From positions 1-64,000 of the forward strand of contig JAAWWF010000016.1 of NCBI GenBank assembly GCA_021404565.1: a DNA stretch of 64,000 nucleotides, given 5' to 3'. How positions within the stretch are numbered: position 1 is the first letter of the stretch; each line of letters opens with the position of its first letter. Position numbers and translations under genes: made by a program. The notes under the pieces are model-generated. The model made no database searches and was not told where the DNA came from. It worked only from the letters and a program-made list of their open reading frames with translations. Shown here one piece after another: positions 1-64,000 of the stretch. Source of the stretch: Roseivirga sp. (lineage in GTDB: Bacteria > Bacteroidota > Bacteroidia > Cytophagales > Cyclobacteriaceae).

Positions 1-174
1 GTGCAGAACTTGCTAAGTTGAGGGTATTTGAGCGGTCGTACGAACTGCTCAAACTCTGATATGATTTCTTTACGATCGTTTACCAATACGGCTCCGAACT
101 CTATGGTTACATTAAGGCTTTGATCCCTGCCTTCCCAGCAGGTAGACCTCAAAATCAAATATTATATAATTCAT
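1..174 (-). pseudogene. 5' end of a DEDDh 3'-5' exonuclease gene (KapD/ERI-1-like), frameshifted and cut by the window edge
   Basis: Read from an ATG at 174 leftwards, the first frame gives MNYIIFDFE and hits a stop at 116-114. Dropping the single G at 147 restores a second frame that reads STCWEGRDQSLNVTIEFG and then ends in FEQFVRPLKYPQLSKFC at the edge. Together these match the start of the 3'hExo/KapD family, which opens with DxEaTCW, then an EFGAV strand, then 'F.xFVRP..xPxLSxFC'. The DxE pair holds the first two metal-binding acids and sits exactly at the frameshift. As written the gene yields a peptide of about 20 residues. It may be a real pseudogene or a one-base sequencing error. 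The rest of the gene lies outside the window, so its state is unknown. Confidence 0.6.
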
Positions 175-397
175 TATTGTTATTCTTTATAACGCTCCTT
201 TATTCGTCTGACCGATTGAGTGATCGGACGATTGAGGGTTGCCCTAATCGGCCACCTGGAGGGCTCAAACTAAACTCCAGGCCATCTCAGGGCTACTGTG
301 TAAAACGCTGATGAAGATTGATTGGCTGTTAAAAACAGGAAGCCTATTCGTCTGACCACACTACGTGCCAGCCGATGGAGAGCATCGAAAAAATAAC
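175..397. other. Intergenic region with hairpins and a 13-bp direct repeat
   Basis: No coding sequence is convincing here. TATTCGTCTGACC occurs twice, at 201-213 and 345-357. CCTGGAG at 255-261 pairs with CTCCAGG at 275-281 across a 13-base loop. CCGAT and ATCGG around 212-227 form a second small hairpin. On the minus strand the stretch lies between the end of the mannose-1-phosphate guanylyltransferase gene and the start of the exonuclease fragment. The hairpins could help end transcription, but no T-run follows them. Confidence 0.35.
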
Positions 398-1465
398 TTA
401 TGCGAATTCCTCGCCCTTGCTTTTCGCATCATTCAGAAATTCTCTGAACTTCTTCTCCGCGTCTTTTTTGCAAATGAGCACTACATTGTCTGACTTAGTT
501 ATAAGGTATCCATCTAAATCCTGCGCCACTATAAGTGTATCATCAGGGCCTTTTATAAAGCAGTTTTGGGTATCATAAAGGAGGGCATTCCCATCAATTA
601 CATTGTTCTGTTCGTCTTTGTCCCGGATCTCGTGAAGCGAATCCCAGCTCCCAAGATCAGACCAGTCAAAACGCCCTTTCACCATGTGCACATTACTGGC
701 TTTTTCCATCACACCATAGTCTATGGAAATGCTCTTACACTGAGTGTAAGCTTTGTCGATAAACTCCTGCTCAGAGTCCTTATAATAATGCTCTTTGCCC
801 TCATCAAAGATGACAGCCGTATCTTCAAGGTGTTGATAAAAGGCTTTGGTGATGCTGTCCACCGACCAGACAAAAATGCCGGCATTCCATACAAAATCTC
901 CACTATCCAAAAACTTCTGCGCCAATTCAAGTTCAGGTTTCTCGGTAAAGGTTTTCACCTTCTTCACATCATCTGTACTCTGGTGATATTGAATATAGCC
1001 GTAACCTGTCTCAGGTCTTGTAGGTACAATGCCCAGCGTTATCAGCTTATCAGATTCCTTTGCCGCATTAATGGCGGTTGTCAGGTTTTCTTCGAAGATA
1101 TTTTCTTTAAAAACGATATGGTCTGAGGGGGCGACAATCATAACCGCTTCAGGGTCTTTTTCCCTGATCTTAAAAGCCGGATAAGCTACCGCAGGTGCTG
1201 TGTTTCTACCGATAGGTTCCAGCAAAACCTGATCATCCGACAGATCTGGCAGCTGTTCTTTTACCAGCGCTCTATAAGACTTATTGGTAATGACATAGAT
1301 ATTTTCGGTTGGGCATAGTCCCAGAAACCTGTCAAAGGTCATCTGAAGCAGAGAGCGTCCGGTACCCAAAACGTCTAAAAATTGTTTGGGCTTTTCTGCC
1401 CGGCTATATGGCCAGAATCTACTTCCGATTCCCCCTGCCATAATCACCACGTAATTATGATTCAT
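398..1465 (-). CDS. manC: Mannose-1-phosphate guanylyltransferase
   Basis: Makes GDP-mannose from mannose-1-phosphate and GTP in the cytoplasm, for surface glycans. The 355-residue protein opens with the nucleotidyltransferase signature AGGIGSRFWPYSRAEKPKQF (residues 10-29). It has the family motif EPIGRNTAPA near residue 83 and the sugar-binding stretch FVWNAGIFVW, and ends after a FDWSDLGSW motif. It lacks the C-terminal cupin isomerase domain of the ~480-residue bifunctional ManC/AlgA enzymes, so isomerisation must be done elsewhere. The ATG shares one base with the TAA of the upstream isomerase gene (TAATG), so the two are probably translationally coupled. The family is clear; the symbol follows usual naming for the single-domain enzyme. 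Confidence 0.88.
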   Translation of the reverse strand: MNHNYVVIMAGGIGSRFWPYSRAEKPKQFLDVLGTGRSLLQMTFDRFLGLCPTENIYVITNKSYRALVKEQLPDLSDDQVLLEPIGRNTAPAVAYPAFKIREKDPEAVMIVAPSDHIVFKENIFEENLTTAINAAKESDKLITLGIVPTRPETGYGYIQYHQSTDDVKKVKTFTEKPELELAQKFLDSGDFVWNAGIFVWSVDSITKAFYQHLEDTAVIFDEGKEHYYKDSEQEFIDKAYTQCKSISIDYGVMEKASNVHMVKGRFDWSDLGSWDSLHEIRDKDEQNNVIDGNALLYDTQNCFIKGPDDTLIVAQDLDGYLITKSDNVVLICKKDAEKKFREFLNDAKSKGEEFA

Positions 1466-2433
1466 TATACTATTCCTTCATTTATCAGATCGCTGATATG
1501 GATAAAACCGGCCACCTGGCCATCATCCTCCACGATCAATTGGTTGATATCAAACTCACGCATCACATTTAATGCGCGAATGGCATACTCACCCTTTTTA
1601 ATGGTCTTGGGTGATTTGGTCATAACCTCACCTACCGTGAGATTATCAAATGTAGAATGCTTCTCCAGCATCCTCCTAAGGTCTCCATCCGTAAAAATCC
1701 CGGTCAAATGTCCGGCATCATTGACAACTGCAGCAGCTCCGAGCCTCTTTTTCGAAATTACTAAAATGGTAGATTTAACCAAGTCACTTTCCCTGACAAT
1801 CGGCAGCTCATTTTTGGGATAAATATCATCCACTGTCAGGTACAATTGTTTGCCCAACGAACCTCCCGGATGGTAACGGGCAAAATCCTCACTGGTAAAA
1901 CCCTTAGCCTGCAACAGACTAACAGCAAGGGCATCCCCCAGTGCCAGATGCACTGTTGTGCTGGTAGTAGGAGCCAGATTGTTCGGATCGGCCTCCCCAT
2001 CAATGGTGGCATTCAAAATATATTCCGATCGCTTACCCAGAAACGAATTCACATTACTAACCAGCCCTATGAGTTTCGCCCCGGTTCTTTTGATCAGGGG
2101 CACCAATACCTTAATCTCTTCGGTATTTCCGCTTTTAGAAATGCAAATCACCACATCATCCGGCTGAATCATTCCCAAATCACCATGAATGGCATCAGCA
2201 GCATGCATAAACAGTGCGGGTGTTCCTGTCGAGTTCATGGTGGCAACAATCTTATTCGCCACAATAGCGCTCTTGCCGACTCCCGTCACCACTACCCGGC
2301 CCTTCATAGCCAGTATCAGTTCTACGATGGTTTCGAACTCTTCCCCAATAAATTCTGTTATTTTCTCAATAGCCCGTGCTTCCTGGAGCAATGTCTCCCT
2401 CGCTATTGTTTGAATATTTTTTACTAATTTCAA
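1465..2433 (-). CDS. kdsD: KpsF/GutQ-type sugar-phosphate isomerase (arabinose-5-phosphate isomerase)
   Basis: Interconverts ribulose-5-phosphate and arabinose-5-phosphate, the first step toward Kdo for LPS or capsule. The 322-residue protein has an N-terminal SIS domain (about 35-170; VVTGVGKSAIVANKI, CISKSGNTEEI, HGDLGM) and two C-terminal CBS domains (about 205-322). This matches E. coli KdsD/KpsF in length and order. The only start that gives a normal N-terminus is TTG (complement of 2431-2433), because no ATG lies nearby. It is first in a two-gene unit with the mannose-1-phosphate guanylyltransferase gene. A perfect TAnnTTTG box lies about 28 bases upstream. Family assignment is firm; the precise paralogue name is inferred. 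Confidence 0.85.
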   Translation of the reverse strand: MKLVKNIQTIARETLLQEARAIEKITEFIGEEFETIVELILAMKGRVVVTGVGKSAIVANKIVATMNSTGTPALFMHAADAIHGDLGMIQPDDVVICISKSGNTEEIKVLVPLIKRTGAKLIGLVSNVNSFLGKRSEYILNATIDGEADPNNLAPTTSTTVHLALGDALAVSLLQAKGFTSEDFARYHPGGSLGKQLYLTVDDIYPKNELPIVRESDLVKSTILVISKKRLGAAAVVNDAGHLTGIFTDGDLRRMLEKHSTFDNLTVGEVMTKSPKTIKKGEYAIRALNVMREFDINQLIVEDDGQVAGFIHISDLINEGIV

Positions 2434-2460
2434 CTAACAGGGTCTTTGTATGATTCCCGA

Positions 2461-2468
2461 CAAAGATA
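2461..2468 (-). promoter_or_regulatory. Putative Bacteroidota -7 promoter box for the isomerase-manC unit
   Basis: On the minus strand the sequence is TATCTTTG, an exact match to the Bacteroidota housekeeping -7 consensus TAnnTTTG. It lies about 28 bases upstream of the TTG start. I do not see a clear TTTG -33 box at the usual 19-21 base spacing, so this is a suggestion only. Confidence 0.4.
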
Positions 2469-2516
2469 AGGATTCGGGAAGACCATTTTTAGCAGACAAA
2501 AATAATTACAGGAAGT

Positions 2517-4706
2517 GTGGAGGAAATAAGGAAAAAACTGAAAGAAGTTTTCGGGTACGATAGTTTCAGAGGAAATCAAGAACCCATCATCGAAAATATC
2601 ATGGCAGGTAACAATACCTTCGTTATCATGCCTACCGGAGCCGGAAAATCCATGTGTTATCAAATGCCGGCTATTCTTCAGGAGGGTACTGCCATTGTCA
2701 TTTCACCGCTGATCGCTCTGATGAAAAATCAGGTTGACCAAATGAATGCCGTAGGAATAAGTGCCAGTTTTCTTAACTCAACCCTTTCTAAAACAGAAAT
2801 TAATCGCATCAGAAAAGCCACCCTGGAAGGGAAGGTAAAACTGCTCTATGTAGCCCCGGAATCGCTCACTAAGGAGGAAAATGTGGCCTTTTTGAAAAGT
2901 GCCAATATCTCCTTTGCAGCCATTGATGAAGCCCACTGTATTTCAGAATGGGGCCACGATTTCAGACCGGAGTATCGTAAGATCAAAAGCATTATCGATC
3001 AGATTAAGCAGATGCCCATCATTGCACTTACAGCCACGGCTACTCCTAAGGTGCAGATGGACATTCAGCGAAACCTTCATATGGAGGCTGCCGATTTGTT
3101 CAAGTCTTCCTTCAACCGCGAAAACCTCTATTATGAGGTACGACCTAAAAAGGCTATCAAAAAGCAGCTCATCAAGTTCTTGCGTGAGCATAAAGGCAAA
3201 TCGGGTATAATCTACTGCCTGAGTCGTAAAAAGGTAGAAGAAATTGCCAAATTCCTGCAGGTCAACGGCCTTTCTGCAGCCCCATATCATGCTGGTTTTG
3301 AACCGGCCATCCGCATGAAAAATCAGGATGATTTTCTCAATGAGGAGGTAGATGTAATTGTAGCCACAATCGCCTTTGGTATGGGCATAGACAAACCCGA
3401 TGTCCGGTTTGTCATTCACTATGATGTACCGAAATCACTGGAAGGCTACTACCAGGAAACGGGGCGTGCCGGGCGTGACGGTCTGGAAGGTAACTGTGTG
3501 ATGTTCTATAGCTATAGCGACATTCTGAAGCTGGAAAAATTTAACAAAGACAAAACAGTTACAGAAAGAGAAAACGCTAAGGTACTGCTCGATGAGATGA
3601 CCTACTATGCCGAGTCAGCTATCTGCAGGCGAAAGCAACTACTGCACTACTTCGGTGAAGAATATGATGATTCGGAATGCAAGCTCTCGGGCATGTGCGA
3701 CAACTGCCGCTACCCACGTGAAGAGTTTGAAGGAAAAGAATATGTAGAAAAGGCCATTAAGTCAGTAAAACAAACCGAACAGCGCTTCGGGCTTGGCCAT
3801 CTGGTTGGTGTAATTCGCGGATCGCAAAATCAATATGTAAAAAGCTACGGGCATGATAAGCTGGAGGTGTTTGGCAGTGGAAGCGAGCAGGACGAACACT
3901 TCTGGAAATCGGTATTGCGACAGACTCTGCTGAATGAATTCATTCTCAAAGATATTGAGAACATTGGTATTTTGAGGATGTCGAAAAAAGGTGAAGCCTT
4001 TCTGAAAAACCCGACATCGATCATGCTTACCCGTGACCATGACTTTAGTGATGTAGATACTGATGACGATGCCAGCAACGATACCCCTGCCTCCCCTAAT
4101 GCCGGTAACAGCTACGACCCCGTGCTCTTTGACCTACTCAAAGCTGAGCGCAAAAAGATAGCCCGGGAAAGAGACCTACCACCTTATGTCATTGTGCAGG
4201 ACCCTTCTCTGCAGGAAATGGCCACCACCTACCCCACCACGGCAGAGGCCCTGGCAAATGTCAACGGGATAGGTATGGGTAAGGTCAGAAAGTTTGGGAG
4301 CAGCTTCCTAAGCCTCATTCAAAAATATGTGGAAGACAATGACATTGACATTGAAGATGTAGTGGTGATCAAGTCTTCCGGTAATAAGTCCAAAAATAAA
4401 ATCTTCATCATTCAGCAGATCGACCGGAAAATAGACCTGGACGAAATGGCCAGTATAAAAGGCTGGACGATGAGCACCCTGCTGGATGAAATAGAAATGA
4501 TCTGTTTTTCCGGTACCAAGCTCAACCTTGATTACTTTCTAGAGCAAATCATGGATGAGGACAAAGAAGACGATATCATGGACTACTTCATGAATGCCGA
4601 TTCTGACAATATTGAGGAGGCCATGGCAGAATTTGATGATGAAGACGTTAGCGAAGAAGACCTGCGTTTGATCCGGATCAAATTCATTTCCGAGCACGCC
4701 AACTGA
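2517..4706 (+). CDS. recQ: ATP-dependent DNA helicase RecQ
   Basis: A 3'-5' superfamily-2 DNA helicase for recombination and fork repair. Helicase motif I is MPTGAGKS (38-45). The DEAH box IDEAHCISEWGHDFRPEY lies near residue 140, followed by the second RecA fold with QETGRAGRDG. The four-Cys zinc site (CRRKQLL...C..MCDNC) is near 380-405. RQC winged helix and HRDC (about 535-610) follow. At 729 residues it is longer than the ~610-residue E. coli enzyme; the extra C-terminal ~110 residues include a helix-turn-helix-like stretch and an acidic tail. The start is GTG at 2517, since it gives the normal 'KKLKEVFGYDSFRGNQ' N-terminus. It is divergent from the isomerase gene. Confidence 0.95.
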   Translation: MEEIRKKLKEVFGYDSFRGNQEPIIENIMAGNNTFVIMPTGAGKSMCYQMPAILQEGTAIVISPLIALMKNQVDQMNAVGISASFLNSTLSKTEINRIRKATLEGKVKLLYVAPESLTKEENVAFLKSANISFAAIDEAHCISEWGHDFRPEYRKIKSIIDQIKQMPIIALTATATPKVQMDIQRNLHMEAADLFKSSFNRENLYYEVRPKKAIKKQLIKFLREHKGKSGIIYCLSRKKVEEIAKFLQVNGLSAAPYHAGFEPAIRMKNQDDFLNEEVDVIVATIAFGMGIDKPDVRFVIHYDVPKSLEGYYQETGRAGRDGLEGNCVMFYSYSDILKLEKFNKDKTVTERENAKVLLDEMTYYAESAICRRKQLLHYFGEEYDDSECKLSGMCDNCRYPREEFEGKEYVEKAIKSVKQTEQRFGLGHLVGVIRGSQNQYVKSYGHDKLEVFGSGSEQDEHFWKSVLRQTLLNEFILKDIENIGILRMSKKGEAFLKNPTSIMLTRDHDFSDVDTDDDASNDTPASPNAGNSYDPVLFDLLKAERKKIARERDLPPYVIVQDPSLQEMATTYPTTAEALANVNGIGMGKVRKFGSSFLSLIQKYVEDNDIDIEDVVVIKSSGNKSKNKIFIIQQIDRKIDLDEMASIKGWTMSTLLDEIEMICFSGTKLNLDYFLEQIMDEDKEDDIMDYFMNADSDNIEEAMAEFDDEDVSEEDLRLIRIKFISEHAN

Positions 4707-4763
4707 TTCTCTAATAAATAACCATAAAGTCGATTTTGCTTCAATTAAGCGGTGTAACCTACT

Positions 4764-4793
4764 ATTGCTTAATCGCGGGATTAATTACCTTTA
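4764..4793 (+). promoter_or_regulatory. Putative promoter of purD
   Basis: ATTG at 4764-4767 and TACCTTTA at 4786-4793 resemble the Bacteroidota -33 (TTTG) and -7 (TAnnTTTG) boxes, each with one mismatch. The spacer is 18 bases, and the start codon lies about 25 bases downstream. The match is suggestive, not decisive. Confidence 0.35.
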
Positions 4794-4817
4794 CCCCTTC
4801 TGAAAATTTAAGACTAC

Positions 4818-6107
4818 ATGAACATTCTTGTTTTAGGGAGTGGCGGCCGTGAACATGCCCTCTCATGGAAAATCGCTCAAAGTGACTCTTGTGAAAAACT
4901 CTTTATAGCTCCGGGTAATGCGGGCAGCAGCCAGGTAGGAGAAAATGTAGCTATCAAGGTTACAGATTTTGAAGCCATTGCGGCCTTTGTCAAAGAAAAT
5001 GAGGTTGCTCTGGTAGTCGTAGGGCCGGAGGATCCCCTGGTAAAAGGGATTCGGGATTACTTTGAGTCCGATGTGGATTTAAAGGATGTGCTGATGGTAG
5101 GACCAGGCGCTGCAGGGGCTCAATTAGAGGGCAGCAAAGACTTCTCAAAGCAGTTCATGAACAAGCATGGTATTCCTACTGCCCGGTCAACAACCTTTAC
5201 AGCCGAGAACCTTGAAGAGGGTTTAAACTATGTTTCCAGTCATCCCGTACCGGTAGTGCTTAAAGCCGATGGCCTGGCAGCCGGCAAAGGAGTAATCATT
5301 TCGGAAACCAATGAACATGCGCGGGCAACCCTGAAAGAAATGTTGGTAGATGCCAAATTTGGTGATGCTTCCAGCAGAGTGGTTGTGGAGCAATTTCTGG
5401 ACGGTATAGAGCTTTCTGTGTTCGTATTGTCTGACGGAGAAAATTACAAAGTGCTGCCTGAAGCTAAAGACTATAAGCGCATAGGAGAACAAGACACTGG
5501 TTTGAATACCGGGGGAATGGGAGCTGTTTCGCCCGTACCTTTTGCCGATGCAGATTTCCTTGGAAAAGTAGATGAACGCGTGATCAAGCCCACCATTCAG
5601 GGCCTGAAAGCAGACGGCATCGATTACAAGGGCTTCATATTTATAGGCCTCATGAATATGGGAGGCGATCCTTATGTGATCGAGTACAATGTACGCATGG
5701 GTGACCCCGAAACACAAGTGGTCATGCCGCGTATCAAGTCAGATGTATTGGAACTATTTGTAGCAGCCGGAAACGGCACACTCGATCAGGTAGACTATGA
5801 ATTAGACGAGCAGGCTGCCACCACAGTAGTGATGGTAGCAGGCGGTTATCCGGGCAGTTATGCCAAAGGTGCTGCTATTTCAGGTATCGATAGCGTGAAC
5901 GAGGCAATGGTTTTTCATGCCGGAACCAAAAACAGTGACAGCGGAGAAGTGGTGACCAATGGCGGTCGTATACTGGCTATCACCGGAAAGGGCGATTCGG
6001 TAGCAAAAGCCCTCGAAAATTCTTATAATGGCATTGGCAAAATTTCCTGGAAAGACGAATATCATAGAAAAGATATTGGTCAGGACATTTTGAAATTGCT
6101 TGATTGA
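4818..6107 (+). CDS. purD: Phosphoribosylamine--glycine ligase (GARS)
   Basis: Joins phosphoribosylamine and glycine with ATP in the second step of de novo purine synthesis. The 429-residue protein is full length. It starts with the N-domain signature MNILVLGSGGREHALSWKI and APGNAG. The ATP-grasp fold follows, with VLKADGLAAGKGVI near 152-165, then NTGGMGAVSP and YNVRMGDPETQVVMPR. The C-domain has the usual VMVAGGYPGSY. The gene stands alone between recQ and a MITE-like element. Confidence 0.96.
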   Translation: MNILVLGSGGREHALSWKIAQSDSCEKLFIAPGNAGSSQVGENVAIKVTDFEAIAAFVKENEVALVVVGPEDPLVKGIRDYFESDVDLKDVLMVGPGAAGAQLEGSKDFSKQFMNKHGIPTARSTTFTAENLEEGLNYVSSHPVPVVLKADGLAAGKGVIISETNEHARATLKEMLVDAKFGDASSRVVVEQFLDGIELSVFVLSDGENYKVLPEAKDYKRIGEQDTGLNTGGMGAVSPVPFADADFLGKVDERVIKPTIQGLKADGIDYKGFIFIGLMNMGGDPYVIEYNVRMGDPETQVVMPRIKSDVLELFVAAGNGTLDQVDYELDEQAATTVVMVAGGYPGSYAKGAAISGIDSVNEAMVFHAGTKNSDSGEVVTNGGRILAITGKGDSVAKALENSYNGIGKISWKDEYHRKDIGQDILKLLD

Positions 6108-6110
6108 TTG

Positions 6111-6304
6111 GTTTAACCTGATTTATGCAATAGAAATCGTGATGAAGGCGTAAATGGGGAAGAATCAGGAAGTTTAACTTTGAGAACATAGCAGCGCTAT
6201 GGTGAAAAGACAAACGAAGCTTGCCTGCGGCAGGCAGGCGTAGCGGCTGATTAGAAGCAAGTTACGCACGTAATAGAAAGTCTATTGCATTATTCAGGTT
6301 TAAC
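6111..6304. mobile_element. MITE-like non-coding element with 23-bp terminal inverted repeats
   Basis: The left end (6111-6133, GTTTAACCTG...GCAATAG) and the reverse complement of the right end (6282-6304) match at 20 of 23 bases. The 194-bp interval has no plausible gene. Inside are a short hairpin, CATAGC-AGC-GCTATG (6187-6201), and a perfect palindrome, TGCCTGC-G-GCAGGCA (6222-6236). Size, end symmetry and internal palindromes fit a miniature inverted-repeat element. No target duplication is obvious at the borders. A TAnnTTTG match at 6175-6182 could act as a promoter for the PSP1 gene downstream. Confidence 0.5.
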
Positions 6305-6332
6305 AGCCTTTGAGGCTTTAAATATATAATAG

Positions 6333-7736
6333 ATGAGTTGTAGCTGTGGAGTGGATTCGGCAGGGGCTGTAAAGGGCTGTAACAATAATGGCGGTTGCTC
6401 CACAGGTGGATGTAACAAGATGAATGTCTTCGACTGGCTGTCTGGCATGGACATGCCGGTATCAGACAAGTTCGAGATTGTGGAAGTCCGCTTTAAGGGA
6501 GGCCGAAAAGAGTTTTTCCGAAACGAATACGGACTGGACCTGGTGACGGGCGAAGCAGTAATTGTGGATGTACCCAGTGGACACCATATGGGCTATGTGT
6601 CCATGCAGGGCGAGCTGGTACGGTTGCAGATGCAAAAGAAGAAGGTCGTCAATGATGAGAAAATCAGGAAGATCTACCGCAAAGCCACCATCAAAGATCT
6701 TGAGAAATACGATAGTGTAAGAAGGCGTGAAATGCCCACACTTTTTCGTACCAGGCAAATCATACAGGATCAGAAGCTGGGCATGAAGCTCTCTGATATT
6801 GAGTACCAGGCCGATAACACAAAAGCTACTTTTTACTACTCTGCCGACCAGCGGGTAGATTTCCGTGAACTGATTAAGATACTCGCTTCTGAGTTCAGGG
6901 TGCGTATCGAAATGAAACAGATAAGCCTGAGACAGGAAGCAGGACGACTGGGAGGCATTGGTTCCTGTGGTCGTGAGCTTTGCTGCTCTACCTGGCTGAG
7001 TGAATTCAAGAGCGTGGCTACTTCTGCCGCACGCTATCAGAACCTGAGTCTGAACCCGAGCAAGCTTTCCGGTCAGTGCGGCCGCCTGAAATGCTGCCTT
7101 AATTATGAGCTGGAAACCTATATGGATGCTCTGGAAGACATTCCCAGTATTAGCAAGCTCAAAACCAAACACGGGGAGGCCAGACTGCAGAAAACCGATA
7201 TCTTTCGCAAGATCATGTGGTTTGGCTTTCAGGGAGACAATAACTGGCACCCACTTCCAACAGTCCGTGTAAAGGAAATTATAGCACTGAACGAAAAGGG
7301 AGAGTTTCCGGAAACACTTACGGAAGACACTATTGAGATTAAATCGCTCACCGGCTCACTGAACAGTGATCTGGAACAGATGGACAAGAAGTTTCAGAGC
7401 AAAGGCAAAAAGAAGAAAAAGAGGAGGAACAAAGGCGCTGGCAACCAGCGCGGTGGAAACAATCAGAATTCGGGTAATAATCAGCAGGGAAACCGCAACC
7501 GAAAGCAGGACAACAAGCGCAAAGACAATAAACCTAACCCACAAAACAGAGCGCAGGGTGACAATGCGGCCACTGCTGAAAAGGGTACTCGGCAAGGGAA
7601 TAAACCTAAAAACAGAAACAAAAACCGCAACCGGAACAAGAACAAAAACCGAGGCGGTAATCAGCCCCAAAACTCCGGCCAGGGCGGAGGAAACAATCGC
7701 GGACCAAAACCTAACCAGTCGAATCGCGAACAATGA
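6333..7736 (+). CDS. PSP1-domain (RicT/YaaT-like) protein with basic low-complexity tail
   Basis: RicT-family proteins act with partners on RNA processing and developmental phosphorelay in Bacillus; the Bacteroidota role is not settled. The N-terminus is Cys-rich (six Cys in the first ~30 residues). The PSP1 core spans about 45-270 and holds the characteristic Cys sets GSCGRELCCSTW and GQCGRLKCCLNYE, which in RicT relatives bind an Fe-S cluster or metal. From about residue 345 to 467 the sequence is a Lys/Arg/Asn/Gln/Gly-rich, probably disordered tail, suited to nucleic-acid binding. The stop overlaps the gldH start by four bases (ATGA), so the two are likely co-translated. Confidence 0.85.
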   Translation: MSCSCGVDSAGAVKGCNNNGGCSTGGCNKMNVFDWLSGMDMPVSDKFEIVEVRFKGGRKEFFRNEYGLDLVTGEAVIVDVPSGHHMGYVSMQGELVRLQMQKKKVVNDEKIRKIYRKATIKDLEKYDSVRRREMPTLFRTRQIIQDQKLGMKLSDIEYQADNTKATFYYSADQRVDFRELIKILASEFRVRIEMKQISLRQEAGRLGGIGSCGRELCCSTWLSEFKSVATSAARYQNLSLNPSKLSGQCGRLKCCLNYELETYMDALEDIPSISKLKTKHGEARLQKTDIFRKIMWFGFQGDNNWHPLPTVRVKEIIALNEKGEFPETLTEDTIEIKSLTGSLNSDLEQMDKKFQSKGKKKKKRRNKGAGNQRGGNNQNSGNNQQGNRNRKQDNKRKDNKPNPQNRAQGDNAATAEKGTRQGNKPKNRNKNRNRNKNKNRGGNQPQNSGQGGGNNRGPKPNQSNREQ

Positions 7737-8203
7737 AGTATAGCTATCTGATTATGCTACTAGCCCTTTTTACAGGGTTGGCCTCATGCGACAAGAACAG
7801 GGTCTATCAGCAGGTTTACGATTTTGACGATTCCGGCTGGGCGGTAGATACCATTCCCTCCTTTACTTTCGAGATAGCCGACACCGAGCCCAAGAACATC
7901 CTGCTCAATCTGCGCTATGGGCTGGATTACAAGGAATATAATATCTACCTGAAATATCATCTCCAGGATAGCTTAGGAAATAAACTTGCTTCAGAACTGA
8001 TCAGTATAGACCTGTTTGACCCTAAAACAGGCAGGCCCCTGGGAGAAGGCAACAGTATCTATCAAAACCAGCTATCAGTTCTTGAGAACTATCGTTTCTC
8101 TCAAACTGGTACCTATAGCTTCAAAATTGCGCAATACACCCGTGAGAATCCGATAATGGAGATTTACTCTGTTGGGATTAGGGTTGAGGAGACAAGGGAT
8201 TAG
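7733..8203 (+). CDS. gldH: Gliding motility lipoprotein GldH
   Basis: GldH is an outer-envelope lipoprotein needed for gliding motility and type IX secretion function in Flavobacterium. This 156-residue protein has a lipoprotein signal (MKYSYLIMLLALFTGLASC, lipobox LASC with Cys19). The mature part follows the family pattern: Tyr/Asp-rich start (VYQQVYDFDDSGW), 'F.I.d...NilLnlRyg.dY.e.NiYlky', and the C-terminal 'NyRFsqtGtYsFkI.QY.RenPi'. Its ATG overlaps the PSP1 stop. This gene is a main reason to place the window in Bacteroidota. Confidence 0.9.
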   Translation: MKYSYLIMLLALFTGLASCDKNRVYQQVYDFDDSGWAVDTIPSFTFEIADTEPKNILLNLRYGLDYKEYNIYLKYHLQDSLGNKLASELISIDLFDPKTGRPLGEGNSIYQNQLSVLENYRFSQTGTYSFKIAQYTRENPIMEIYSVGIRVEETRD

Positions 8204-8226
8204 GACACCAGGGAATCAGTGGATCA

Positions 8227-8244
8227 GCAAATCAGGATATTTGC
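8227..8244. terminator. Weak hairpin between convergent genes
   Basis: GCAAAT (8227-8232) and ATTTGC (8239-8244) form a 6-bp stem with a 6-base loop. It sits in the short gap where gldH and the minus-strand 133-residue gene converge, so it could stop transcription both ways. No T-run is present. Confidence 0.22.
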
Positions 8245-8633
8245 CCATCTATGATTTCTTTATGGCTGTTTGCCTGTTTCAATTGCTCAATCCATTTTTG
8301 GTTGAAATCATCTTCCGGCATTTCAGAAATTCGATCTATTACAAAATCTCTCAACTGATTTACGGTAAGTTGTAACTCTGTCTCTTCAAAAATCGATCTG
8401 CATTTGTAAACCATGGGCAGAAAGCCAAAAAACCTCCTCCATATGGAAGCAGGCAATACTATATCGACTGCCTTGTAAACTTTCCCGGTACAGTCACAGT
8501 AGAATTTCCCTTTGTGATACTCATCAAAGATCTTACGGCCTACATAGATAAATTCATAGAATACCAATTGACCATCAACCCTCTCAGGCTCCCAATTATG
8601 ATCAGTGATATTCAACAGAGGATACTCCATCAC
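8232..8633 (-). CDS. Protein of unknown function downstream of the SF1 helicase
   Basis: A 133-residue soluble protein I do not recognise. It has a CDC pair (YCDCTGKVYKAV, near 46), aromatic residues in the middle and a charged helical C-terminus. No signal peptide or membrane span is seen. Its ATG overlaps the stop of the helicase gene by four bases (ATGA at 8630-8633), so it is very likely made from the same message and may work with the helicase. Either of two adjacent Met codons could be the start. Confidence 0.65.
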   Translation of the reverse strand: MMEYPLLNITDHNWEPERVDGQLVFYEFIYVGRKIFDEYHKGKFYCDCTGKVYKAVDIVLPASIWRRFFGFLPMVYKCRSIFEETELQLTVNQLRDFVIDRISEMPEDDFNQKWIEQLKQANSHKEIIDGQIS

Positions 8634-11600
8634 CCCTCCAAAAACCTACCAACCTTTTCCTTCACCTTACCTTTATCCAGCCAGAATCCGCGGCTATGGA
8701 AGAAAAGCTGCTTCCACTGTTTTTGTTGAAGCAAGCCAGGCTTGTACACAAAGGTATCTTTGACAGATACCCCATTATAAAACTGGTCGTCATCGGTAAG
8801 GATCAGCCCCTGGTAAGCTCCGTTTTGCCGAACAGTAATATCCGCGAAGGGCAGCTCGCCTGAGAAATCAGCATCATATTCACTTCCCAATGCTGAAAGT
8901 TTGTTTTTGAGGTACCACTGCTGTCCGAACTCAATGGTTTCGTTGGTGGAAGGCACAAACTTATTTTCTGATACTTCTTTGGCGTACTCAAGATATTTGC
9001 GGAGTAGCTTCGGCCCTTCATTTTTAGTTTTCGATACGTCCAGCTGATGGGGCTCCAATGAGGACACTACGATTACCTTTTCCCGGGCGCGAGTGATGGC
9101 TACATTCAACCTGTTTTCTCCGCCAGCAAGGTTCAGGCTACCAAACTGCAATACCACTTTGCCTTTTTTATCGGGCGCATAAGCTGTAGAGAAAATGATA
9201 ATGTCCCGCTCATCGCCTTGCACATTTTCTATATTCTTGACGAAAAGATTCTCCGGTAATGGTTCTGTACATTCATCAAAAAGTTCAGCAATCAGCTGTT
9301 GCTGCGAAATATTAAAAGTGACTACCCCGATACTTTTTTCCGGGTGCTGCTCCAACAATTCTTTTACGACCCGTAATACCTGCTCAGCTTCAGGTTGGTT
9401 ACTTTGTTTTTCCCAGACTCCATCCACTTTCACAAAATCTATTCCGGGAGCACCGTCATTTACTTTATCAAAGTGTGGTAGCAATTGCAACTTGCCCTTA
9501 TAGAAATGTTGATTTGAGAAATCAATCAGGTCGAGAGACTGACTACGGTAATGCCCCCGTAGGTCTACCTCCATCAGATACTTTTTGGTGAGGTTGAGCA
9601 GAGAATCTACCTCCAGGGCCATCTCATCTGTATCCTCTTCTTCCCAGCGTACCCGATACAGGTCATTGGGCTGAAGCTGTTGCATATCCCCTGCTACTAC
9701 CACTTGCTTACCCCGGTAAATGGCAGGCAGTCCCTTTTCCGCAAAGCACTGGCTGGCCTCGTCAAAAATGACCAGGTCAAAGAGGTTCTCCATGGGAAAG
9801 ATGGCTGAGACAGATTCCGGAGATGCCATCCAGCAGGGAATAAGGTCGAACAGCTCATCAGAGAAGTGGGTCAACAGTCGCCTTAACGGCCAGATCATTC
9901 GTTTTTTGGTAACCTGATGCTGCAAATCCCGATAGGTCACCATGTTATTCAGGCGATTGTACTCTACGGGCTCGTAGGTCTTTTCCCTGGCCTTCTGCAG
10001 CAGGATCTCCGTACTGGATTCAGACTTCTCTTCCATGGCCGCCTGCAGATCATTTGCCAGCTGATCGAACTGAAGAGTCGAGACTGACCTCAGAATGGGG
10101 TACTTGCTCTCTATATGATCAATCCAGGCCAGGCGCAGACTGTTGTCCAAGATGGATAACAGTTCCTCTTTATCCTCGATTTCGAGCTCTGCCAGCTTCT
10201 CCACACAGCTTTGCTCTGCTTCGTTAAATTCACTTTTCAGCTGGTCTTGCTCGCAAATGGAATCAAAGTCTTTTCTGAGTGTGTTTTTCAGCGATTTATG
10301 AAAGTCTTCATCCGCCAACAATAAATCAATCTGTCTCGGCAGAATGTATTTGTTCCAGTTTGCACGTTGCTTTGGCAAGTCTTTGAGCGCCTGACGAATG
10401 ACTTTAATTTTATTTCTGAACTCTTTGGCACTGGTATTCTTTAGTGGAAAATACTCCTTGAAATTGGCAAAGCGGGCAAAGAGCAATTTTGAATGCAGCG
10501 CCTGTTCAACCTTCACAAACCACAGCGCAATCACCTCCTCATCCATGCCCTTTGGCAACTCATGTACCCAGGCCGCTTCTTTGAGCTTAGTCATTTGATG
10601 CTGCAGGTTCATGCGGTTATCAATGCGGCTTGTCAACGTCCGTAGCCCCACTTTATCATCTCGTAAACCATTGGCCACCAACACACGCGCCAAACGCATT
10701 TTCTCTTTAGAAAACCGCCATTTGATAGATTGAACAAAGGTTTTCTTTGCATCAGATCGTTTCTTAAGAATCGTCTGGATCTCTCCCATCTCCGCAGGGG
10801 CAATGGTTTTCTCTACTCCTTCGTCAATGAAACATTTTTTGATCAGCGAATGCGTGTTTTGGAGCCAAAGCACATCTGATTCCTGGTTGACACTTTCCAC
10901 CATTGGTCGGAAATAGCCGAATATTTCCTCAGAGCTGAGTAGCTTAGAAAGCTCCTGGAGCCTATCCAGATTTTCACCCAGTGTACGACAGGCATCATAA
11001 TCCACCTTTTCCCCGATAATCTCTCCCAAACTTTTGGTCAGATTTCGAGCCACCTTTGGTATTTCGTCTAAATACCCGGTCATCTGTTTAAGGTCGCTCA
11101 CCTTGAACTGTGAGAAGTTCACCCTTTCGGACCAGGGATGAGATGGATGATCAAAGCGTCCGGCATAGGTGAGATATCGCCCAAGGTTTTTTGTGAAACC
11201 ATCGATCATATGAAAATCCAGTGCACTGTACTCCTGTGTGAAACTTACAGCCGGTAGCTCAGGATCTGAAGTCAGATACAGCTCTTTGACAGACAGGCCA
11301 CATTCCGATTCGTCAAACAGAGCCGTTTTGTATTCATCGAGGGTTTCGGTGATGTCGTCTATGTTTCGGCTGGCCTGACGGAAACTCCTGTCAAGCTGTA
11401 TGGCATCGAGGTTATTATTACTGCGCTTGTATTCACCAAGCCTTTCTATCTGGCTGTCTATCTTGGCGTAGATCTCCTTCCGGTCATTTTTAAAATCATG
11501 GACCAGGGCCACAAAGTCGGTGATTTTATGCTTTTGCAGCCGCTCATATACCACATCCAAAGCGGCTCTCTTCTGGCTCACAACCAATACTTTTTTGCCC

Positions 11601-12625
11601 CGGGCTACATAGTCGGAAATAAGATTGCAGATGAGTTGAGATTTACCCGTGCCGGGAGGCCCTTGTACTACCAGAGAATTGCCCTTTTTTACGGCCTTAA
11701 TGGCATTTTCCTGAAAGGCATCCAGGCGATAAGGAGTATAGGTTTCCTCCTCTTTTACTTTATCCAGAAAATAACGATAGGCGTCAAAGTTCTCACCTAT
11801 CTCGTTCTTTTCATTTTGGGCTTTCTCTGCGAAAAAATCTTCCATCGATTCCCACTGAGTTTTTTCAAGCAGAAAATCATAGTCTGGCACCAAATAGGAA
11901 TCTGCCTGGGGAAAAATGCCTAATACGGCTTGAGGGCTCAAAGAGAGTTGTCCCTGATCAAGCTCCTTTTCCAATTCCAGCCTGGCATGTGCCTGGAATC
12001 TCTCCAGCTTATCGGCAAATAGTTCCTGTCCGAACTTAATTTCCAATACACTCTCCCCCAACAGTTCATAGAGGGCGTTACGAAAGACCGTGGCATCTCC
12101 ATCGAAGTCGTCAAAAGAGTACTCCACCAAATCTTCATCTACCTCCACCCCATTATAATGGGCATAGGCCAGGATCAGGCTCTTGTTAAGACTTATGTTC
12201 ACATCTCCCCTTGGCACAAGCGACCATGCATTGTTTTCCAGCGATAAGGTGACCGGAAAGAAAAGTAAAGGAGCATTCACCAGCGTACCATCATTGAATT
12301 TCCCCCGGACAAAAGGCCAGCCTATAAACAGGTCACGTGCCCCACTTTCATCGAAGATAAAGCGATCTGTTCGTTGGATTTTCCTGAGCCTGCCTGCAAG
12401 CCGATTGCTATCAGCATCCCGACTGTCTGTATTCGGAATCAGACTGATTTTAGGCTTTTGGGCCAGTACTTCCTCCATGATTCTGAAGGAGGGCTTCATA
12501 TCCAGGAAGTCGAAATCATTGAGGTCGATAAACTGATCGGCAACGAGTCGCAGCAAAAGCAAGGAACGGTTATTCCCTGACAGATTCGTCAGCCGCCTTT
12601 GGTAAGATTGCAAAATTTGCTGCAT
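8630..12625 (-). CDS. Large superfamily-1 (Upf1/DNA2-like, AAA_11/AAA_12) helicase
   Basis: A 1331-residue cytoplasmic ATPase. The N-terminal ~300 residues resemble the DUF4011-type region of such helicases. Walker A is VVQGPPGTGKSQL (near 320). Motif II is VIFDEASQ (near 950), followed by VVAGDMQQLQP. The last motifs are NVQGDERDIIIFS (near 1130) and RLNVAITRARE (near 1177). About 600 mostly helical residues separate motifs I and II, a long insertion typical of this group. A C-terminal extension follows the helicase core. Proteins of this build are found both as RNA/DNA helicases and in anti-phage defence loci, but nothing here settles which. It is coupled to the 133-residue gene downstream. 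Confidence 0.82.
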   Translation of the reverse strand: MQQILQSYQRRLTNLSGNNRSLLLLRLVADQFIDLNDFDFLDMKPSFRIMEEVLAQKPKISLIPNTDSRDADSNRLAGRLRKIQRTDRFIFDESGARDLFIGWPFVRGKFNDGTLVNAPLLFFPVTLSLENNAWSLVPRGDVNISLNKSLILAYAHYNGVEVDEDLVEYSFDDFDGDATVFRNALYELLGESVLEIKFGQELFADKLERFQAHARLELEKELDQGQLSLSPQAVLGIFPQADSYLVPDYDFLLEKTQWESMEDFFAEKAQNEKNEIGENFDAYRYFLDKVKEEETYTPYRLDAFQENAIKAVKKGNSLVVQGPPGTGKSQLICNLISDYVARGKKVLVVSQKRAALDVVYERLQKHKITDFVALVHDFKNDRKEIYAKIDSQIERLGEYKRSNNNLDAIQLDRSFRQASRNIDDITETLDEYKTALFDESECGLSVKELYLTSDPELPAVSFTQEYSALDFHMIDGFTKNLGRYLTYAGRFDHPSHPWSERVNFSQFKVSDLKQMTGYLDEIPKVARNLTKSLGEIIGEKVDYDACRTLGENLDRLQELSKLLSSEEIFGYFRPMVESVNQESDVLWLQNTHSLIKKCFIDEGVEKTIAPAEMGEIQTILKKRSDAKKTFVQSIKWRFSKEKMRLARVLVANGLRDDKVGLRTLTSRIDNRMNLQHQMTKLKEAAWVHELPKGMDEEVIALWFVKVEQALHSKLLFARFANFKEYFPLKNTSAKEFRNKIKVIRQALKDLPKQRANWNKYILPRQIDLLLADEDFHKSLKNTLRKDFDSICEQDQLKSEFNEAEQSCVEKLAELEIEDKEELLSILDNSLRLAWIDHIESKYPILRSVSTLQFDQLANDLQAAMEEKSESSTEILLQKAREKTYEPVEYNRLNNMVTYRDLQHQVTKKRMIWPLRRLLTHFSDELFDLIPCWMASPESVSAIFPMENLFDLVIFDEASQCFAEKGLPAIYRGKQVVVAGDMQQLQPNDLYRVRWEEEDTDEMALEVDSLLNLTKKYLMEVDLRGHYRSQSLDLIDFSNQHFYKGKLQLLPHFDKVNDGAPGIDFVKVDGVWEKQSNQPEAEQVLRVVKELLEQHPEKSIGVVTFNISQQQLIAELFDECTEPLPENLFVKNIENVQGDERDIIIFSTAYAPDKKGKVVLQFGSLNLAGGENRLNVAITRAREKVIVVSSLEPHQLDVSKTKNEGPKLLRKYLEYAKEVSENKFVPSTNETIEFGQQWYLKNKLSALGSEYDADFSGELPFADITVRQNGAYQGLILTDDDQFYNGVSVKDTFVYKPGLLQQKQWKQLFFHSRGFWLDKGKVKEKVGRFLEG

Positions 12626-12638
12626 AAGGAAATTTAGT

Positions 12639-12656
12639 AATTAGTATCAACTAATT
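12639..12656. promoter_or_regulatory. Small palindrome upstream of the helicase gene
   Basis: AATTAGT (12639-12645) and ACTAATT (12650-12656) form an inverted repeat with a 4-base centre, 14 bases upstream of the helicase ATG. It could be an operator or a leader hairpin. The AT-rich make-up means chance is not excluded. Confidence 0.25.
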
Positions 12657-12701
12657 GGTGCTCTGCTTTGAGTAAAAGTATGCAAACGAGTGACAAGCGG
12701 A

Positions 12702-13157
12702 TCAGAGGCCCTGAAGAAACCGACCGTACCTTTCGATAAGGCCACTTTCTGAAAAGAAGAAGCTTATGCCTGACTCTGTCACAATCACCTGAGAGCTCAG
12801 GTCTGAAGAGGAATAGGACTCCCTAAAGGGTATGTCGTTTGCTTCAAGTACGGCTATTACCTCCTTATATCGTGCATTCCGATCGATGCCTGCATAGTCA
12901 AGCTTTAGCATAAAGGCTTCACAGCCGGGAGAGCTAATCACCTGTATCCCCCTGAGTAATTGTGGTTCTTCTGAGCTGAAATGGAATTCCATCCGGTCAT
13001 ACTGAACAGAGACTGGTGTTTTGTCTTGCTTACTGAGGGGCATGATACATTCTGAAGGCCCCAGGTGACTTACCAGGTCATCCAGCTCCATGCCGAAAGG
13101 AATATTCCCGAGCTTACCCTTTCTTAAAAATGTCAATATGTCTTCTTTGACCAACAT
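12702..13157 (-). CDS. Protein of unknown function
   Basis: A 151-residue soluble protein I cannot assign. It begins MLVKEDILTFLRKGKLGNIPFGM and alternates predicted strands and helices. The pattern 'G....L...LG.Pse' near 20-40 recalls small immunity-like or SMI1-like proteins of interbacterial systems, but the match is too weak to call. It lies 76 bases upstream of the helicase gene and 18 bases downstream of the SDR gene, all on the minus strand, so co-transcription is possible. Confidence 0.55.
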   Translation of the reverse strand: MLVKEDILTFLRKGKLGNIPFGMELDDLVSHLGPSECIMPLSKQDKTPVSVQYDRMEFHFSSEEPQLLRGIQVISSPGCEAFMLKLDYAGIDRNARYKEVIAVLEANDIPFRESYSSSDLSSQVIVTESGISFFFSESGLIERYGRFLQGL

Positions 13158-13175
13158 TAAAATTAACCCGTCAAA

Positions 13176-13988
13176 TTAGCTTTTGGAGAAAGGGGAATCA
13201 GGTTCTTTGGCAAATACATTGAAGACAATTTTGTCCATGCGGCCGGGCATCCATTTGTTCAGAAACACTGCCAGCTTTCCCTGACGGGTGAATACGATAT
13301 CTCTCTTACGTTTTCTAATGGCTTTGATGATACCAAGCGCCACTTCTTCGGCTGTCATCATCTTGCCTTCATCACGGGGAGAGGCTCCTTGCGAGGTACC
13401 ATCGGCTGTCAAAGCAGCATTGCGAATGTTGGTTCCTGTAAAACCGGGACAGGCTACCAGCACATGTACTCCACGATGCATTACTTCCGTGCGCAGGGCC
13501 TCAAAAAAACCATTCATGGCATATTTAGAAGCCGTATAGGCTGTTCTGGCTGGTGTTCCTCTATATCCGTTGATGGATGAGATTCCAACAATAGATCCTT
13601 TGGATTCCAGAATATGCGGCAGGCAATATTTTGTAGCGTAAAGGGTACCATTGAAGTTGATATCCATCACCTTTTTAAAAACATCCAGCTGAATTTCTTC
13701 CAGCAAAGCACGCATGGAAATACCGGCATTGTTGATCAGAATATCAATACTACCAAAGGCCTTGAGTGTCTCTTTTACCAGCTGCTCATTGTCTTTTTCC
13801 ACGGCTATATCCAGTCGAAGGCAGAGGTTTTCGACCTTCAGGGCATCCAGTTCCATACCCACTTCATTCAGCCTGGCTTCGTTACGTCCGGTGATCACCA
13901 CCTTAGCCCCGAGTTTTCCGAATTCTACCGCCAGCGCCTTGCCAATGCCCGATGAACCACCCGTGATAATGACTACTTTGCCTTTCAT
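13176..13988 (-). CDS. Short-chain dehydrogenase/reductase (SDR) family oxidoreductase
   Basis: A 270-residue NAD(P)-dependent oxidoreductase of the classical SDR type. The cofactor motif is TGGSSGIG (9-16), with NNAG (86-89), the catalytic Ser in SSIN (137-140) and the YxxxK pair YTASK (151-155). Arg35 after the second strand favours NADPH. The C-terminal region, with a basic RKRKRDIVF stretch and 'KWMPGRMDKIVF', resembles the DHRS7-like and 3-ketosphinganine-reductase-like branch found in sphingolipid-making Bacteroidota, but the substrate is inferred only. It is divergent from the rlmD gene. Confidence 0.85.
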   Translation of the reverse strand: MKGKVVIITGGSSGIGKALAVEFGKLGAKVVITGRNEARLNEVGMELDALKVENLCLRLDIAVEKDNEQLVKETLKAFGSIDILINNAGISMRALLEEIQLDVFKKVMDINFNGTLYATKYCLPHILESKGSIVGISSINGYRGTPARTAYTASKYAMNGFFEALRTEVMHRGVHVLVACPGFTGTNIRNAALTADGTSQGASPRDEGKMMTAEEVALGIIKAIRKRKRDIVFTRQGKLAVFLNKWMPGRMDKIVFNVFAKEPDSPFSKS

Positions 13989-14074
13989 GGCTGCAAAGTA
14001 AGCGAGAAGTTTAAAGTTGAAGGTTTAAAGCCTGAAGTTTTTTTAAACCCTGAACATGAAACTCTAAACTTATC

Positions 14075-14082
14075 TATCTTCG
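14075..14082 (+). promoter_or_regulatory. Putative -7 box for the rlmD-type gene
   Basis: TATCTTCG is a one-mismatch match to the Bacteroidota TAnnTTTG box, 56 bases upstream of the ATG. No good TTTG -33 box is visible. Confidence 0.3.
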
Positions 14083-14137
14083 CGCCACGGCTGAATGCTG
14101 CTATAGAATCATTGAGGCACAATTCAAAGAAATAGTG

Positions 14138-15598
14138 ATGGCAAGGAGACAGAACAAATTTGTCAAAAGAGGAGAAGTACTGGAAATCCAGATTGAGGAC
14201 TATGCTTTCGGTGGAAAAGGGATAGGAAGACTCAACAGTGAGGATGGTCAATTTGTGATTTTTGTGCCCAACACATTACCCGGTCAATATGTAAAAGCAC
14301 AGGTTAAAAAACTAAGTAAAACCTACGCTGAATGTAAGTTGCTGGAGGTATTAAAGCGCTCGGAAGATGAAGTTGAAATACCCTATCAGGAAATACCTGG
14401 TGCTCCTTATATCAAATTGCCCATCGAAAAACAGCATGCCTATAAGAAACAAAGTACCCTTGAACTTTTTAAGCGCATAGGCAAGGTGCAGGATATTGAG
14501 TCCCTGTTTGACGAATTTATAAGCTCCCCCGGCACCTTCCACTACCGAAACAAAATGGAATACGCCTTTTCTGCCATTGGCTATAACCATGAGCTCAAAA
14601 CAGATGTAGATGAATTTACCCTCGGATTTAAAAAACGAGGTACCTGGTGGTGTGGTGATGACCTGAAACAGGACTCAGGTTTGTTTGATAAACAGGTAGA
14701 AGACAAGCTGAAGCTGATCAAAGTCTACTGTAAAGACACCGGCCTGGCACCCTGGCATGGGCCGAAAAAGGAGGGTTTTTTCAGGTATTTAGTCGTACGC
14801 AAATCCTATAAAACAGATCAGCTATTATTTAACCTGGTTACTACTTCGCATGACCTCTCTGAGTTTGATCTACAGAAGTTCGCGGAATTTCTGGTTTCGC
14901 ACTTTGGCGATCGCTTGGCAGGGCTTTTACATACTACCAATGATGAAACAGGAGATCGTACCATTGCTACCACCGGGGCAGTAAAGCTGATATACGGAGA
15001 GGACAAAATTGTGGAAGAGCTGCTGGATCTTCACTTTGAAATCAGCATCAAGAGCTTTTTCCAAACCAATCCAAAATCTGCCGAGAAGTTATACACTAAG
15101 GTGATAGAGTATGCCCTGGAGCGCAAAGAGACCATCGACAACAGCATTGTGCTGGACTTATTCTGTGGTACAGGCACCATTGGACAAATATTGGCTTCTA
15201 AAAGTGAAAATGCTCAAATAGTGGGTGTGGATATAGTGGAATCGGCCATTGTCAATGCCCGGAAAAACGCAGAGCGCAATGGTATTGAAGGAGTAAAATT
15301 TCACACGGCAGATGTGGGGAAGTTTTTAAAGGAACACCCAAAGTATATCGGTAAAATTGGCACCATCATTTTAGACCCTGCCCGAGCGGGCATAGCTCCG
15401 AAAACATTATCCAAGATCATAGACCTGAATGCTCAGCGCATGGTTTACGTTTCCTGCAACCCTGCTACCCAGGCCCGAGACGTTGAGCAGTTGGCCCATG
15501 CGGGTTATACTATCAAAAAATTGAGCCTGGTAGATCAGTTTCCACATACGGCTCATATAGAGACGGTAGTACTATTGGAACAGGCAGATATCAATTAA
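14138..15598 (+). CDS. rlmD: 23S rRNA (uracil-C5)-methyltransferase, RlmD/RumA type
   Basis: Methylates a uridine at C5 in 23S rRNA with SAM. An N-terminal TRAM domain (about 5-65; KGIGRLNSEDGQFVIFVPN) is followed by the insert domain (FHYRNKMEYAFS) and the SAM fold. Family motifs are SFFQTNP, VLDLFCGTGTIGQI, ILDPARAG and the catalytic Cys loop VYVSCNPATQARDV near 445. RumA-type enzymes carry a Cx5Cx2C Fe-S ligand set just after the TRAM domain; here the matching stretch (IPGAPYIKLPIEKQ) has no Cys, so the cluster seems absent. ATG 14138 is preferred over the GTG one codon upstream. Which U is modified (RlmD, RlmC or TrmA-like) cannot be fixed from sequence alone. Confidence 0.85.
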   Translation: MARRQNKFVKRGEVLEIQIEDYAFGGKGIGRLNSEDGQFVIFVPNTLPGQYVKAQVKKLSKTYAECKLLEVLKRSEDEVEIPYQEIPGAPYIKLPIEKQHAYKKQSTLELFKRIGKVQDIESLFDEFISSPGTFHYRNKMEYAFSAIGYNHELKTDVDEFTLGFKKRGTWWCGDDLKQDSGLFDKQVEDKLKLIKVYCKDTGLAPWHGPKKEGFFRYLVVRKSYKTDQLLFNLVTTSHDLSEFDLQKFAEFLVSHFGDRLAGLLHTTNDETGDRTIATTGAVKLIYGEDKIVEELLDLHFEISIKSFFQTNPKSAEKLYTKVIEYALERKETIDNSIVLDLFCGTGTIGQILASKSENAQIVGVDIVESAIVNARKNAERNGIEGVKFHTADVGKFLKEHPKYIGKIGTIILDPARAGIAPKTLSKIIDLNAQRMVYVSCNPATQARDVEQLAHAGYTIKKLSLVDQFPHTAHIETVVLLEQADIN

Positions 15599-15711
15599 AC
15601 AAAATACGATGCGGAAGTATATCTGCAGAGGCCATGCAAATGTGGTGATGACAGACTTGGGTTAAAGCCACCAAACACACTCTCAAAGAGGAAAGCTTTT
15701 AGCCAACGGTT

Positions 15712-15966
15712 TTAGCTGGTGAGCTCTTCACAGAAGAATCCATGATCATTTAATTGCTGTCTTACACTCTGCTCCGAATCCATATCATTCACCACAATTC
15801 TCAAGACATTGTCGATATCTTCCAGATCAAAAGACCAGTCGCTGATAAACAACATATTACTCAGAACCAGGCCGGCCCGATACACCCTCTCTTTCGTATT
15901 AATATTCGTTTTGAAAACCAGGATCTCTGGCCTTAATTCGATGTAATTGATCAGATTTTCCATCAT
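15712..15966 (-). CDS. Small HMA-like domain protein without the metal CxxC
   Basis: An 84-residue protein with the layout of an HMA/ferredoxin-like fold: 'ILVFKTNINTKERVY', then WSFDLEDIDNVLRIVV, then a last helix and GFFCEEL. Similar small Bacteroidota proteins keep the 'FKTNV ... FDLEDxDxILRIE' pattern. The CxxC pair of metal chaperones is missing, so copper binding is unlikely. It ends a minus-strand run and lies 12 bases after the 108-residue gene. Function is unknown. Confidence 0.6.
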   Translation of the reverse strand: MMENLINYIELRPEILVFKTNINTKERVYRAGLVLSNMLFISDWSFDLEDIDNVLRIVVNDMDSEQSVRQQLNDHGFFCEELTS

Positions 15967-15978
15967 ATGTGTACCTTT

Positions 15979-16305
15979 TTATTTCCTATTGCAGTCTTCA
16001 CCTGACATCAACCATTCCACTGCTTTTTCCTTAGACAGACAGATGTTACATCGGTCCCAGCTGATGCCTTCCTCCCATGCAAAGGGAGAATGAACCAACA
16101 CAAGCTTTTTAAACTTCATCAGGCAGGGCTCCATATCTGACATTACATTTCGAAACTTTGCATGAACATCTCCTGAGACGAAGTCATACATTCCCAAATC
16201 AATGATCAGGTAGTCATGTTTTTCTGCTGCGACTAACTCGGCTCTTAGCCCTGTCACTTCATCCTTATCTATTGGGTTTTTCAACCTGATTTCCAGCATA
16301 CTCAT
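15979..16305 (-). CDS. Small STAS-like protein of unknown function
   Basis: A 108-residue soluble protein. A strand-helix-strand pattern with DYLIIDLGMYDFVSGDVH near residues 31-48 and 'KKLVLVHSP' resembles STAS-type anti-anti-sigma folds, but no phosphorylatable signature Ser is clear. Two Cys (WDRCNICLS) lie near 82-90. Its ATG overlaps the end of the upstream lipoprotein gene by four bases (16302-16305), so the genes are coupled. I would treat it as hypothetical. Confidence 0.55.
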   Translation of the reverse strand: MSMLEIRLKNPIDKDEVTGLRAELVAAEKHDYLIIDLGMYDFVSGDVHAKFRNVMSDMEPCLMKFKKLVLVHSPFAWEEGISWDRCNICLSKEKAVEWLMSGEDCNRK

Positions 16306-17648
16306 TCTTGAAATTCCTGACTGAGCCAGAACCCATCTGCAAATACCAAATTAGGGTTAGTATCTCCTGTATGAGTCCCGGGACCATTTTCCCAGCCACC
16401 TAACCAAATCCGTTCATCATGATATTGGATAGTGCGAATCTGATTGTGTCTTTGACCAGGCGTCAACTCAATCTCTCTCTTGACATCACCAAAGGCATCA
16501 AGGTGCACCAGAAGCTTGCATGCCGTTCCTGACACGCTATAGCCCAAGGGGTTTTGTGACCACCCTGTCGAGCCGACTACTAGTAATTCGCCAGACTCAG
16601 TTTCAGCCAGGTCGTAAATAATCTCAGACTGATTTACATCGAAGCTTTTTCTGAAAGTCGCATTTCCATCATCGGAATTGAATTTTGCCACATAGGCATC
16701 CCATTGATAGCCTGACGTACTGGCAGGTTTTGCAGTTCTGCCATAGAGGTAAAAGGAGCCGTTTTCAACTTTAATTCCATAACATTCATCCGGGTCAGCA
16801 GTGCCGGCAACCACCGTATATAGTCTTTCTCCTTCAGGACTGATCTTGGTTACCAGTGCGTCTGTTTCAAACCCAGCCGACACAAAGGACTCACCAACGT
16901 GGGCAAGGTTTTCACCAAAATGCCGGTTATGATGATAGACGGAAGACCCAAATAAAGCAGGCACCGACACATAGGCATTGCCCCGCTCATCTACATCAAC
17001 AAATACTATATAAGGATGGGCCAACTGTTCAAAGGTATCGTAGCTTCCACCTGTCATGCCGTAACCGGTAATAGACTGACCGGGCTCAACAAGTGTTGAC
17101 CATTTTATGTCTAAGTCATCGGTATTTAAAGCGTAAAGCCTGGTAGAGTAATCTTCAGGGCGAATTGCCACCAGTACGGATTTATTATAAACAACGAGCC
17201 TGCCCCGGTCATCCGTTGCATATGAATCGTTGTTATGGTTTATCCATATTTTTCTCGTCACCTGATGGCCACCGCTTCTGTTGTGCTTTCTGACTTCAAT
17301 TCCCTCACGGCCACTGTAAAGGGTATACACGCCATCATCCGAGACCACAAAATCAATAAGGGTCAGATTCGGATCTCCCTCCAGCCTCATCACGGTGCCT
17401 CCCATAAAATCAGACTTAATAAGGTACCTTAACCCCGGAGATTTCAACAAGGGTGATAGCTCTTCGAACAGGAGATAGTAACCATCTTCAGCCATTTGCG
17501 ATTTTATGATTCCCGACCTGGTATAGGCCCTTGAGAAATCATCCGGTAATTGAACTGATATGATTTCCTCTTTATCACAGCCCGACATCGATATGATCAA
17601 TGCGCCCAGTACAAGGCTTCGTTTAATTGCACGGATGAGAAATGTCAT
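16302..17648 (-). CDS. Lipoprotein with a repeat-rich, probably beta-propeller-like body
   Basis: A ~448-residue exported lipoprotein of unknown function. ATG 17648 is chosen because it gives an ATGA overlap with the upstream glycosyltransferase stop and a clean signal peptide (MTFLIRAIKRSLVLGALIIS, lipobox SMSGC). The mature part is rich in short strand-turn blocks with Gly/Asp turns, such as FVVSDDGVYTLYSGREG, YVAKFNSD and 'ELLVVGSTGW'. This looks like propeller blades seen in Bacteroidota surface lipoproteins. It sits in a coupled run with the glycosyltransferase and the STAS-like gene. Confidence 0.65.
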   Translation of the reverse strand: MTFLIRAIKRSLVLGALIISMSGCDKEEIISVQLPDDFSRAYTRSGIIKSQMAEDGYYLLFEELSPLLKSPGLRYLIKSDFMGGTVMRLEGDPNLTLIDFVVSDDGVYTLYSGREGIEVRKHNRSGGHQVTRKIWINHNNDSYATDDRGRLVVYNKSVLVAIRPEDYSTRLYALNTDDLDIKWSTLVEPGQSITGYGMTGGSYDTFEQLAHPYIVFVDVDERGNAYVSVPALFGSSVYHHNRHFGENLAHVGESFVSAGFETDALVTKISPEGERLYTVVAGTADPDECYGIKVENGSFYLYGRTAKPASTSGYQWDAYVAKFNSDDGNATFRKSFDVNQSEIIYDLAETESGELLVVGSTGWSQNPLGYSVSGTACKLLVHLDAFGDVKREIELTPGQRHNQIRTIQYHDERIWLGGWENGPGTHTGDTNPNLVFADGFWLSQEFQE

Positions 17649-18916
17649 AGCTGTGTGTTTTTTACTGAGACTGTCCAAAATGCCCCCTGTGTTTTAAGCT
17701 TCCCGGTGTTAGTCCCTGATCCATACTGTTCGATCAGATCGAGCGTCTTGTCAGTACCGTCAAGCTCCATAGACCCGCCAAACTCCTGCGCTTTCTTCTT
17801 GTATTGCGGCTGCCTTAATTCAGTCAATGCTGCAGCGAGGTTTTTCCCATTGAGCCTTTTGAATGGCACTGGTTTTGGTCCCAGCTCATTCTCAAAAACA
17901 GATTGTCCGTAATAAAATTGATCTGTAATATGAGGTATAACCAATTGAGGTATTCCTGCGACAGCGGCTGTATGTGTCGTACCTGCTCCGCCATGATGAA
18001 CAATTCCTGATAAGTACGGAAACAAAAGGAGGTGACAGGTATCAGCTATCTCCATAACATGGTCAGGCAATACCTCACCACCAAGTCCTGCCCAACCTTT
18101 GTGAATAATGGCCCGCAATCCAGAGCTTTTAATGGCCGATAAGATGGTGGCGGTGGTTTTCTTCGGATCACTGCTTCCCATGCTGCCAAAACCAAAGTAG
18201 ACAGGGGGCTCACCAGCCTCTACAAAGTCGAGCAATTCTTCAGGCAATTCGTCTTGCGTTGGTAAAAAGGGATAGCCTGAATACGAGACATTCACTGGCC
18301 AATCAGAGGATGGAGGGGCAAGTCTTTTATCCAAACAAAGAATGGAGGGATTAGCAACGCTGTGGTGATAGTAATCAGGCACATGCGCCAACCCCAGTAT
18401 TTTCCTCGCTTTATTCAATTGAGGCTTCAACAATAGTTCCCAGGAGACCAATCCCAATTTCCATGTCCATTTATTCATTCTTTTTGAAAGTGATTGCAAG
18501 GCTATGGTCGTAGGCCGCCCGTCCCCTGCAAATACAGGGGTCAGGCCGATACGCACATAGGGAATGCCACAGTATTCGGCTACTGAGGCAGCTGCCGCAT
18601 CCAGATTATTCCCGATCAGGATATCAGCTCCTCCACACAACCCGGGCAGTTCATTCACCTGGGAGATCATGTGCTCCTTAATTCGCTTTAGAATCTGTGT
18701 ACTGGCAGCATGCCCTCCCCCAAGTTTCCCGAATTGTTCTTGAGCAGACAGTCCCTGATAAAGGGCATAGGGAATTTGATATTGATTCAACAGAGGCTGC
18801 ATTCCCTTGCTGACAACCACCAATACCTGATGGCCTCTTCGAATCGCCTCTACTGCTATGCCGATCATAGGCTGGACATCTCCCCGGGTACCAAAAGCTG
18901 AGATAACAATCTTCAT
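17645..18916 (-). CDS. GT1-family glycosyltransferase (UGT/sterol-glucosyltransferase-like)
   Basis: A 423-residue inverting GT-B glycosyltransferase that probably glycosylates a lipid or small aglycone. The N-terminal domain begins MKIVISAFGTRGDVQPMIGIA, the opening typical of sterol- and macrolide-glucosyltransferases. The C-terminal donor-binding domain has VYFGFGSMGSSDP and IVHHGGAGTTHTAAVAGIPQ, then 'PHITDQFYYGQSV', the UGT signature with the Asp-Gln pair. No membrane span is seen. The aglycone and sugar donor are not predictable. It is coupled by ATGA to the lipoprotein downstream. Confidence 0.85.
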   Translation of the reverse strand: MKIVISAFGTRGDVQPMIGIAVEAIRRGHQVLVVVSKGMQPLLNQYQIPYALYQGLSAQEQFGKLGGGHAASTQILKRIKEHMISQVNELPGLCGGADILIGNNLDAAAASVAEYCGIPYVRIGLTPVFAGDGRPTTIALQSLSKRMNKWTWKLGLVSWELLLKPQLNKARKILGLAHVPDYYHHSVANPSILCLDKRLAPPSSDWPVNVSYSGYPFLPTQDELPEELLDFVEAGEPPVYFGFGSMGSSDPKKTTATILSAIKSSGLRAIIHKGWAGLGGEVLPDHVMEIADTCHLLLFPYLSGIVHHGGAGTTHTAAVAGIPQLVIPHITDQFYYGQSVFENELGPKPVPFKRLNGKNLAAALTELRQPQYKKKAQEFGGSMELDGTDKTLDLIEQYGSGTNTGKLKTQGAFWTVSVKNTQL

Positions 18917-18933
18917 TTGATCTTACTTTAAGG

Positions 18934-19794
18934 TTATTTCGCCAGCAATTGCTGAATGGCCTGAATAACTAACTCAGCATCATCGATGAACACAAAGTGT
19001 CCCACATTTTGAGCTCCAATATGAGTGAAGTCGGTGATACCTTCGCCTAATTCTTCATGTGCATCGTACCATTCCTGTGTTGTTTTTCCATGAAATTCGT
19101 TTCTGGCAGCACTTGCTGCATCTTCTTTCATGCCACTAATGGCAATGACCGGAACGTCTGGAAGATTGGGCAGGGTGGCAGCGTATTCGAGACCTTCTGA
19201 CAGCTCCCTGATTTCCATAGTTGCCCCATGCGTAACACCAAAATTGGATGCAGTGATATCATATACCATATCTTCCTTCTCTGGTGAAGGATCATTGTAG
19301 GCTTCGTGAGAAACATCCAGAAAAAGCATGGATGCCACTTTAGAGGGATGCTTAATCGCATAATCTCTGGCAATAAGTCCACCTAAGGAGTGACTCACCA
19401 AAATCACTTTTCTACCCAGGGCATATTGGTCAATCACTGCGGCCAGCTCTGAAGAGAGCCGTTCAATATTCCTTGGCCCCGGACCCATTTCGGAGTCTCC
19501 ATAACCCGCTCTGTCGTACAAAAGTACATCGGACTGTTGAGCGATGACATCAACCAGGTTATTCGTAAACCACCCGGTGGTATTGTAGCCATGCCCCGAT
19601 TCAAAGACAACTAAATACTCGGTATCGTTGACCTGACTAAATGTAGATAGCCTGTGAGTTCCAAGGCTTATCGTTCCAACCTGCCCGTCATCTACTGTCT
19701 CGGGCGTTTTATCATCATCGCTGCAGGATACCGCTAACAGAACTGACAACATTACTCCTATCAGGTTCTTAGTTTTTTGAGTTTTTGATTTCAT
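18934..19794 (-). CDS. Alpha/beta-hydrolase lipoprotein
   Basis: A 286-residue secreted, lipid-anchored hydrolase. The signal peptide ends at the lipobox AVSC (Cys24), followed by an SDDDK run. The fold shows LVVFESGHGYNTTGW (oxyanion region), LLYDRAGYGDSE, the nucleophile elbow SHSLGG (near 160), and a C-terminal NVGHFVFIDD bearing the catalytic His. The acid is likely Asp in SMLFLDVS or the SGMKEDA region. It begins the minus-strand run that continues with the GT1 gene 17 bases downstream. An esterase or lipase role is likely; the substrate is unknown. Confidence 0.82.
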   Translation of the reverse strand: MKSKTQKTKNLIGVMLSVLLAVSCSDDDKTPETVDDGQVGTISLGTHRLSTFSQVNDTEYLVVFESGHGYNTTGWFTNNLVDVIAQQSDVLLYDRAGYGDSEMGPGPRNIERLSSELAAVIDQYALGRKVILVSHSLGGLIARDYAIKHPSKVASMLFLDVSHEAYNDPSPEKEDMVYDITASNFGVTHGATMEIRELSEGLEYAATLPNLPDVPVIAISGMKEDAASAARNEFHGKTTQEWYDAHEELGEGITDFTHIGAQNVGHFVFIDDAELVIQAIQQLLAK

Positions 19795-19962
19795 AATTCA
19801 TTTGTGTTTTTTGACCCGTTTATTCCACAAATGTAGAGGGACGCTTCCGACCTACTGTTCGGAAATGTAAATGCGAACCTGCTGGTGAGATTTCGTTCTA
19901 AAGAGCAAGGGTTGAATGTTTCTGGCAGGTACAGACTGGCTCAATGACTTAAAAGGCCAGAC

Positions 19963-22371
19963 CTAAGCAGACTGCTCTTTGGCCAATTTCATCCAGACCT
20001 TGGGCGATGAGCCTACTTCCTTCTTAAAATAGGTATTGAAGGTGGTCTTGGAATTGAAGCCACTCTCATAGGCCAGGCCTATCAGGGTAATATGAGACTT
20101 CTCAGGGTCAAGGGCATATCGCTTGAAGGCCTCAATCCGGTAATGATTAATAAAATCGTTGAAGCTTTTGTCAAAATGGTTGTTCAACAACCAGGACAAC
20201 TGATTCGGGTGGATTCCTATTAAATCGGCCAACCCCTTCAAGGTAAGCTGTGGCATCAGGTAAGGGGCATCTGAAGCCATTAATTCAACCGTCTTTCTAG
20301 CGTAATCCGCACTGCTCTTCTGATCCAGAAGGGGCTTTCTGTCCGTCAAAGACATCTCTGGCGACAGCTTGAGTTCTTTGGGTCGCTCTGCCCGGGGACT
20401 ACCATGGTAGAGGACGGAAAGCTCTTTTGTATACTCTTTGCCCAAAATCTGCTCTATTAACTCCTCAAACTTCGGAAGTTGGTAGAGTGGTTTCATCATC
20501 GGGTCTGCGGCAATGGTCAGCATCATGGGAATACGCTGGTTCACCCCATACTCAATCAACTCAAGGGCCTGATCATATTTCTCCAGTCGTATGTAGCAAA
20601 GCATCAGGAATTCCACCGCCCAACCTTGTGAATCTGAGCGCAGCGTTTCCTCCAGTTTTTTTATTCCCTCCTCTGCCTTTTGTCGCTCTCCCTGGCAGGC
20701 ATGAATCAAGGTGATGCCACCTAGTCTTGACAGATCACTGAACCTGTCAGAAGGAAAGCTCTGGTAGATTTTCAGGGCCTCGTCTGTACGTTCGAAGATT
20801 AGAAGTAGATTCGCATAAATGATCTGAGACATGATATAATTAGGGTCCAGATCTATGCTTCTCTCAATATGTAGCAAGGCTTCTTCATAGTCTTCCTGAT
20901 AATAGTACACCAGTCCTTTCAGGTGATGATTGGTGGCCGAAAAAGGATCGAGCTGTAGCGCTTTGTTTATATAAGTCAGGGCTGCGTCAAACCTACCCAC
21001 AGTCAGCAGTACAGGAGACATGGTTTGATAGGCATCGGCATAGCCCGGCCGTATCGCAATCGCCTTGTTCAGGTGCTTAAAAGTGGCATCCAAATCCCAT
21101 TTATGCCAATAACTTGTACCCGCCAGGCCATACTGGCATTCAGGTAATTTCGGATCCAGCTCAATGGCCTTGTTCAGGTAGCTATTCCCTTTGGCAAAGG
21201 CCTCATCTGGAGACATCATGCCTACAGCGCCCAGGAAGGCATAGCCGTTATTAATCTCTATATAAGGTAATGGAAATTGAGGATAGGCATCAACAATCTC
21301 CTGTAGCATTGAAATTCCCCTTTCCGTAGACGACACATTAAAACTCAGTACATCATATCGACCTTTCAGGTACTTTTTATAAATAGCTACGGGTATTTCC
21401 GGTGCCTCCACCAGGTGATCGCTGATATCGAAATGGCCCATATCTTCCCGCAGTTTTTCAGCAATCAGCAAGCTGATTTCGTCCTGAATCTCAAAGATAT
21501 TTTCAAGCTTTCTGTCCCACTTTTCTGACCAGAAATGAAAATCATCTGCCACATTGATAAGCTGTGCTGTAATGCGCAACATATTGCCGGAAAGCCGAAT
21601 GCTACCTTCCAGAATAGTAGACACATTGAGCGCTTCACCGATTTCTCTGAGAGCTACATCCTTGCCTTTATAAAAAAACGAAGAGGTGCGCGAAGTCACT
21701 TTCAGTCCTCCGATTTTGGAAAGAGCATTGATGATCTCCTCTGTGATACCATCGCTAAAGTACTCTGATTCCTCATGCGAACTATTGTTAACGAAGGGCA
21801 GTACGGCTATGGACTTGGATTTCGTCTCAGGTCTGACGCGAAGCTCTGACGGTTCGGGCTGTCTGATTCCTTCGTTCGTCACAGAATAAATCTCCACAGG
21901 ACGATCTATGTTCTTCAGTCGGAATTCACCGAGGCTGGCGGTAGTAATGGCCGGATGATTGCTGAGCTGGTCGTTAAGCACTCCAGATACCAATATGGCT
22001 CCGGCCACTCCGAGGCTCTCAATTCTTGAAGCCAGATTAACCCCATCACCATAAACTTCGGTTCCGTCAGAAACGATATCGCCAATGTGAATTCCAATTC
22101 TTAACGGCACCTTTTGGCCCTGCTGAAGAGCTTTCTGAATGGCTATCGCGCATTCTACCGCTTCTACGCCACTGTCAAATACACTTAAAGTCCCGTCTCC
22201 GTAGTATTGTAAAATATTGCCATTGTACTGATTATGGAATTTCCTGAACTCTTGCCTGTGGTGCGCCCTGATCTCTGCGGCAATCGTTTCATCCTTTTGC
22301 ATGATGGCCGAGTAACCGACAATATCGGTAAACATAATGGCTGAAAGTCTACGCGTTACCTGAGATTCCAT
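19963..22371 (-). CDS. Class III cyclase-like / TolB-like / TPR / AraC-type regulator
   Basis: An 802-residue single-chain signalling protein. Residues about 1-180 form a class III nucleotide cyclase domain with metal-binding Asp in AIMFTDIVGYS and YYGDGTLSVF and transition-state Asn/Arg in NLASRIES. The Lys that reads adenine in true adenylyl cyclases (IKT.GD) is Gln here (LQYYGD), so activity or base choice is uncertain. A TolB-like segment follows (SIAVLPFVNNS, FSDGITEEI, 200-330), then TPR repeats (about 345-640). An AraC-type helix-turn-helix ends the chain (LIGLAYESGFNSKTTFNTYFK). It is divergent from the lipoprotein-amidase pair across two palindromes that could be its binding sites. 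Confidence 0.85.
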   Translation of the reverse strand: MESQVTRRLSAIMFTDIVGYSAIMQKDETIAAEIRAHHRQEFRKFHNQYNGNILQYYGDGTLSVFDSGVEAVECAIAIQKALQQGQKVPLRIGIHIGDIVSDGTEVYGDGVNLASRIESLGVAGAILVSGVLNDQLSNHPAITTASLGEFRLKNIDRPVEIYSVTNEGIRQPEPSELRVRPETKSKSIAVLPFVNNSSHEESEYFSDGITEEIINALSKIGGLKVTSRTSSFFYKGKDVALREIGEALNVSTILEGSIRLSGNMLRITAQLINVADDFHFWSEKWDRKLENIFEIQDEISLLIAEKLREDMGHFDISDHLVEAPEIPVAIYKKYLKGRYDVLSFNVSSTERGISMLQEIVDAYPQFPLPYIEINNGYAFLGAVGMMSPDEAFAKGNSYLNKAIELDPKLPECQYGLAGTSYWHKWDLDATFKHLNKAIAIRPGYADAYQTMSPVLLTVGRFDAALTYINKALQLDPFSATNHHLKGLVYYYQEDYEEALLHIERSIDLDPNYIMSQIIYANLLLIFERTDEALKIYQSFPSDRFSDLSRLGGITLIHACQGERQKAEEGIKKLEETLRSDSQGWAVEFLMLCYIRLEKYDQALELIEYGVNQRIPMMLTIAADPMMKPLYQLPKFEELIEQILGKEYTKELSVLYHGSPRAERPKELKLSPEMSLTDRKPLLDQKSSADYARKTVELMASDAPYLMPQLTLKGLADLIGIHPNQLSWLLNNHFDKSFNDFINHYRIEAFKRYALDPEKSHITLIGLAYESGFNSKTTFNTYFKKEVGSSPKVWMKLAKEQSA

Positions 22372-22418
22372 ACAACGAACTTACGTACTGGTTAACTGCG
22401 TGCTGAAGGTATGAAAAC

Positions 22419-22457
22419 TGCCGTCAGACGGCAACATGGATATTAAAATTATCCATG
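22419..22457. promoter_or_regulatory. Two tandem palindromes between divergent genes
   Basis: TGCCGTC-A-GACGGCA (22419-22433) is a perfect palindrome. CATGGATA (22435-22442) pairs with TATCCATG (22450-22457) across a 7-base centre. They sit one base apart, about 48 bases before the cyclase-AraC regulator and 120 bases before the lipoprotein ATG. They could be operators for a shared control region, or hairpins. Confidence 0.4.
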
Positions 22458-22577
22458 CCGACTCCATTAAATTCTTGCAATTAATCCCGCCTGATAAGTT
22501 CAGGAATATAATTCCGAACACCTGTGACTAAGAAGCTATTCACCTTTATATCCTCAATTATTCAAAACGGAAATATC

Positions 22578-23096
22578 ATGAAACACAAACAAAACGGATG
22601 GTGGCTTGTACCAGGCATAATAGTGGCCATCATGACACTGGTAGCCTGCTCAAATGACGATGACAGTGAGCCCCTCAACCTTCTGGGCAAGTGGAGAGCC
22701 ACCAAAATCGTTATGACCGAGCCGATTTTTGACGCAAACGGAGATGGAGTCAATTCCATGAATCTGCTTGAAGAATTGCCATGCCGGTATATCTTATTCG
22801 AGTTCAAAAACGATGAGACCATTAAAGCTTCATTCAATCTTTCGGTATATCACGCTCCATTGGAACAATACATATGTGTAGAAGACGTGAATCTACCCGA
22901 GGATATGTTCCAATGGTCACCCGGTGAAGACCAGGATCAGATAGGAGTGATTTATGAAGGAAGTACTGTGTATGTACCGCTTCAGTATGATGGTGAGACG
23001 CTTTCACACCAGAGCATCATACCCTTGTTTGACAGAAATGCTGCAGGTGAAGAAAAGCTGATAACCGGTACTATTTACTATGAGCGCTATGAATAG
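22578..23096 (+). CDS. Lipocalin-like lipoprotein
   Basis: A 172-residue lipoprotein. ATG 22578 is chosen over an upstream ATG because it starts a compact signal peptide ending at lipobox LVAC, followed by SNDDDSEPLNLLGKW. The mature protein has the N-terminal 'L.GkWr.tki' of Bacteroidota lipocalin-like domains, then alternating strands, a CRYILFEF strand and a last LITGTIYYERYE strand. No ligand is predictable. Its stop overlaps the amidase start. Confidence 0.72.
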   Translation: MKHKQNGWWLVPGIIVAIMTLVACSNDDDSEPLNLLGKWRATKIVMTEPIFDANGDGVNSMNLLEELPCRYILFEFKNDETIKASFNLSVYHAPLEQYICVEDVNLPEDMFQWSPGEDQDQIGVIYEGSTVYVPLQYDGETLSHQSIIPLFDRNAAGEEKLITGTIYYERYE

Positions 23097-24564
23097 GCCT
23101 GAAATTATATTTGATAGCGTCAGCTCGTTAGCCCGAAAAATTCAGGAGAAGGAGCTGACCTGTCAGGAAGTTACCCGGGCTTTTCTTTCTCAAATCGATA
23201 GGTTCAACGATACTATCAATGCTATTTCAGACCTGAGGAATCATGACGATATCATTGAAGAAGCTGAAGAGAAGGACAGGCTATTGGGGCAGGGAAAGAT
23301 TCTGGGGCCGCTTCATGGTATTCCCATGACCGTAAAAGATGGCTTTTGTGTGGAAGGGCTCATTTCTTCAAATGGCAACCCGAAACTGACAAAGAACATC
23401 CCCGATTATGATGCCACTTTGATCAAGCGACTCAAGGCCTCAGGTGCTATTATCATCGGCAAATCCAACATAGCTTTTTTAGCCCTGGACTGGCAAACCA
23501 ATAATGCCTGGTTTGGGAGAACCAATAATCCTTATGATCCTGAAAGAATGGTGGGAGGCAGTAGCGGAGGTTCTGCCGCAGCGCTGGCAGCAGGATTTAC
23601 TCCCTTAGAGCTGGGGACAGATGCAGGAGGTTCCATCAGGGTGCCGGCTCACTGTTGTGGGGTTTACGGTATCCGAACCACAGAATTTGCCTTGCCCAAC
23701 AGGGGTAATATGGTAGTACCTAAGCTACCCAAGCTGGGGCGCTACATGGTAGCAAATGGTGGAATGGCCAGGAATATTAAAGACCTGATATTGCTGACAC
23801 AAGTCCTGTGGGAGGGCGACATTGAGCACACTGAAAATCCTCCTGTGCCTTTCCGACAGGTCCCATTACAGGATGGCGAAAAGATCAAAATTGCCTTCTC
23901 AATGAACCTCGAAGATCAGGAATTAAGTAAAGCCTATTCTCAGGTGTACCTATCCTTTATTAACCGGATCAGGACTGCCTTTTCAGCAGTAACCGAAACT
24001 AAACCATCCTATGACGGGAATGAGCTCACACTGCTGTGGGGCCGGCTGGCAGGTTTTGACTTTGCTGCCGCACTGAAGGGCATACCCTTCAAGTCATTTA
24101 TTGCCAAAACGATTCTCAAACTAAAGTACAATCATAGCCTTTGGGCAAAGTCAATGGGCCTGGGAGCCGGAAGCAATGCTCACGATTATGCTAAGTCACT
24201 TGATGAAAAAGACAGGCTGGCAGATCAGTTCAATGCATTTTTTGAGGAATATGATATCTGGATTACTCCTGTAGCCATGAGCGAAGCATTTAAGCATCAT
24301 AAGACGGGCAAACCTCTTACCATTGATGGAAAGAAGGTATCATATGCCGACTGCTTTATACCTTACAATTTCCCGACCACGGTGCCGGGGCATCCTATCG
24401 TAGTGATTCCTATTGGTCGGACGGAAGCTGGCATACCCGTAGGAGTCCAGGTTCATGGAAAGCGCTGGCAGGATTTCAGATTGCTCCAAATTGCTGAAAG
24501 ACTGGAGCCATTTACAGAGGGCTTTCAAATACCTCCGCTAATGTCAAAAGTGGCTAACGATTAA
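23089..24564 (+). CDS. Amidase-signature family amidohydrolase
   Basis: A ~491-residue amidase of the signature family, cleaving a C-N amide bond. Counting from ATG 23089, the Ser-cisSer-Lys triad is Lys83 (TVKDG), Ser158 (GGSSGGS) and Ser182 (GTDAGGSIR). The C-terminal half (FEEYDIWITPVAMSEAF, VVIPIGRTEAGIPVGVQVHGK) also fits. It lacks the extra GatA features needed to call it a tRNA amidotransferase. The ATG overlaps the lipoprotein stop; an ATG nine bases upstream is an alternative. The substrate is unknown. Confidence 0.85.
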   Translation: MNRPEIIFDSVSSLARKIQEKELTCQEVTRAFLSQIDRFNDTINAISDLRNHDDIIEEAEEKDRLLGQGKILGPLHGIPMTVKDGFCVEGLISSNGNPKLTKNIPDYDATLIKRLKASGAIIIGKSNIAFLALDWQTNNAWFGRTNNPYDPERMVGGSSGGSAAALAAGFTPLELGTDAGGSIRVPAHCCGVYGIRTTEFALPNRGNMVVPKLPKLGRYMVANGGMARNIKDLILLTQVLWEGDIEHTENPPVPFRQVPLQDGEKIKIAFSMNLEDQELSKAYSQVYLSFINRIRTAFSAVTETKPSYDGNELTLLWGRLAGFDFAAALKGIPFKSFIAKTILKLKYNHSLWAKSMGLGAGSNAHDYAKSLDEKDRLADQFNAFFEEYDIWITPVAMSEAFKHHKTGKPLTIDGKKVSYADCFIPYNFPTTVPGHPIVVIPIGRTEAGIPVGVQVHGKRWQDFRLLQIAERLEPFTEGFQIPPLMSKVAND

Positions 24565-24580
24565 GGGTACAGATGAGATC

Positions 24581-26392
24581 TTAATTTAAGAGTTGTGAAA
24601 TCAGGCTCACACTAAAAATGGTCAACATAAACCAACCAATGAAACCCTGAATAATGGCCATGTAACGCGGTAGGCCTTTGATGGGGATTTCTCCAAAACC
24701 AAGTGTGGTAAAGGTGTTGATGCTGAGCATTAGGGCATTGAGCATTTTGATAAACAAGTCGTAAAGTAAGGCGATCAGGAAAGCAGTGATCAACAAAAAC
24801 GATTTTCCAGCTTTTTTAGAATCTTCAGTATCTGACCATTTGCCTTTGAGTACGTCAACTTTTGAAAGTAGCCAGGAGAAAGTTTTTGTCCCGGCAACCG
24901 ACCAACGGTAGAGTGGCAAGGCTGTAGCCATAAAAAATCCGGGAACTCCTTTCTCTGAATTGAGCATGTAAGTTTTAAAGTCCTCGGAGGCCATAAGTTC
25001 GTTGTTCTTTTCTTCCAGATAAACTTCGTGAATGCCTGAGTCCTTCTTCATATATTTTGTGAAGAACCGATACCGATTCATAATCCGATTCTTGCCATGG
25101 CTGTCCCAGTAGTTGGGAAAGAATAAGTAAACAAAGGCAAAGGCAAGAATTACATAGGCTGAGAAAACTATGGCTTTGGCAGGTCTGGTACCATAATCAG
25201 AAAACACTTTTAGAAACCTATTGATTTGAAGATCGAAGAAAGTAGTAAAATTGGGTGTTTTATGATAAAGAAACCTCAGTCTTTCTGTTTCCAAATCCTT
25301 CATTTCCAGATACACTGCATTGGCTGACGCATTGTTGTGCGTAGATCGATAGAAATTATAAAACTTGCTTCTAAGGGCTATTTCAGTTTCATAAACAAGA
25401 TGATCTTCAACCCTGGCATGATCTAAGTAGTGGGTCAGGTTTCTATGGCTATAACCATTTTCATCAGGTTCAAAACCGTTATAGTCATAAAAGGAGTACT
25501 GCGATGGTCGTTGCCATTCGTCATATACCCGGGAGCTTATCATTTTGCCCTCAAATGTCTTCCATTCTATGCGAGAACCAGGGCTTAAGCCTTTGATATC
25601 TAATTGGAAGGGATGAGTAATTTGATTGGCCAACATGGTATTTTCAAATCGACCAGCACCTGCATTAAAACTCAAGAAAAAACCCTTTGCATCGATTGAA
25701 TTATTCAAAATTTTCTGAAAAAAACTTATAACTCCTGTTTGTTGTGGTAAAAGGATGCGCATTGATTCAGATCTGATCTGATTTTCGGAAAACACAAACA
25801 CATGTGCACTCACTAAATAGAAATCAGCCCTAGTGGTATTGACTACATTTTTTCTGAGAATTACTGCAGGCTTTTCATCCTCATTCAAGTTCTGTAATCT
25901 GAATAGATTGTCCACCGATGAGTAAGAAATTTCAATCGAGTTTTCCCCCGATCGAAAAGCACCCTGGTTAATTCCTCTTATATCAATCCCTTCTTTGAAC
26001 TTTGAGTTGTAAATTTCAAGTATCCCTGAAAGGTTTTCAATCGTTACTCTTCTACTGAATTTAGTTTTATAAATACCAGAGAACTCACGATCAGAGTCGA
26101 AGTGCACATTTTTGAGAATAAGTTTTTTGGAAACAAACAAGGTGTCTTTGCGTGCATAAAGACGTTCAACCTCCTGATGCTGGTGTTCGGTACCTTCATA
26201 CTCTACCCGAAACAATGTATCCTTCTCATGGTCATAAGTCAATCGGACGTTGGAGATGCGAACTACCGAGTCGTCCACATCTTCTACCATTTGGAAGAAC
26301 TCTGAATAAGAGTACACTTTATATGTACTTACATCTTGAGCGTTAGAAAGTAATGGAAACAGTAGGCCAAAGACCAACAGAAGGTATCGCAT
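24581..26392 (-). CDS. Two-span potassium-channel-like protein with a large periplasmic N-terminal domain
   Basis: A 603-residue membrane protein. A signal peptide (to about residue 18, SNAQ) precedes ~360 residues of short repeated strands ('ILEIYNSKFKEGIDIRG', 'VIL...N'), looking like a right-handed beta-helix. Then come spans at about 400-420 and 530-550 and a C-terminal span at 575-600. Between the last two lies a P-loop, INTFTTLGFGEIP, where TLGFG takes the place of the K+ filter TVGYG. Fusion of an exported beta-helix-like region to an ion-channel pore is unusual. Ion choice is inferred from the filter only. It converges with the amidase gene. Confidence 0.72.
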   Translation of the reverse strand: MRYLLLVFGLLFPLLSNAQDVSTYKVYSYSEFFQMVEDVDDSVVRISNVRLTYDHEKDTLFRVEYEGTEHQHQEVERLYARKDTLFVSKKLILKNVHFDSDREFSGIYKTKFSRRVTIENLSGILEIYNSKFKEGIDIRGINQGAFRSGENSIEISYSSVDNLFRLQNLNEDEKPAVILRKNVVNTTRADFYLVSAHVFVFSENQIRSESMRILLPQQTGVISFFQKILNNSIDAKGFFLSFNAGAGRFENTMLANQITHPFQLDIKGLSPGSRIEWKTFEGKMISSRVYDEWQRPSQYSFYDYNGFEPDENGYSHRNLTHYLDHARVEDHLVYETEIALRSKFYNFYRSTHNNASANAVYLEMKDLETERLRFLYHKTPNFTTFFDLQINRFLKVFSDYGTRPAKAIVFSAYVILAFAFVYLFFPNYWDSHGKNRIMNRYRFFTKYMKKDSGIHEVYLEEKNNELMASEDFKTYMLNSEKGVPGFFMATALPLYRWSVAGTKTFSWLLSKVDVLKGKWSDTEDSKKAGKSFLLITAFLIALLYDLFIKMLNALMLSINTFTTLGFGEIPIKGLPRYMAIIQGFIGWFMLTIFSVSLISQLLN

Positions 26393-26681
26393 AAGATTAA
26401 GAATAGCCTATAAGTTAATCAGGAATAGGTTAAGGAGAAATAAATTGATCCACCCTGGCTACGGAAAACTATCTAGCTACGCTTTTATCATCCATTTCCT
26501 ATCTTTTCAAAAGACAGGAAGCATTTCTCATCTTTTTCCTATCTGAGATGAGAAAAAACTGAGAAACCAACATTTCTGTGCCCGTTTTGTCCGAGGCTTT
26601 TGCTTCACAACTGAGAAATCACCTAAACGGTAATAAAAGCACGTTTTTAACCTAACAAACACATCATTTGGAGAAGTAAGC
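26393..26681. other. Intergenic region holding one copy of a ~100-bp repeat
   Basis: No gene is seen. The region separates the channel gene start from the end of the phosphatase gene. Its core (26488-26588) is the first copy of the direct repeat described separately. The rest is AT-rich and without clear structure. Confidence 0.5.
26488..26588 (+). repeat. Direct repeat copy 1, left border of the NAD/ADP-ribose module
   Basis: About 80% identical to 30427-30528 in the same orientation, with small gaps. Shared blocks include AAAAG.CA.GAAGCAT and ACTGAGAAAC. An inner inverted repeat, TTTCTCATC (26524-26532) and GATGAGAAA (26547-26555), is kept in both. The copy lies just after the phosphatase gene. 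It may be a dispersed intergenic element or the footprint of module acquisition. Confidence 0.6.
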
Positions 26682-27413
26682 TTAGTTTCGGCCTTTTTCA
26701 TCTGGGTATAAAGTGGTCACTTTATCACTTTGACAATATCTTTTCGACTCAATATCAATGATGCTCACCTTTCCTGTAAAGGCTGCTCCGGTATCCATGT
26801 TCCATAGCTTCCCTGCTTGTATGGGTATGTCAATGTCATAATTTGTAGTTGGCGTATGACCAATGTATATCTCTTTATAATGCTTGAACCTCTTTGGATA
26901 ATAAGGATCAGACTCACTTAAGTCTTGCTCTTTCATGAGTAATGCTGACTCCCAAAGAGTCCTGTCCCAGGAATAATTTGATTTATGCACTTCTTTATGA
27001 ACTCCGTGCATTGAGGTGAATCCAGCATGTATGAACAATCGGTTTTCATTGTCGATATAAAAGTCCACCATATCACCAAAGAATTCAACATGTAGTTCTT
27101 TTTCCTGATCCGACATATCGGAATAGCTCTTAGTCGTTGCCAAACCACCATGCCCTAACCAGGTGCTATTCGGTTTTCCTGTTTTCAGCCATTCTTCGCA
27201 CCATTGGTCATGATTACCTTTTATGAAAATCGCATCATACTGGTCTTTGAAGGCAACCAAAAAGGAGATGACTTGTGCTGAATCACTCCACCCGTCCACA
27301 TAGTCACCCAAAAAAATGAACCGATCAGTGCTTTTAATATCAATCTGCGTCAATACTTGCTCAAGTGCCTTCAGCCCTCCATGGATATCACCGATCACAA
27401 AGGTTCTCATCAT
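26682..27413 (-). CDS. PPP-type metallophosphatase (ApaH/PrpE-like)
   Basis: A 243-residue cytoplasmic phosphoesterase with the three PPP metal motifs: GDIHG (8-12), GDYVDG (36-41) and GNHD (66-69). Later metal-ligand His appear in FIHAGFTS and IGHTPT. Relatives act as Ser/Thr phosphatases, as Ap4A hydrolases or on RNA ends; ApaH removes Np4-caps, PrpE is a Tyr phosphatase. The ATG shares a base with the kptA stop (TAATG at 27411-27415), so it is the last gene of a tightly coupled set with an RNA 2'-phosphotransferase. A nucleotide or RNA-end substrate is a reasonable inference. Two Met codons in a row make the start ambiguous by one residue. Confidence 0.85.
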   Translation of the reverse strand: MMRTFVIGDIHGGLKALEQVLTQIDIKSTDRFIFLGDYVDGWSDSAQVISFLVAFKDQYDAIFIKGNHDQWCEEWLKTGKPNSTWLGHGGLATTKSYSDMSDQEKELHVEFFGDMVDFYIDNENRLFIHAGFTSMHGVHKEVHKSNYSWDRTLWESALLMKEQDLSESDPYYPKRFKHYKEIYIGHTPTTNYDIDIPIQAGKLWNMDTGAAFTGKVSIIDIESKRYCQSDKVTTLYPDEKGRN

Positions 27414-27952
27414 TACTCAATTAAGTATTTAGGATTTACAAAATCAGTCAACCAAACACCATTTTGAGATCTGAAAAACTTGATTCCATCTCTATGCATG
27501 ATCCCGGATTGGACAATGAGTACCACCGGCTTTCCTCTTCTTCCGCCTACATTAATAGCCGTTTCTTTATCTTTACTTAGATGCACATGTTGTCGATTCA
27601 TTTTCATTAACCCTTCCTCGCGAATGGACTTCATGAATTTGCCAACAGTTCCATGATATAGAAACTCAGGTGGTTCGACTTCCTTCAGTTCCAAATCCAC
27701 CCGAACAGAATGGCCTTGATTGGCTCTTATTTTTAACCCATCAGCACTTAAGACAAACCTTTTTTTATCATTAGTTCTAACTACCTCTTCTAAGGTCTTT
27801 TTGTCTAAAGCAATCCTTTCTTCTCGATTAATACCTTCAATCAGTTTTTCTACTTCCAACCAACCATTCTCATCCAATTCTACATTGATATGCTCCGGTT
27901 TATGTCTGAGGATATAGCTCATCAATTTGCTAATCCTTTTTAATTTTTTCAT
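27413..27952 (-). CDS. kptA: RNA 2'-phosphotransferase, Tpt1/KptA family
   Basis: Uses NAD+ to remove an internal RNA 2'-phosphate, giving ADP-ribose 1'',2''-cyclic phosphate. Some family members also ADP-ribosylate RNA or DNA 5'-phosphates. The 179-residue protein is full length. An N-terminal winged helix starts with SYILRHKPEH (Arg16-His17), followed by NDKKRF (Arg65) and IRANQGHSV. The ADP-ribosyltransferase-like lobe has LYHGT (98-102) and MNRQHVHLS (118-126). By my count the conserved R-H-R-R tetrad is Arg16, His17, Arg65 and Arg120, so it looks active. It overlaps the small upstream gene by four bases and the phosphatase by one. Confidence 0.93.
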   Translation of the reverse strand: MKKLKRISKLMSYILRHKPEHINVELDENGWLEVEKLIEGINREERIALDKKTLEEVVRTNDKKRFVLSADGLKIRANQGHSVRVDLELKEVEPPEFLYHGTVGKFMKSIREEGLMKMNRQHVHLSKDKETAINVGGRRGKPVVLIVQSGIMHRDGIKFFRSQNGVWLTDFVNPKYLIE

Positions 27953-28215
27953 AATATAAGATACTGGTTAAGTTCTGGGGTGTTAAATAGCAATTGTTCT
28001 TCAGCAGGAATCATGAGTTTACCCAACTCATTAGTCTTAACAAATTCAAACTGCTCAGTTACAAAATCTGAAATGTCCCCGATTTCCAATATGTCGTCTT
28101 TGGCAGAAGATTTAATCAAGTCACCCCCCAGACCAATCTGAATAGCTTTTCTATAGGATGTGATATACAATGATTTCCTCAACTGCTGCCCTTCCCAGAT
28201 TCGTTTTATATTCAA
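27949..28215 (-). CDS. Small protein of unknown function in the kptA operon
   Basis: An 88-residue protein I do not recognise. It starts with a basic stretch (MNIKRIWEGQQLRK) and carries QIGLGGDLIKSS and a C-terminal PEEQ/PELNQYLIL-like end. No signal peptide or membrane span is present. The start is TTG (28215), as no ATG is in frame upstream before a stop. The end overlaps kptA by four bases, so it is part of the same unit and could be a partner of KptA or the PARG. Confidence 0.6.
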   Translation of the reverse strand: MNIKRIWEGQQLRKSLYITSYRKAIQIGLGGDLIKSSAKDDILEIGDISDFVTEQFEFVKTNELGKLMIPAEEQLLFNTPELNQYLIL

Positions 28216-28219
28216 TTTT

Positions 28220-28237
28220 ATTTTAATAATTCTTTAT
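28220..28237. repeat. 18-bp direct repeat, copy 1
   Basis: ATTTTAATAATTCTTTAT differs at one base from 29158-29175. The two copies lie just upstream of the 88-residue gene and of the PARG gene and so flank the PARG gene. This could mark a past duplication or recombination. Confidence 0.4.
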
Positions 28238-28331
28238 TAAGTGAGAGATGTGTTCTCCAAACAAACATGGATGAGTTAAGAAAATAGCAGGACTAACCTA
28301 ACCTATCCCACACCTTTGTTCTATAGCGATT

Positions 28332-29159
28332 TTAAACAAATACCCTTTGAAAAGCCTCAATGAATTTTTTATCCCGGGAATAAACTGCAAATACAATGTG
28401 CTCAAATTGATTTTTAAACATACCTTCCAATCGTTCCTTAAATAGGTTTGCTATGATATTTGGGTCGTTTTGAAATACTCCACAACCCCATGCTCCTAGT
28501 ATCAGCATATCATTTTTCTTTGACTTTGATAATGTCAGCAGTTTTTCTATTCGTTTTCCCATCAAATCTGGAATAGCTTCTTTCAATTGAGGTTCTTTTC
28601 GAAGGACGACACCTGTGTTGACCGCTGCGCTGGTCACAATATTGCATAAGGTTGGTTCATCCACTAATTCACCCTTAAAATTTCTAAAAAACAATACTTG
28701 TGGACTGTAGATCATGGTATCTGTATATACACAACTCTTCATCCCCCTATGCAAATCATAATATCCAATTGTGGATGTTTGACTGTCATATAAATTAGAT
28801 GACAGAGCCAAGCTTTCTTCCTGAGCAACCGCGCCATTCAGAAAACCACCTCCCGGGTTTTTCGCAGAAGCGAAATTCAGACACATAACCTTTCCTTTGT
28901 GCTGTTTTGAAACTCTATGAATACAGCTTACTACATCTTCTTCTATTACTTCAAAAGTTGTATTAAAGGTGTCTGGATTTTCCTCCGCACTTTTCCCTAG
29001 TAATTCCAGCGCTTCACTTGAAAACACTTCCGTATGCTTGAGAGTATTATTGACACCATCCTCAACTGATACCGCAACAGTGTTCTGACTGATATACTTC
29101 CCTTCTTTTATTATCCGAAGGGTTTCTTCTGCCTTTATCTTTCTAGTACTTTTTTTCAT
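28332..29159 (-). CDS. Bacterial-type poly(ADP-ribose) glycohydrolase, TIGR02452 family
   Basis: A 275-residue macrodomain-fold enzyme that removes ADP-ribose from modified targets. The PARG signature GGG-X(6-8)-QEE is present: NPGGGFLNGAVAQEE, with the triple Gly at 103-105 and Gln-Glu-Glu at 113-115. Other family blocks are CLNFASAKNPGGG, the YYDLH..., 'TDTMIYSPQVLFFR' and ILGAWGCGVFQNDP, the last being the phosphate-binding loop. Length and order match bacterial PARGs, and the catalytic Glu pair is intact. Its ATG overlaps the stop of a macrodomain gene remnant. It heads the run that continues to kptA and the phosphatase. Confidence 0.88.
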   Translation of the reverse strand: MKKSTRKIKAEETLRIIKEGKYISQNTVAVSVEDGVNNTLKHTEVFSSEALELLGKSAEENPDTFNTTFEVIEEDVVSCIHRVSKQHKGKVMCLNFASAKNPGGGFLNGAVAQEESLALSSNLYDSQTSTIGYYDLHRGMKSCVYTDTMIYSPQVLFFRNFKGELVDEPTLCNIVTSAAVNTGVVLRKEPQLKEAIPDLMGKRIEKLLTLSKSKKNDMLILGAWGCGVFQNDPNIIANLFKERLEGMFKNQFEHIVFAVYSRDKKFIEAFQRVFV

Positions 29160-29236
29160 TTCAATAATTCTTTATAGAGATCATAATTCTCCTGATCAAA
29201 ACATGCGAACTGGACTTCCAAATCGTCTATTTGATT
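29156..29236 (-). pseudogene. C-terminal remnant of a macrodomain (YmdB-like) gene
   Basis: On the minus strand, directly before the PARG ATG and sharing ATGA with it, an open stretch from a stop at about 29237 reads NQIDDLEV and then QFACFDQENYDLYKELLK, then stops. Macrodomain ADP-ribose hydrolases characteristically end 'V.FvcFdeeny.lYe.lL'. Nothing upstream continues the fold, so only about the last 25 residues survive. The match is short, so this call is moderate. Confidence 0.5.
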
Positions 29237-29376
29237 TCAATTATATCTCTCTTTATTAAATCAATTTTCATCGTCAGTTATATTAAGAAGTTGACAAATG
29301 AGGAAAGGCAAATTGTAAATCGTGGAGTTTTCACTCAAAGCCCAATTACTTCAACCTTACCCTTAGAACTCTTTTA

Positions 29377-29577
29377 TCATCTCAAAGCATCAAACGCACC
29401 AAAGACAAACCCGAAATCATTATAGGTCTTTACTCTCCCTGTTATCATAACTTCAGACCAACCTTTCAATTTTGCTTTAATCTTAATATGAGGTGCTCCT
29501 CCCTTGAAAGTAAAAGCATCAAACGTCATTGATTTACCAAAAGGGGTAAAGCCAGGGTCAAAATTCAAGTGTTTCAT
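29377..29577 (-). pseudogene. N-terminal fragment of a PRPP-synthetase-like (Prs/Adps-type) gene
   Basis: From ATG 29577 the 66-residue frame reads MKHLNFDPGFTPFGKSMTFD and AFTFKGGAPHIKIK, then VMITGRVKTYNDFGFVFG and AFDALR before a TGA. The start of PRPP synthetases has the same order: a nucleotide-site loop with an FsdGE.hv.i strand, then '...NDnl.el....DALRraga'. The protein ends exactly where 'DALRR' should lead into the PYF.YaRQDR loop, so more than two thirds is missing and it cannot be active. Prs-like genes paired with nadV are a common target of NrtR regulators, which fits the neighbouring gene. Confidence 0.6.
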
Positions 29578-29578
29578 T

Positions 29579-29599
29579 TTTGCGTATTCAGAACGCAAA
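29579..29599. promoter_or_regulatory. Candidate NrtR operator
   Basis: TTTGCGT-N7-ACGCAAA is a 21-bp palindrome with perfect 7-bp arms. It ends two bases before the ATG of the Prs-like fragment and so covers its ribosome-binding region. The word TTGCGT recurs in the same direction at 29632-29637, inside TTTTGCGTAAAA, and at 29708-29713, overlapping the regulator's own start. Position between a Nudix-type regulator and its likely targets makes an operator likely; this is inferred, not shown. Confidence 0.5.
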
Positions 29600-29711
29600 T
29601 AAAAATAATAAATACTCTGAATCAAATGTTTTTGCGTAAAACTTACACTAATTTACATTTATTGCTTCAGCAGGTATTCCAATTGACTCAAATAAGCTGT
29701 AACTTTATTGC

Positions 29712-30401
29712 GTGAAAACAACACAAAATATTCAGGTAGCAGTTGATGCCATTGTATTTGGCTACAGTAAAGAAAATGGAGTGAGTGTCCTTCTTATTAA
29801 AAGGAAATACGAACCTTTCCAAGGTCAATGGGCTATCCCTGGCGGATTCGTCAAAGATGAGGAATCGCTTGAAGCCGCTGTTGAAAGAGAGTTGAAGGAA
29901 GAAACGGGGGTTAAAATCAACTATCTCGAACAACTATATACCTTTGGTGAACCTGATCGAGATCCGCGCAAGAGAATATTAGCTGTCGCCTATTTCGGGC
30001 TGGTAAAGTCAGCGCAATTTGAAAAACTCAAAGCCAGTACGGATGCTGAAGAAGCTGAATGGTTCAACATCAAGAAATTACCCAAACTGGCATTTGACCA
30101 CAAGAAAGTTTTGCGCATAGCTATAGAAAGGTTACGGTCAAAAATCAAATATCAGCCAATTGGGTTTGAACTCCTCGACAAGAAGTTCCCGTTTTCAGAC
30201 CTTGAGCATTTATACACTACCTTACTTGACAGGCCTATCGATCGAAGGAATTTTAAAAAGAAAATAAGTCATCTTAAAATCCTGGACGAACTTCCTGAAA
30301 AGGCAAAGTCCAAGGGAGCTGGCAGGCCTGGAAATCTATTCCAGTTTAACAAGTCTCGCTACAACGAATTGGTTAGAAAGGGTTTGCATTTTGAATTGTA
30401 G
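29712..30401 (+). CDS. nrtR: NrtR-type transcriptional regulator (Nudix domain plus winged helix)
   Basis: A 229-residue cytoplasmic regulator. The Nudix domain (about 7-140) includes VDAIVFGY and LLIKRKYEPFQGQWAIPGG. The Nudix box at 45-67 fits GX5EX7REUXEEXGU exactly, whereas many NrtR proteins have lost it, so hydrolysis of ADP-ribose-like ligands is possible. The C-terminal winged helix runs FPFSDLEHLYTTLLDRPIDR, then KKISHLKILDEL and GRPGNLFQF. NrtR proteins sense ADP-ribose or related nucleotides and repress NAD+ genes; the AraR branch of the same family controls arabinose use. The NAD+/ADP-ribose neighbours favour NrtR. GTG is the only usable start. TAACTTTA at 29700-29707 resembles a -7 box, which would give an almost leaderless message. 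Confidence 0.85.
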   Translation: MKTTQNIQVAVDAIVFGYSKENGVSVLLIKRKYEPFQGQWAIPGGFVKDEESLEAAVERELKEETGVKINYLEQLYTFGEPDRDPRKRILAVAYFGLVKSAQFEKLKASTDAEEAEWFNIKKLPKLAFDHKKVLRIAIERLRSKIKYQPIGFELLDKKFPFSDLEHLYTTLLDRPIDRRNFKKKISHLKILDELPEKAKSKGAGRPGNLFQFNKSRYNELVRKGLHFEL

Positions 30402-30426
30402 ACACAATGAGTCCACAAGGTTTTTC

Positions 30427-30528
30427 TCATTCATTTGCTATCTTTTTAAAAGTCAAGAAGCATCTCCCATCATTTTCTCATTCTGAATGAGAAAATACTG
30501 AGAAACGGACATTCTTTTGTCTCGTTTA
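30427..30528 (+). repeat. Direct repeat copy 2, right border of the NAD/ADP-ribose module
   Basis: About 80% identical to 26488-26588 and in the same direction. It contains the perfect palindrome at 30473-30495. It lies just after nrtR, so the two copies bracket the whole set from phosphatase to regulator. Confidence 0.6.
30473..30495. terminator. Perfect 23-bp palindrome, possible bidirectional terminator
   Basis: TTTTCTCATTC (30473-30483), a central T, and GAATGAGAAAA (30485-30495) form an 11-bp stem. It lies between the convergent nrtR and aspartyl-protease genes. The arms start with T and end with A runs, so it could act on both strands. Confidence 0.4.
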
Positions 30529-30615
30529 ATTCATCAGGCAGGCAAAGAGGCTTTATTGTTCCTTTTTTCACAGATCTCCCATACGGAAAACCTGGTATTC
30601 CCTGGACTGAAGTGC

Positions 30616-31791
30616 TTACAAATATCCCTGGATCTTAAGCAATTTGATAGTTGAACCAGCTGAATTTCGAATGGTCAACTGAACTGCACTTCCCTTCTTT
30701 TTTAACAGTTTCTCTATCTGATCAAGTGTCAGGTCAGCTACTTCTTTTCCATTCAATTCAGTAATTACATCACCCACAGCCAAATTCAGCTGGGCGGCTT
30801 CCGTGTTCTCGTAAATACCCGTTATAAACAAACCGTCATCGGTATCTCTTCTATCAGCATATGAAAAACCCGTAAGTGTCGACTCATAGGCTTCTTTATT
30901 GCCATTTGGCTTTAAGTGGAGCTTTTGATGAGCAAAATCAAAAATCACCTCAAACTTCTCCAAAATCTTATTTCCCAATAAGCCTCCCATTTCGGCACTT
31001 GATAGGGCACCAGACTTGTCCTCAGAATAATCAAGTACCGGAAGTTCAATTTTATGATTCCCGATTTTCACTGATATAGCTCTGAATTGATTACCCACAA
31101 TTTCACCACCTACTCCACCAAAAGCATTAGAATAATGTAGCTTCTCACTGATCAAATCTGAGAGGTTAAACTCATCGGCAGTCGCTGAGGTAATATCTAT
31201 CGTTCCGCCATTGCCTAAATCAAGCTGAAATTCTTTCTTAATGACGACATCATCTGTTATAGCTATTTCAAGAGGAATATAAATACGGTTATTCCTCAGG
31301 GTCATCGGGATAGCCTCAAATCCTCCCGGAGGATCATACTGTTCCGGGTCATAGAGAGACAGCATTTTACTTTCATAGTCTAACAGTGCGATATACCTCC
31401 TTAAAAAACTCAAGCCAATAATCCCATCCACAGCTTGACCCAGAATAGGCCTCAAATGAAGCAATGGCGTATATCTGGGTATAAATTCGATCCCGCTTAA
31501 ATTGACAGCAATCGTATCCAGAACAACCATAACTTGCTGTGGTTGAGAACCGGCTCCTGGCAAAGTGGCAAGTTGTCTTCTGTAAGCTGGAATTCCGGTT
31601 TCTGCAAAATAGGTGCTATCCAAGTAAAGGCCATCTGCCCCTGAATCAAGGACCAGGCGAACGGCTTGCCGGTCATTCAGCATGGCCTTTAAAACAATAT
31701 GATTCTCATAGTCAAATGACACGCTGACCTGAGACATTGCCCGGGAACTCGGAAAACAGCAGCAAGCAAAATAAATAACCAAAATTCTCAT
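30616..31791 (-). CDS. Retropepsin-like aspartyl protease with PDZ domain
   Basis: A 391-residue exported protein. A short hydrophobic N-terminus (MRILVIYFACCCFPSSRA) precedes a pepsin-like fold: the first catalytic-loop match is LVLDSGADGLYLD (near 45) and a second, degenerate copy is FQLDLGNGGTIDI (near 198). In between is DGIIGLSFLRRYIALLDYE, typical of this family. A PDZ domain fills about 310-390 (GLFITGIYENTEAAQLNLAVGDVI, 'ELNGKEVADLTLDQIEKLL'). Bacteroidota encode many such periplasmic proteins; substrates are unknown. It is divergent from the padR gene across the large palindrome. Confidence 0.82.
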   Translation of the reverse strand: MRILVIYFACCCFPSSRAMSQVSVSFDYENHIVLKAMLNDRQAVRLVLDSGADGLYLDSTYFAETGIPAYRRQLATLPGAGSQPQQVMVVLDTIAVNLSGIEFIPRYTPLLHLRPILGQAVDGIIGLSFLRRYIALLDYESKMLSLYDPEQYDPPGGFEAIPMTLRNNRIYIPLEIAITDDVVIKKEFQLDLGNGGTIDITSATADEFNLSDLISEKLHYSNAFGGVGGEIVGNQFRAISVKIGNHKIELPVLDYSEDKSGALSSAEMGGLLGNKILEKFEVIFDFAHQKLHLKPNGNKEAYESTLTGFSYADRRDTDDGLFITGIYENTEAAQLNLAVGDVITELNGKEVADLTLDQIEKLLKKKGSAVQLTIRNSAGSTIKLLKIQGYL

Positions 31792-31813
31792 TACCTAAAT
31801 TCTTAGTTTCTGA

Positions 31814-31857
31814 AAGGTATCTATTTGTTTTGTGATCACAAAACAAATAGATACCTT
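31814..31857. promoter_or_regulatory. 44-bp perfect palindrome, probable PadR operator
   Basis: Bases 31814-31835 are the exact reverse complement of 31836-31857, with no spacer (centre TGTGATCACA). It lies between the protease ATG (31791) and the padR ATG (31865), ending 7 bases before the latter. A palindrome this long and exact in a divergent promoter points to a dimeric-regulator site, most simply for the adjacent PadR protein. It would also fold into a strong leader hairpin. Confidence 0.6.
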
Positions 31858-31864
31858 CCTACGT

Positions 31865-32188
31865 ATGAAACCGCAGGACGTTAGCAGCCAGGAAGAAATT
31901 ATTTTACTTAGTGTAGGGAGTCTGGAACCGGAAGCCTATGCTTATGGGCTTCAATCGGAGATAAAAACCGAAGCAAATCTGAATTGGTCCATTGGCACTA
32001 TCCACACCATACTTTACAGGCTGGAAAGCAAGGGCCTACTCAAATCAGAAATGGGTGGGTCTAGCGGCAAAAGAGGTGGCAGAAGCAAGCGACTTCACAG
32101 ACTCACTACCAGGGGCTATGATCTGGCAATGCATGTACAGGAAGTAAGAAAGACCATGTGGTCTAAGCTTTCAACTAATAAACTTTAA
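31865..32188 (+). CDS. PadR-family transcriptional regulator
   Basis: A 107-residue winged-helix repressor. The core is SSQEEIILLSVGSLEPEAYAYGLQ, then IGTIHTILYRLESKGLLKSE (recognition helix and following wing), then RGGRSKRLHRLTTRGYDLA, all standard PadR-N features. ATG 31865 is preferred to GTG 31832, because the latter lies inside the palindrome and the ATG gives the usual length. The stop is two bases before the permease start, so the pair forms one unit, a common arrangement in Bacteroidota and Acidobacteriota. Confidence 0.88.
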   Translation: MKPQDVSSQEEIILLSVGSLEPEAYAYGLQSEIKTEANLNWSIGTIHTILYRLESKGLLKSEMGGSSGKRGGRSKRLHRLTTRGYDLAMHVQEVRKTMWSKLSTNKL

Positions 32189-32190
32189 TC

Positions 32191-34830
32191 TTGTCACACA
32201 AACCACCAAAATACGCCAGGAGGCTCCTGGAATTCTTTTGCTCTGAAGAGTGGACAGCGGAATTGCTGGGTGATCTGGAAGAACAATATGTCGATAATAT
32301 CTCTGACAAGGGGGGCCTACGGGCTAAGCTTCAGTATTGGTGGGAAGTTTTCAGATTGATGCGACCTCATATTTTTATAAACAGACGCAAACACTCAAAA
32401 GTCATGATGACCAAAAATCACCTCAAAACCTCTTATCGTAACCTGATGAGAAACAAGGCTTATACTTTCATCAACCTGGCGGGTATGTCTCTTGCCTTTG
32501 CCTTTGCCCTGGCCATATTTGCCTATGTTTCTCATGAGCTGAGCTATGACCGATACCATACCAATGCCGATAGGGTATTTCGAGTCACCCAAAGATTTCA
32601 GAACAATGACGGCTACGATATTCACTGGGCTCGGGTCAACCTCACATGGGTCAACGAACTTGCTGCCGAATCTCCGGAAATTGAATCCCTGGTCAGGTTT
32701 CAATCATTTCGTCCGAGACGGGTATTGGTCAATCAGCAAAAATTTATGGAGTCCAATGCCTTCGCTGTAGATTCGGAGGTTTTCGGCTTATTCGATTTCA
32801 AGCTATTGGCAGGTGATAAAAATGCATTATCTGAGCCCCAGACGGTCGTACTGACAGAATCAATCGCCACTAAGTACTTTGGCACTCAAGATCCAATGGG
32901 TCAGCTTATTGAGATTTATGATGACGCTACCGACATGCGCCTTAGTTACACGGTAACCGGGGTAATGCAGGATCAACCTTCCAATACACATCTTCCTGTT
33001 ACCTTTTTAAGCTCCATCAATGGGTCAGAAGAGCGAACGGGCTGGGCTTACATTTACCTGCTATTGAAGCAAAATAGTTTTGCCGAAACATTAAAGGCAA
33101 AGTTACCTGAGTTCGTCAGGGAAAAAGATGAAAATGGTGGTGAGGGCATCACTTTGGATTTACAACCCATTGTTGATATTCATCTTCACTCAAATTTGAG
33201 TAGGGAATTAAAAGCCAATAGCAATTCCTCCTATATCATTCTGTTTAGCATTGTGGCTGTCTTTCTGGTACTGATTTCATCAGTGAACTTCGCCAATCTC
33301 AGTATTGTAAAATCCTTATCCAGATCCAAAGAAGTGGGCGTGAGGAGAGTTCTGGGCTCTGGTAAAGGACAGCTGTATAGTCTGTTCATTGTTGAGGCAT
33401 TCGTCTTAACAGGCGCAAGTATTATCCTTGCCATGGTCTTATATCTCGCTATCAGTCCATGGCTGGTTTCTCTCACCGGACATCCCTTATTTATGAACTG
33501 GACCAGCGTGATTTTCGGTGGATTGGGTCTGATCGTATTGATCGCAGTCATTTCTTCGGTGTACCCAGCGAGGATCGTCATGAGGTATGCTCTTGGGTCA
33601 TCGCTTAGAGGTAATGTTGATTCCCTTCCAAAACATACCCGTTTCAAAAAGGCACTCATCGGTTTACAGTTTTTGATCGCTCTTACCCTGTTATCAGGCA
33701 CTCTCCTGCTTCAAAGGCAGTTCTCATTTCTTACCAGCAGTCAACTAGGCTATGACAAGGAGCAGTTGCTGGCCATTGACAATATTCCAACAGAGGCCAA
33801 AGCTTCCTACGAGGTATTCAAAACACAATTGATGGGCATTAACGGCATCCAGGATGTTAGTGCCATATTAGAGTTACCTACCAGACCGGTAAAAGATGAA
33901 GGCCGCGTACTGATAGCAGGCCGGCCTGAGGATGAGGCTTTTACGGCAGACATTCAGGTGATGGACTTCAATGGTTTAGAGGTGCTCGGCATTGACCTTG
34001 TGGCCGGGTCAAACATACCCATAAGCACCAAAAGTCAACCTCGCCTGCCCGGCCCGGAAGAAGATTTTCAAGCCTTTCTGGCCAGTAAGAGAAGGGCCTA
34101 TATGATCAATGAAAGTGCATTGAAAACATTCGGTTGGTCTACACCGGAAGAAGCCATTAATCAACAAATCACCTGGTCCATTGGCCCATTCAGCCTGGGC
34201 CAGGGGCCCATCGTGGGGATAGTGCAGGATTTTCACCAGGAGAGTCTGCATGCCACCATTGACCCGGTAGTTTTTGCCTATGAGCCAATCTGGTTGAACA
34301 ATATTTTAATCAAGACCGCTTCCAATGATTATCCATCGCTGATTGGAAAAATAGAAAAGATTTGGGATGAAATGTATCCGGAATTGCCCATCAAACTGAT
34401 TTTTGCAGACCAGGAAGTTGACAGGCTCTATCAGGCAGAGCAGGTACAACGAACACTGATGATGGCATTTTCATTTATTGCCATACTGATAACGCTTTTG
34501 GGCTTCTATGCTATCATTTCATATAACCTGGAAAGGAGACTCAAAGAAATGGGTATTCGAAAAGTGCTCGGAGCAACATTGCCAAACCTTTTCGGTTTAC
34601 TAAGCAGAGAGTATGTGGTCCTGGCATTCGTCAGCTTGTTGTTGTCTGTACCGTTGATCTGGACATTCGGCAAAAAATGGCTGGAAGCCTATATGTACAG
34701 AATTGAAATGAATGGTACCAGCATTCTTATCTCTTTTGGCTTCTTAACGTGCATATTGCTGGCCACCTTAGTCTTTCAGATAATAAAGCTTAACCGGAGG
34801 AATCCGGTAGAAGTATTGAAGGCAGAGTAA
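32191..34830 (+). CDS. MacB/FtsX-type ABC transporter permease with N-terminal prefix domain
   Basis: An 879-residue membrane protein. The first ~65 residues (ARRLLEFFCSEEWTAELLGD, LEEQY...) form the permease prefix domain found only in PadR-linked permeases. Two MacB units follow: span ~95-120 with LAGMSLAFAFALAIFAYVSH, periplasmic MacB-PCD domain, then spans near 350-470 with SKEVGVRRVLGS. The second copy follows from about 500, again with RLKEMGIRKVLGAT and a last RRNPVEVLKAE. The start is TTG, two bases after padR. No ATPase gene is adjacent, so it must share one from elsewhere, or act as a sensor. The substrate is unknown. Confidence 0.87.
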   Translation: MSHKPPKYARRLLEFFCSEEWTAELLGDLEEQYVDNISDKGGLRAKLQYWWEVFRLMRPHIFINRRKHSKVMMTKNHLKTSYRNLMRNKAYTFINLAGMSLAFAFALAIFAYVSHELSYDRYHTNADRVFRVTQRFQNNDGYDIHWARVNLTWVNELAAESPEIESLVRFQSFRPRRVLVNQQKFMESNAFAVDSEVFGLFDFKLLAGDKNALSEPQTVVLTESIATKYFGTQDPMGQLIEIYDDATDMRLSYTVTGVMQDQPSNTHLPVTFLSSINGSEERTGWAYIYLLLKQNSFAETLKAKLPEFVREKDENGGEGITLDLQPIVDIHLHSNLSRELKANSNSSYIILFSIVAVFLVLISSVNFANLSIVKSLSRSKEVGVRRVLGSGKGQLYSLFIVEAFVLTGASIILAMVLYLAISPWLVSLTGHPLFMNWTSVIFGGLGLIVLIAVISSVYPARIVMRYALGSSLRGNVDSLPKHTRFKKALIGLQFLIALTLLSGTLLLQRQFSFLTSSQLGYDKEQLLAIDNIPTEAKASYEVFKTQLMGINGIQDVSAILELPTRPVKDEGRVLIAGRPEDEAFTADIQVMDFNGLEVLGIDLVAGSNIPISTKSQPRLPGPEEDFQAFLASKRRAYMINESALKTFGWSTPEEAINQQITWSIGPFSLGQGPIVGIVQDFHQESLHATIDPVVFAYEPIWLNNILIKTASNDYPSLIGKIEKIWDEMYPELPIKLIFADQEVDRLYQAEQVQRTLMMAFSFIAILITLLGFYAIISYNLERRLKEMGIRKVLGATLPNLFGLLSREYVVLAFVSLLLSVPLIWTFGKKWLEAYMYRIEMNGTSILISFGFLTCILLATLVFQIIKLNRRNPVEVLKAE

Positions 34831-34992
34831 GGCAAAATATTATTCAACTCGTTAATACGTTCCTGCAGGCGCATCATATAGAGCATGTCTGCTTATTGAG
34901 GTTCAGATATTAACCGGGAAATGCTGTTCATACTTCACAAATCTTAGCATTATTAGTTTAACCAGGTAACATCAGCTTATCCCGAGCAGCTT

Positions 34993-37890
34993 TTACTTGT
35001 AGCTGGATGGACTTCTCCCGAAACGCTTTTTAAATAATCTGGAGAAACTGGATACATCTTCAAACCCCACTTCATAAACAACTTCCGAAATACTGCCGAG
35101 TTGATTTGATTCCAGTAATTCAATGGCCCTTTGTAAACGAATATCTCTGATCAATTGCCCGGGGGTAAGGCCTGTCATTTTCTTGACATGTCTGTTCAGC
35201 GAACTTGTACTCATGGCTGCCATCTGCCCCAGTTCTGCTACCGAAAATGAACTCTCAGCCATATTTTCCCATACAAGCCTTTCCAGCCCCGCCATTACTT
35301 TTTCATCATGGCTGAGGTCTCCTTTTTCAGGCTGCTCTTCAGTCAGTTCTGCAATCGCCTGTCTCCTTTCCTGCGCATTGTTAATCAGGTTGTTGACCCT
35401 GGCCAGTAGTTCCTCAGCATCAAATGGTTTGACAAGGTAGTCGTCCACACCTGTTTTGAGTGCAAGCAGCCTATCCTTTTCGTTCGCATGAGCGGTTAAA
35501 TTTATAAAAGGTATAAACCGGTACTTTTCTTTTGCTTTGACCTTCCTTGCAAAGTCCAGGCCATCCATTTCAGGCATCCTGACATCGGATATAATCAGGT
35601 CCGGAGAGAGCTGCTCCAATTTGTTCAAGGCATGAATGCCATTGCTCGCCTCGGTCACATCATAGTATGAGTTCAGCAGTTGCCTGATATAACTCCTCAT
35701 ATCGGGGTGATCTTCAACCAATAGAATCTTAGGCCTGGAATTTTCAGATGAGCTAAGGATAACCCCTGTATCAACTTCGTCTGCTGATTCTCTCTCAATA
35801 ATCGATTCAGGCACTTCATGAGTGATCAAAATGGAAGGTAGTGACAGAGTGAATAGGCTACCTTGCCCGATTTCACTAATCACACTAATCAGACCTTGAT
35901 GAAGTTTGGCCAGTTCCTGAGATAAGGTCAAGCCCACTCCAGACCCGCCATAGTGCTGGTCTTTTGCCTGAGAGGCTTGATAAAACCGATCAAATACATA
36001 AGGCAAATTCTTTGCTGAAATGCCCACACCAGAGTCCTTTACAGCCACTCTAACAGTGTCATCCTCCTTGGTAGGTTCCTTCAGTTCTATACTTACTGAA
36101 TTGTTTGCAGGTGTAAACTTGATCGCATTAGACACCAGGTTATTGATAATGGTGATCACCTTGTTTGAATCAAGGTTCATAGTGACTGGTGATGAACCGT
36201 ATTGCAAAGACAACATGACACCCTTTTCTGAAGCATATGACTCAAAGGATGCCACCACCTGTTTTAGCAATGCGATTAAATCTATTGGACGTTGATTCAA
36301 AACCAGTTTACCGGATTCCAATCTTGATATTTCTAAAATCTCATTCACCTGATTGATTAATTGGTCTCCGTACTTTTTGGCGAGGTCAACCTCGCTTCGA
36401 AGAGTTGGTGGCATTTCGGGTCTTTTTCTTAGGTTCTGAATGGGACCAAGAATCAACGTAAGCGGAGTACGTAGTTCATGAGCAATGTTTGTGAACCAAC
36501 GTGATTGCGTGGATTGCAACTCCTGAACCTTATCTGCAAATTGTTTGATTTCATTCTTCTTCCTGACCTGTAATTGAGCATTCCTGTAAATAAACACACC
36601 AAGCACCAAAAGCAGGACCACACCTCCAATTAGAGCATTACGCAGAAACAATTCCTTATTCATTTCGGCCTCCTGCCTGGCTAGTTGTTCTTCTTGCAGT
36701 TGGATTTTCTGCTCTTTCTGAGCAGTAGCATACCGGGCTTCCAGTTCGCTGCTCAATTCAATTTTTTCAGTGTTTCTGACCTCATCCTGAAATCTCATAA
36801 AGTCTTCGAGATAGCGATATGCTTTTGCGAAGTTCCCCAACCTGGCATAAGCATCTGAAAGTTGCTTGGACGACTGGTATTGCAAGGAGGTATGCTCAAA
36901 CCGATTAGCCATCTGCAGAGCCTGACTTGCATACTGCACAACTCTTTCAGGTCGGTCAGTTCTGATATAAAGTTCTCCCAACTCTTTGTAGCAATAGGCC
37001 AAAGAGATCGGTTTGTCGATTCTGGTATGGCATTCCAGGGCCTGCATGAGATAGGCCTCGGTTTCCGGGTAACGCTCAAGATCCAGATTAATGTTAGCAA
37101 GGTTTGAATAGATTCGAGCCGAATCCCATGGTGTAAACAGATGACTAAATTCGGTAAGTACACCCTCATAAGTCTCCAAGGCTTTTTCTGCATCTTTTTG
37201 CTTATAGGCCAGTGCCAGGTTGACTCTTGACGCGAGCATTCCACGCTCACGCTTTGCTATTGAATAAGCTTCGTAGGCATTTTTCAAATGCAAGATGGCC
37301 TTATCAGTCTCGTTCTGTTCGCGGTACAACTCACCAATGCGACTATGCAGACTACCAATTCTGGCATGATTTCCTACCGAGTCTGCAAGACTCAATGCCT
37401 CAAAAGCGACCTCAAAGGCAGCCTCAATATTTCCGAGATTACGCTGAGTGTCTGAAATGCGGGTGGCAATACCAAGCGTCTCATCTGTCATTTCAAGTAA
37501 ACGACTATACTTTCTTGCTCTTTGAAACTCACTCAACGCACTGTCGTTCTTATTTTCATCGTAATAAGACTCTCCAGAGAGGCGGTAGGCCCACGTGCGA
37601 TCCTCATCGGTGGCCGTTGCACCCTCTTCGAGGACTTGTTTTGCATAGCCCCTTGATTTGGCAGGGTCCTTTCCTGAAAGCCAGTTGCTCAACTCTAAAA
37701 GAATGGCTGTTCGTTTCACTGAAGGATTAGTAGATCGCTCAAGTAAGTGAACAAGACTGTCTGTCTTACTTGAACTCTGTGCAATCAATGGCGAAGAGCA
37801 CCATAGCATACAAGTGACAAGCAAGACCAACATTATCCAGCACAGCATTCTATGCTTGTGTACAGGTATTTTACTTCCTACAGTCGTCAT
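34993..37890 (-). CDS. Hybrid two-component sensor/regulator (TPR-HisKA-HATPase-REC-AraC)
   Basis: A 965-residue one-protein phosphorelay. An N-terminal signal anchor (LVLLVTCMLW) is followed by TPR repeats in the periplasm (about 60-380), a coiled coil and a span at about 415-437. The HisKA domain has the phospho-His in NIAHELRTPLTLILGP (near 472), and HATPase_c shows NNLVSNAIKFTP, DSGVGIS and GGSGVGLTLS. The receiver (about 715-830) has its phospho-Asp in LIISDVRMPEMDG, then NLTAHA and the Lys in DYLVKPF. The AraC helix-turn-helix ends at 965. This is the hybrid-HTCS design, with TPRs instead of a sugar-sensing propeller. Targets are not visible here; the divergent cupin gene is a candidate. 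Confidence 0.93.
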   Translation of the reverse strand: MTTVGSKIPVHKHRMLCWIMLVLLVTCMLWCSSPLIAQSSSKTDSLVHLLERSTNPSVKRTAILLELSNWLSGKDPAKSRGYAKQVLEEGATATDEDRTWAYRLSGESYYDENKNDSALSEFQRARKYSRLLEMTDETLGIATRISDTQRNLGNIEAAFEVAFEALSLADSVGNHARIGSLHSRIGELYREQNETDKAILHLKNAYEAYSIAKRERGMLASRVNLALAYKQKDAEKALETYEGVLTEFSHLFTPWDSARIYSNLANINLDLERYPETEAYLMQALECHTRIDKPISLAYCYKELGELYIRTDRPERVVQYASQALQMANRFEHTSLQYQSSKQLSDAYARLGNFAKAYRYLEDFMRFQDEVRNTEKIELSSELEARYATAQKEQKIQLQEEQLARQEAEMNKELFLRNALIGGVVLLLVLGVFIYRNAQLQVRKKNEIKQFADKVQELQSTQSRWFTNIAHELRTPLTLILGPIQNLRKRPEMPPTLRSEVDLAKKYGDQLINQVNEILEISRLESGKLVLNQRPIDLIALLKQVVASFESYASEKGVMLSLQYGSSPVTMNLDSNKVITIINNLVSNAIKFTPANNSVSIELKEPTKEDDTVRVAVKDSGVGISAKNLPYVFDRFYQASQAKDQHYGGSGVGLTLSQELAKLHQGLISVISEIGQGSLFTLSLPSILITHEVPESIIERESADEVDTGVILSSSENSRPKILLVEDHPDMRSYIRQLLNSYYDVTEASNGIHALNKLEQLSPDLIISDVRMPEMDGLDFARKVKAKEKYRFIPFINLTAHANEKDRLLALKTGVDDYLVKPFDAEELLARVNNLINNAQERRQAIAELTEEQPEKGDLSHDEKVMAGLERLVWENMAESSFSVAELGQMAAMSTSSLNRHVKKMTGLTPGQLIRDIRLQRAIELLESNQLGSISEVVYEVGFEDVSSFSRLFKKRFGRSPSSYK

Positions 37891-38053
37891 TTAAGCCATT
37901 TTGGTTGATTTTGCACAGTATCTGACGAATTTGACATAGTGCATTCTTCAAGGTTATCTCAATTTAGCCCAATAAAGTCATATCCGGCAAAGAAAGTGAA
38001 ATGAAGCTCTTGAGCAGGTATCTGCTGAGATCAACTATAACTAACCTATTATC

Positions 38054-38707
38054 ATGAAATACACTCGACAACCCCTACCCTTTCTGATGATCATCATACT
38101 ATTTTCCTGCTCCCAAAAGGAAGGTGGAACTCATTCGCATGGAGACGGAACTCCCGCCCACTCTCACGATCAAACCAAGGAGACATTTTCAATAGATCAA
38201 CTTGTAAAGGAGGTCAAAACTGTACCTGATTCTATCATAGAATACCTGCACGCTCAGCACCACTCGCACAAGGTATTGGAGCGAAGAACCGTTCCGGCAG
38301 GCTATGAAACCAAAAATCTGAAATACTGGAAAAACTATGCTTCCAAAGTGGAAGATCTGCCAGCGATCAACCCAGGTCCGGGCGAGTATGTGCACGTTAT
38401 GGAAGGTTACAAGCATGGTTACCAAAACCTTGTGATAGGTATCACCGAAACATTTCCAGGTGGTGCTCCTCCAATGCACACACACAAAGGAGAAGAGTCT
38501 CACGTGTTACTGGAGGGAACGATTCTCTATGCGCTTGGAGATACACTCTTCACCATAGAAGCGCCTTACATAGTTAATATTCCTCCCATGGTTCCCCATG
38601 CCTTTAAGAACATTGGAGAAAAGACGGCCAATCTGGTGGTGATATTTCCTACTAATGTCTGGGAATATGATGTGTTGGACTATTTCCCATTCAAAGAAGA
38701 GGAATAA
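38054..38707 (+). CDS. Cupin-domain lipoprotein with His-rich linker
   Basis: A 217-residue exported protein with lipobox LFSC (Cys19). The linker after it is His-rich (THSHGDGTPAHSH), suggesting metal binding. The single cupin has motif 1 as GGAPPMHTHKGEESHVLLEG and motif 2 as PPMVPHAFKNIG, so the metal-binding His/Glu set is intact. Cupins of this type are metal-dependent isomerases, oxygenases or binding proteins; the function is not predictable. It is divergent from the hybrid sensor and 49 bases ahead of the GAF gene. Confidence 0.8.
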   Translation: MKYTRQPLPFLMIIILFSCSQKEGGTHSHGDGTPAHSHDQTKETFSIDQLVKEVKTVPDSIIEYLHAQHHSHKVLERRTVPAGYETKNLKYWKNYASKVEDLPAINPGPGEYVHVMEGYKHGYQNLVIGITETFPGGAPPMHTHKGEESHVLLEGTILYALGDTLFTIEAPYIVNIPPMVPHAFKNIGEKTANLVVIFPTNVWEYDVLDYFPFKEEE

Positions 38708-38756
38708 CCCATGGAGATATTCTTCCTAATTTGACTACCAAAAGACAGAGGACTTC

Positions 38757-41105
38757 ATGATATATGACGGCAGAGACATAGCCTTTCCGGCCACGATGCG
38801 CATCAGTTTCTTTAAAACAATTGAAACCCTGGAAACGATGTCCTGCGATCCGGAAGAGGCTGTAGCAAATTATGCCAGATACTTGCTTAAGGAGGTAAAT
38901 AAATACCCTGAACTCAGAGAAGGAATCGAGGATATCGAACTGCTCCGAAAACATAAAAAATCTATTAAAAAGGTTTGTAAACTATTATTCCCTGAAGATC
39001 TTTCTAATAATGAAATAAAGGTTTTAACACCTCCTTTCCAGTTTGAAGCTCTCAATACTTCCGCCAGGTTCGAAAAGATCGTGCGGGCAGCAGGGGGCAC
39101 TTTCTCTTACAGAATGAAAGATGTTGATGACGATACTTATTATCTCTTTTGCTGTCGTATTATTCTGAGAAGTTATTTCAAATATCCCGTACCGGGTAGC
39201 GGCCCTTTAAAACTGGAGATATTCAACAGGGATCAAGGGTTCCGGAGGGTCTACAAGTTGTTGGTTAATGCCGACATGCTGGAATACATACCTACCAGTA
39301 CTGCCATGGACATTACCCGGCATGATTTCGAAGAGCTGATAGATCACTGGAATGATATAAATCTTTGGAAAAAGAGGTTTCCTCCTAACAGCTGGATCAT
39401 GAGAGGAATCACCATCATGAATCTGGTAGATGTAACCTCTGATCAGTCCATTGAAGCTATCACTGCCAACTTGCTGGTAAAAGAGGCGGACACTTACCAA
39501 AACATTAAAGCCGGTATTCATAGCCTGCTGTCCAATACCAATCTCAACATTGGCCTTCTCTCATTGGTGAATGATCAACTCCTTCCAACGAGCAGCACCG
39601 GTTTTGAGAGCATATTGCTAAAGAAAGGGGAAAGACTGAAAATGACAGATTTGTCTGACCATACGCGCAGCAAGCTACTGAGTCGCGATGCTTTTGTTGT
39701 CCCCGATTTGGATATACATCACAAAACGGCCACGGACGCACTGCTTACCAGAATGGCTACTTTAGAATACAAGAGTTTTCTTTTAGCTCCGCTCATTCAT
39801 GAAAACACCCTGTTGGGATTTATGGAAATTGCATCTCCTGATCGCTACGAACTAAACCAGGGTACCCTGTCCATTCTCAAAGAGATTATTCCAATTGTTA
39901 CGGTAGCCTTTAATCGACAGATGATGGAGGACAGGAACCACATTCAGGCGGTTATTCAACAGGAATGTACTACAATTCACTCCTCTGTTAAATGGAAATT
40001 TGAACAAGCAGCAGAGGATTTTATTGAGAAGACACAGGAGGAAAAGGAACAACCTGTTTTTAATGATATTACACTCAAAGATGTCCATCCTCTTTACGGT
40101 CAGCTAGACATCAAAGGGTCTTCAACCAGGCGCAATAAGGCAGCAGAAAAAGATCTGACCAAACAAATCGACATCCTCGAAACCGTATTGGAGCTTGTAT
40201 CGACAAAAGTGAAAACAGCTGCCTGCACAGGGTTTCTGGTTCGTCTTGATCATTTCAAAAGTGAATTAAAAGGAGGCCCATCAGCAGGTATTGAAAATAA
40301 GCTCAAGAGATTTTTAACAGAAGAGGCACACCCTCTGCTAAATCAACTCCGCAGGTCAGATAAGCAAGTAAAAATGTCCATTGACAGTTATTACTCCAGC
40401 CTCGATCCTGAGCTTAACACCATTTACGAACGAAGAAAAGCCTTTGACACCACGATTAACCTGATCAATCACAGACTGGCGTCTTACCTCGATGACAGAC
40501 AAGCTGAGGCACAAAGCATGTTCCCTCATTATTTTGAGCGCTACAAAACGGATGGTGTGGAATTCAATCTTTACATTGGTCAGTCCATTGTCCAAGACAA
40601 AGTCTTCAGGGAAGAACACCTTAGAAACCTGAGAATATGGCAACTCATGATCATGTGTGAAATGGAAAAGGAGTTTCACAAAATGCAACGTGATTTGAGT
40701 GTGCCAATGGAGATAGCCTCTCTGATTCTTGCTTACAGCACTTCCATATCCATTCACTTCAGAATGGATGAAAAACGATTTGATGTTGAAGGTGCTTATA
40801 ATGCCAGGTACGAAATAGTCAAGAAGCGTATTGATAAGGCGATGATTAAAGGCACAAGTGAAAGATTAACGCAGCCCGGCCATATTTCTATTGTCTATTC
40901 TCAGGAAAGAGATGCGGATGAATACCGTAAATACTTTAGTCTGCTTGCCTCAAAAGGCTATTTGAAAAACAAGTTTGACCACTATGAGCTTGGAAACCTT
41001 CAGGGAGTTACCGGTTTAAAAGCATTAAGAGTTGCGGTTTCATATGACCTGAAAAAGCACTCTGTTGGGGAGATACTTGAATCTTTCAAAGACTTACCGG
41101 ATTAG
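38757..41105 (+). CDS. GAF-domain protein of unknown function
   Basis: A 782-residue soluble protein. It opens with a helical region (ATMRISFFKTIETLETMS) and a 'PPFQFEALNTSARFEKIV' stretch. A GAF domain at about 235-390 has VVPDLDIHHK and FLLAPLIHENTLLGFMEIAS. The remainder is helical and coiled-coil-rich. No kinase, cyclase or DNA-binding output domain is seen. Long GAF proteins of this shape occur across Bacteroidota, where they are only called 'GAF domain-containing'. It follows the cupin gene on the same strand. Confidence 0.7.
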   Translation: MIYDGRDIAFPATMRISFFKTIETLETMSCDPEEAVANYARYLLKEVNKYPELREGIEDIELLRKHKKSIKKVCKLLFPEDLSNNEIKVLTPPFQFEALNTSARFEKIVRAAGGTFSYRMKDVDDDTYYLFCCRIILRSYFKYPVPGSGPLKLEIFNRDQGFRRVYKLLVNADMLEYIPTSTAMDITRHDFEELIDHWNDINLWKKRFPPNSWIMRGITIMNLVDVTSDQSIEAITANLLVKEADTYQNIKAGIHSLLSNTNLNIGLLSLVNDQLLPTSSTGFESILLKKGERLKMTDLSDHTRSKLLSRDAFVVPDLDIHHKTATDALLTRMATLEYKSFLLAPLIHENTLLGFMEIASPDRYELNQGTLSILKEIIPIVTVAFNRQMMEDRNHIQAVIQQECTTIHSSVKWKFEQAAEDFIEKTQEEKEQPVFNDITLKDVHPLYGQLDIKGSSTRRNKAAEKDLTKQIDILETVLELVSTKVKTAACTGFLVRLDHFKSELKGGPSAGIENKLKRFLTEEAHPLLNQLRRSDKQVKMSIDSYYSSLDPELNTIYERRKAFDTTINLINHRLASYLDDRQAEAQSMFPHYFERYKTDGVEFNLYIGQSIVQDKVFREEHLRNLRIWQLMIMCEMEKEFHKMQRDLSVPMEIASLILAYSTSISIHFRMDEKRFDVEGAYNARYEIVKKRIDKAMIKGTSERLTQPGHISIVYSQERDADEYRKYFSLLASKGYLKNKFDHYELGNLQGVTGLKALRVAVSYDLKKHSVGEILESFKDLPD

Positions 41106-41389
41106 TGATTAAAGACACAAGGGGTACTCCTGATCTCCTACCCTTTTTAATAAGGGAAGTACGAGCACACTTGTGCTCTTATCTGGTTTCGTTTAACCTT
41201 CCTCTGGCTATTTGGTATAACCACTCATCAGTAAGATTCAGTTCTCCAATATATCATCTATTAAAGATCATTCACTAATAAAAAGGTCATTCAGAACAAC
41301 ATACCAATAGTTCATAACATCCATTTCTTTTTTGCACCGAGAACTACGATACTTGTCTTATCAGAACCGGACACTCTTTCTTGAAACAG
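41106..41389. other. Boundary between GAF gene and glycan locus
   Basis: No gene is supported. GAGCACA (41163-41169) pairs with TGTGCTC (41172-41178) in a hairpin near the GAF-gene end. The remainder is AT-rich and probably holds the promoter of the plus-strand glycan genes, but no box is convincing. Confidence 0.4.
41163..41178 (+). terminator. Hairpin after the GAF gene
   Basis: A 7-bp perfect stem with a 2-base loop lies about 58 bases after the GAF stop and is followed by TTATCTGGTTT. The T-richness is weak, so termination is a guess. Confidence 0.3.
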
Positions 41390-42466
41390 ATGGCAATCAA
41401 CCACAGGTTGGACGAAAATATATCGGTGATCATCCCAGTTCATGACAGAGGACCGAAGCTTGAGAGGTGCCTCAAATCACTGGCAGATTATGGAAGGGAC
41501 ATTTTTGAGACCATTGTCGTGTTGGATGGCACCTCCATAGAGAAAGACTTTTTTTTACAATACGACCTGGCAACCCTGAAAGTAGAAAGGTTAGCGCAGA
41601 ATTATGGCCCGGCCTATGCAAGAAATCACGGAGCCTCGGTGGCCTCAGGGGATTTGCTTTTTTTCATTGATTCGGATGTAGCACTCCTACCCGATACGGT
41701 AGATCAGGTAATAAGACATTTCCGGAAATCTGATGTAACAGATGCCCTGATCGGCTCTTATGATGATGCCCCGGATGAAAAAGCGCTGGTCTCGAAATTC
41801 CGCAATCTGCTCCATCACTATACCCATCAGCAGGGTCTGGCAAATGCCACCACCTTTTGGGGAGCCTGCGGAGTTATTAAAAAAGAAGTTTTCCAGGCCG
41901 TAGGAGGTTTTGATACGTCCTTTGACAAACCCAGTGTGGAAGATATCGCACTCGGCTATCGATTGAAAGAGCGGGGGTTCAGCATCAGACTGGACAAGAC
42001 ACTACAGGTAAAACACTTAAAGAAGTGGACCCTGCTGAATATGATCAAAACGGATATTTTTCTCCGTGCCCGACCCTGGACCCGGCTGCTTCACCAGTAC
42101 AAAAAGCTTGGGGTAAATGACTTGAACATCAATTATCAGGAACGGCTCGCTGTGGCTCTTTTGGCAGTAGCCATACTCAGTTTAGCTGTAAGCCTAAGCT
42201 TCCGGTTTTTATTACCGGTGGGCCTGGTTGGTCTTCTCTTTTTAGTCCTTTTTAAAAGGAAAACTTACGGATTCTTTTCAAGGCACTTCGCATGGTATCA
42301 GCTGCCGGCAATAGTGCTCCTGCACTGGATATACCTGGCCAGCGCCTTGACGGGTTTTGTCATCGCTACCAGTGACAGGCTTTTCAAGCCTAACCAAGCC
42401 GGCACAAGCGGCCTGCCCAATGAGCCGCAGACGTATGAAAAAGACAGCTTTGCCTTGAATGAATAA
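41390..42466 (+). CDS. GT2-family glycosyltransferase with C-terminal membrane spans
   Basis: A ~358-residue enzyme. The GT-A domain reads [20 protein letters not shown] at its start and [14 protein letters not shown] with the DSD metal site, followed by a WGACGVIKK...VGGFDTSF acceptor block and EDIALGYRL. Two or three spans at about 255-330 anchor it in the inner membrane. ATG 41390 is chosen; a TTG three codons upstream is possible. The gene opens the plus-strand glycan cluster and overlaps the FAD gene by eight bases. Confidence 0.85.
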
Positions 42467-44027
42467 GCCCAAAGATACCATAGTGATCATTGGAGCAGGG
42501 CCGGCTGGTTTGACTGCCGCATACGAGCTGGCTACAAAGAGTGATCATCGAATCATTGTGCTTGAAGCAGATAAGCAGGTGGGTGGGATCAGCAAGACAG
42601 TGGACTATAAAGGCAACAAAATTGATATTGGGGGGCATCGCTTTTTTTCAAAGTCTGATTGGGTATTGAATTGGTGGCAGCAATTCTTACCCATCCTCAA
42701 TGATGGCAATGAGATATTCACCACCTATCAAAATCGCCAGAAAGGTTTTAAGGCAAAGGCTTTTACCGATCGGTCTAGGCCTCATATGCTCATCCGTCCG
42801 CGTAAGTCCAGGATCTATTATCAGGGAAAATTGCTTGACTACCCCATCAAGCTCAACCTCCGCACCCTTTTTAAAATTGGCCCAGGCAAAAGCTTAAGAA
42901 TACTCGGCTCGCTGATTGCCACACGAATTAATCCCATAAGAAAAGAGGCGAACCTTGAAGACTTCTTCATCAACCGTTTTGGTAAAGAGTTATATGCGGC
43001 TTTTTTCAAAGAATACACTGAAAAAGTCTGGGGCAAACCCTGCACTGAAATCAGCCCGGAGTGGGGCAGGCAAAGGGTGAAAGGACTCAGCTTTAAAAAA
43101 ATCGTTAAGCATTATTTCACTACACTTTTCTACCCTATGCGCCAGTCTTTTGGCAACAAACAGGTAGAGCAGACGCTCACGGAGTTTTTTCTGTATCCTC
43201 AGAAAGGCCCGGGCCAGCTTTGGGAGGTTGTAGCAGAGCGCTGTATGGATTTGGGAGTAGAAATCAGAACGCGACAAAAAGTCACAGGCCTGAAAAGTGC
43301 TGGTGATTTGGTTTCTCAAATAGAGGTATCAGACGATCTTTCACAGAAAACTTATACGGTACACTGCGATCAGTTAATATCCACCATGCCAGTTAAGCAC
43401 CTCATCACCGCACTGGACAGACCAGTATCCGATGAAGTGAAAAAAGTGGCATCTGGCCTCGAATATCGCGACTTTATGATCGTAGGGCTATTACTCACAG
43501 AGCTCAAACTTAAGAATAAGGACGGGGAGCAGGTAGATGACAACTGGCTGTACATTCAGGATAAAGGATTAAAGGTAGGCCGGGTGCAGCTTTTTCATAA
43601 TTGGAGTCCGGAAATGACCGCTGATCCTGACAGCTACTGGATTGGTGCAGAGTATTTTTGCCAGGAGGGTGATGATCTCTGGACCTCCACGGATGTGCAA
43701 CTGATCGATCTGGCAGCGAAAGAACTGGCCACCATAGGTATTCTGGATGCCGACATGGTAAAAGATGGCACGGTAGTAAGAATGCCCAAGGCATATCCTT
43801 CCTATGTCGGTAGTTATGAAGATTTCGATTTGGTAAAAGATTACTTCAACAGCCTGGCCAATCTCTATCTGGTTGGCAGAAATGGCACCCATAAGTATAA
43901 CAATCAGGACCATTCCATGCTCACAGCACTGGAAGCCATCAACAATATCCTGACTAAGACCACCGGTAAGGAGAATATCTGGGCTGTAAACACTCAAAAT
44001 GAAAACCATGAAACCGTGGAAGGCTAG
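42459..44027 (+). CDS. FAD-dependent oxidoreductase of glycan locus (UDP-Galp-mutase/amine-oxidase fold)
   Basis: A 522-residue flavoprotein. The N-terminal Rossmann motif is [19 protein letters not shown] followed by [14 protein letters not shown]. The next block [13 protein letters not shown] matches flavoproteins related to UDP-galactopyranose mutase and protoporphyrinogen oxidase. The C-terminal FAD loop is [18 protein letters not shown]. Such genes are frequent in O-antigen and exopolysaccharide clusters, where they may act on a sugar nucleotide or lipid-linked glycan. Redox-neutral ring rearrangement is possible; the reaction is not known. Confidence 0.78.
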
Positions 44028-45543
44028 ATTAAAAGACCCGGCCTACTTCCTGGCAATCGCGGTAACGGCTTTCCTGGCGGTCTATCTCACCATGCCGCAG
44101 CATGAGTTTAAATACAACCCCGATGTAGGCAACAGTCCATATGGAATGGCCATCGCAAAAACCTATCAGAATATGCCTGAAAATACAGGGAATTGGGCAC
44201 GGGGTTATGTCTTGAACGGAGAGCTTACAATTTATGCCAATTGGCCACCCATGGCCTTCAAACTGCTGGCTGAGTGGTTCGAATTCACAGGCCGGGACGA
44301 TATTTACACTGCACGCATTTGGTATGCCTTGCTGTATGCTATCAATGCCTTACTGTTTTATGCTTTGTTGAAAGGGCTTAAAGTCAATACAGCCATTGCT
44401 TTCATTGCCTCAATCTCGTTTATCTTTTTACCCTCTCATTTAGACTTTGGAGCTTTGATCTACGTAGATCAGTGGCTTATTACCTTTTGGTTGCTTGCCT
44501 GGATAGCCTACTTCCAGGATAAAGTACTGTCCAAAATATTGTTCTATATCATTGTTCTGTCGGGCTTCTTGTTTTTTCACTGGTTTATTATTTTTCTCCT
44601 ACCCATACCCTTTTTGCTATTCTTACTAAAACGGTATCGGCCGGGTATTGGCCGATTGACACTGATACTTGTAGCAGTTATGGTCATCGTCTGGGCAGTT
44701 CAGTACAGTCTTTTCAGTCTCTATAAAGATTCCTATTTCTTTCAGAAATTCCGTGTCTATTCAATTTTTGGATTGGCAAGCGTTCCCGGCTCCTATCCTG
44801 TGGCACTATTAAAGCGCATTGTCTCTCTGGGTTACGAAGCAGCCGTACTCGTACCCCTATTTTTACTTGCAGGTTTCTTCTCGGTGAGACATAAACATTT
44901 TATCAAATGGCCACAACTATACAGTCTGCTCAGTGGCAACCTATTGGCTTTGATTTCATATACCATTTGCTTTGTCCACTGGTTCGGATATCACCGCCAT
45001 GGTCTGGGTATGTTTTCAATACTCATTGGAGGTGCAGTAGCATTGGGCCTTTCCTACCTAAAATCAAGATCTTTGCCCAGGTTCAGGTACGCATGTGTGC
45101 TGGTTATCTTAGTTCCCCTCTCACTTTTTATGGCATTGCCTGCGATCACGAAAGTTGCCGATGAAGTGGAGCAACAGGATGAACAAATTGCCAACTTCAT
45201 CAACGCTAATCGTACCAGTCAGGACCTGAAGGCTTGCTTGTTTTTCGATCAGCCCGGCATTGCAGGAACGCATATAGTGAGGTTTGATTTAAGTGAGTTT
45301 GCCCTTCGGGAATATACCAATGCCTACACCTTCAATTTGTATGAAATGGAAAAGCAGGTATCCATCACAGAGGACCTGAAGCACGGCATTGCGAAACTGA
45401 AAAAGAACGGCTTTGTTGATTTCGACCCTTCGCTGGTTTTTATGGTCTCAAAAAAGCACTACGAATTTGATGAGACGGTAATTACAGGCTTAAATTCCAT
45501 TGGCAAATTCAACATCTATCACCTCGATCTGACCGATTTTTGA
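43999..45543 (+). CDS. Polytopic membrane protein, possible GT-C-type glycosyltransferase
   Basis: A 514-residue protein with about ten to twelve spans. The first span ([19 protein letters not shown]) is followed by an exposed loop ([30 protein letters not shown]) as in GT39/GT-C enzymes, and the C-terminal ~110 residues are soluble. The acidic catalytic pair of GT-C enzymes is not obvious, so this is a tentative call. It overlaps the FAD gene by 29 bases and ends one base before the next GT2 gene. A polyprenyl-phosphate-sugar-dependent transferase or a flippase-like partner are alternatives. Confidence 0.6.
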
Positions 45544-45544
45544 G

Positions 45545-46402
45545 TTGAAAATTTCAGTAGTCATACCGACCTATAACCGATCCAGCCAGCTACGAGCATG
45601 TTTGACTTCGCTCAAAGAGCAAACAATCAATCTAGCATGGGAGGTAATTGTAGTGGATGATGGCGGGGATCAGGACTTGAATGGGTCAGTACAGGGGTTT
45701 AAATCAGATCTGAATATTCTACTAATCCGGCAGGAAAACCAAGGCCCTGCCACCGCCCGGAATGCTGGTGTGCAAGAAGCCAAAGGTGATTTCATTGTTT
45801 TCCTGGACGATGACTGTGAACCTCAGCCGGATTGGCTGGCCACACTCTACCCAAAGGCTCAACGCAATACAATATCAGGAGGAAAAATCGAAAATAAACT
45901 TGTCCACAACTCTTTTTCCGAGACCAGTCAGCGGTTGGTATCATTCCTTTACAGCGAATGGAAAGACACCCCCTGGTACTTCTTTACATCTAATAACTTC
46001 ATGGTCCATCGACAGACTTTTCTGCAAGCAGGGGGCTTCGATGAAAACTTCCCGACATCTGCGGGCGAAGATCGGGAGTTTTGCGCACGTTGGATCCATT
46101 TGGGAAATCAGATGGAATACGTCCCGACTGCGATTGTCAATCATGCGCACGATTTAAAACTCCGGTCTTTTTGGAAAATGCATTCTAAATATGGAGGGGC
46201 AGCTTATTTATTTGGTGGAAAAATCAAACGGTTGGGAGTCGATGCTTTAAAACCGAGAATATCGTTTTACATGCATTTATTTGGTTTTGTATTGCAACAG
46301 AAAGAGTTAGGATTTAAGAGGGCCGTATCAATTTCATTCTTGATTTTCGTTTCCCAGCTAGCGACTCTGTTTGGCCTTATGAAAGAGAAATTCAGACATT
46401 GA
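45545..46402 (+). CDS. GT2-family glycosyltransferase
   Basis: A 285-residue GT-A enzyme. It starts MKISVVIPTYNRSSQLRACL, with VIVVDDGGDQ, FLDDDCEPQPDW (DDD metal site) and GGFDENFPTSAGEDREFCAR, the usual acceptor/catalytic block. A hydrophobic C-terminal segment may touch the membrane. The start is TTG at 45545, immediately after the previous stop. It probably adds one sugar to the lipid-linked repeat. Confidence 0.84.
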   Translation: MKISVVIPTYNRSSQLRACLTSLKEQTINLAWEVIVVDDGGDQDLNGSVQGFKSDLNILLIRQENQGPATARNAGVQEAKGDFIVFLDDDCEPQPDWLATLYPKAQRNTISGGKIENKLVHNSFSETSQRLVSFLYSEWKDTPWYFFTSNNFMVHRQTFLQAGGFDENFPTSAGEDREFCARWIHLGNQMEYVPTAIVNHAHDLKLRSFWKMHSKYGGAAYLFGGKIKRLGVDALKPRISFYMHLFGFVLQQKELGFKRAVSISFLIFVSQLATLFGLMKEKFRH

Positions 46403-46414
46403 TATTATTTTAAA

Positions 46415-46663
46415 ATGAATCATAAGATTAAAGAACAAGTCAAAAGCTATATCTCTAAAGAACTAATTAGGGATAGTTTAGTCGAAATAAAGGATGACAC
46501 TGTACTGATACGAAGTGGTCTTCTTGACTCAATAAAAACCCTGCAACTCATCGCTTTTCTTGAGCAGGAGTTCAAGGTCGATTTTGAAGCACATGAAGTA
46601 GATGCCGATTATTTAGACAGCCTGATACTGATTGAAAATACTATTAAATCAAAACTCTCATGA
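46415..46663 (+). CDS. Acyl/peptidyl carrier protein (DltC-like)
   Basis: An 82-residue carrier protein. The phosphopantetheine site is Ser39 in RSGLLDSIKTLQLIAFLE, with the helix II pattern DS(I)xxLxLi(A). The 4-bp overlap with the adenylating gene (ATGA, 46660-46663) is strong evidence that the two work together: the ligase loads the carrier's thiol. The position before an MBOAT gene matches dltA-dltC-dltB logic, not fatty-acid synthesis. A 4'-phosphopantetheinyl transferase must come from elsewhere. Confidence 0.88.
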   Translation: MNHKIKEQVKSYISKELIRDSLVEIKDDTVLIRSGLLDSIKTLQLIAFLEQEFKVDFEAHEVDADYLDSLILIENTIKSKLS

Positions 46664-48189
46664 GCCATACCAATCAATTGGCAGAGCTAATCGCCCAGGC
46701 ATTTAGGAAGTTTGAGAAAAAAATAGCCTGCGATGACTTAAATCAAAGTTACACCTATCATGAATTACGACTTGAAAGCGAGAAAACAATAGGCTTTTTA
46801 CAAAAAAAACAAATCCGGGCTAAACAGAGAGTAGGTATTTGTGCCCCCAAGTCCTATGCCAGTTACGCTGCATTATTAGGTATTATTCAGTCAGGCGGAG
46901 CATATGTTCCTATAGATCCAACCTCACCCATTTCGCGCATCAATACCATCGTCAGCGATAGTAAACCTGAGGGAGTTATTGGTGAGTATGAAATACTCCA
47001 ACAGATGTCAGAACACTATAAAGACAGTGTTATTGAAGAAATACCAGGTAGTGTCTTATTCTATTTAGCACTGTCATTCGATCATAAAATGGATAGTAGT
47101 ATTCCTCCTGAGTTTGTTTGTATCCTGTATACATCGGGGTCTACCGGAAAGCCCAAGGGCGTTATGGTCACTCATGAGAATGCCTTTAGTTATGTTCAAT
47201 GGGCGGCAACATCATTGAGTTCATTCTCGGCAGAGGACGTTTTTTCTTCAGTGGCCCCATTCTACTTCGCCCTCTCCCTGTTCGATTTGTATGTTCCACT
47301 GGTTTACGGAGCACAAATTGTGTTGTTTAGCGAGAAACATATCAGGAACCCTATGGTGCTGTCTTCCGCCATAGAAAAGAAGAAAATCACAGTTTGGTAT
47401 TCTACCCCCAGTGTGCTCATGCTGATGATGCAATACGGCAAAACGGAAAGGTCTGATCATTCATCCATCAGGCTGGTATGCTATGCGGGAGAGGTATTTC
47501 CTTCAGAGTCGCTAAGGCAGCTTAGAAATAAGTGGCCAGATAAAGACATCTATAACCAGTTTGGGTCAACAGAGACGAATGTTTGTACCTCGAGAAAAAT
47601 ACCAGATGTCTTACCGGAAAATTTTGATCACAGAATAATCGGCAACGGCTGTAGCCACCTGAACTGCAAACTATTGGTGAATGACGTAATTCACGAACCA
47701 ACCATTGGTACAGAAGGAGAACTGGTTATCAGTGGTCCGGCAGTGAGTCCCGGCTATTTTGGTACGGCAGCAGAATTGAGTGGTGAAAAATTTATTACGA
47801 TCGGAGGTAATCATTGGTACAGGATGGGCGATTGGGCCATAGTTAATGATCAACAGGAATTTAAGTTGCTGGGACGGATAGATCGAATGGTTAAAAAAAG
47901 AGGGAATCGTATTGAACTTGACGAGATTGAAAAAGCAATTGCCAAACATGCCCTGGTAGACCGTTCGGGAGTGGTAACGGTACAAGCTAAAGACGAGCTG
48001 GTCATAAAAGCCTTTATCGAGACTGTCCCTGATGCTGAAGGGTTTGACTTAGAAGATTTACAGCGTTTTGTGAGAGATCAATTGCCAAACTATATGATAC
48101 CTGATGTATGGGGTAGGCTGGATAAGATACCACTGACCAGTACACATAAAATAGATTATCAAAGTCTTAAGGCCATGGACAATCCTTGA
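46660..48189 (+). CDS. DltA-like adenylating enzyme loading the carrier protein
   Basis: A 509-residue ANL-superfamily ligase of the amino-acid-adenylation type. A3 is LYTSGSTGKPKGV (near 156), A5 is NQFGSTETNV, A7 is YRMGDW, A8 is LGRIDRMVKKRGNRIELDEI, and the A10 Lys is Lys497 in THKIDY. The overall alignment with DltA is clear (VAPFYFALSLFDLYVPL against DltA's APFSFDLSVMDLY). But the Asp that holds the substrate's amino group is Ala204, and the Cys that selects D-Ala is Ala276 in CYAGEVF. The substrate therefore probably lacks an alpha-amino group, or is bound differently. No condensation or thiolation domain is fused. Confidence 0.88.
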   Translation: MSHTNQLAELIAQAFRKFEKKIACDDLNQSYTYHELRLESEKTIGFLQKKQIRAKQRVGICAPKSYASYAALLGIIQSGGAYVPIDPTSPISRINTIVSDSKPEGVIGEYEILQQMSEHYKDSVIEEIPGSVLFYLALSFDHKMDSSIPPEFVCILYTSGSTGKPKGVMVTHENAFSYVQWAATSLSSFSAEDVFSSVAPFYFALSLFDLYVPLVYGAQIVLFSEKHIRNPMVLSSAIEKKKITVWYSTPSVLMLMMQYGKTERSDHSSIRLVCYAGEVFPSESLRQLRNKWPDKDIYNQFGSTETNVCTSRKIPDVLPENFDHRIIGNGCSHLNCKLLVNDVIHEPTIGTEGELVISGPAVSPGYFGTAAELSGEKFITIGGNHWYRMGDWAIVNDQQEFKLLGRIDRMVKKRGNRIELDEIEKAIAKHALVDRSGVVTVQAKDELVIKAFIETVPDAEGFDLEDLQRFVRDQLPNYMIPDVWGRLDKIPLTSTHKIDYQSLKAMDNP

Positions 48190-48279
48190 AAGGTACATGT
48201 GCTCGTTGTTTTGACTCGAATTGTAATTACTTCCGGAGTTATCAGACGAAGAAATTTTCTATGATATCCTTATTATCAA

Positions 48280-50727
48280 GTGCTAAACATCCATAATTCT
48301 TCCTTAAAACCAGTGCTCTCAATATCCTTCCAACTATTGATAATGGGAGGATTCATTCATCATTTCAATATTGAGGAACAATTCCATTTGCCTCTCTTTT
48401 TTCCATGGATTGGGGCTGCCTTTCTAATTCACTTTGTATCCCCTAAACCCTACCGTCAATGGGTATTTGTATTGGCTACGATTGCCGGCACATTCTTTTT
48501 ACTGTCTTTTTGGGAATCATTGACCTTGATCGGAATAGCCTTTGGCATGATCGGAATCACCAATCTGCGTATTGATCTCAGATGGAGAAAATGGATACTC
48601 CTTGTAGTTGCCGGCTTACTCGTATATGCCCGGATGAACCCAATCAATGGATGGCTTTCATCTTCCGTACTGACCATACTGGGTAGCATTTTCATGTTCA
48701 GAATGTTGGTCTTTTTGTACGAGATCAAACACCAAAAACAACCTGTTTCCTTTGTCACACAGATCAGCTATTTTTTCATGCTACCCAATTTGGTATTTCC
48801 ATTGTTCCCGGTGGTAGACTTTAAACTATTTCACAGGCAGTATGATGCAGGCAAAGATCCGGCTGTTTATCAAAGAGGTATTTTGCTTATGGCAAAAGGA
48901 ATATTTTTTCTATTTGTCTATCGAATGATTTATTCATTCCTGCTTCCGGTGAGTGCCGAAATAGATTCACTCAATTCGCTGGTCGCCTATATGAGCATCG
49001 CCTACTTGTTGACCATCAGATTAGCCGGAATTTTCCATTTTTCGGTCGGGGCCTTACACCTATTTGGCTATCGTCTTCCCGATGTTTTTAACAACCATTT
49101 TTTTGCATCGGGCTTCGGAGACTTATGGAGAAGAATCAATATTTACTGGAAGGACTTTATCATCAAACTGTATTTCAATCCATTTTTCTTCCGCTTCAAA
49201 AAATACGGTATCAAAACCGCCATTGCTTTGGCCACCATATTTTCGTTTGTCATCACCCTGTTATTTCATCAATACCAGACTTTCTGGATTACAGGCGTTT
49301 GGCAAATTGGAGCAAAAGACATGGTTTTTTGGGGCTTCTTTGGGCTTGCCGTCATGATTGGCAGCTTATGGCAAAATGATATCCATAAGAAAGACACCTT
49401 CTTAGGTTCCATTGTTTTGAGTGGAAGGATCATACTTACCTTTTTAACGGTATCAGTCCTTTGGTCCGTCTGGTCTGCTCAAAGCCTGTCAACCTGGTAT
49501 GGCATGGCAAAACTTACTCAAGAGGTGCCCACTGTCGAATGGATTGTTTTTACAGGCATTTTGGTGGTAATGGCTTTCGCTGGTGGAGCTGGCCATCATT
49601 TATCAAAGGGTATCAGTATGGCAGATTTCAACAAAGTAGCTGGTTTCTTTCCTTTGGCTCTTTTGGTTATGTTGGTTATGGGTTTTAATCGATTGACTTT
49701 GGACAAATTCTGGAATGAAAGATTAACGGAAAGCACCATCGAGTCTATTTTTTATCAGACGCTCAACGAAGATGACCTGGAGCAACAAACAGCCGGATAC
49801 TATGATGATATACTCCAAAGCGGCAATGTATTGAGTACCCGAACTCAGGAAAGAGAGGTTGCTTTATATGCGAAGGAATTTGAGAAAACGGGCATTGTCC
49901 AAAAATCCCAAACGCCTATTGAACGTAGATTTACTCCCAATTTTCATTTGACTTTTCAAGGAATTGACTTTGATATTAATCAATGGGGCATGCGTGATAA
50001 ACCCTATAACCAAACCCCTCCGCCAGGTGTAACCCGAATGGCCATGGCCGGATCTTCTATTGAAATGGGATCGAGAGTCAAGAAAGAATTGATTTTTGAA
50101 AGCATATTAGAAGAGAGGCTGAATTATGATGCTTCCGTGAAAGCTGATTCAATTGAACTGTTGAATTTTTCTGTCTATGCCAGAGAAATCGCACAGCAGG
50201 CGCATTTGATAAAATCTGAGCTCGTTGATTTCAAACCACAATACCTGCTCATCTTTCATCATTATGAAGACTGGGGGATTCTTAAAAGTACTATCAGGCG
50301 CCTGAAAACAATTAATTATGACTACGCTTTGTTTCAGGAAGCTTACGATAAGCTTGAGGACAGCTATGGCCGGTTGTCTGTCTTAAATCCACTGGAAATT
50401 GAAATACTCAATGGGCTACATGCCGATGTCTATGAAACCTGCATTTCAAATGGTATACAACCCATTTTAGTCATGATGCCCACACTAAAACCGCAGAGAG
50501 ATTTCCGGGAAAGAAAGAGTAAGTTAGACGAGGTATCGGACCAGGCATCTGAGATAGGGTATAAAGTAATTGATTTAAGGGCTGCCTATAAGGGCTTTGA
50601 CCCTGCTTCATTGCGTATTAGCCATAATGATTATCATCCGAATGCGATGGGGCATAAATTATTGGCAGACAAACTGGAGCCGGTCTTGAGGAAACTGATA
50701 ATTAATAAAGAACAACCCTTTCGCTGA
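48280..50727 (+). CDS. MBOAT O-acyltransferase fused to an SGNH/GDSL-like domain (DltB-DltD-like)
   Basis: An 815-residue membrane protein with about ten to twelve spans in its first ~480 residues. The MBOAT core has DLWRRINIYWKDFIIKLYFN (AlgI/DltB 'DFWRRWHISL' position) and an active-site His in LLFHQYQ near 330. A soluble C-terminal part (about 510-815) has an SGNH-like block I, MAMAGSSIEMGS near 590, and a terminal NDYHPNAMGH. Thus one chain joins a DltB/AlgI-type acyltransferase to a DltD/AlgX-type hydrolase fold. The start is GTG 48280; an ATG at 48343 is possible. It follows the carrier and ligase genes and very likely uses the carrier-bound acyl group. Confidence 0.8.
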   Translation: MLNIHNSSLKPVLSISFQLLIMGGFIHHFNIEEQFHLPLFFPWIGAAFLIHFVSPKPYRQWVFVLATIAGTFFLLSFWESLTLIGIAFGMIGITNLRIDLRWRKWILLVVAGLLVYARMNPINGWLSSSVLTILGSIFMFRMLVFLYEIKHQKQPVSFVTQISYFFMLPNLVFPLFPVVDFKLFHRQYDAGKDPAVYQRGILLMAKGIFFLFVYRMIYSFLLPVSAEIDSLNSLVAYMSIAYLLTIRLAGIFHFSVGALHLFGYRLPDVFNNHFFASGFGDLWRRINIYWKDFIIKLYFNPFFFRFKKYGIKTAIALATIFSFVITLLFHQYQTFWITGVWQIGAKDMVFWGFFGLAVMIGSLWQNDIHKKDTFLGSIVLSGRIILTFLTVSVLWSVWSAQSLSTWYGMAKLTQEVPTVEWIVFTGILVVMAFAGGAGHHLSKGISMADFNKVAGFFPLALLVMLVMGFNRLTLDKFWNERLTESTIESIFYQTLNEDDLEQQTAGYYDDILQSGNVLSTRTQEREVALYAKEFEKTGIVQKSQTPIERRFTPNFHLTFQGIDFDINQWGMRDKPYNQTPPPGVTRMAMAGSSIEMGSRVKKELIFESILEERLNYDASVKADSIELLNFSVYAREIAQQAHLIKSELVDFKPQYLLIFHHYEDWGILKSTIRRLKTINYDYALFQEAYDKLEDSYGRLSVLNPLEIEILNGLHADVYETCISNGIQPILVMMPTLKPQRDFRERKSKLDEVSDQASEIGYKVIDLRAAYKGFDPASLRISHNDYHPNAMGHKLLADKLEPVLRKLIINKEQPFR

Positions 50728-50756
50728 AAGGACTACGAGGACCCCTTAATGATTAC

Positions 50757-51407
50757 ATGAGAATGGGAATAAAAAAACAAGTTGTTATCACAGGAACCGG
50801 TAGAGCCGGTACTACCTTCTTAATGGAGTTGTTGACTCATTTAGGCCTGGATACCGGGTTTTCATCCCATGAAATAGAAGTGCATAAAGACAAGGTTTCT
50901 AATGCCGGACTTGAAAAGAATGTAGGAGAATCTCCCGGTGCCTACATTATGAAAGATCCTTCTTTTGTAGACTATGCAGAGGAGCTACTGGTTAGAGATG
51001 ACATTTGCCTAGAACATGTTTTTGTTCCAATGAGGGATATAACAGCCGTTTCCGATAGCAGGAGAGCCAATCAAAAAGCTCATTTTGGTAGGCTTTCGCT
51101 GAGAGAGAAGTTACGATATTTCAGAAAACCATACCTGTTGTATGGAGGGCTGTTACATACCACTTCTTCGAAAAAGGGAGCTCAGGAAGAGGTCCTGATG
51201 AAGAAGTTATTTGATCTGCTATTTAGTCTGTCCAAGTATCAAGTCCCTGTGACGTTTATTCAGTTTCCGTATCTTCTTTCGCACCCCAAATATTTGTACA
51301 ACAAACTTGAACCAGTGCTAAAGGACGTTTCATATGAAGTTTATCTAAAGACTTTTGAAACCTTATCCGACCCTGAGAAACCTCGAAATTTCAATTTGGG
51401 AAAATAA
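50757..51407 (+). CDS. P-loop sulfotransferase-like protein
   Basis: A 216-residue protein with a 5' P-loop, ITGTGRAGTTFLMELLTHLG (near 11-30), matching the PAPS-binding 5'-PSB loop of sulfotransferases (GxxRSGTT). 'IMKDPSF' and 'VPMRDITAVSDSRRAN' stand where the 3'-phosphate-binding region (R...S) lies. It is short for the family (250-320). A glycan 6-O- or 2-O-sulfotransferase is possible; a kinase-like P-loop protein is an alternative. It lies between the MBOAT gene and the ABC exporter. Confidence 0.6.
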   Translation: MRMGIKKQVVITGTGRAGTTFLMELLTHLGLDTGFSSHEIEVHKDKVSNAGLEKNVGESPGAYIMKDPSFVDYAEELLVRDDICLEHVFVPMRDITAVSDSRRANQKAHFGRLSLREKLRYFRKPYLLYGGLLHTTSSKKGAQEEVLMKKLFDLLFSLSKYQVPVTFIQFPYLLSHPKYLYNKLEPVLKDVSYEVYLKTFETLSDPEKPRNFNLGK

Positions 51408-51417
51408 GAAAATCGAT

Positions 51418-52236
51418 ATGAAAGGTTACGTGGTATCAAATCGCTCAAAAGTCATTGAGGAGCTCAGGAGCCTTCCTCAATACAAGGAGTTATTTCTTAC
51501 TCTGGTTTGGAAAAATCTGCGGCTTCAATACCAAAGTGTTGTTTTAGGTTTGATTTGGGGAGTAGTGTTTCCATTGTTGATGTCGGGCATTTTCTTTTTT
51601 GCTCTTGGCAGCAGGCTGGGGTCCGACTTTTCAGATTATTTCATCTTTCTATTTTCGGGTTTTATATTCTGGAATGTGTTCGCGAGCAGTTTGATTCAGT
51701 CTGCCAACTGCATGATACAAGAACACGAAATGCTCAAGAAGGTATACTTTCCCCGGCTGTTATTGCCATTATCATTTGTGGCTGCTAAGCTTTTGGACTT
51801 ACTCATTACCCTGGTCATTCTTACAGGAATATTGGTGTTCATAGAAATGGATATTCACTGGCCGGCCTATTTAGGAGTTTCCTTGCTATCCGTATTGTTC
51901 CTTGTATTGATGGCAGCAGGTTTTTGTCTCTCATTTTCAGTGCTCCTCGTCAGGTTCAGAGGGCTTCAGGTGATTTACCCGATTATTATACAGGCGATCA
52001 TTTTTACTTCTTCGGTGATCTATGAAAGTAATCTGACGATAGAAAATGAGGTGATCAGGTTCTTATTTCAATTGAACCCTATCACCGTTATTCTGAAGCC
52101 TTTTCGCGAGGTGATTTTCTTCGGTGAAATTCACTTCACTTCACTTTTTATGGCTTTCTGTTTTTCCACAGCAATTTGCTTTTCTGGCCTTCTTTGGTTC
52201 AAACTGGAAGATAAAAATCTGATAGACCGATTGTGA
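51418..52236 (+). CDS. Polysaccharide ABC exporter, membrane subunit (Wzm/KpsM type)
   Basis: A ~272-residue ABC-2 permease with six spans. It starts MKGYVVSNRSKVIEEL, has the family block YKELFLTLVWKNLRLQYQSV...LGLIWG (near 25-50), and carries the late FRFLFQLNPITVILKPFRE-type stretch before the last span. ATG 51418 is preferred, because an upstream frame start would overlap the sulfotransferase-like gene. It exports the lipid-linked glycan across the inner membrane with the ATPase gene two bases after its stop. Confidence 0.9.
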   Translation: MKGYVVSNRSKVIEELRSLPQYKELFLTLVWKNLRLQYQSVVLGLIWGVVFPLLMSGIFFFALGSRLGSDFSDYFIFLFSGFIFWNVFASSLIQSANCMIQEHEMLKKVYFPRLLLPLSFVAAKLLDLLITLVILTGILVFIEMDIHWPAYLGVSLLSVLFLVLMAAGFCLSFSVLLVRFRGLQVIYPIIIQAIIFTSSVIYESNLTIENEVIRFLFQLNPITVILKPFREVIFFGEIHFTSLFMAFCFSTAICFSGLLWFKLEDKNLIDRL

Positions 52237-52238
52237 GG

Positions 52239-52868
52239 ATGATGTTATCTGTAGAAAATATAAGCAAATACTACACAATTAAAGACCCGGTAACGGGTAA
52301 ACATCGCCCCTTCTGGGCGTTGAGAGAAGTGTCTTTTGAGTTGGAAAAAGGCGCCTGTATTGGGTTAACAGGAGTAAATGGTGCTGGTAAATCTACCCTG
52401 CTCAAGATCATCAGTCGCATCGTGACACCAACTTCGGGACAAGTAAGAACCTATGGCAGTGTTGTTCCCCTACTCGAACTCGGTGCTGGCTTTCACGATG
52501 AACTTACCGGAAGGGAAAACGCCTATATCTACTCTTCGCTCATAGGAATCAAAAGGAAAGAGCTCAGGCAAAAACTGGATGACATTGTTGATCTGGCCGG
52601 AGTAGGCCTTTTTCTGGATACAAAAGTCAGAGGGTATTCCAATGGAATGAAAATGCGCCTGGCATTTAGTATTGCAAGTCACTTAAAACCTGACATACTG
52701 TTGGCAGATGAGATTCTGGCGGTAGGCGATGAGGATTTTCAAAAACTATGTTTGCAAAAGATCCTTGAATTGAAAAATGAAGGCACTTCCATCATTATGG
52801 TCCAGCACAACCGCGAGTTGATTGAGAAATTATGCGACCGTACCATTGTCCTCAAAAAAGCAGACTGA
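52239..52868 (+). CDS. Polysaccharide ABC exporter, ATPase subunit (Wzt/KpsT type)
   Basis: A ~209-residue ATPase. Walker A is GVNGAGKST; the ABC signature is GYSNGMKMRLAFSIA; Walker B is DILLADEILAVGDEDF; the switch His is in MVQHNREL. The start of the nucleotide-binding domain (KYYTIKDPVTGKHRPFWALR) is typical of Wzt. The chain stops right after the ATPase core, so it lacks the ~200-residue C-terminal carbohydrate-binding domain of Wzt proteins that read a chain terminator. Export thus resembles the KpsMT/TarGH style. It ends the plus-strand arm. Confidence 0.92.
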   Translation: MMLSVENISKYYTIKDPVTGKHRPFWALREVSFELEKGACIGLTGVNGAGKSTLLKIISRIVTPTSGQVRTYGSVVPLLELGAGFHDELTGRENAYIYSSLIGIKRKELRQKLDDIVDLAGVGLFLDTKVRGYSNGMKMRLAFSIASHLKPDILLADEILAVGDEDFQKLCLQKILELKNEGTSIIMVQHNRELIEKLCDRTIVLKKAD

Positions 52869-52884
52869 GATACGTATCATACCC

Positions 52885-53886
52885 TTACTTCACTTCGGCA
52901 GAAACAATGCCATCCTTTAGAAAGCGCTGACTTACCCGTTTTGTCCACTCTTCAATTACTACCTCTTTGGGGTGTCCATCGTCTCTAAATGTATTGTTTT
53001 CATTTAAGGAGACCCTACTGTCGATATAGGCAATGTTATTTTGATCAAGAAACTCCTGAAGCCCTGACAACATGAGTTTTTCACAGTGCAATAGATTTAC
53101 ATAAAAAGGAATATCAAGTTTGGAACACAGATCATGCATTTCTGATAAAAGAAGCTCTAAAACCTCATCTGTATCATGAATTCTACGATATCCTGAAATA
53201 TTATTGATGGCTCTTTGGAGCAAAAAACTGCTTGCCAAATGTTTATGCAAGGGAAGTCTCAAATACTTAACAGGTTTACCTTCAATAAGCTTTTTATCCT
53301 TTGTCAAGGTTACAAAAGGGATATACACCTGCTCGTTACCTGACTTATTTGAATTAATCGCAAGAGAGCCAAGCCAATCTGCCTGTGCTACATTCCTTTG
53401 CCTATGATGACTCATAAAACCATAGATTACGGCTTTTGGCTTTTTTGAATGCTCTAGCCGCTTCCTTAGAACGAGGAGAGACTGATAGGTGCCGTAGCCA
53501 CCTACCCCCAGGTTTCTGATATTCACTGACGGAAATTCTTGTTGTAGCTTCCATGGAAGGGTTTGCTCATCATCAAGTCCTGCCCCCATGGTAAATGATC
53601 CTCCGATAAACAGGACTTGATCCAAATTCCCGGGAATGGGTTCTGGTTTTGTCAGGCGCTCGCCATACCGGTCTATAGTCAGGTTCATGGTATCTCCCCA
53701 GATATTCACAGGGAACCTGTAGGTTCCGGGAGTTTGAGTCCATCCCAAATGAGCATTGGGCTCGTAAAATGATATGGCTTGTGGCCGTTCAGGAGGAGGG
53801 CCATAACCCATAAGTCTCAGCGTCAGTTCTAAGACAACTAAGGCAATGAGCAGTATATATATGATTCTTTTTAAGTAGACTTTCAT
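52885..53886 (-). CDS. SGNH/GDSL-like membrane-anchored protein, paralogue A
   Basis: A 333-residue protein with one N-terminal span (YILLIALVVLELTLRLMG) and a periplasmic SGNH-like domain. Block I is FIGGSFTMGAG (nucleophile Ser), block II/III NLGVGGYGTYQS, and the terminal acid-His pair DDGHP (Asp three before His), so the catalytic set looks intact. A family-wide feature is YGFMSHHRQRN...VAQADWL. It shares this order with the genes at 56758 and 62280. It may transfer or remove acyl groups on the exported glycan. It converges with the Wzt gene. Confidence 0.78.
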   Translation of the reverse strand: MKVYLKRIIYILLIALVVLELTLRLMGYGPPPERPQAISFYEPNAHLGWTQTPGTYRFPVNIWGDTMNLTIDRYGERLTKPEPIPGNLDQVLFIGGSFTMGAGLDDEQTLPWKLQQEFPSVNIRNLGVGGYGTYQSLLVLRKRLEHSKKPKAVIYGFMSHHRQRNVAQADWLGSLAINSNKSGNEQVYIPFVTLTKDKKLIEGKPVKYLRLPLHKHLASSFLLQRAINNISGYRRIHDTDEVLELLLSEMHDLCSKLDIPFYVNLLHCEKLMLSGLQEFLDQNNIAYIDSRVSLNENNTFRDDGHPKEVVIEEWTKRVSQRFLKDGIVSAEVK

Positions 53887-53910
53887 CCTGACTCTGGTCT
53901 CAATTGAATC

Positions 53911-55632
53911 TCACAGGCTCAATTCATTTATTTCCTGAATGCTTTGATTTCTTTTTCTTCCGGATAAAAGTTCAGTCAGTTTATCACGATCGACTAATTC
54001 AACAATAATATCGTGGTCGTCCTGATGGTATTTTGATAGGGTATACTTGTTATCCAGTGCCAGATCTTCATCCGGAAAGTCATCTCTGAAAAAACACCCA
54101 CGACTTTCTTGTCTAATAATAGATGAACGCATAATTGCCTCACCGGTCGTTAAGTAGGCGACTGCATCATCGAGTATTTGATTTTTGCTCAGGAGCATAT
54201 GGCGCTTGTCTTTAATCCAGTCTGCGAATTGCGTAGCCTGTTTTTGATTCATATTGCTCTCCTGATATCTCTGTAAGCCATTCTGAACTTTTCTCAGTAT
54301 CGATGCATCAAAGTGCGAAAGTTGAATTTCCAGATCAAAGGCGCTTTTGATTATATCACTTTGGCCTCTTAATAATGAGATTTGCTGAGCTATCACTTTA
54401 GCTGCACATAAATAAAGGGCCCAAGGTAAGCCACCGACACGAAATGCTCCGAAATCGTGCATGACTTCGCCACAAACAAACACATTTTTTAAGCTGGTCC
54501 CAAAATTATGATGGGCTATTCCTCCCATTGAAAAATAGGAGATCTGACGAATTCTGCTGTTATCAGTTTGACAGTGATCGTTTATAAGCTCTTTAACCTT
54601 ATTGAAAAGCTCAAAATTATACACCAGGGCTTGGTTATATACTCCCTGAAGTATCTTTCGCAATTCTGAAGCACGATCTGTGTTGGCAAACTCCAATAGT
54701 CTGTTGATGACTTCATTGCCCTCTGGGGTCTGAGAACTGAGTTTTTTCAGACCAGTATGAAATTCACGATAACGAAAATCAACGAAATATTTCTTTCCTT
54801 CTTCCTTCCGCCAGGCCATTTGTGCCTGGAAGTGATTATTCGTTCCTCTCTCGTAAAACAATTCCTTTTCCAGCCATTCCAGATGGGTGCCATTTTCATC
54901 ATATATTTCAACGCCCGGTAGTTCTTCAGTGGGGGTAAGCATTCCCATATCCGGTTGTCCGTAGCCATGTTTGAATACAAACTCCATGTTAGACAAAATA
55001 CCGCCAGCCATCAGCATGCGACCGTGGATTGAACCGTAAGTTCCCGACTTTACTGCACCCTGAAAAAGACCTGCATAACCACCCGAGGCGAGCACGATAA
55101 ATTGAGCACTAATGGCTCCTATTGATCCTTGTCGTTGATATTGGATACCTTGACAAATGCTTTCACGGGTAATGATCCGGGTAACCCAGGCATCGTTGAG
55201 TACTTTACCCCCCAGGTTTATTATTTCAAGAAAAAGGCGCTCTAAAAGTATCTGACCAGAGCCTGATTTTAAGGATACGCCAAGGGCAATTTTCTTTAGG
55301 GGATCAAACTCCTGTAACTCTTCCAGCTCAGCCGACAGGTTTTCGGTAATGATATCGGCAATGTCCGGGTTTTCTTGCCCTTGCCCGAGGGTATTGAGCC
55401 ATTGTGTATAATCCGACCTGGTCTGAGAAGAAGTATTTATGGCTCCGGCAGAAATCTTTGACGCACCAAGTTTTCCTCCGCGATCCAACTTGTCGTAGTG
55501 AATCACAACAGTTGGAATGCCCATTCGAAGTAGCTTAATGGCAGTCCAACAACCCGCTATACCAGCACCTACAATCACAGTTGAGGTTTTTATCATGTCA
55601 ACGAGCTGGATGTTTTTCATCTGGTTTCCCAT
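53911..55632 (-). CDS. FAD-binding flavoprotein (fumarate-reductase/L-aspartate-oxidase-like)
   Basis: A 573-residue flavoprotein. The FAD motif is STVIVGAGIAGCWTAIKLLR, followed by GGKLGASKISAGAIN (FAD-loop block of the SdhA/FrdA/NadB family). 'EVMHDFGAFRVGGLPWALYL' forms the second FAD block. It lacks the CxxC/heme or Fe-S partner sites and has no signal peptide. Its neighbours are SGNH proteins, so it could oxidise or desaturate a sugar or lipid, but a separate metabolic role is as likely. It starts 15 bases after the upstream SGNH gene, so it is in the same minus-strand unit. Confidence 0.75.
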   Translation of the reverse strand: MGNQMKNIQLVDMIKTSTVIVGAGIAGCWTAIKLLRMGIPTVVIHYDKLDRGGKLGASKISAGAINTSSQTRSDYTQWLNTLGQGQENPDIADIITENLSAELEELQEFDPLKKIALGVSLKSGSGQILLERLFLEIINLGGKVLNDAWVTRIITRESICQGIQYQRQGSIGAISAQFIVLASGGYAGLFQGAVKSGTYGSIHGRMLMAGGILSNMEFVFKHGYGQPDMGMLTPTEELPGVEIYDENGTHLEWLEKELFYERGTNNHFQAQMAWRKEEGKKYFVDFRYREFHTGLKKLSSQTPEGNEVINRLLEFANTDRASELRKILQGVYNQALVYNFELFNKVKELINDHCQTDNSRIRQISYFSMGGIAHHNFGTSLKNVFVCGEVMHDFGAFRVGGLPWALYLCAAKVIAQQISLLRGQSDIIKSAFDLEIQLSHFDASILRKVQNGLQRYQESNMNQKQATQFADWIKDKRHMLLSKNQILDDAVAYLTTGEAIMRSSIIRQESRGCFFRDDFPDEDLALDNKYTLSKYHQDDHDIIVELVDRDKLTELLSGRKRNQSIQEINELSL

Positions 55633-55647
55633 GGAGGTTTATATTGA

Positions 55648-56751
55648 CTAAAAAACATTATAGATTAGATCGGCCAGGCGTTTGTTAAATTCATCGGTAG
55701 GATGGCCATCTCCTGGAATAAACAGACCAACATCCTGCCTGTCTTTTAATAAAGCCTCATTTACATAAATGAACTGAATGCCTTGTTCTTCTAAATATAG
55801 CAACACTCTTTTCCTTACATCTTTGTAATGCTTGGCAAATAATGTATCAGACCCTGTTGTGTTCTGAACCAAGACAGTGAACTCAAATCCCTGCTCCCTG
55901 AGCAATTGATCAGTCTCCTTGATAAGTCTTAAAATCAACTCAAGCTCCTTCTGTCTACTAGCCACCCTGGGTTTTATTCGGGTGAAAATGCCAGAATTCG
56001 TCCAGACAAATTTCCAATATTTCATTACCAATGAGTGGGTATTTTTTTGTTCGTCAAACGTACCTGTATGTTTGAGCTTTCCATTTTCTACAATGTACCT
56101 GATACTCTTTTGGTCCCATGGTGAATAGCCGTTTGCTCTCAGTATATGCGGATCGATAAACCAGTAAAAGATTTCTACATTTTCTGAGGCATGCAAAGCT
56201 GAATCCGTGGCAAGATGGTTTTTGGCAATAGTATATACCTGATGAGTTCCATATCCATGAAAACCGTAGTTTCTGATATTCCTCTTTTGGCTATAAAGTT
56301 GATTATAATAGTAGGGTAATGTCTCTGTATCATTTATGCCTTCACCAAAGGTAAAGGACCCTCCCAGAAAAATGCTGTATCGCTGGCTGGTAGTATCTGA
56401 GCCGGGGGTAACCCTTCTGCCATCAGCAAAGGAGTAATAGGCATCATAGATTTCTTCACCTGATTTTATCCAGCTCTTTGTAGCCCTCGCAGAAAAAGAA
56501 CTGTCGCTCACTCCGTAGCCTAATTCAGGGTTGGTTGTATAATAAGGTTCTTGATACTCAATTTTTGATTGCGGTATGTTGTCGATAGTCAGGTATAGCT
56601 CAAGAATAAACAGGACAATGAAAATGGCAGAAATATTGAAGAACAGATGCTTGATAAGGCTCTTCTTGGACCGGAGCCCAACCCATATTATAAAGACACT
56701 GCATATTAGCAGCATCAATTCAAGACCATAAATAGCTAAAAAATCCCTCAT
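55648..56751 (-). CDS. SGNH/GDSL-like membrane-anchored protein with two N-terminal spans
   Basis: A 367-residue protein. It has two closely spaced spans (residues about 8-25 and 34-52), then an exported SGNH-like domain. Block I is IFLGGSFTFGEG, block III IRNYGFHGYGTHQV, and the terminal pair is in GDGHPTDEF. A WKFVWTNSGIF stretch and late QGIQFIYVNEAL keep the family pattern. It is more distant from paralogues A-C but clearly related. It lies six bases after the paralogue at 56758. Confidence 0.75.
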   Translation of the reverse strand: MRDFLAIYGLELMLLICSVFIIWVGLRSKKSLIKHLFFNISAIFIVLFILELYLTIDNIPQSKIEYQEPYYTTNPELGYGVSDSSFSARATKSWIKSGEEIYDAYYSFADGRRVTPGSDTTSQRYSIFLGGSFTFGEGINDTETLPYYYNQLYSQKRNIRNYGFHGYGTHQVYTIAKNHLATDSALHASENVEIFYWFIDPHILRANGYSPWDQKSIRYIVENGKLKHTGTFDEQKNTHSLVMKYWKFVWTNSGIFTRIKPRVASRQKELELILRLIKETDQLLREQGFEFTVLVQNTTGSDTLFAKHYKDVRKRVLLYLEEQGIQFIYVNEALLKDRQDVGLFIPGDGHPTDEFNKRLADLIYNVF

Positions 56752-56757
56752 AATTTG

Positions 56758-57753
56758 TTAGTATGACAAATCTGTAATACCATCCGAGATGAGTCGTTTT
56801 GCAATTCTTTCCACCCAAATATCATTAACACTCTCATCGGGATGCCCATCATCTTTGATGCTGTTGTCCCTGGTCAATGGAACATGGCAATCAATAAAAC
56901 GAATGTTGCTTTCATCTAAAAAAGGTCTAAGGTATTTCATGTCCTCAGGAAGATAGTGCAATGTGGCCACATAGAATACGATGCCATATTCTCGACATAG
57001 ACGCTGCATTTCTCTGATGATGAGGTGAGTGAGTTTTTGAGCATCTTTTACCCGTTTAAAGGAACGCGACCAGTTCACTACTCTTTCTGCCAAAGATGCT
57101 AAGGCGAGCTTTTCTGTGAGGCGGAGATTATACATTCCCACTGATTCGTTTCTTTGGAATGTACTGTCATTTTGAAGGGTAACATAAGGGATTTTTCTTC
57201 TGAGCTGCATCAACCAGGCGCCCTGCGCAACGTTCCGCAATTGATGATGTTGAAAAGCCCCATAAATTACGCACTTGGGCCGGTTACCTTTTTTTAGTTC
57301 ATCTTCCAACACAAGAAGGGACTGAAAAGTACCGTAGCCACTAACAGCAAGATTGCGAAAATCTGAATGTGGAAAACGTTGCTGAAGCTTCCACACGGCC
57401 GTCTCATTATCATCTAATCCGTACCCCATCATGTATGACCCGCCAATGAAAGTTATTTGATCATCCCCAACACCATTATTATCTATCCTTGTGACTCTGC
57501 CCGTGTCTTTTTTAATGGTAATGGACATTGAATCTCCTATATCGTTGAAAGGGCCAATTTCGTAATCACCAGGGATCAATTTCCAGCCCAAATCCTTATC
57601 AAATTCATGACTCTTGGTCTGACTGACAGGAGCTACAGGTTTGAAAGGTCTATACCCCATTGATCTCAACACTACCTCCAGCATTACCACTATCAGCAGG
57701 CCTGAGAGCGATATAACGATCAATAATTTCAAAGGCTTTCTACGCACAATCAA
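56758..57753 (-). CDS. SGNH/GDSL-like membrane-anchored protein, paralogue B
   Basis: A 331-residue protein with one N-terminal span (LLIVISLSGLLIVVMLEVVL) and the shared domain: FIGGSYMMGYG, NLAVSGYGTFQS, YGAFQHHQLRNVAQ, and KDDGHPDESV at the end. The Ser, Asp and His needed for catalysis are present. It is most similar to paralogue A in the central part (VAQGAWL against VAQADWL). It precedes the gene at 55648 in the same unit. Confidence 0.78.
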   Translation of the reverse strand: MIVRRKPLKLLIVISLSGLLIVVMLEVVLRSMGYRPFKPVAPVSQTKSHEFDKDLGWKLIPGDYEIGPFNDIGDSMSITIKKDTGRVTRIDNNGVGDDQITFIGGSYMMGYGLDDNETAVWKLQQRFPHSDFRNLAVSGYGTFQSLLVLEDELKKGNRPKCVIYGAFQHHQLRNVAQGAWLMQLRRKIPYVTLQNDSTFQRNESVGMYNLRLTEKLALASLAERVVNWSRSFKRVKDAQKLTHLIIREMQRLCREYGIVFYVATLHYLPEDMKYLRPFLDESNIRFIDCHVPLTRDNSIKDDGHPDESVNDIWVERIAKRLISDGITDLSY

Positions 57754-57770
57754 TGTATTCTACAAGTCAT

Positions 57771-58679
57771 TCATAAATAGTCCTCAGGCCTGTAATATGG
57801 ACCTCTCTTTCCTGCAAAGGCATGAAAAATACCCAACAAATGTTTCCCTGTCAAAGGAGGTACTTTTTGCCTTCTGGCTACATTAGCAGATATAAACCGC
57901 ATGCCAAAGCGACCCAGGTAATGAAAGTTCATCCGGACCGAACCGTACCTTCTGAGGAAGATAAATAAGTTTCGATAAAGATAGTACTCCATAATCTCTT
58001 TCAACCCTGACTTGCCTTGGCTGCTGCCTTCCTTTTCATGATAAACCTTACTGCTGCCCACCCAATAAGAGGGCACACCATGATTAAGCAGGCGAAGACA
58101 ATAATCGGTTTCTTCATAATACAGAAAGTACGATGGGTCCATAAATCCATGCTCCTCAATGACCGTTACGGGGAGCAAGAGGCTATAACCAACCACATTG
58201 GCCACACGAAATGTCTTGCCCTGACTTAACTGCTCTTGTGATAGGGGGATAAACTTGGTTTTGAAGTTATTTTCCGCCAACTCCCAAATAAGCTCGGTAC
58301 TCATGGCACCTTCCTTGTCCAAAGCGGCACTTCCGTAAACTCCATTTCCATGAGTTTGATATGCCTTCAATAAGTGTGTTAGTGTATTGGGAAAGACCCT
58401 GGTATCATTGTTTAGCATCCAGAAAAGTGCAGTTCCTATAGATTTCGCATATTCCAGCGCTTTCGCCTGACCACCGGCAAAGCCCAGGTTTTCAGGATTC
58501 TTAAAAATCACCAGGTCCGGATATTCACTTTCGAGTACCTGGCTGTCGAAGCGCAGAGAATTGTTATCCGTAACACAAACCACAAGATCTGGGTACTCCT
58601 TCAACACCTTAAGCGACTCCAGGCAGGCTCTGGTTCTGGACATGCTGTTCCAGTTGAGTATGGAGATGACCACCGTCAT
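57771..58679 (-). CDS. GT2-family glycosyltransferase (rhamnosyltransferase-like)
   Basis: A 302-residue GT-A enzyme. It begins MTVVISILNWNSMSRTRACL, has VVCVTDNNS, ENLGFAGGQAKALEYA and FWMLNNDTRVFPNT (NND metal site), then YFLYYEETDYCLRL. This pattern is typical of WbbL/RfbF-like rhamnosyltransferases, though the donor is not certain. Its ATG comes directly after the stop of the preceding GT2 gene. Confidence 0.85.
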   Translation of the reverse strand: MTVVISILNWNSMSRTRACLESLKVLKEYPDLVVCVTDNNSLRFDSQVLESEYPDLVIFKNPENLGFAGGQAKALEYAKSIGTALFWMLNNDTRVFPNTLTHLLKAYQTHGNGVYGSAALDKEGAMSTELIWELAENNFKTKFIPLSQEQLSQGKTFRVANVVGYSLLLPVTVIEEHGFMDPSYFLYYEETDYCLRLLNHGVPSYWVGSSKVYHEKEGSSQGKSGLKEIMEYYLYRNLFIFLRRYGSVRMNFHYLGRFGMRFISANVARRQKVPPLTGKHLLGIFHAFAGKRGPYYRPEDYL

Positions 58680-59594
58680 TTAAAACTCTGTTGTTTTGTT
58701 GACACTAGCCGGCCGATTTCCCTTCCACATCAATTCGATACTCTTGAGCGTAAAGCCCAGCAACAAGCACACCCACTGTACGAGTGCCAATAGGTGGTTG
58801 ACCCAAACCGCTTTGTTTTTGGCCGTAAATGGAAATGGATACAGGGGGATTCTGAGCTTTCGCTGAACGAGCCGATTCCCTTTGCCATACTTGATGAATC
58901 TATTCACCAGGCCCCAAAAGCCATCATCAAAATTGTGCAACACCACTGATTTTCTTGCATAATCGAGTTTTCCGACCCTGGATAATCGCGTACCAAAATC
59001 AACATCCTCACCAGCGAAAGGGTAGGATTCGTCAAATCCCTCAATGCTTTCAAAAGCTTCTTTCAATACCAGAATATTTGCTGTTACCAGGTACTTCGGC
59101 TCCTCGATACCCTGACTGCTCTCCTTCAGGGGGGGCTGATGGATTTGCTGGCTTTCGTAATAACGGGAAACATAATCTTTGCCTAAGGCTCCTACAAATC
59201 CCTGAAAACCAATGGCGGAGTTATCCATATCCAAATAGCCCGCAACCATGCTTTCGGTAGGAATACAGTCGCTATCCACAAACAAAAGCCATTTGCCTTT
59301 GGCACGTTTTGCTCCCAGGTTCCGGGCACTGGCGGGTCCAGGTTTTTCGCAGAGGTAAACCTTAATGGAAAGTTCTGAATCTGCATATTGATCCGGGATC
59401 CGTACGGGTATATCAGAGTGATTATCCACAAGGATGATTTCGCATGGAAAATGGGCGAGTGTCTGGGTTTCAAAAAATGAATTCAAAAACTCGTTAATGC
59501 CTTGTTGGTTATCCTTTACCGGAATAATCAAGGAAATTTCCTTAGCAGCTATGGAACCGGGTTGTTTCAATAATCTAGTGTGTTGGCACCGCAA
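58680..59594 (-). CDS. GT2-family glycosyltransferase
   Basis: A ~304-residue GT-A enzyme. It has ISLIIPVKDNQQGINEFL, 'ARNLGAKRAKGKWLLFVDSD' with the DSD metal site, and FAGEDVDFGTRL in the acceptor block, then two spans at the C-terminal end. The start is unclear: TTG at 59594 gives an extra ~18 residues, while a TTG eight codons in is also possible; no ATG fits. It is first of a pair of GT2 genes on the minus strand. Confidence 0.82.
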   Translation of the reverse strand: MRCQHTRLLKQPGSIAAKEISLIIPVKDNQQGINEFLNSFFETQTLAHFPCEIILVDNHSDIPVRIPDQYADSELSIKVYLCEKPGPASARNLGAKRAKGKWLLFVDSDCIPTESMVAGYLDMDNSAIGFQGFVGALGKDYVSRYYESQQIHQPPLKESSQGIEEPKYLVTANILVLKEAFESIEGFDESYPFAGEDVDFGTRLSRVGKLDYARKSVVLHNFDDGFWGLVNRFIKYGKGNRLVQRKLRIPLYPFPFTAKNKAVWVNHLLALVQWVCLLLGFTLKSIELMWKGNRPASVNKTTEF

Positions 59595-59794
59595 AGCGAT
59601 CTGCTAATTAAGGACTTATTGATGAATTAGTAATTTTGTTAAGAACAAATTGGGCTCGGTTGAGAACAAAGCGGTAGTTTACCCGGCCTAAGAATATCAA
59701 GCGCCTGGCTGAGCTTTCAGCCTTCGATGGAAAGGAGACGAATTCAAAAGTTACTTACGATCAATCTGATTGTTTTCAGCCAATTACCCGTATT
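59595..59794. other. Gap between GT2 and SGNH genes
   Basis: No gene is seen. GGCTGA (59707-59712) pairs with TCAGCC (59717-59722) as a weak hairpin about 75 bases beyond the end of the upstream SGNH gene, which could help end that transcript. The rest shows no structure I can support. Confidence 0.3.
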
Positions 59795-61006
59795 TCACCA
59801 GTTTTTGAGAATAATTTGAGCAGCAACCGCCTGTCCTTTGGCATTCCAATGCATATCTCCACCAGGTAAGTACAATGACTCCGTTTGATTCTTCATTTCC
59901 GTTAACAGGTCCATACAATTCAGGTCTTTTTGTCTACAGAACTCACCTAAAATGGTATTGGGCTGATTCCAGTCAAAAACTTCCTCTTTCAAATTATAAG
60001 CATCAATAGTCTTCTCTAAGTCCAGTTGATTCACTTGGTAACGTTGAGGAAATAGTGCAATTTTGAGTTCAAAGTTCGCTTTGATTGACAATGCTTCCAA
60101 GGCATCAAATACCTGCCCACTTTTATGGTACATTTCTTCAAGGTCAGGGCTTTTGTCAATTAGGAATGTGCTTAAGCCATTGACAATATCGTAATGATAT
60201 GGAGGCACCTTCCCTTTTTCTCCATAAATAGCTTCACCCTTATATCTACCAAAGCTTTTCAGTATTCTAGGAAACAAGAACCTGTCCGTAAAATCATTTA
60301 TTTCATAGCCTGATTCATAAGTGTTTTGTGGAAGAGGTACTGACATCATGGAATCAAGTTTTGATTGATCTAACATCGGGTTTTCGATTAATTCGGTACC
60401 GACAAGCTTGTACTTACCATATTCAATCAGGCTGTAGATGTTTTCAGTCAGGTCATTACCAATAGTCACCCCAAGCAATACAATGTCTGGGTTATATTGC
60501 AAGCCATGCTCATTCAGGTATTTAATGGCATAAGTAGGGTTTGATACATTGGCAATCATGAACTCGTAGTTCACTGAATCTTGTAATTCATTCAAGGCTT
60601 TTTCAAGCAAGTAGGAATAAGTTTCTTCCTGACCTACCCTATAACCTGAGGTAAAAGAATCGCCAATTGAGAGTACTCGTATCGTGCTGGGTGGTTTTTT
60701 ATGGCTATACTCAATGGTGCTTCTAAACCCCTTGGAATTATTGACCCAACTGACTTTAACACCGTTTCCATTAGTTACCATTGTATTAACATTAGGAATA
60801 AGATAGCCTCCCTCATTCATAGTAGTAAAAGAAAAAACATCGCCATAGTCTTTTCCTATCCACCTCGATTCTACAACCAGCCTAATACCTACTTCCAGTG
60901 TAAAAACAAAGATTAGACTCACGATTACAAACCACCTGATGAACCCTATGAGTTTCTTAATGACTGAGGTTTTCCTATATTTCATTATAAGCTTATGAAG
61001 TAACAA
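59795..61006 (-). CDS. SGNH-hydrolase-family membrane-anchored protein
   Basis: A 403-residue protein with an N-terminal span (WFVIVSLIFVFTLEVGIRLV). It has the most classical SGNH motifs of the set: block I LSIGDSFTSGYR, block III LLGVTIGNDL (oxyanion Asn) and block V PGGDMHWNAKGQ (Asp and His). The nucleophile Ser, Gly, Asn and His are therefore all present. An O-acetyl-esterase or acyltransferase on the glycan is likely. It stands alone, divergent from the gene at 61182. Confidence 0.8.
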   Translation of the reverse strand: MLLHKLIMKYRKTSVIKKLIGFIRWFVIVSLIFVFTLEVGIRLVVESRWIGKDYGDVFSFTTMNEGGYLIPNVNTMVTNGNGVKVSWVNNSKGFRSTIEYSHKKPPSTIRVLSIGDSFTSGYRVGQEETYSYLLEKALNELQDSVNYEFMIANVSNPTYAIKYLNEHGLQYNPDIVLLGVTIGNDLTENIYSLIEYGKYKLVGTELIENPMLDQSKLDSMMSVPLPQNTYESGYEINDFTDRFLFPRILKSFGRYKGEAIYGEKGKVPPYHYDIVNGLSTFLIDKSPDLEEMYHKSGQVFDALEALSIKANFELKIALFPQRYQVNQLDLEKTIDAYNLKEEVFDWNQPNTILGEFCRQKDLNCMDLLTEMKNQTESLYLPGGDMHWNAKGQAVAAQIILKNW

Positions 61007-61181
61007 AAAGCATTAAACAAACCTGAAAGAAAACCGACTTTGTCTCAGTTATCCACTTATAACCGCCTCGAACAGCAGTCAGCTGATTTCATTTTGTCAT
61101 CCAGCTATTTTTTTGAGGTCGAATTTGTATTTAATTGCTGTTCAATCCAAAAGATCAGGGCACCGGTGTAAAGGCGGGTTT

Positions 61182-62258
61182 ATGAAAAAAAGAAGAACAC
61201 TGAAGTTACTGGCCGTCAACCTAACTATACTGATGACTCTTCTGGTATTCGTTGAGTTGATTTTCGGGGCCTGGATTTTTAAAGACAAGCAGCTGGCCTT
61301 TTTCGGGGTTTCTCCCAACATGAATGAGCAGTTTGAGATTACGTTTTACACAGAAACACCCGTGACCGTTCGGCATACCCGGGATCAATACGGGCTTAGG
61401 GGGCAAAACAGCTTTAATCAACCGGAGAAAATTGACATCCTTACGATTGGCGGAAGTACCACTTTTCAAAAGTTTATTGATGATGCAGATACCTGGGAAA
61501 GCCACCTGGAGGATAAGCTCAAAGCAGCCGGCAAATCACTGATCATCTCCAATGCCGGGATCAATGGTCATTCTACACACGCTCATATCAAGGCTTTCGA
61601 TCTCTGGTTGTCAAACATTGAACATTTAAAGCCTCGCTACATCCTGTTTTATATTGGCATCAACGACTTTCTGCCCAGGCCCTTCCTTCTGTCAGGCAAT
61701 ACGGAAAACAGTCCTATAAAAGCGGCCCTGCAGGGTAACTCCATTATTTATAATGCCTTAAGAAGGGCCAAAGGAGCTTACATGGCTAAGAAAAACGAAT
61801 TTGAATCTAATGTGGATTTTAGTCAGCATGAGTTTAATTCAACCACTCTGCTGACAGCAGAATACCGTGAATTTTACCTGAATGAGTTTATCCCTGCCTT
61901 TAAGCAGCGCCAGCAAAAGCTCATTGATCTGAGCCTGGCCATGGGGGCAGAGCCGGTGTTTATAACGCAACCTATGGCGCTTTACCGGTTCGAAGAAGGC
62001 AAGTTATCAGGTGTAGCTGCTCCCCTTTATGACTATGTAACCAGACAAGCTCTAACCGGTGTAGATTGCTATGAACTCATCAGCCATGTGAATAAGGCCA
62101 TGCATGAGGTTTGTGGGCAAAAATTTAAGATAATAGAACTTACCAGCTTGCAGATCTGGAAGACTGAAGACTTCCATGATTGGTTTCATAATACACCAAA
62201 AGGAACTCAAAAAGTGGCTGATGAAATCTGGAAACAACTAGGCTTTTACCTCCATTGA
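61182..62258 (+). CDS. SGNH-hydrolase-family membrane-anchored protein
   Basis: A ~358-residue protein. ATG 61182 (MKKRRTLKLLAVNL) gives a proper signal anchor with the span LAVNLTILMTLLVFVELI; an upstream TTG frame start adds only 23 residues and is less likely. SGNH motifs are ILTIGGSTTFQ, SNAGINGHSTHAH, YIGINDF (Asn) and the terminal DWFHNTPKGTQ. It lies alone on the plus strand between minus-strand SGNH genes. A role in glycan acyl editing is inferred. Confidence 0.78.
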   Translation: MKKRRTLKLLAVNLTILMTLLVFVELIFGAWIFKDKQLAFFGVSPNMNEQFEITFYTETPVTVRHTRDQYGLRGQNSFNQPEKIDILTIGGSTTFQKFIDDADTWESHLEDKLKAAGKSLIISNAGINGHSTHAHIKAFDLWLSNIEHLKPRYILFYIGINDFLPRPFLLSGNTENSPIKAALQGNSIIYNALRRAKGAYMAKKNEFESNVDFSQHEFNSTTLLTAEYREFYLNEFIPAFKQRQQKLIDLSLAMGAEPVFITQPMALYRFEEGKLSGVAAPLYDYVTRQALTGVDCYELISHVNKAMHEVCGQKFKIIELTSLQIWKTEDFHDWFHNTPKGTQKVADEIWKQLGFYLH

Positions 62259-62279
62259 TCCCGTCAAAAACTCCACATT

Positions 62280-63275
62280 TTACTTGTCCACGATACCAAG
62301 CTCTGCAAAGTTTCGCGAGATTTGTTTAGCCCAAAAAGTATGCACGCTTTCGTCAGGGTGAGTCTCTCCCTTTACAGTATTCGTAGAATTCAATTGCACA
62401 TTGCATTTAATGTATTTGATACCATTCTCCTCAAAAAACCGGACCTGTTCTGATGCCTGCTCATCCGTATCGGCCAGTATGGCCACGTAGAATTCTATCC
62501 CTTCCTTATGACAAAGTGCTTGCATTTCCTGAATCACTGACCGGGACACCTCAGTCGCATATTTTCTTTTTGTGCCCCTCATTAACCTCAGGTAAAGAAG
62601 CTTGCTAAGATTAGCTGTCACCAGCCACTCTGATAGCGGGAAGGAGCCATAGGTCATGACTTCTTTCCTCAACAGTTGGCCCTGATCATCTAACTCCACA
62701 AAGGGTAGCATCAGATCGTTACTACTGCCATAGTAAAGCTGTTCCTGCCATAAGGTTTCAGCGATATCTCTGTACTTGTGGTGATAGATATATCCGTAGA
62801 TGACATGCTGGGGTTTTTCAGGCTTTCTCAGCTCTTCTTCCAGCCGCAATAATGACTGATACCCCCCAAAGCCCCCCGCTCCCAGGTTGCGCATGTCGAA
62901 TTGTCTGTGCTTTTGTTGCAACTTCCAGACAAAGTTTTGATGATCGCTCACAGCCCAGCCCAAAGTAAAAGAACCTCCGATGAACACAACTTTTTCGGAA
63001 CCGGCTATTATTCCGGTCTCACGGGTAACACGCGACAGGTCTTGATTAAAGGTTAGTTGCATACTATCGCCAGTTGGATGAAATGGCCCGATTTTATATG
63101 AACCAGATACCGGTTTCCAACCCAAAACAGAGTCGGGCTCGTACATGCTTGTTTTCTGTACATCTAAACCATTTGCCCTGGTCGCCACCCTAAACCCCAG
63201 TAGCCTGAGTAGCACTTCAAGCACCACCAATATGATGAATGCATAAGCCAAAAAGGTGCCTGTTCTTTTAAGCAT
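62280..63275 (-). CDS. SGNH/GDSL-like membrane-anchored protein, paralogue C (acid residue changed)
   Basis: A 331-residue paralogue of the genes at 52885 and 56758, sharing an N-terminal span, FIGGSFTLGWA, NLGAGGFGGYQS and YGYIYHHKYRDIAE. At the end the others carry DDGHP; here it is GETHPDESV, so the Asp three residues before His is Gly. The nucleophile Ser and His remain. Such a change could leave a Ser-His dyad, or make it a binding protein. It starts a minus-strand unit 98 bases after the GT4 gene. Confidence 0.77.
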   Translation of the reverse strand: MLKRTGTFLAYAFIILVVLEVLLRLLGFRVATRANGLDVQKTSMYEPDSVLGWKPVSGSYKIGPFHPTGDSMQLTFNQDLSRVTRETGIIAGSEKVVFIGGSFTLGWAVSDHQNFVWKLQQKHRQFDMRNLGAGGFGGYQSLLRLEEELRKPEKPQHVIYGYIYHHKYRDIAETLWQEQLYYGSSNDLMLPFVELDDQGQLLRKEVMTYGSFPLSEWLVTANLSKLLYLRLMRGTKRKYATEVSRSVIQEMQALCHKEGIEFYVAILADTDEQASEQVRFFEENGIKYIKCNVQLNSTNTVKGETHPDESVHTFWAKQISRNFAELGIVDK

Positions 63276-63373
63276 GAGAAGAATTGTATATTGTAGGTAT
63301 CACAGCCTGATGAGTAAACTAATACTTTTTACGGATTTCATTAAAGAGAAAGTCTTCCCCGGTTCTGTTAGTC

Positions 63374-64000
63374 TTATTCTAAAACAGCATTTAATACCCC
63401 CCTGCCGAATCTCTCCAGACTGAAGTGTCCTGCTTTTTCAATGGCAGCGACAGACATCTTTTTGTACAAATCCTTCTCTTCTTTCAGTTTGGAGATGGTG
63501 GCAAGAATCAATTCATGATCCGTACAATTAATTAAGTAACCTTGCATATGATCGTCTATTAACTCCCTGACCCCTCCTTTTGTAGGCACTATGCATGGCA
63601 GACCATAAACCATACCTTCCAAAACGGACATACCAAAAGTCTCAATATGCTCATCAGGATCAGAAAGGTTCAGCACTACCGAGGCTTTTTGATAGAATGG
63701 ATGCACATCCCTGTGTTCGCTGTAAATGTATAAGTTAGATGGTATGTTTTCTTCCTGAAAGAAGTGATCGATCTCAAGCTGGGTAGCATTGAGCAATAAT
63801 TCGAAATTAAGGTCAGGCTTTTTTCGCGCCAGCTCCAAAAAATGGACTACCCCTTTGTACTTAGCCAACGAACAGACCATCAGCACCCCAAATTCATGGG
63901 AGTCTGTTCTTCGAATATTATAACTCTCTGCCTCAGACATGAATTCTGACGAAAGTACATTGTGAACTCTGATACTCTTCGAAGGAGGTAAATTCAATTC
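63374..64000 (-). CDS. GT4-family glycosyltransferase, N-terminus beyond the window
   Basis: At least 208 residues of the C-terminal, donor-binding half of a GT-B enzyme: LMVCSLAKYKGVVHFLELA, SVVLNLSDPDE and the EX7E-type motif ETFGMSVLEGMVYGLPCIVP with TKGGVRELI. The frame stays open through the right edge (codon GAA at 63998-64000), and the TTG near the edge is not the true start. It is followed on the minus strand by an SGNH paralogue. Confidence 0.85.
   Translation of the reverse strand, partial: ELNLPPSKSIRVHNVLSSEFMSEAESYNIRRTDSHEFGVLMVCSLAKYKGVVHFLELARKKPDLNFELLLNATQLEIDHFFQEENIPSNLYIYSEHRDVHPFYQKASVVLNLSDPDEHIETFGMSVLEGMVYGLPCIVPTKGGVRELIDDHMQGYLINCTDHELILATISKLKEEKDLYKKMSVAAIEKAGHFSLERFGRGVLNAVLE

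Follow-up and report, generated by a model that had tools for sequence, protein, structure and literature searches.

Which acid is loaded on the carrier of a small acyl-transfer cassette, and where is it sent? The question arises from the window, that is, the whole 64,000-nucleotide stretch of Roseivirga sp. DNA analysed here, in which a carrier protein, an adenylating ligase and an MBOAT-like membrane protein stand in tandem inside a glycan-export locus. The initial annotation had read the three genes as a Dlt-like system with a pocket altered to take something other than D-alanine. The features are as follows, G012 being another genome of the same order.

41381-42466, + strand: GT2, syntenic with G012
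42459-44027, + strand: FAD amine-oxidase-fold protein, syntenic with G012
43999-45543, + strand: polytopic membrane protein that matches no Pfam family, syntenic with G012
45545-46402, + strand: family 2 glycosyltransferase, immediately 5' of the carrier gene
46415-46663, + strand: carrier protein, 82 aa, with Ser39 in GLLDS and a PF00550 match
46529-46531, + strand: Ser39 codon of the carrier, in GLLDS, likely phosphopantetheine site
46660-48189, + strand: stand-alone adenylating ligase, 509 aa, apparently of the prolyl-carrier-ligase lineage with the retooled pocket ALFYCAQVCK
47269-47271, + strand: Ala204 codon of the ligase, at the amino-binding Asp position (DltA Asp197, Asp235 in GrsA numbering) in the alignments
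47485-47487, + strand: Ala276 codon of the ligase, at the DltA Cys268 position, where Ala is usual in the prolyl lineage
47566-47568, + strand: Ser303 codon of the ligase, in motif A5, Pro in 16/16 Asp-type ligases compared
48280-50727, + strand: MBOAT-SGNH fusion, 815 aa, with MBOAT at about residues 55-441 as aligned and SGNH at about residues 580-800
49267-49269, + strand: His330 codon of the fusion, aligned with the invariant MBOAT histidine
49795-49803, + strand: Gly506-Tyr507-Tyr508 codons of the fusion, GYY[DE] after the last hydrophobic segment, in 7/7 homologues
50056-50058, + strand: Ser593 codon of the fusion, candidate SGNH nucleophile (GxS), in 7/7 homologues
50635-50637, + strand: His786 codon of the fusion, candidate SGNH catalytic His, in 7/7 homologues
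51355-52868, + strand: probable polysaccharide exporter (ABC-2 permease plus ATPase), syntenic with G012

The tandem and its common orientation stand as first described, while the coupling holds for one junction only: the carrier stop and the ligase start overlap by 4 nt, but a gap of 90 nt follows the ligase stop before the MBOAT-SGNH gene begins with GTG. The homologue of the family 2 glycosyltransferase at 45545-46402 lies, in G012, directly upstream of the MBOAT-SGNH gene. Further downstream in the window, a flavoprotein (53911-55632) is weakly similar to L-aspartate oxidase; that it supplies a keto acid is a guess.

The 815-aa protein had no match to Pfam PF03062 (MBOAT) at E values up to 1. 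Aligned by hhalign to four MBOATs that Pfam does recognise in the window's genome, it reached a probability of 94% (E 1.1e-7) with His330 on the invariant His, and the pairwise match to one same-genome MBOAT was 4.1e-4 for the window protein and 3e-8 for a G693 copy, so that the earlier MBOAT assignment appears sound as a remote one, made by profile-profile and pairwise matches. What had been missed is the C-terminal SGNH domain. This part scores below the Pfam cut-offs (PF00657, 18.5 bits for a cut-off of 23.6; PF13472, 16.3 bits for 32.9), and a solved-structure profile search with the fusion gave five weak SGNH/GDSL-type matches (best E 0.029). The SGNH/GDSL feature of a Ser in GxS (Ser593) and a His near the C-terminus (His786) is conserved, and both residues, as well as Gly591, are invariant in all seven MBOAT-SGNH homologues. 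The window protein has no FXYXXF, the acyl-shuttle motif that PatA and further bacterial MBOATs are described as carrying near the C-terminus; in its place stands the invariant GYY[DE] motif, whose tyrosines are a candidate acyl-tyrosine shuttle. AlphaFold models made without an alignment had mean pLDDT values of 31.7 (ligase) and 40.2 (MBOAT-SGNH), too low for use.

The carrier passes the PF00550 cut-off (22.8 bits for 20.8) and is 47% identical to the G012 carrier; by bit scores it is nearer to ACP_for_OlsHI (62.9, cut-off 130) than to DltC (26.9, cut-off 68), while remaining below both cut-offs. The ligase scored 272 bits with the DltA model TIGR01734, whose curated cut-off is 559.85, and the best solved match of its pocket region was the L-prolyl-carrier ligase 6o6e (2.2e-24, versus 1.4e-14 for DltA). 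In a tree without DltA rows, it is the sister of the G012 ligase (support 100/99) within a branch of nine rows (95/95), and it groups with ligases of carrier-ligase-dehydrogenase modules. By tree and pocket match taken together, the ligase is not DltA and is best fitted in the L-prolyl-carrier ligase lineage (PltF/RedM/PigI). We regard it as descending from the prolyl-ligase family without filing it as a prolyl ligase, because the equivalent of the amino-binding Asp235 is gone.

Tree and counts were based on 19 stand-alone ligase rows, comprising the window ligase, six of the eight listed genome places (all but the window's own and one embedded in an NRPS of G099), the ligases of G479, G693, G659 and G804, and eight plasmid ligases from 30 listed of 2,895 matching records. 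The G804 ligase was taken from a fetched locus, as it was unlisted in the phylum ligase search (not sampled, or below threshold). Eight NRPS rows were added (seven own, one from G099); three of these, taken from the wrong strand, were dropped before tree and counts. The 16 rows with the amino-binding Asp are not independent, since two Mycetohabitans rows are near-identical.

HMMER alignment to 3fcc/3dhv placed Ala204 at Asp197 and Ala276 at the Cys268 position of Bacillus cereus DltA, both D-Ala pocket residues according to a passage of PMC8972799. Both substitutions had been noticed at the outset, and they differ in what they tell. Ala276 was dropped as evidence of a changed substrate, since every one of the 19 stand-alone ligases has Ala or Gly in that column. 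Ala204, judged from these alignments, is the true anomaly of the pocket: all but two of the 18 other stand-alone ligases have the Asp, and none of the ten code positions (A L F Y C A Q V C K), at which a substitute acidic residue was sought, is acidic. Seven of these ten residues are as in the Mycetohabitans and Microvirga prolyl-type ligases. The claim that all catalytic motifs are retained did not quite hold, as A5 reads FGSTE for YGPTE and Met replaces the Thr of A7 (TGD). The window ligase differs at 6 of the 49 columns invariant in the 16 Asp-type ligases, D204A, Y301F and P303S being among them. Over the 19 ligases, Asp loss and A5-Pro loss go together (3/3 versus 0/16; Fisher p = 0.001, with no correction for relatedness). 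On the tree the Asp was lost independently just twice, too few times for any phylogenetic test to become significant, and when Asp loss was tested on the tree against loss of the dehydrogenase there were likewise two independent pairs only.

The full-length fusion was found (i) among 390 genomes of the order, in the window genome and G012 only, (ii) among 395 genomes of the phylum, in G804, G479 and G693 besides the window genome, and (iii) on one of 72,556 plasmid records, that of the alphaproteobacterium Microvirga sp. VF16. Left out of this count were the partial matches of G055 (a complete 372-aa stand-alone SGNH-type protein) and G114 (an ordinary 448-aa MBOAT-type protein) in a search of 147 relatives, in which the second match of the window genome was also an ordinary MBOAT, as well as plasmid matches to the SGNH part only (7 Ensifer records in one search, 6 in another); a scan of genome contigs gave one distant Crocinitomix locus, outside the counts. 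All five holders besides the window have a carrier, a related ligase and a PigA/RedW-like dehydrogenase. In G012 and G804 everything falls within about 9-11 kb; the module is a divergent neighbour of the fusion in Microvirga, stands on another contig in G693, and is unlinked in G479, where fusion and module are at 1.0 and 3.9 Mb of one 4.5 Mb contig.

Thiotemplated modules that make pyrrole-2-carboxyl groups include PltF/PltE/PltL/PltA (pyoluteorin), PigI/PigA, RedM/RedW, Bmp1-4 and CloN3-5. The best NCBIfam matches of the five holder dehydrogenases are the PigA/RedW prolyl-carrier dehydrogenases, and each has the WER glutamate; G012 and G804 also encode a halogenase-like protein that carries WxWxIP, and among solved structures PltA matches the G012 one best. 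None of the module proteins reaches the equivalog cut-off of its nearest NCBIfam model. Because carrier, ligase and PigA/RedW-like dehydrogenase are present in 5/5 and a halogenase in two, the cassettes of the other holders probably esterify glycans with (halo)pyrrole-2-carboxylate; the pyrrole-2-carboxyl group would be made from proline on the carrier and, in two, probably halogenated. A dehydrogenase at least 34% identical to that of G012 accompanied 15 of the 16 Asp-type ligases and 0 of the 3 others in fetched stretches of unequal length (5.8 to 84 kb). The exception, the Asp-type ligase of P. xiamenensis, had no dehydrogenase within 5 kb, and in G075, one of the cases of Asp loss, the 5.8 kb contig encodes a relative (24%) of the acyl-CoA-dehydrogenase type. 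For the window copy, no prolyl-carrier dehydrogenase was found in the 80 kb examined. The closest dehydrogenase of the window genome, which is 98% complete, has 32% identity (best of 8 matches) and acryloyl-CoA reductase, of another subfamily, as its best model. The same genome contains a hydroxyproline-catabolism-like cluster, which we take to be a possible source of pyrrole-2-carboxylate.

Given the loss of the Asp and the A5 proline and the lack of an accompanying dehydrogenase, the substrate of the window ligase is most likely an acid that has no alpha-ammonium group and needs no oxidation on the carrier; the early suggestion of an acid lacking the alpha-amino group is thus probably right. 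We favour, at a probability of about 0.58, the reading that the cassette loads a non-amino acid on its carrier and esterifies an exported glycan, the family delivering pyrrole-2-carboxyl elsewhere. From the genes, their families, their linkage and the conserved residues we infer the following chemistry. The ligase would adenylate the acid and pass it to the phosphopantetheine on Ser39 of the carrier; the MBOAT part, with His330, would receive the acyl group from the carrier on the cytoplasmic side and hand it, probably via one of the invariant GYY tyrosines, to Ser593 in the SGNH domain on the outer side; and the SGNH domain would place it on the polysaccharide that the adjacent glycosyltransferases assemble and the ABC transporter exports. 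As the acid itself we would tentatively put first a pre-formed pyrrole-2-carboxylate or similar planar acid; an alpha-keto acid, the other leading candidate, comes second and is less likely, followed by an alpha-hydroxy or other acid.

The best placed of the competing explanations, though an unlikely one, is that the ligase adenylates an alpha-keto acid (or an alpha-hydroxy acid) and that a keto- or hydroxyacyl ester is formed on the glycan. Parts of PMC11253843 describe the keto-acid domain StsA_A, which belongs to a multidomain synthetase of cereulide biosynthesis, with Ile306 and Met415, in which M415P kills activity, and the rule that Asp235 becomes aliphatic in keto-acid domains is also found in a passage of PMC10949194. 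Ala204 and Ser303 reproduce both StsA_A-type losses, of the Asp235 to an aliphatic residue and of the A5 Pro, as compared by description, and keto acids would need no special supply. On the other hand, no ketoreductase-like partner is present among the carrier, ligase and fusion genes, the pocket is prolyl-type at the seven positions given above while proline, the substrate expected there, has no keto analogue, and pyrrolyl groups are the expected cargo of the sister MBOAT.

The glycan-directed step meets an improbable alternative of its own, in which the fusion is an acyl-CoA-dependent O-acetyltransferase and carrier and ligase serve an unrelated soluble product, sharing the locus by chance. 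Other MBOAT/SGNH systems use acyl-CoA, according to sections of PMC12148441, and the separation of the parts in G479 fits such a view; the carrier-loaded donor that we propose for the MBOAT rests on co-occurrence. That co-occurrence of fusion and carrier-ligase extends to 6/6 holders in two phyla and several arrangements, and the six holders' ligases form one branch of the tree (one change of state; support 89/94, not starred), which argues against chance. Glycan-directed transfer by a carrier-dependent MBOAT route, as originally supposed, is the best reading.

More doubtful still is that the ligase takes proline or another amino acid after all, with the amino group held by the backbone or Gln300 and oxidation occurring elsewhere or not at all. 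Loss of the Asp alone is no bar to an amino acid, since McyG, as reported in a part of PMC11253843, activates Phe with Val at the Asp position, and the rest of the window pocket is prolyl-like; the prevalence of the Asp among the other stand-alone ligases, and its loss together with the A5 proline and the dehydrogenase, speak against it. A Dlt-type D-alanylation system, to which gene order and the four Dlt activities (carrier, ligase, MBOAT, SGNH) would point, is hardly credible, Dlt membership being rejected on the DltA and DltC scores and the replacement of both Asp197 and Cys268, with DltA above cut-off in 0 of 148 phylum genomes and the ligase among pyrrole-module ligases in the tree, which has no DltA rows.

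The favoured cassette, loading a non-amino acid for an exported glycan, can be set beside known systems. It resembles the pyrrole modules in its stand-alone ligase of the same lineage, its free carrier and the dehydrogenase (in two, also a PltA-like halogenase) of its relatives, but the window copy lacks the dehydrogenase and the amino-binding Asp, and the acyl group is expected to reach a glycan via MBOAT-SGNH instead of a small-molecule assembly line. In clorobiocin biosynthesis, carrier-made pyrrole-2-carboxyl is esterified to a noviose hydroxyl (CloN1, CloN7; excerpt of PMC11218499); a carrier-made acyl group on a sugar hydroxyl is expected here too, although CloN7 acts on the sugar of an antibiotic, whereas a membrane MBOAT and an exported glycan are expected here. 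The ligase, carrier, MBOAT and SGNH activities recall Dlt (DltA, DltC, DltB, DltX, DltD), from which the window differs in ligase lineage, fused MBOAT-SGNH, expected acid and Gram-negative host. PatA/PatB peptidoglycan O-acetylation and other MBOAT/SGNH pairs likewise combine an MBOAT with an SGNH function and keep the conserved His and Ser, but PatA/PatB are two proteins with acetyl-CoA as donor and FXYXXF. AlmEFG, the lipid A glycylation system of Vibrio cholerae, likewise joins a Gram-negative stand-alone ligase and carrier to an envelope glycolipid (part of PMC12930378), yet transfers glycine via AlmG, a comparison made by description. Open-licence PMC articles yielded no description of the fusion cassette or of a pyrrole-type glycan decoration.

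At somewhat under even odds, we propose more broadly that these cassettes are a second carrier-dependent MBOAT-SGNH system besides Dlt, found in Bacteroidota and an alphaproteobacterium and placing (halogenated) pyrrole-2-carboxylate on glycans, the window branch having rebuilt its ligase for a free non-amino acid and dropped the oxidation enzymes. The whole route consists of three proteins and is testable in vitro. MBOAT/SGNH pathways besides Dlt have no carrier, as stated in the portion of PMC12148441 dealing with them; if true, that rule would be broadened by a carrier-dependent class of Gram-negative bacteria in which the transferase is a fusion. Such a class would also connect the pyrrole chemistry of natural products, halogenation included, with the glycans of the cell surface, and the window copy would be a natural adenylating enzyme that changes substrate class in few steps.

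The cassette comprises three genes in a genome of 8.57 Mb, and stand-alone proteins with weak GDSL matches or mutual similarity lie downstream of it:

46415-46663, + strand, carrier with a GLLDS site
46660-48189, + strand, ligase
48280-50727, + strand, 815-aa membrane protein
52885-53886, 55648-56751, 56758-57753, 59795-61006 and 62280-63275, - strand, and 61113-62258, + strand, the stand-alone proteins

The carrier and ligase genes overlap by four bases, and 90 bases separate the ligase gene from that of the membrane protein. Two family-2 glycosyltransferases, an FAD protein and a polytopic membrane protein are found upstream, and an ABC-2 permease and ATPase downstream; two of the stand-alone proteins (62280-63275 and 56758-57753) are 38% identical. 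The carrier is closer to the ornithine-lipid ACP model than to DltC, under the cut-off of both. Elsewhere in this genome, a 77 kb contig (G000:C35, L006-L011) carries many NRPS frames of up to 6,963 aa.

The initial annotation had read the set as Dlt-like. The ligase reached 272 bits with the DltA model TIGR01734 (cut-off 559.85) and was rejected as a DltA on this score and because the L-prolyl-carrier ligase 6o6e outscored DltA, both over the full length (3.1e-68 versus 1.2e-55 for the best DltA; 6o6e came next after the best solved match, a two-domain linear gramicidin synthetase) and over residues 191-312, where it was the best solved match (2.2e-24 versus 1.4e-14). Alignment of residues 191-312 bore out the placing of Ala204 at DltA Asp197 and of Ala276 at Cys268. 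As to the altered pocket proposed from these residues, the loss of the Asp at Ala204 stands, whereas Ala276 is ordinary, since prolyl ligases also have Ala there; the Cys268-equivalent column is Ala or Gly in all 19 aligned stand-alone ligases. In a tree built without DltA rows, the window ligase is sister to that of the same-genus relative G012 (support 100/99), both falling within a nine-row branch (95/95) in which every ligase but the window's has an acyl-CoA dehydrogenase in its fetched neighbourhood.

A Pfam scan of the 815-aa protein found no MBOAT and a weak GDSL similarity at the C-terminus only. When a six-row alignment of its family was compared, profile to profile, with four Pfam-positive MBOATs of the window genome, the match had 94% probability (E 1.1e-7), in which WRRINIY pairs with the WRRWHIS motif of MBOATs and His330 with their invariant His. 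Pairwise, one of these four was matched by the window protein (4.1e-4) and by a copy from G693, another genome of the phylum (3e-8 across 222 residues). With the Microvirga homologue included (7 rows), 77 positions are invariant, His330, GYY 506-508, Gly591, Ser593 and His786 among them. From these alignments we read the protein as a putative MBOAT joined to an SGNH domain. The window fusion protein has no FXYXXF, the acyl-tyrosine motif known from PatA and further bacterial MBOATs (PMC12148441); GYY[DE], positioned after the last hydrophobic segment, is a candidate stand-in for it.

Outside the window, searches for the fusion recovered G012 alone among 390 order genomes, G804, G479 and G693 among 395 phylum genomes, and one full-length copy among 72,556 plasmid records, that of the alphaproteobacterium Microvirga sp. 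VF16. All five holders carry the carrier, ligase and dehydrogenase, and a single branch of the tree (89/94, not starred) separates the ligases of the six holders from the rest, with one change of state. The G012 locus, partly syntenic with the window, runs carrier, ligase, PigA/RedW-like prolyl-carrier dehydrogenase, halogenase-like protein (best solved match PltA), glycosyltransferase genes and MBOAT-SGNH gene. Next to this G012 cassette is a type IX secretion protein of the PorP/SprF kind, which suggests that the phylum is Bacteroidota. In G804 the carrier-ligase-dehydrogenase module lies ~11 kb from the fusion and is accompanied by a halogenase-like protein (45% to the G012 one); in G693 it is on a different contig, near its end. 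The 4.5 Mb contig of G479 has the module at 3.9 Mb and the fusion at 1.0 Mb, a distance of 1.6 Mb should the contig be circular. In Microvirga the two are neighbours:

L053 1428-7697 (Microvirga sp. VF16 plasmid pMVF16-2), MBOAT-SGNH and carrier-ligase-dehydrogenase genes, divergent and adjacent

Glycosyltransferase-like genes are also present there; the fusion and module genes have no annotation in the plasmid record table. A tandem pair of MBOAT-SGNH genes, 48% identical, lies by a contig end in G693 (L047 9781-15093, G693:C66). Three further modules (stretches L030, L059 and L067) share a related membrane protein, that of L059 adjoining a polysaccharide export gene; no MBOAT-SGNH gene was found in these fetched stretches, and their modules may be served by other transferases.

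The pocket codes DLLYLALVCK (G804) and DLFYLALVCK (Microvirga and Mycetohabitans) presumably equal or resemble the code of pyrrole-pathway prolyl ligases. A WER glutamate is present in the dehydrogenases of G012, G804, G479, G693 and Microvirga and absent from a second, distant enzyme of G034a; we take it to be the catalytic glutamate described with the ACP-ligase-ACAD logic (PMC10849742). The related cassettes would move (halo)pyrrole-2-carboxyl groups onto glycans, the nearest known chemistry being the pyrrole ester on noviose in clorobiocin (PMC11218499).

Neither the window, which begins at base 1 of its contig, nor the next 16 kb contains a homologue of the dehydrogenase or the halogenase of G012; the genome's best dehydrogenase-like protein is 32% identical, with acryloyl-CoA reductase as top model. 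Across 49 columns invariant in the 16 ligases that keep the amino-binding Asp, the window ligase departs by P19E, D204A, Y301F, P303S, T389M and V393A. The G034b and G075 ligases, tree sisters, have Asp replaced by Gly and the A5 proline by Thr. By position, the two Asp-lacking ligases besides the window's are:

L029 9615-11450, stand-alone ligase, Asp to Gly, A5 proline to Thr
L032 3003-4568, stand-alone ligase, Asp to Gly, A5 proline to Thr

A 147-genome search reported no MBOAT-SGNH match in their genomes. Loss of the A5 proline accompanies loss of the Asp in 3/3 Asp-lacking versus 0/16 Asp-type ligases, and a dehydrogenase of at least 34% identity occurs in the fetched stretch for 15/16 Asp-type rows (P. 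xiamenensis being the exception) versus 0/3 of the others, Asp loss having two origins on the tree, below what a phylogenetic test needs. G075 has a 24% dehydrogenase relative on a 5.8 kb contig.

Published domains that take hydroxy or keto acids carry an aliphatic residue in place of Asp235; StsA_A, a keto-acid domain, lacks the A5 proline too, and McyG accepts an amino acid without strict need for the Asp (PMC11253843). An alpha-keto acid needs no supply and fits the Asp-plus-Pro loss better than pyrrole-2-carboxylate does. Pre-formed pyrrole-2-carboxylate fits the window ligase well, since it is flat, has no ammonium and needs no further oxidation, and the sister MBOAT is expected to move pyrrolyl groups. 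The window pocket keeps 7/10 residues of the Microvirga/Mycetohabitans ligases (changes Asp to Ala, Leu to Cys and Leu to Gln). Hydroxyproline breakdown can give pyrrole-2-carboxylate, and a possible source of the free acid lies in the same genome:

L071 5899-14673 (G000:C7), hydroxyproline-catabolism-like cluster, two Pro_racemase-family genes with, judging by inspection, FAD oxidoreductase, aldehyde-dehydrogenase-like and DHDPS-like genes

The glycan locus itself encodes an FAD protein (53911-55632, - strand) with weak similarity to L-aspartate oxidase and SDH flavoproteins. None of the G012 locus proteins is homologous to it, and it could be a source of an oxidised acid.

Carrier-dependent MBOAT/SGNH acylation is already known from Dlt, and pyrrole modules from antibiotic pathways; searches of open-licence PMC papers showed no description of their union. 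What is new is that a pyrrole module and MBOAT/SGNH acylation are joined at glycan loci, with the transferase fused and the window ligase rebuilt.
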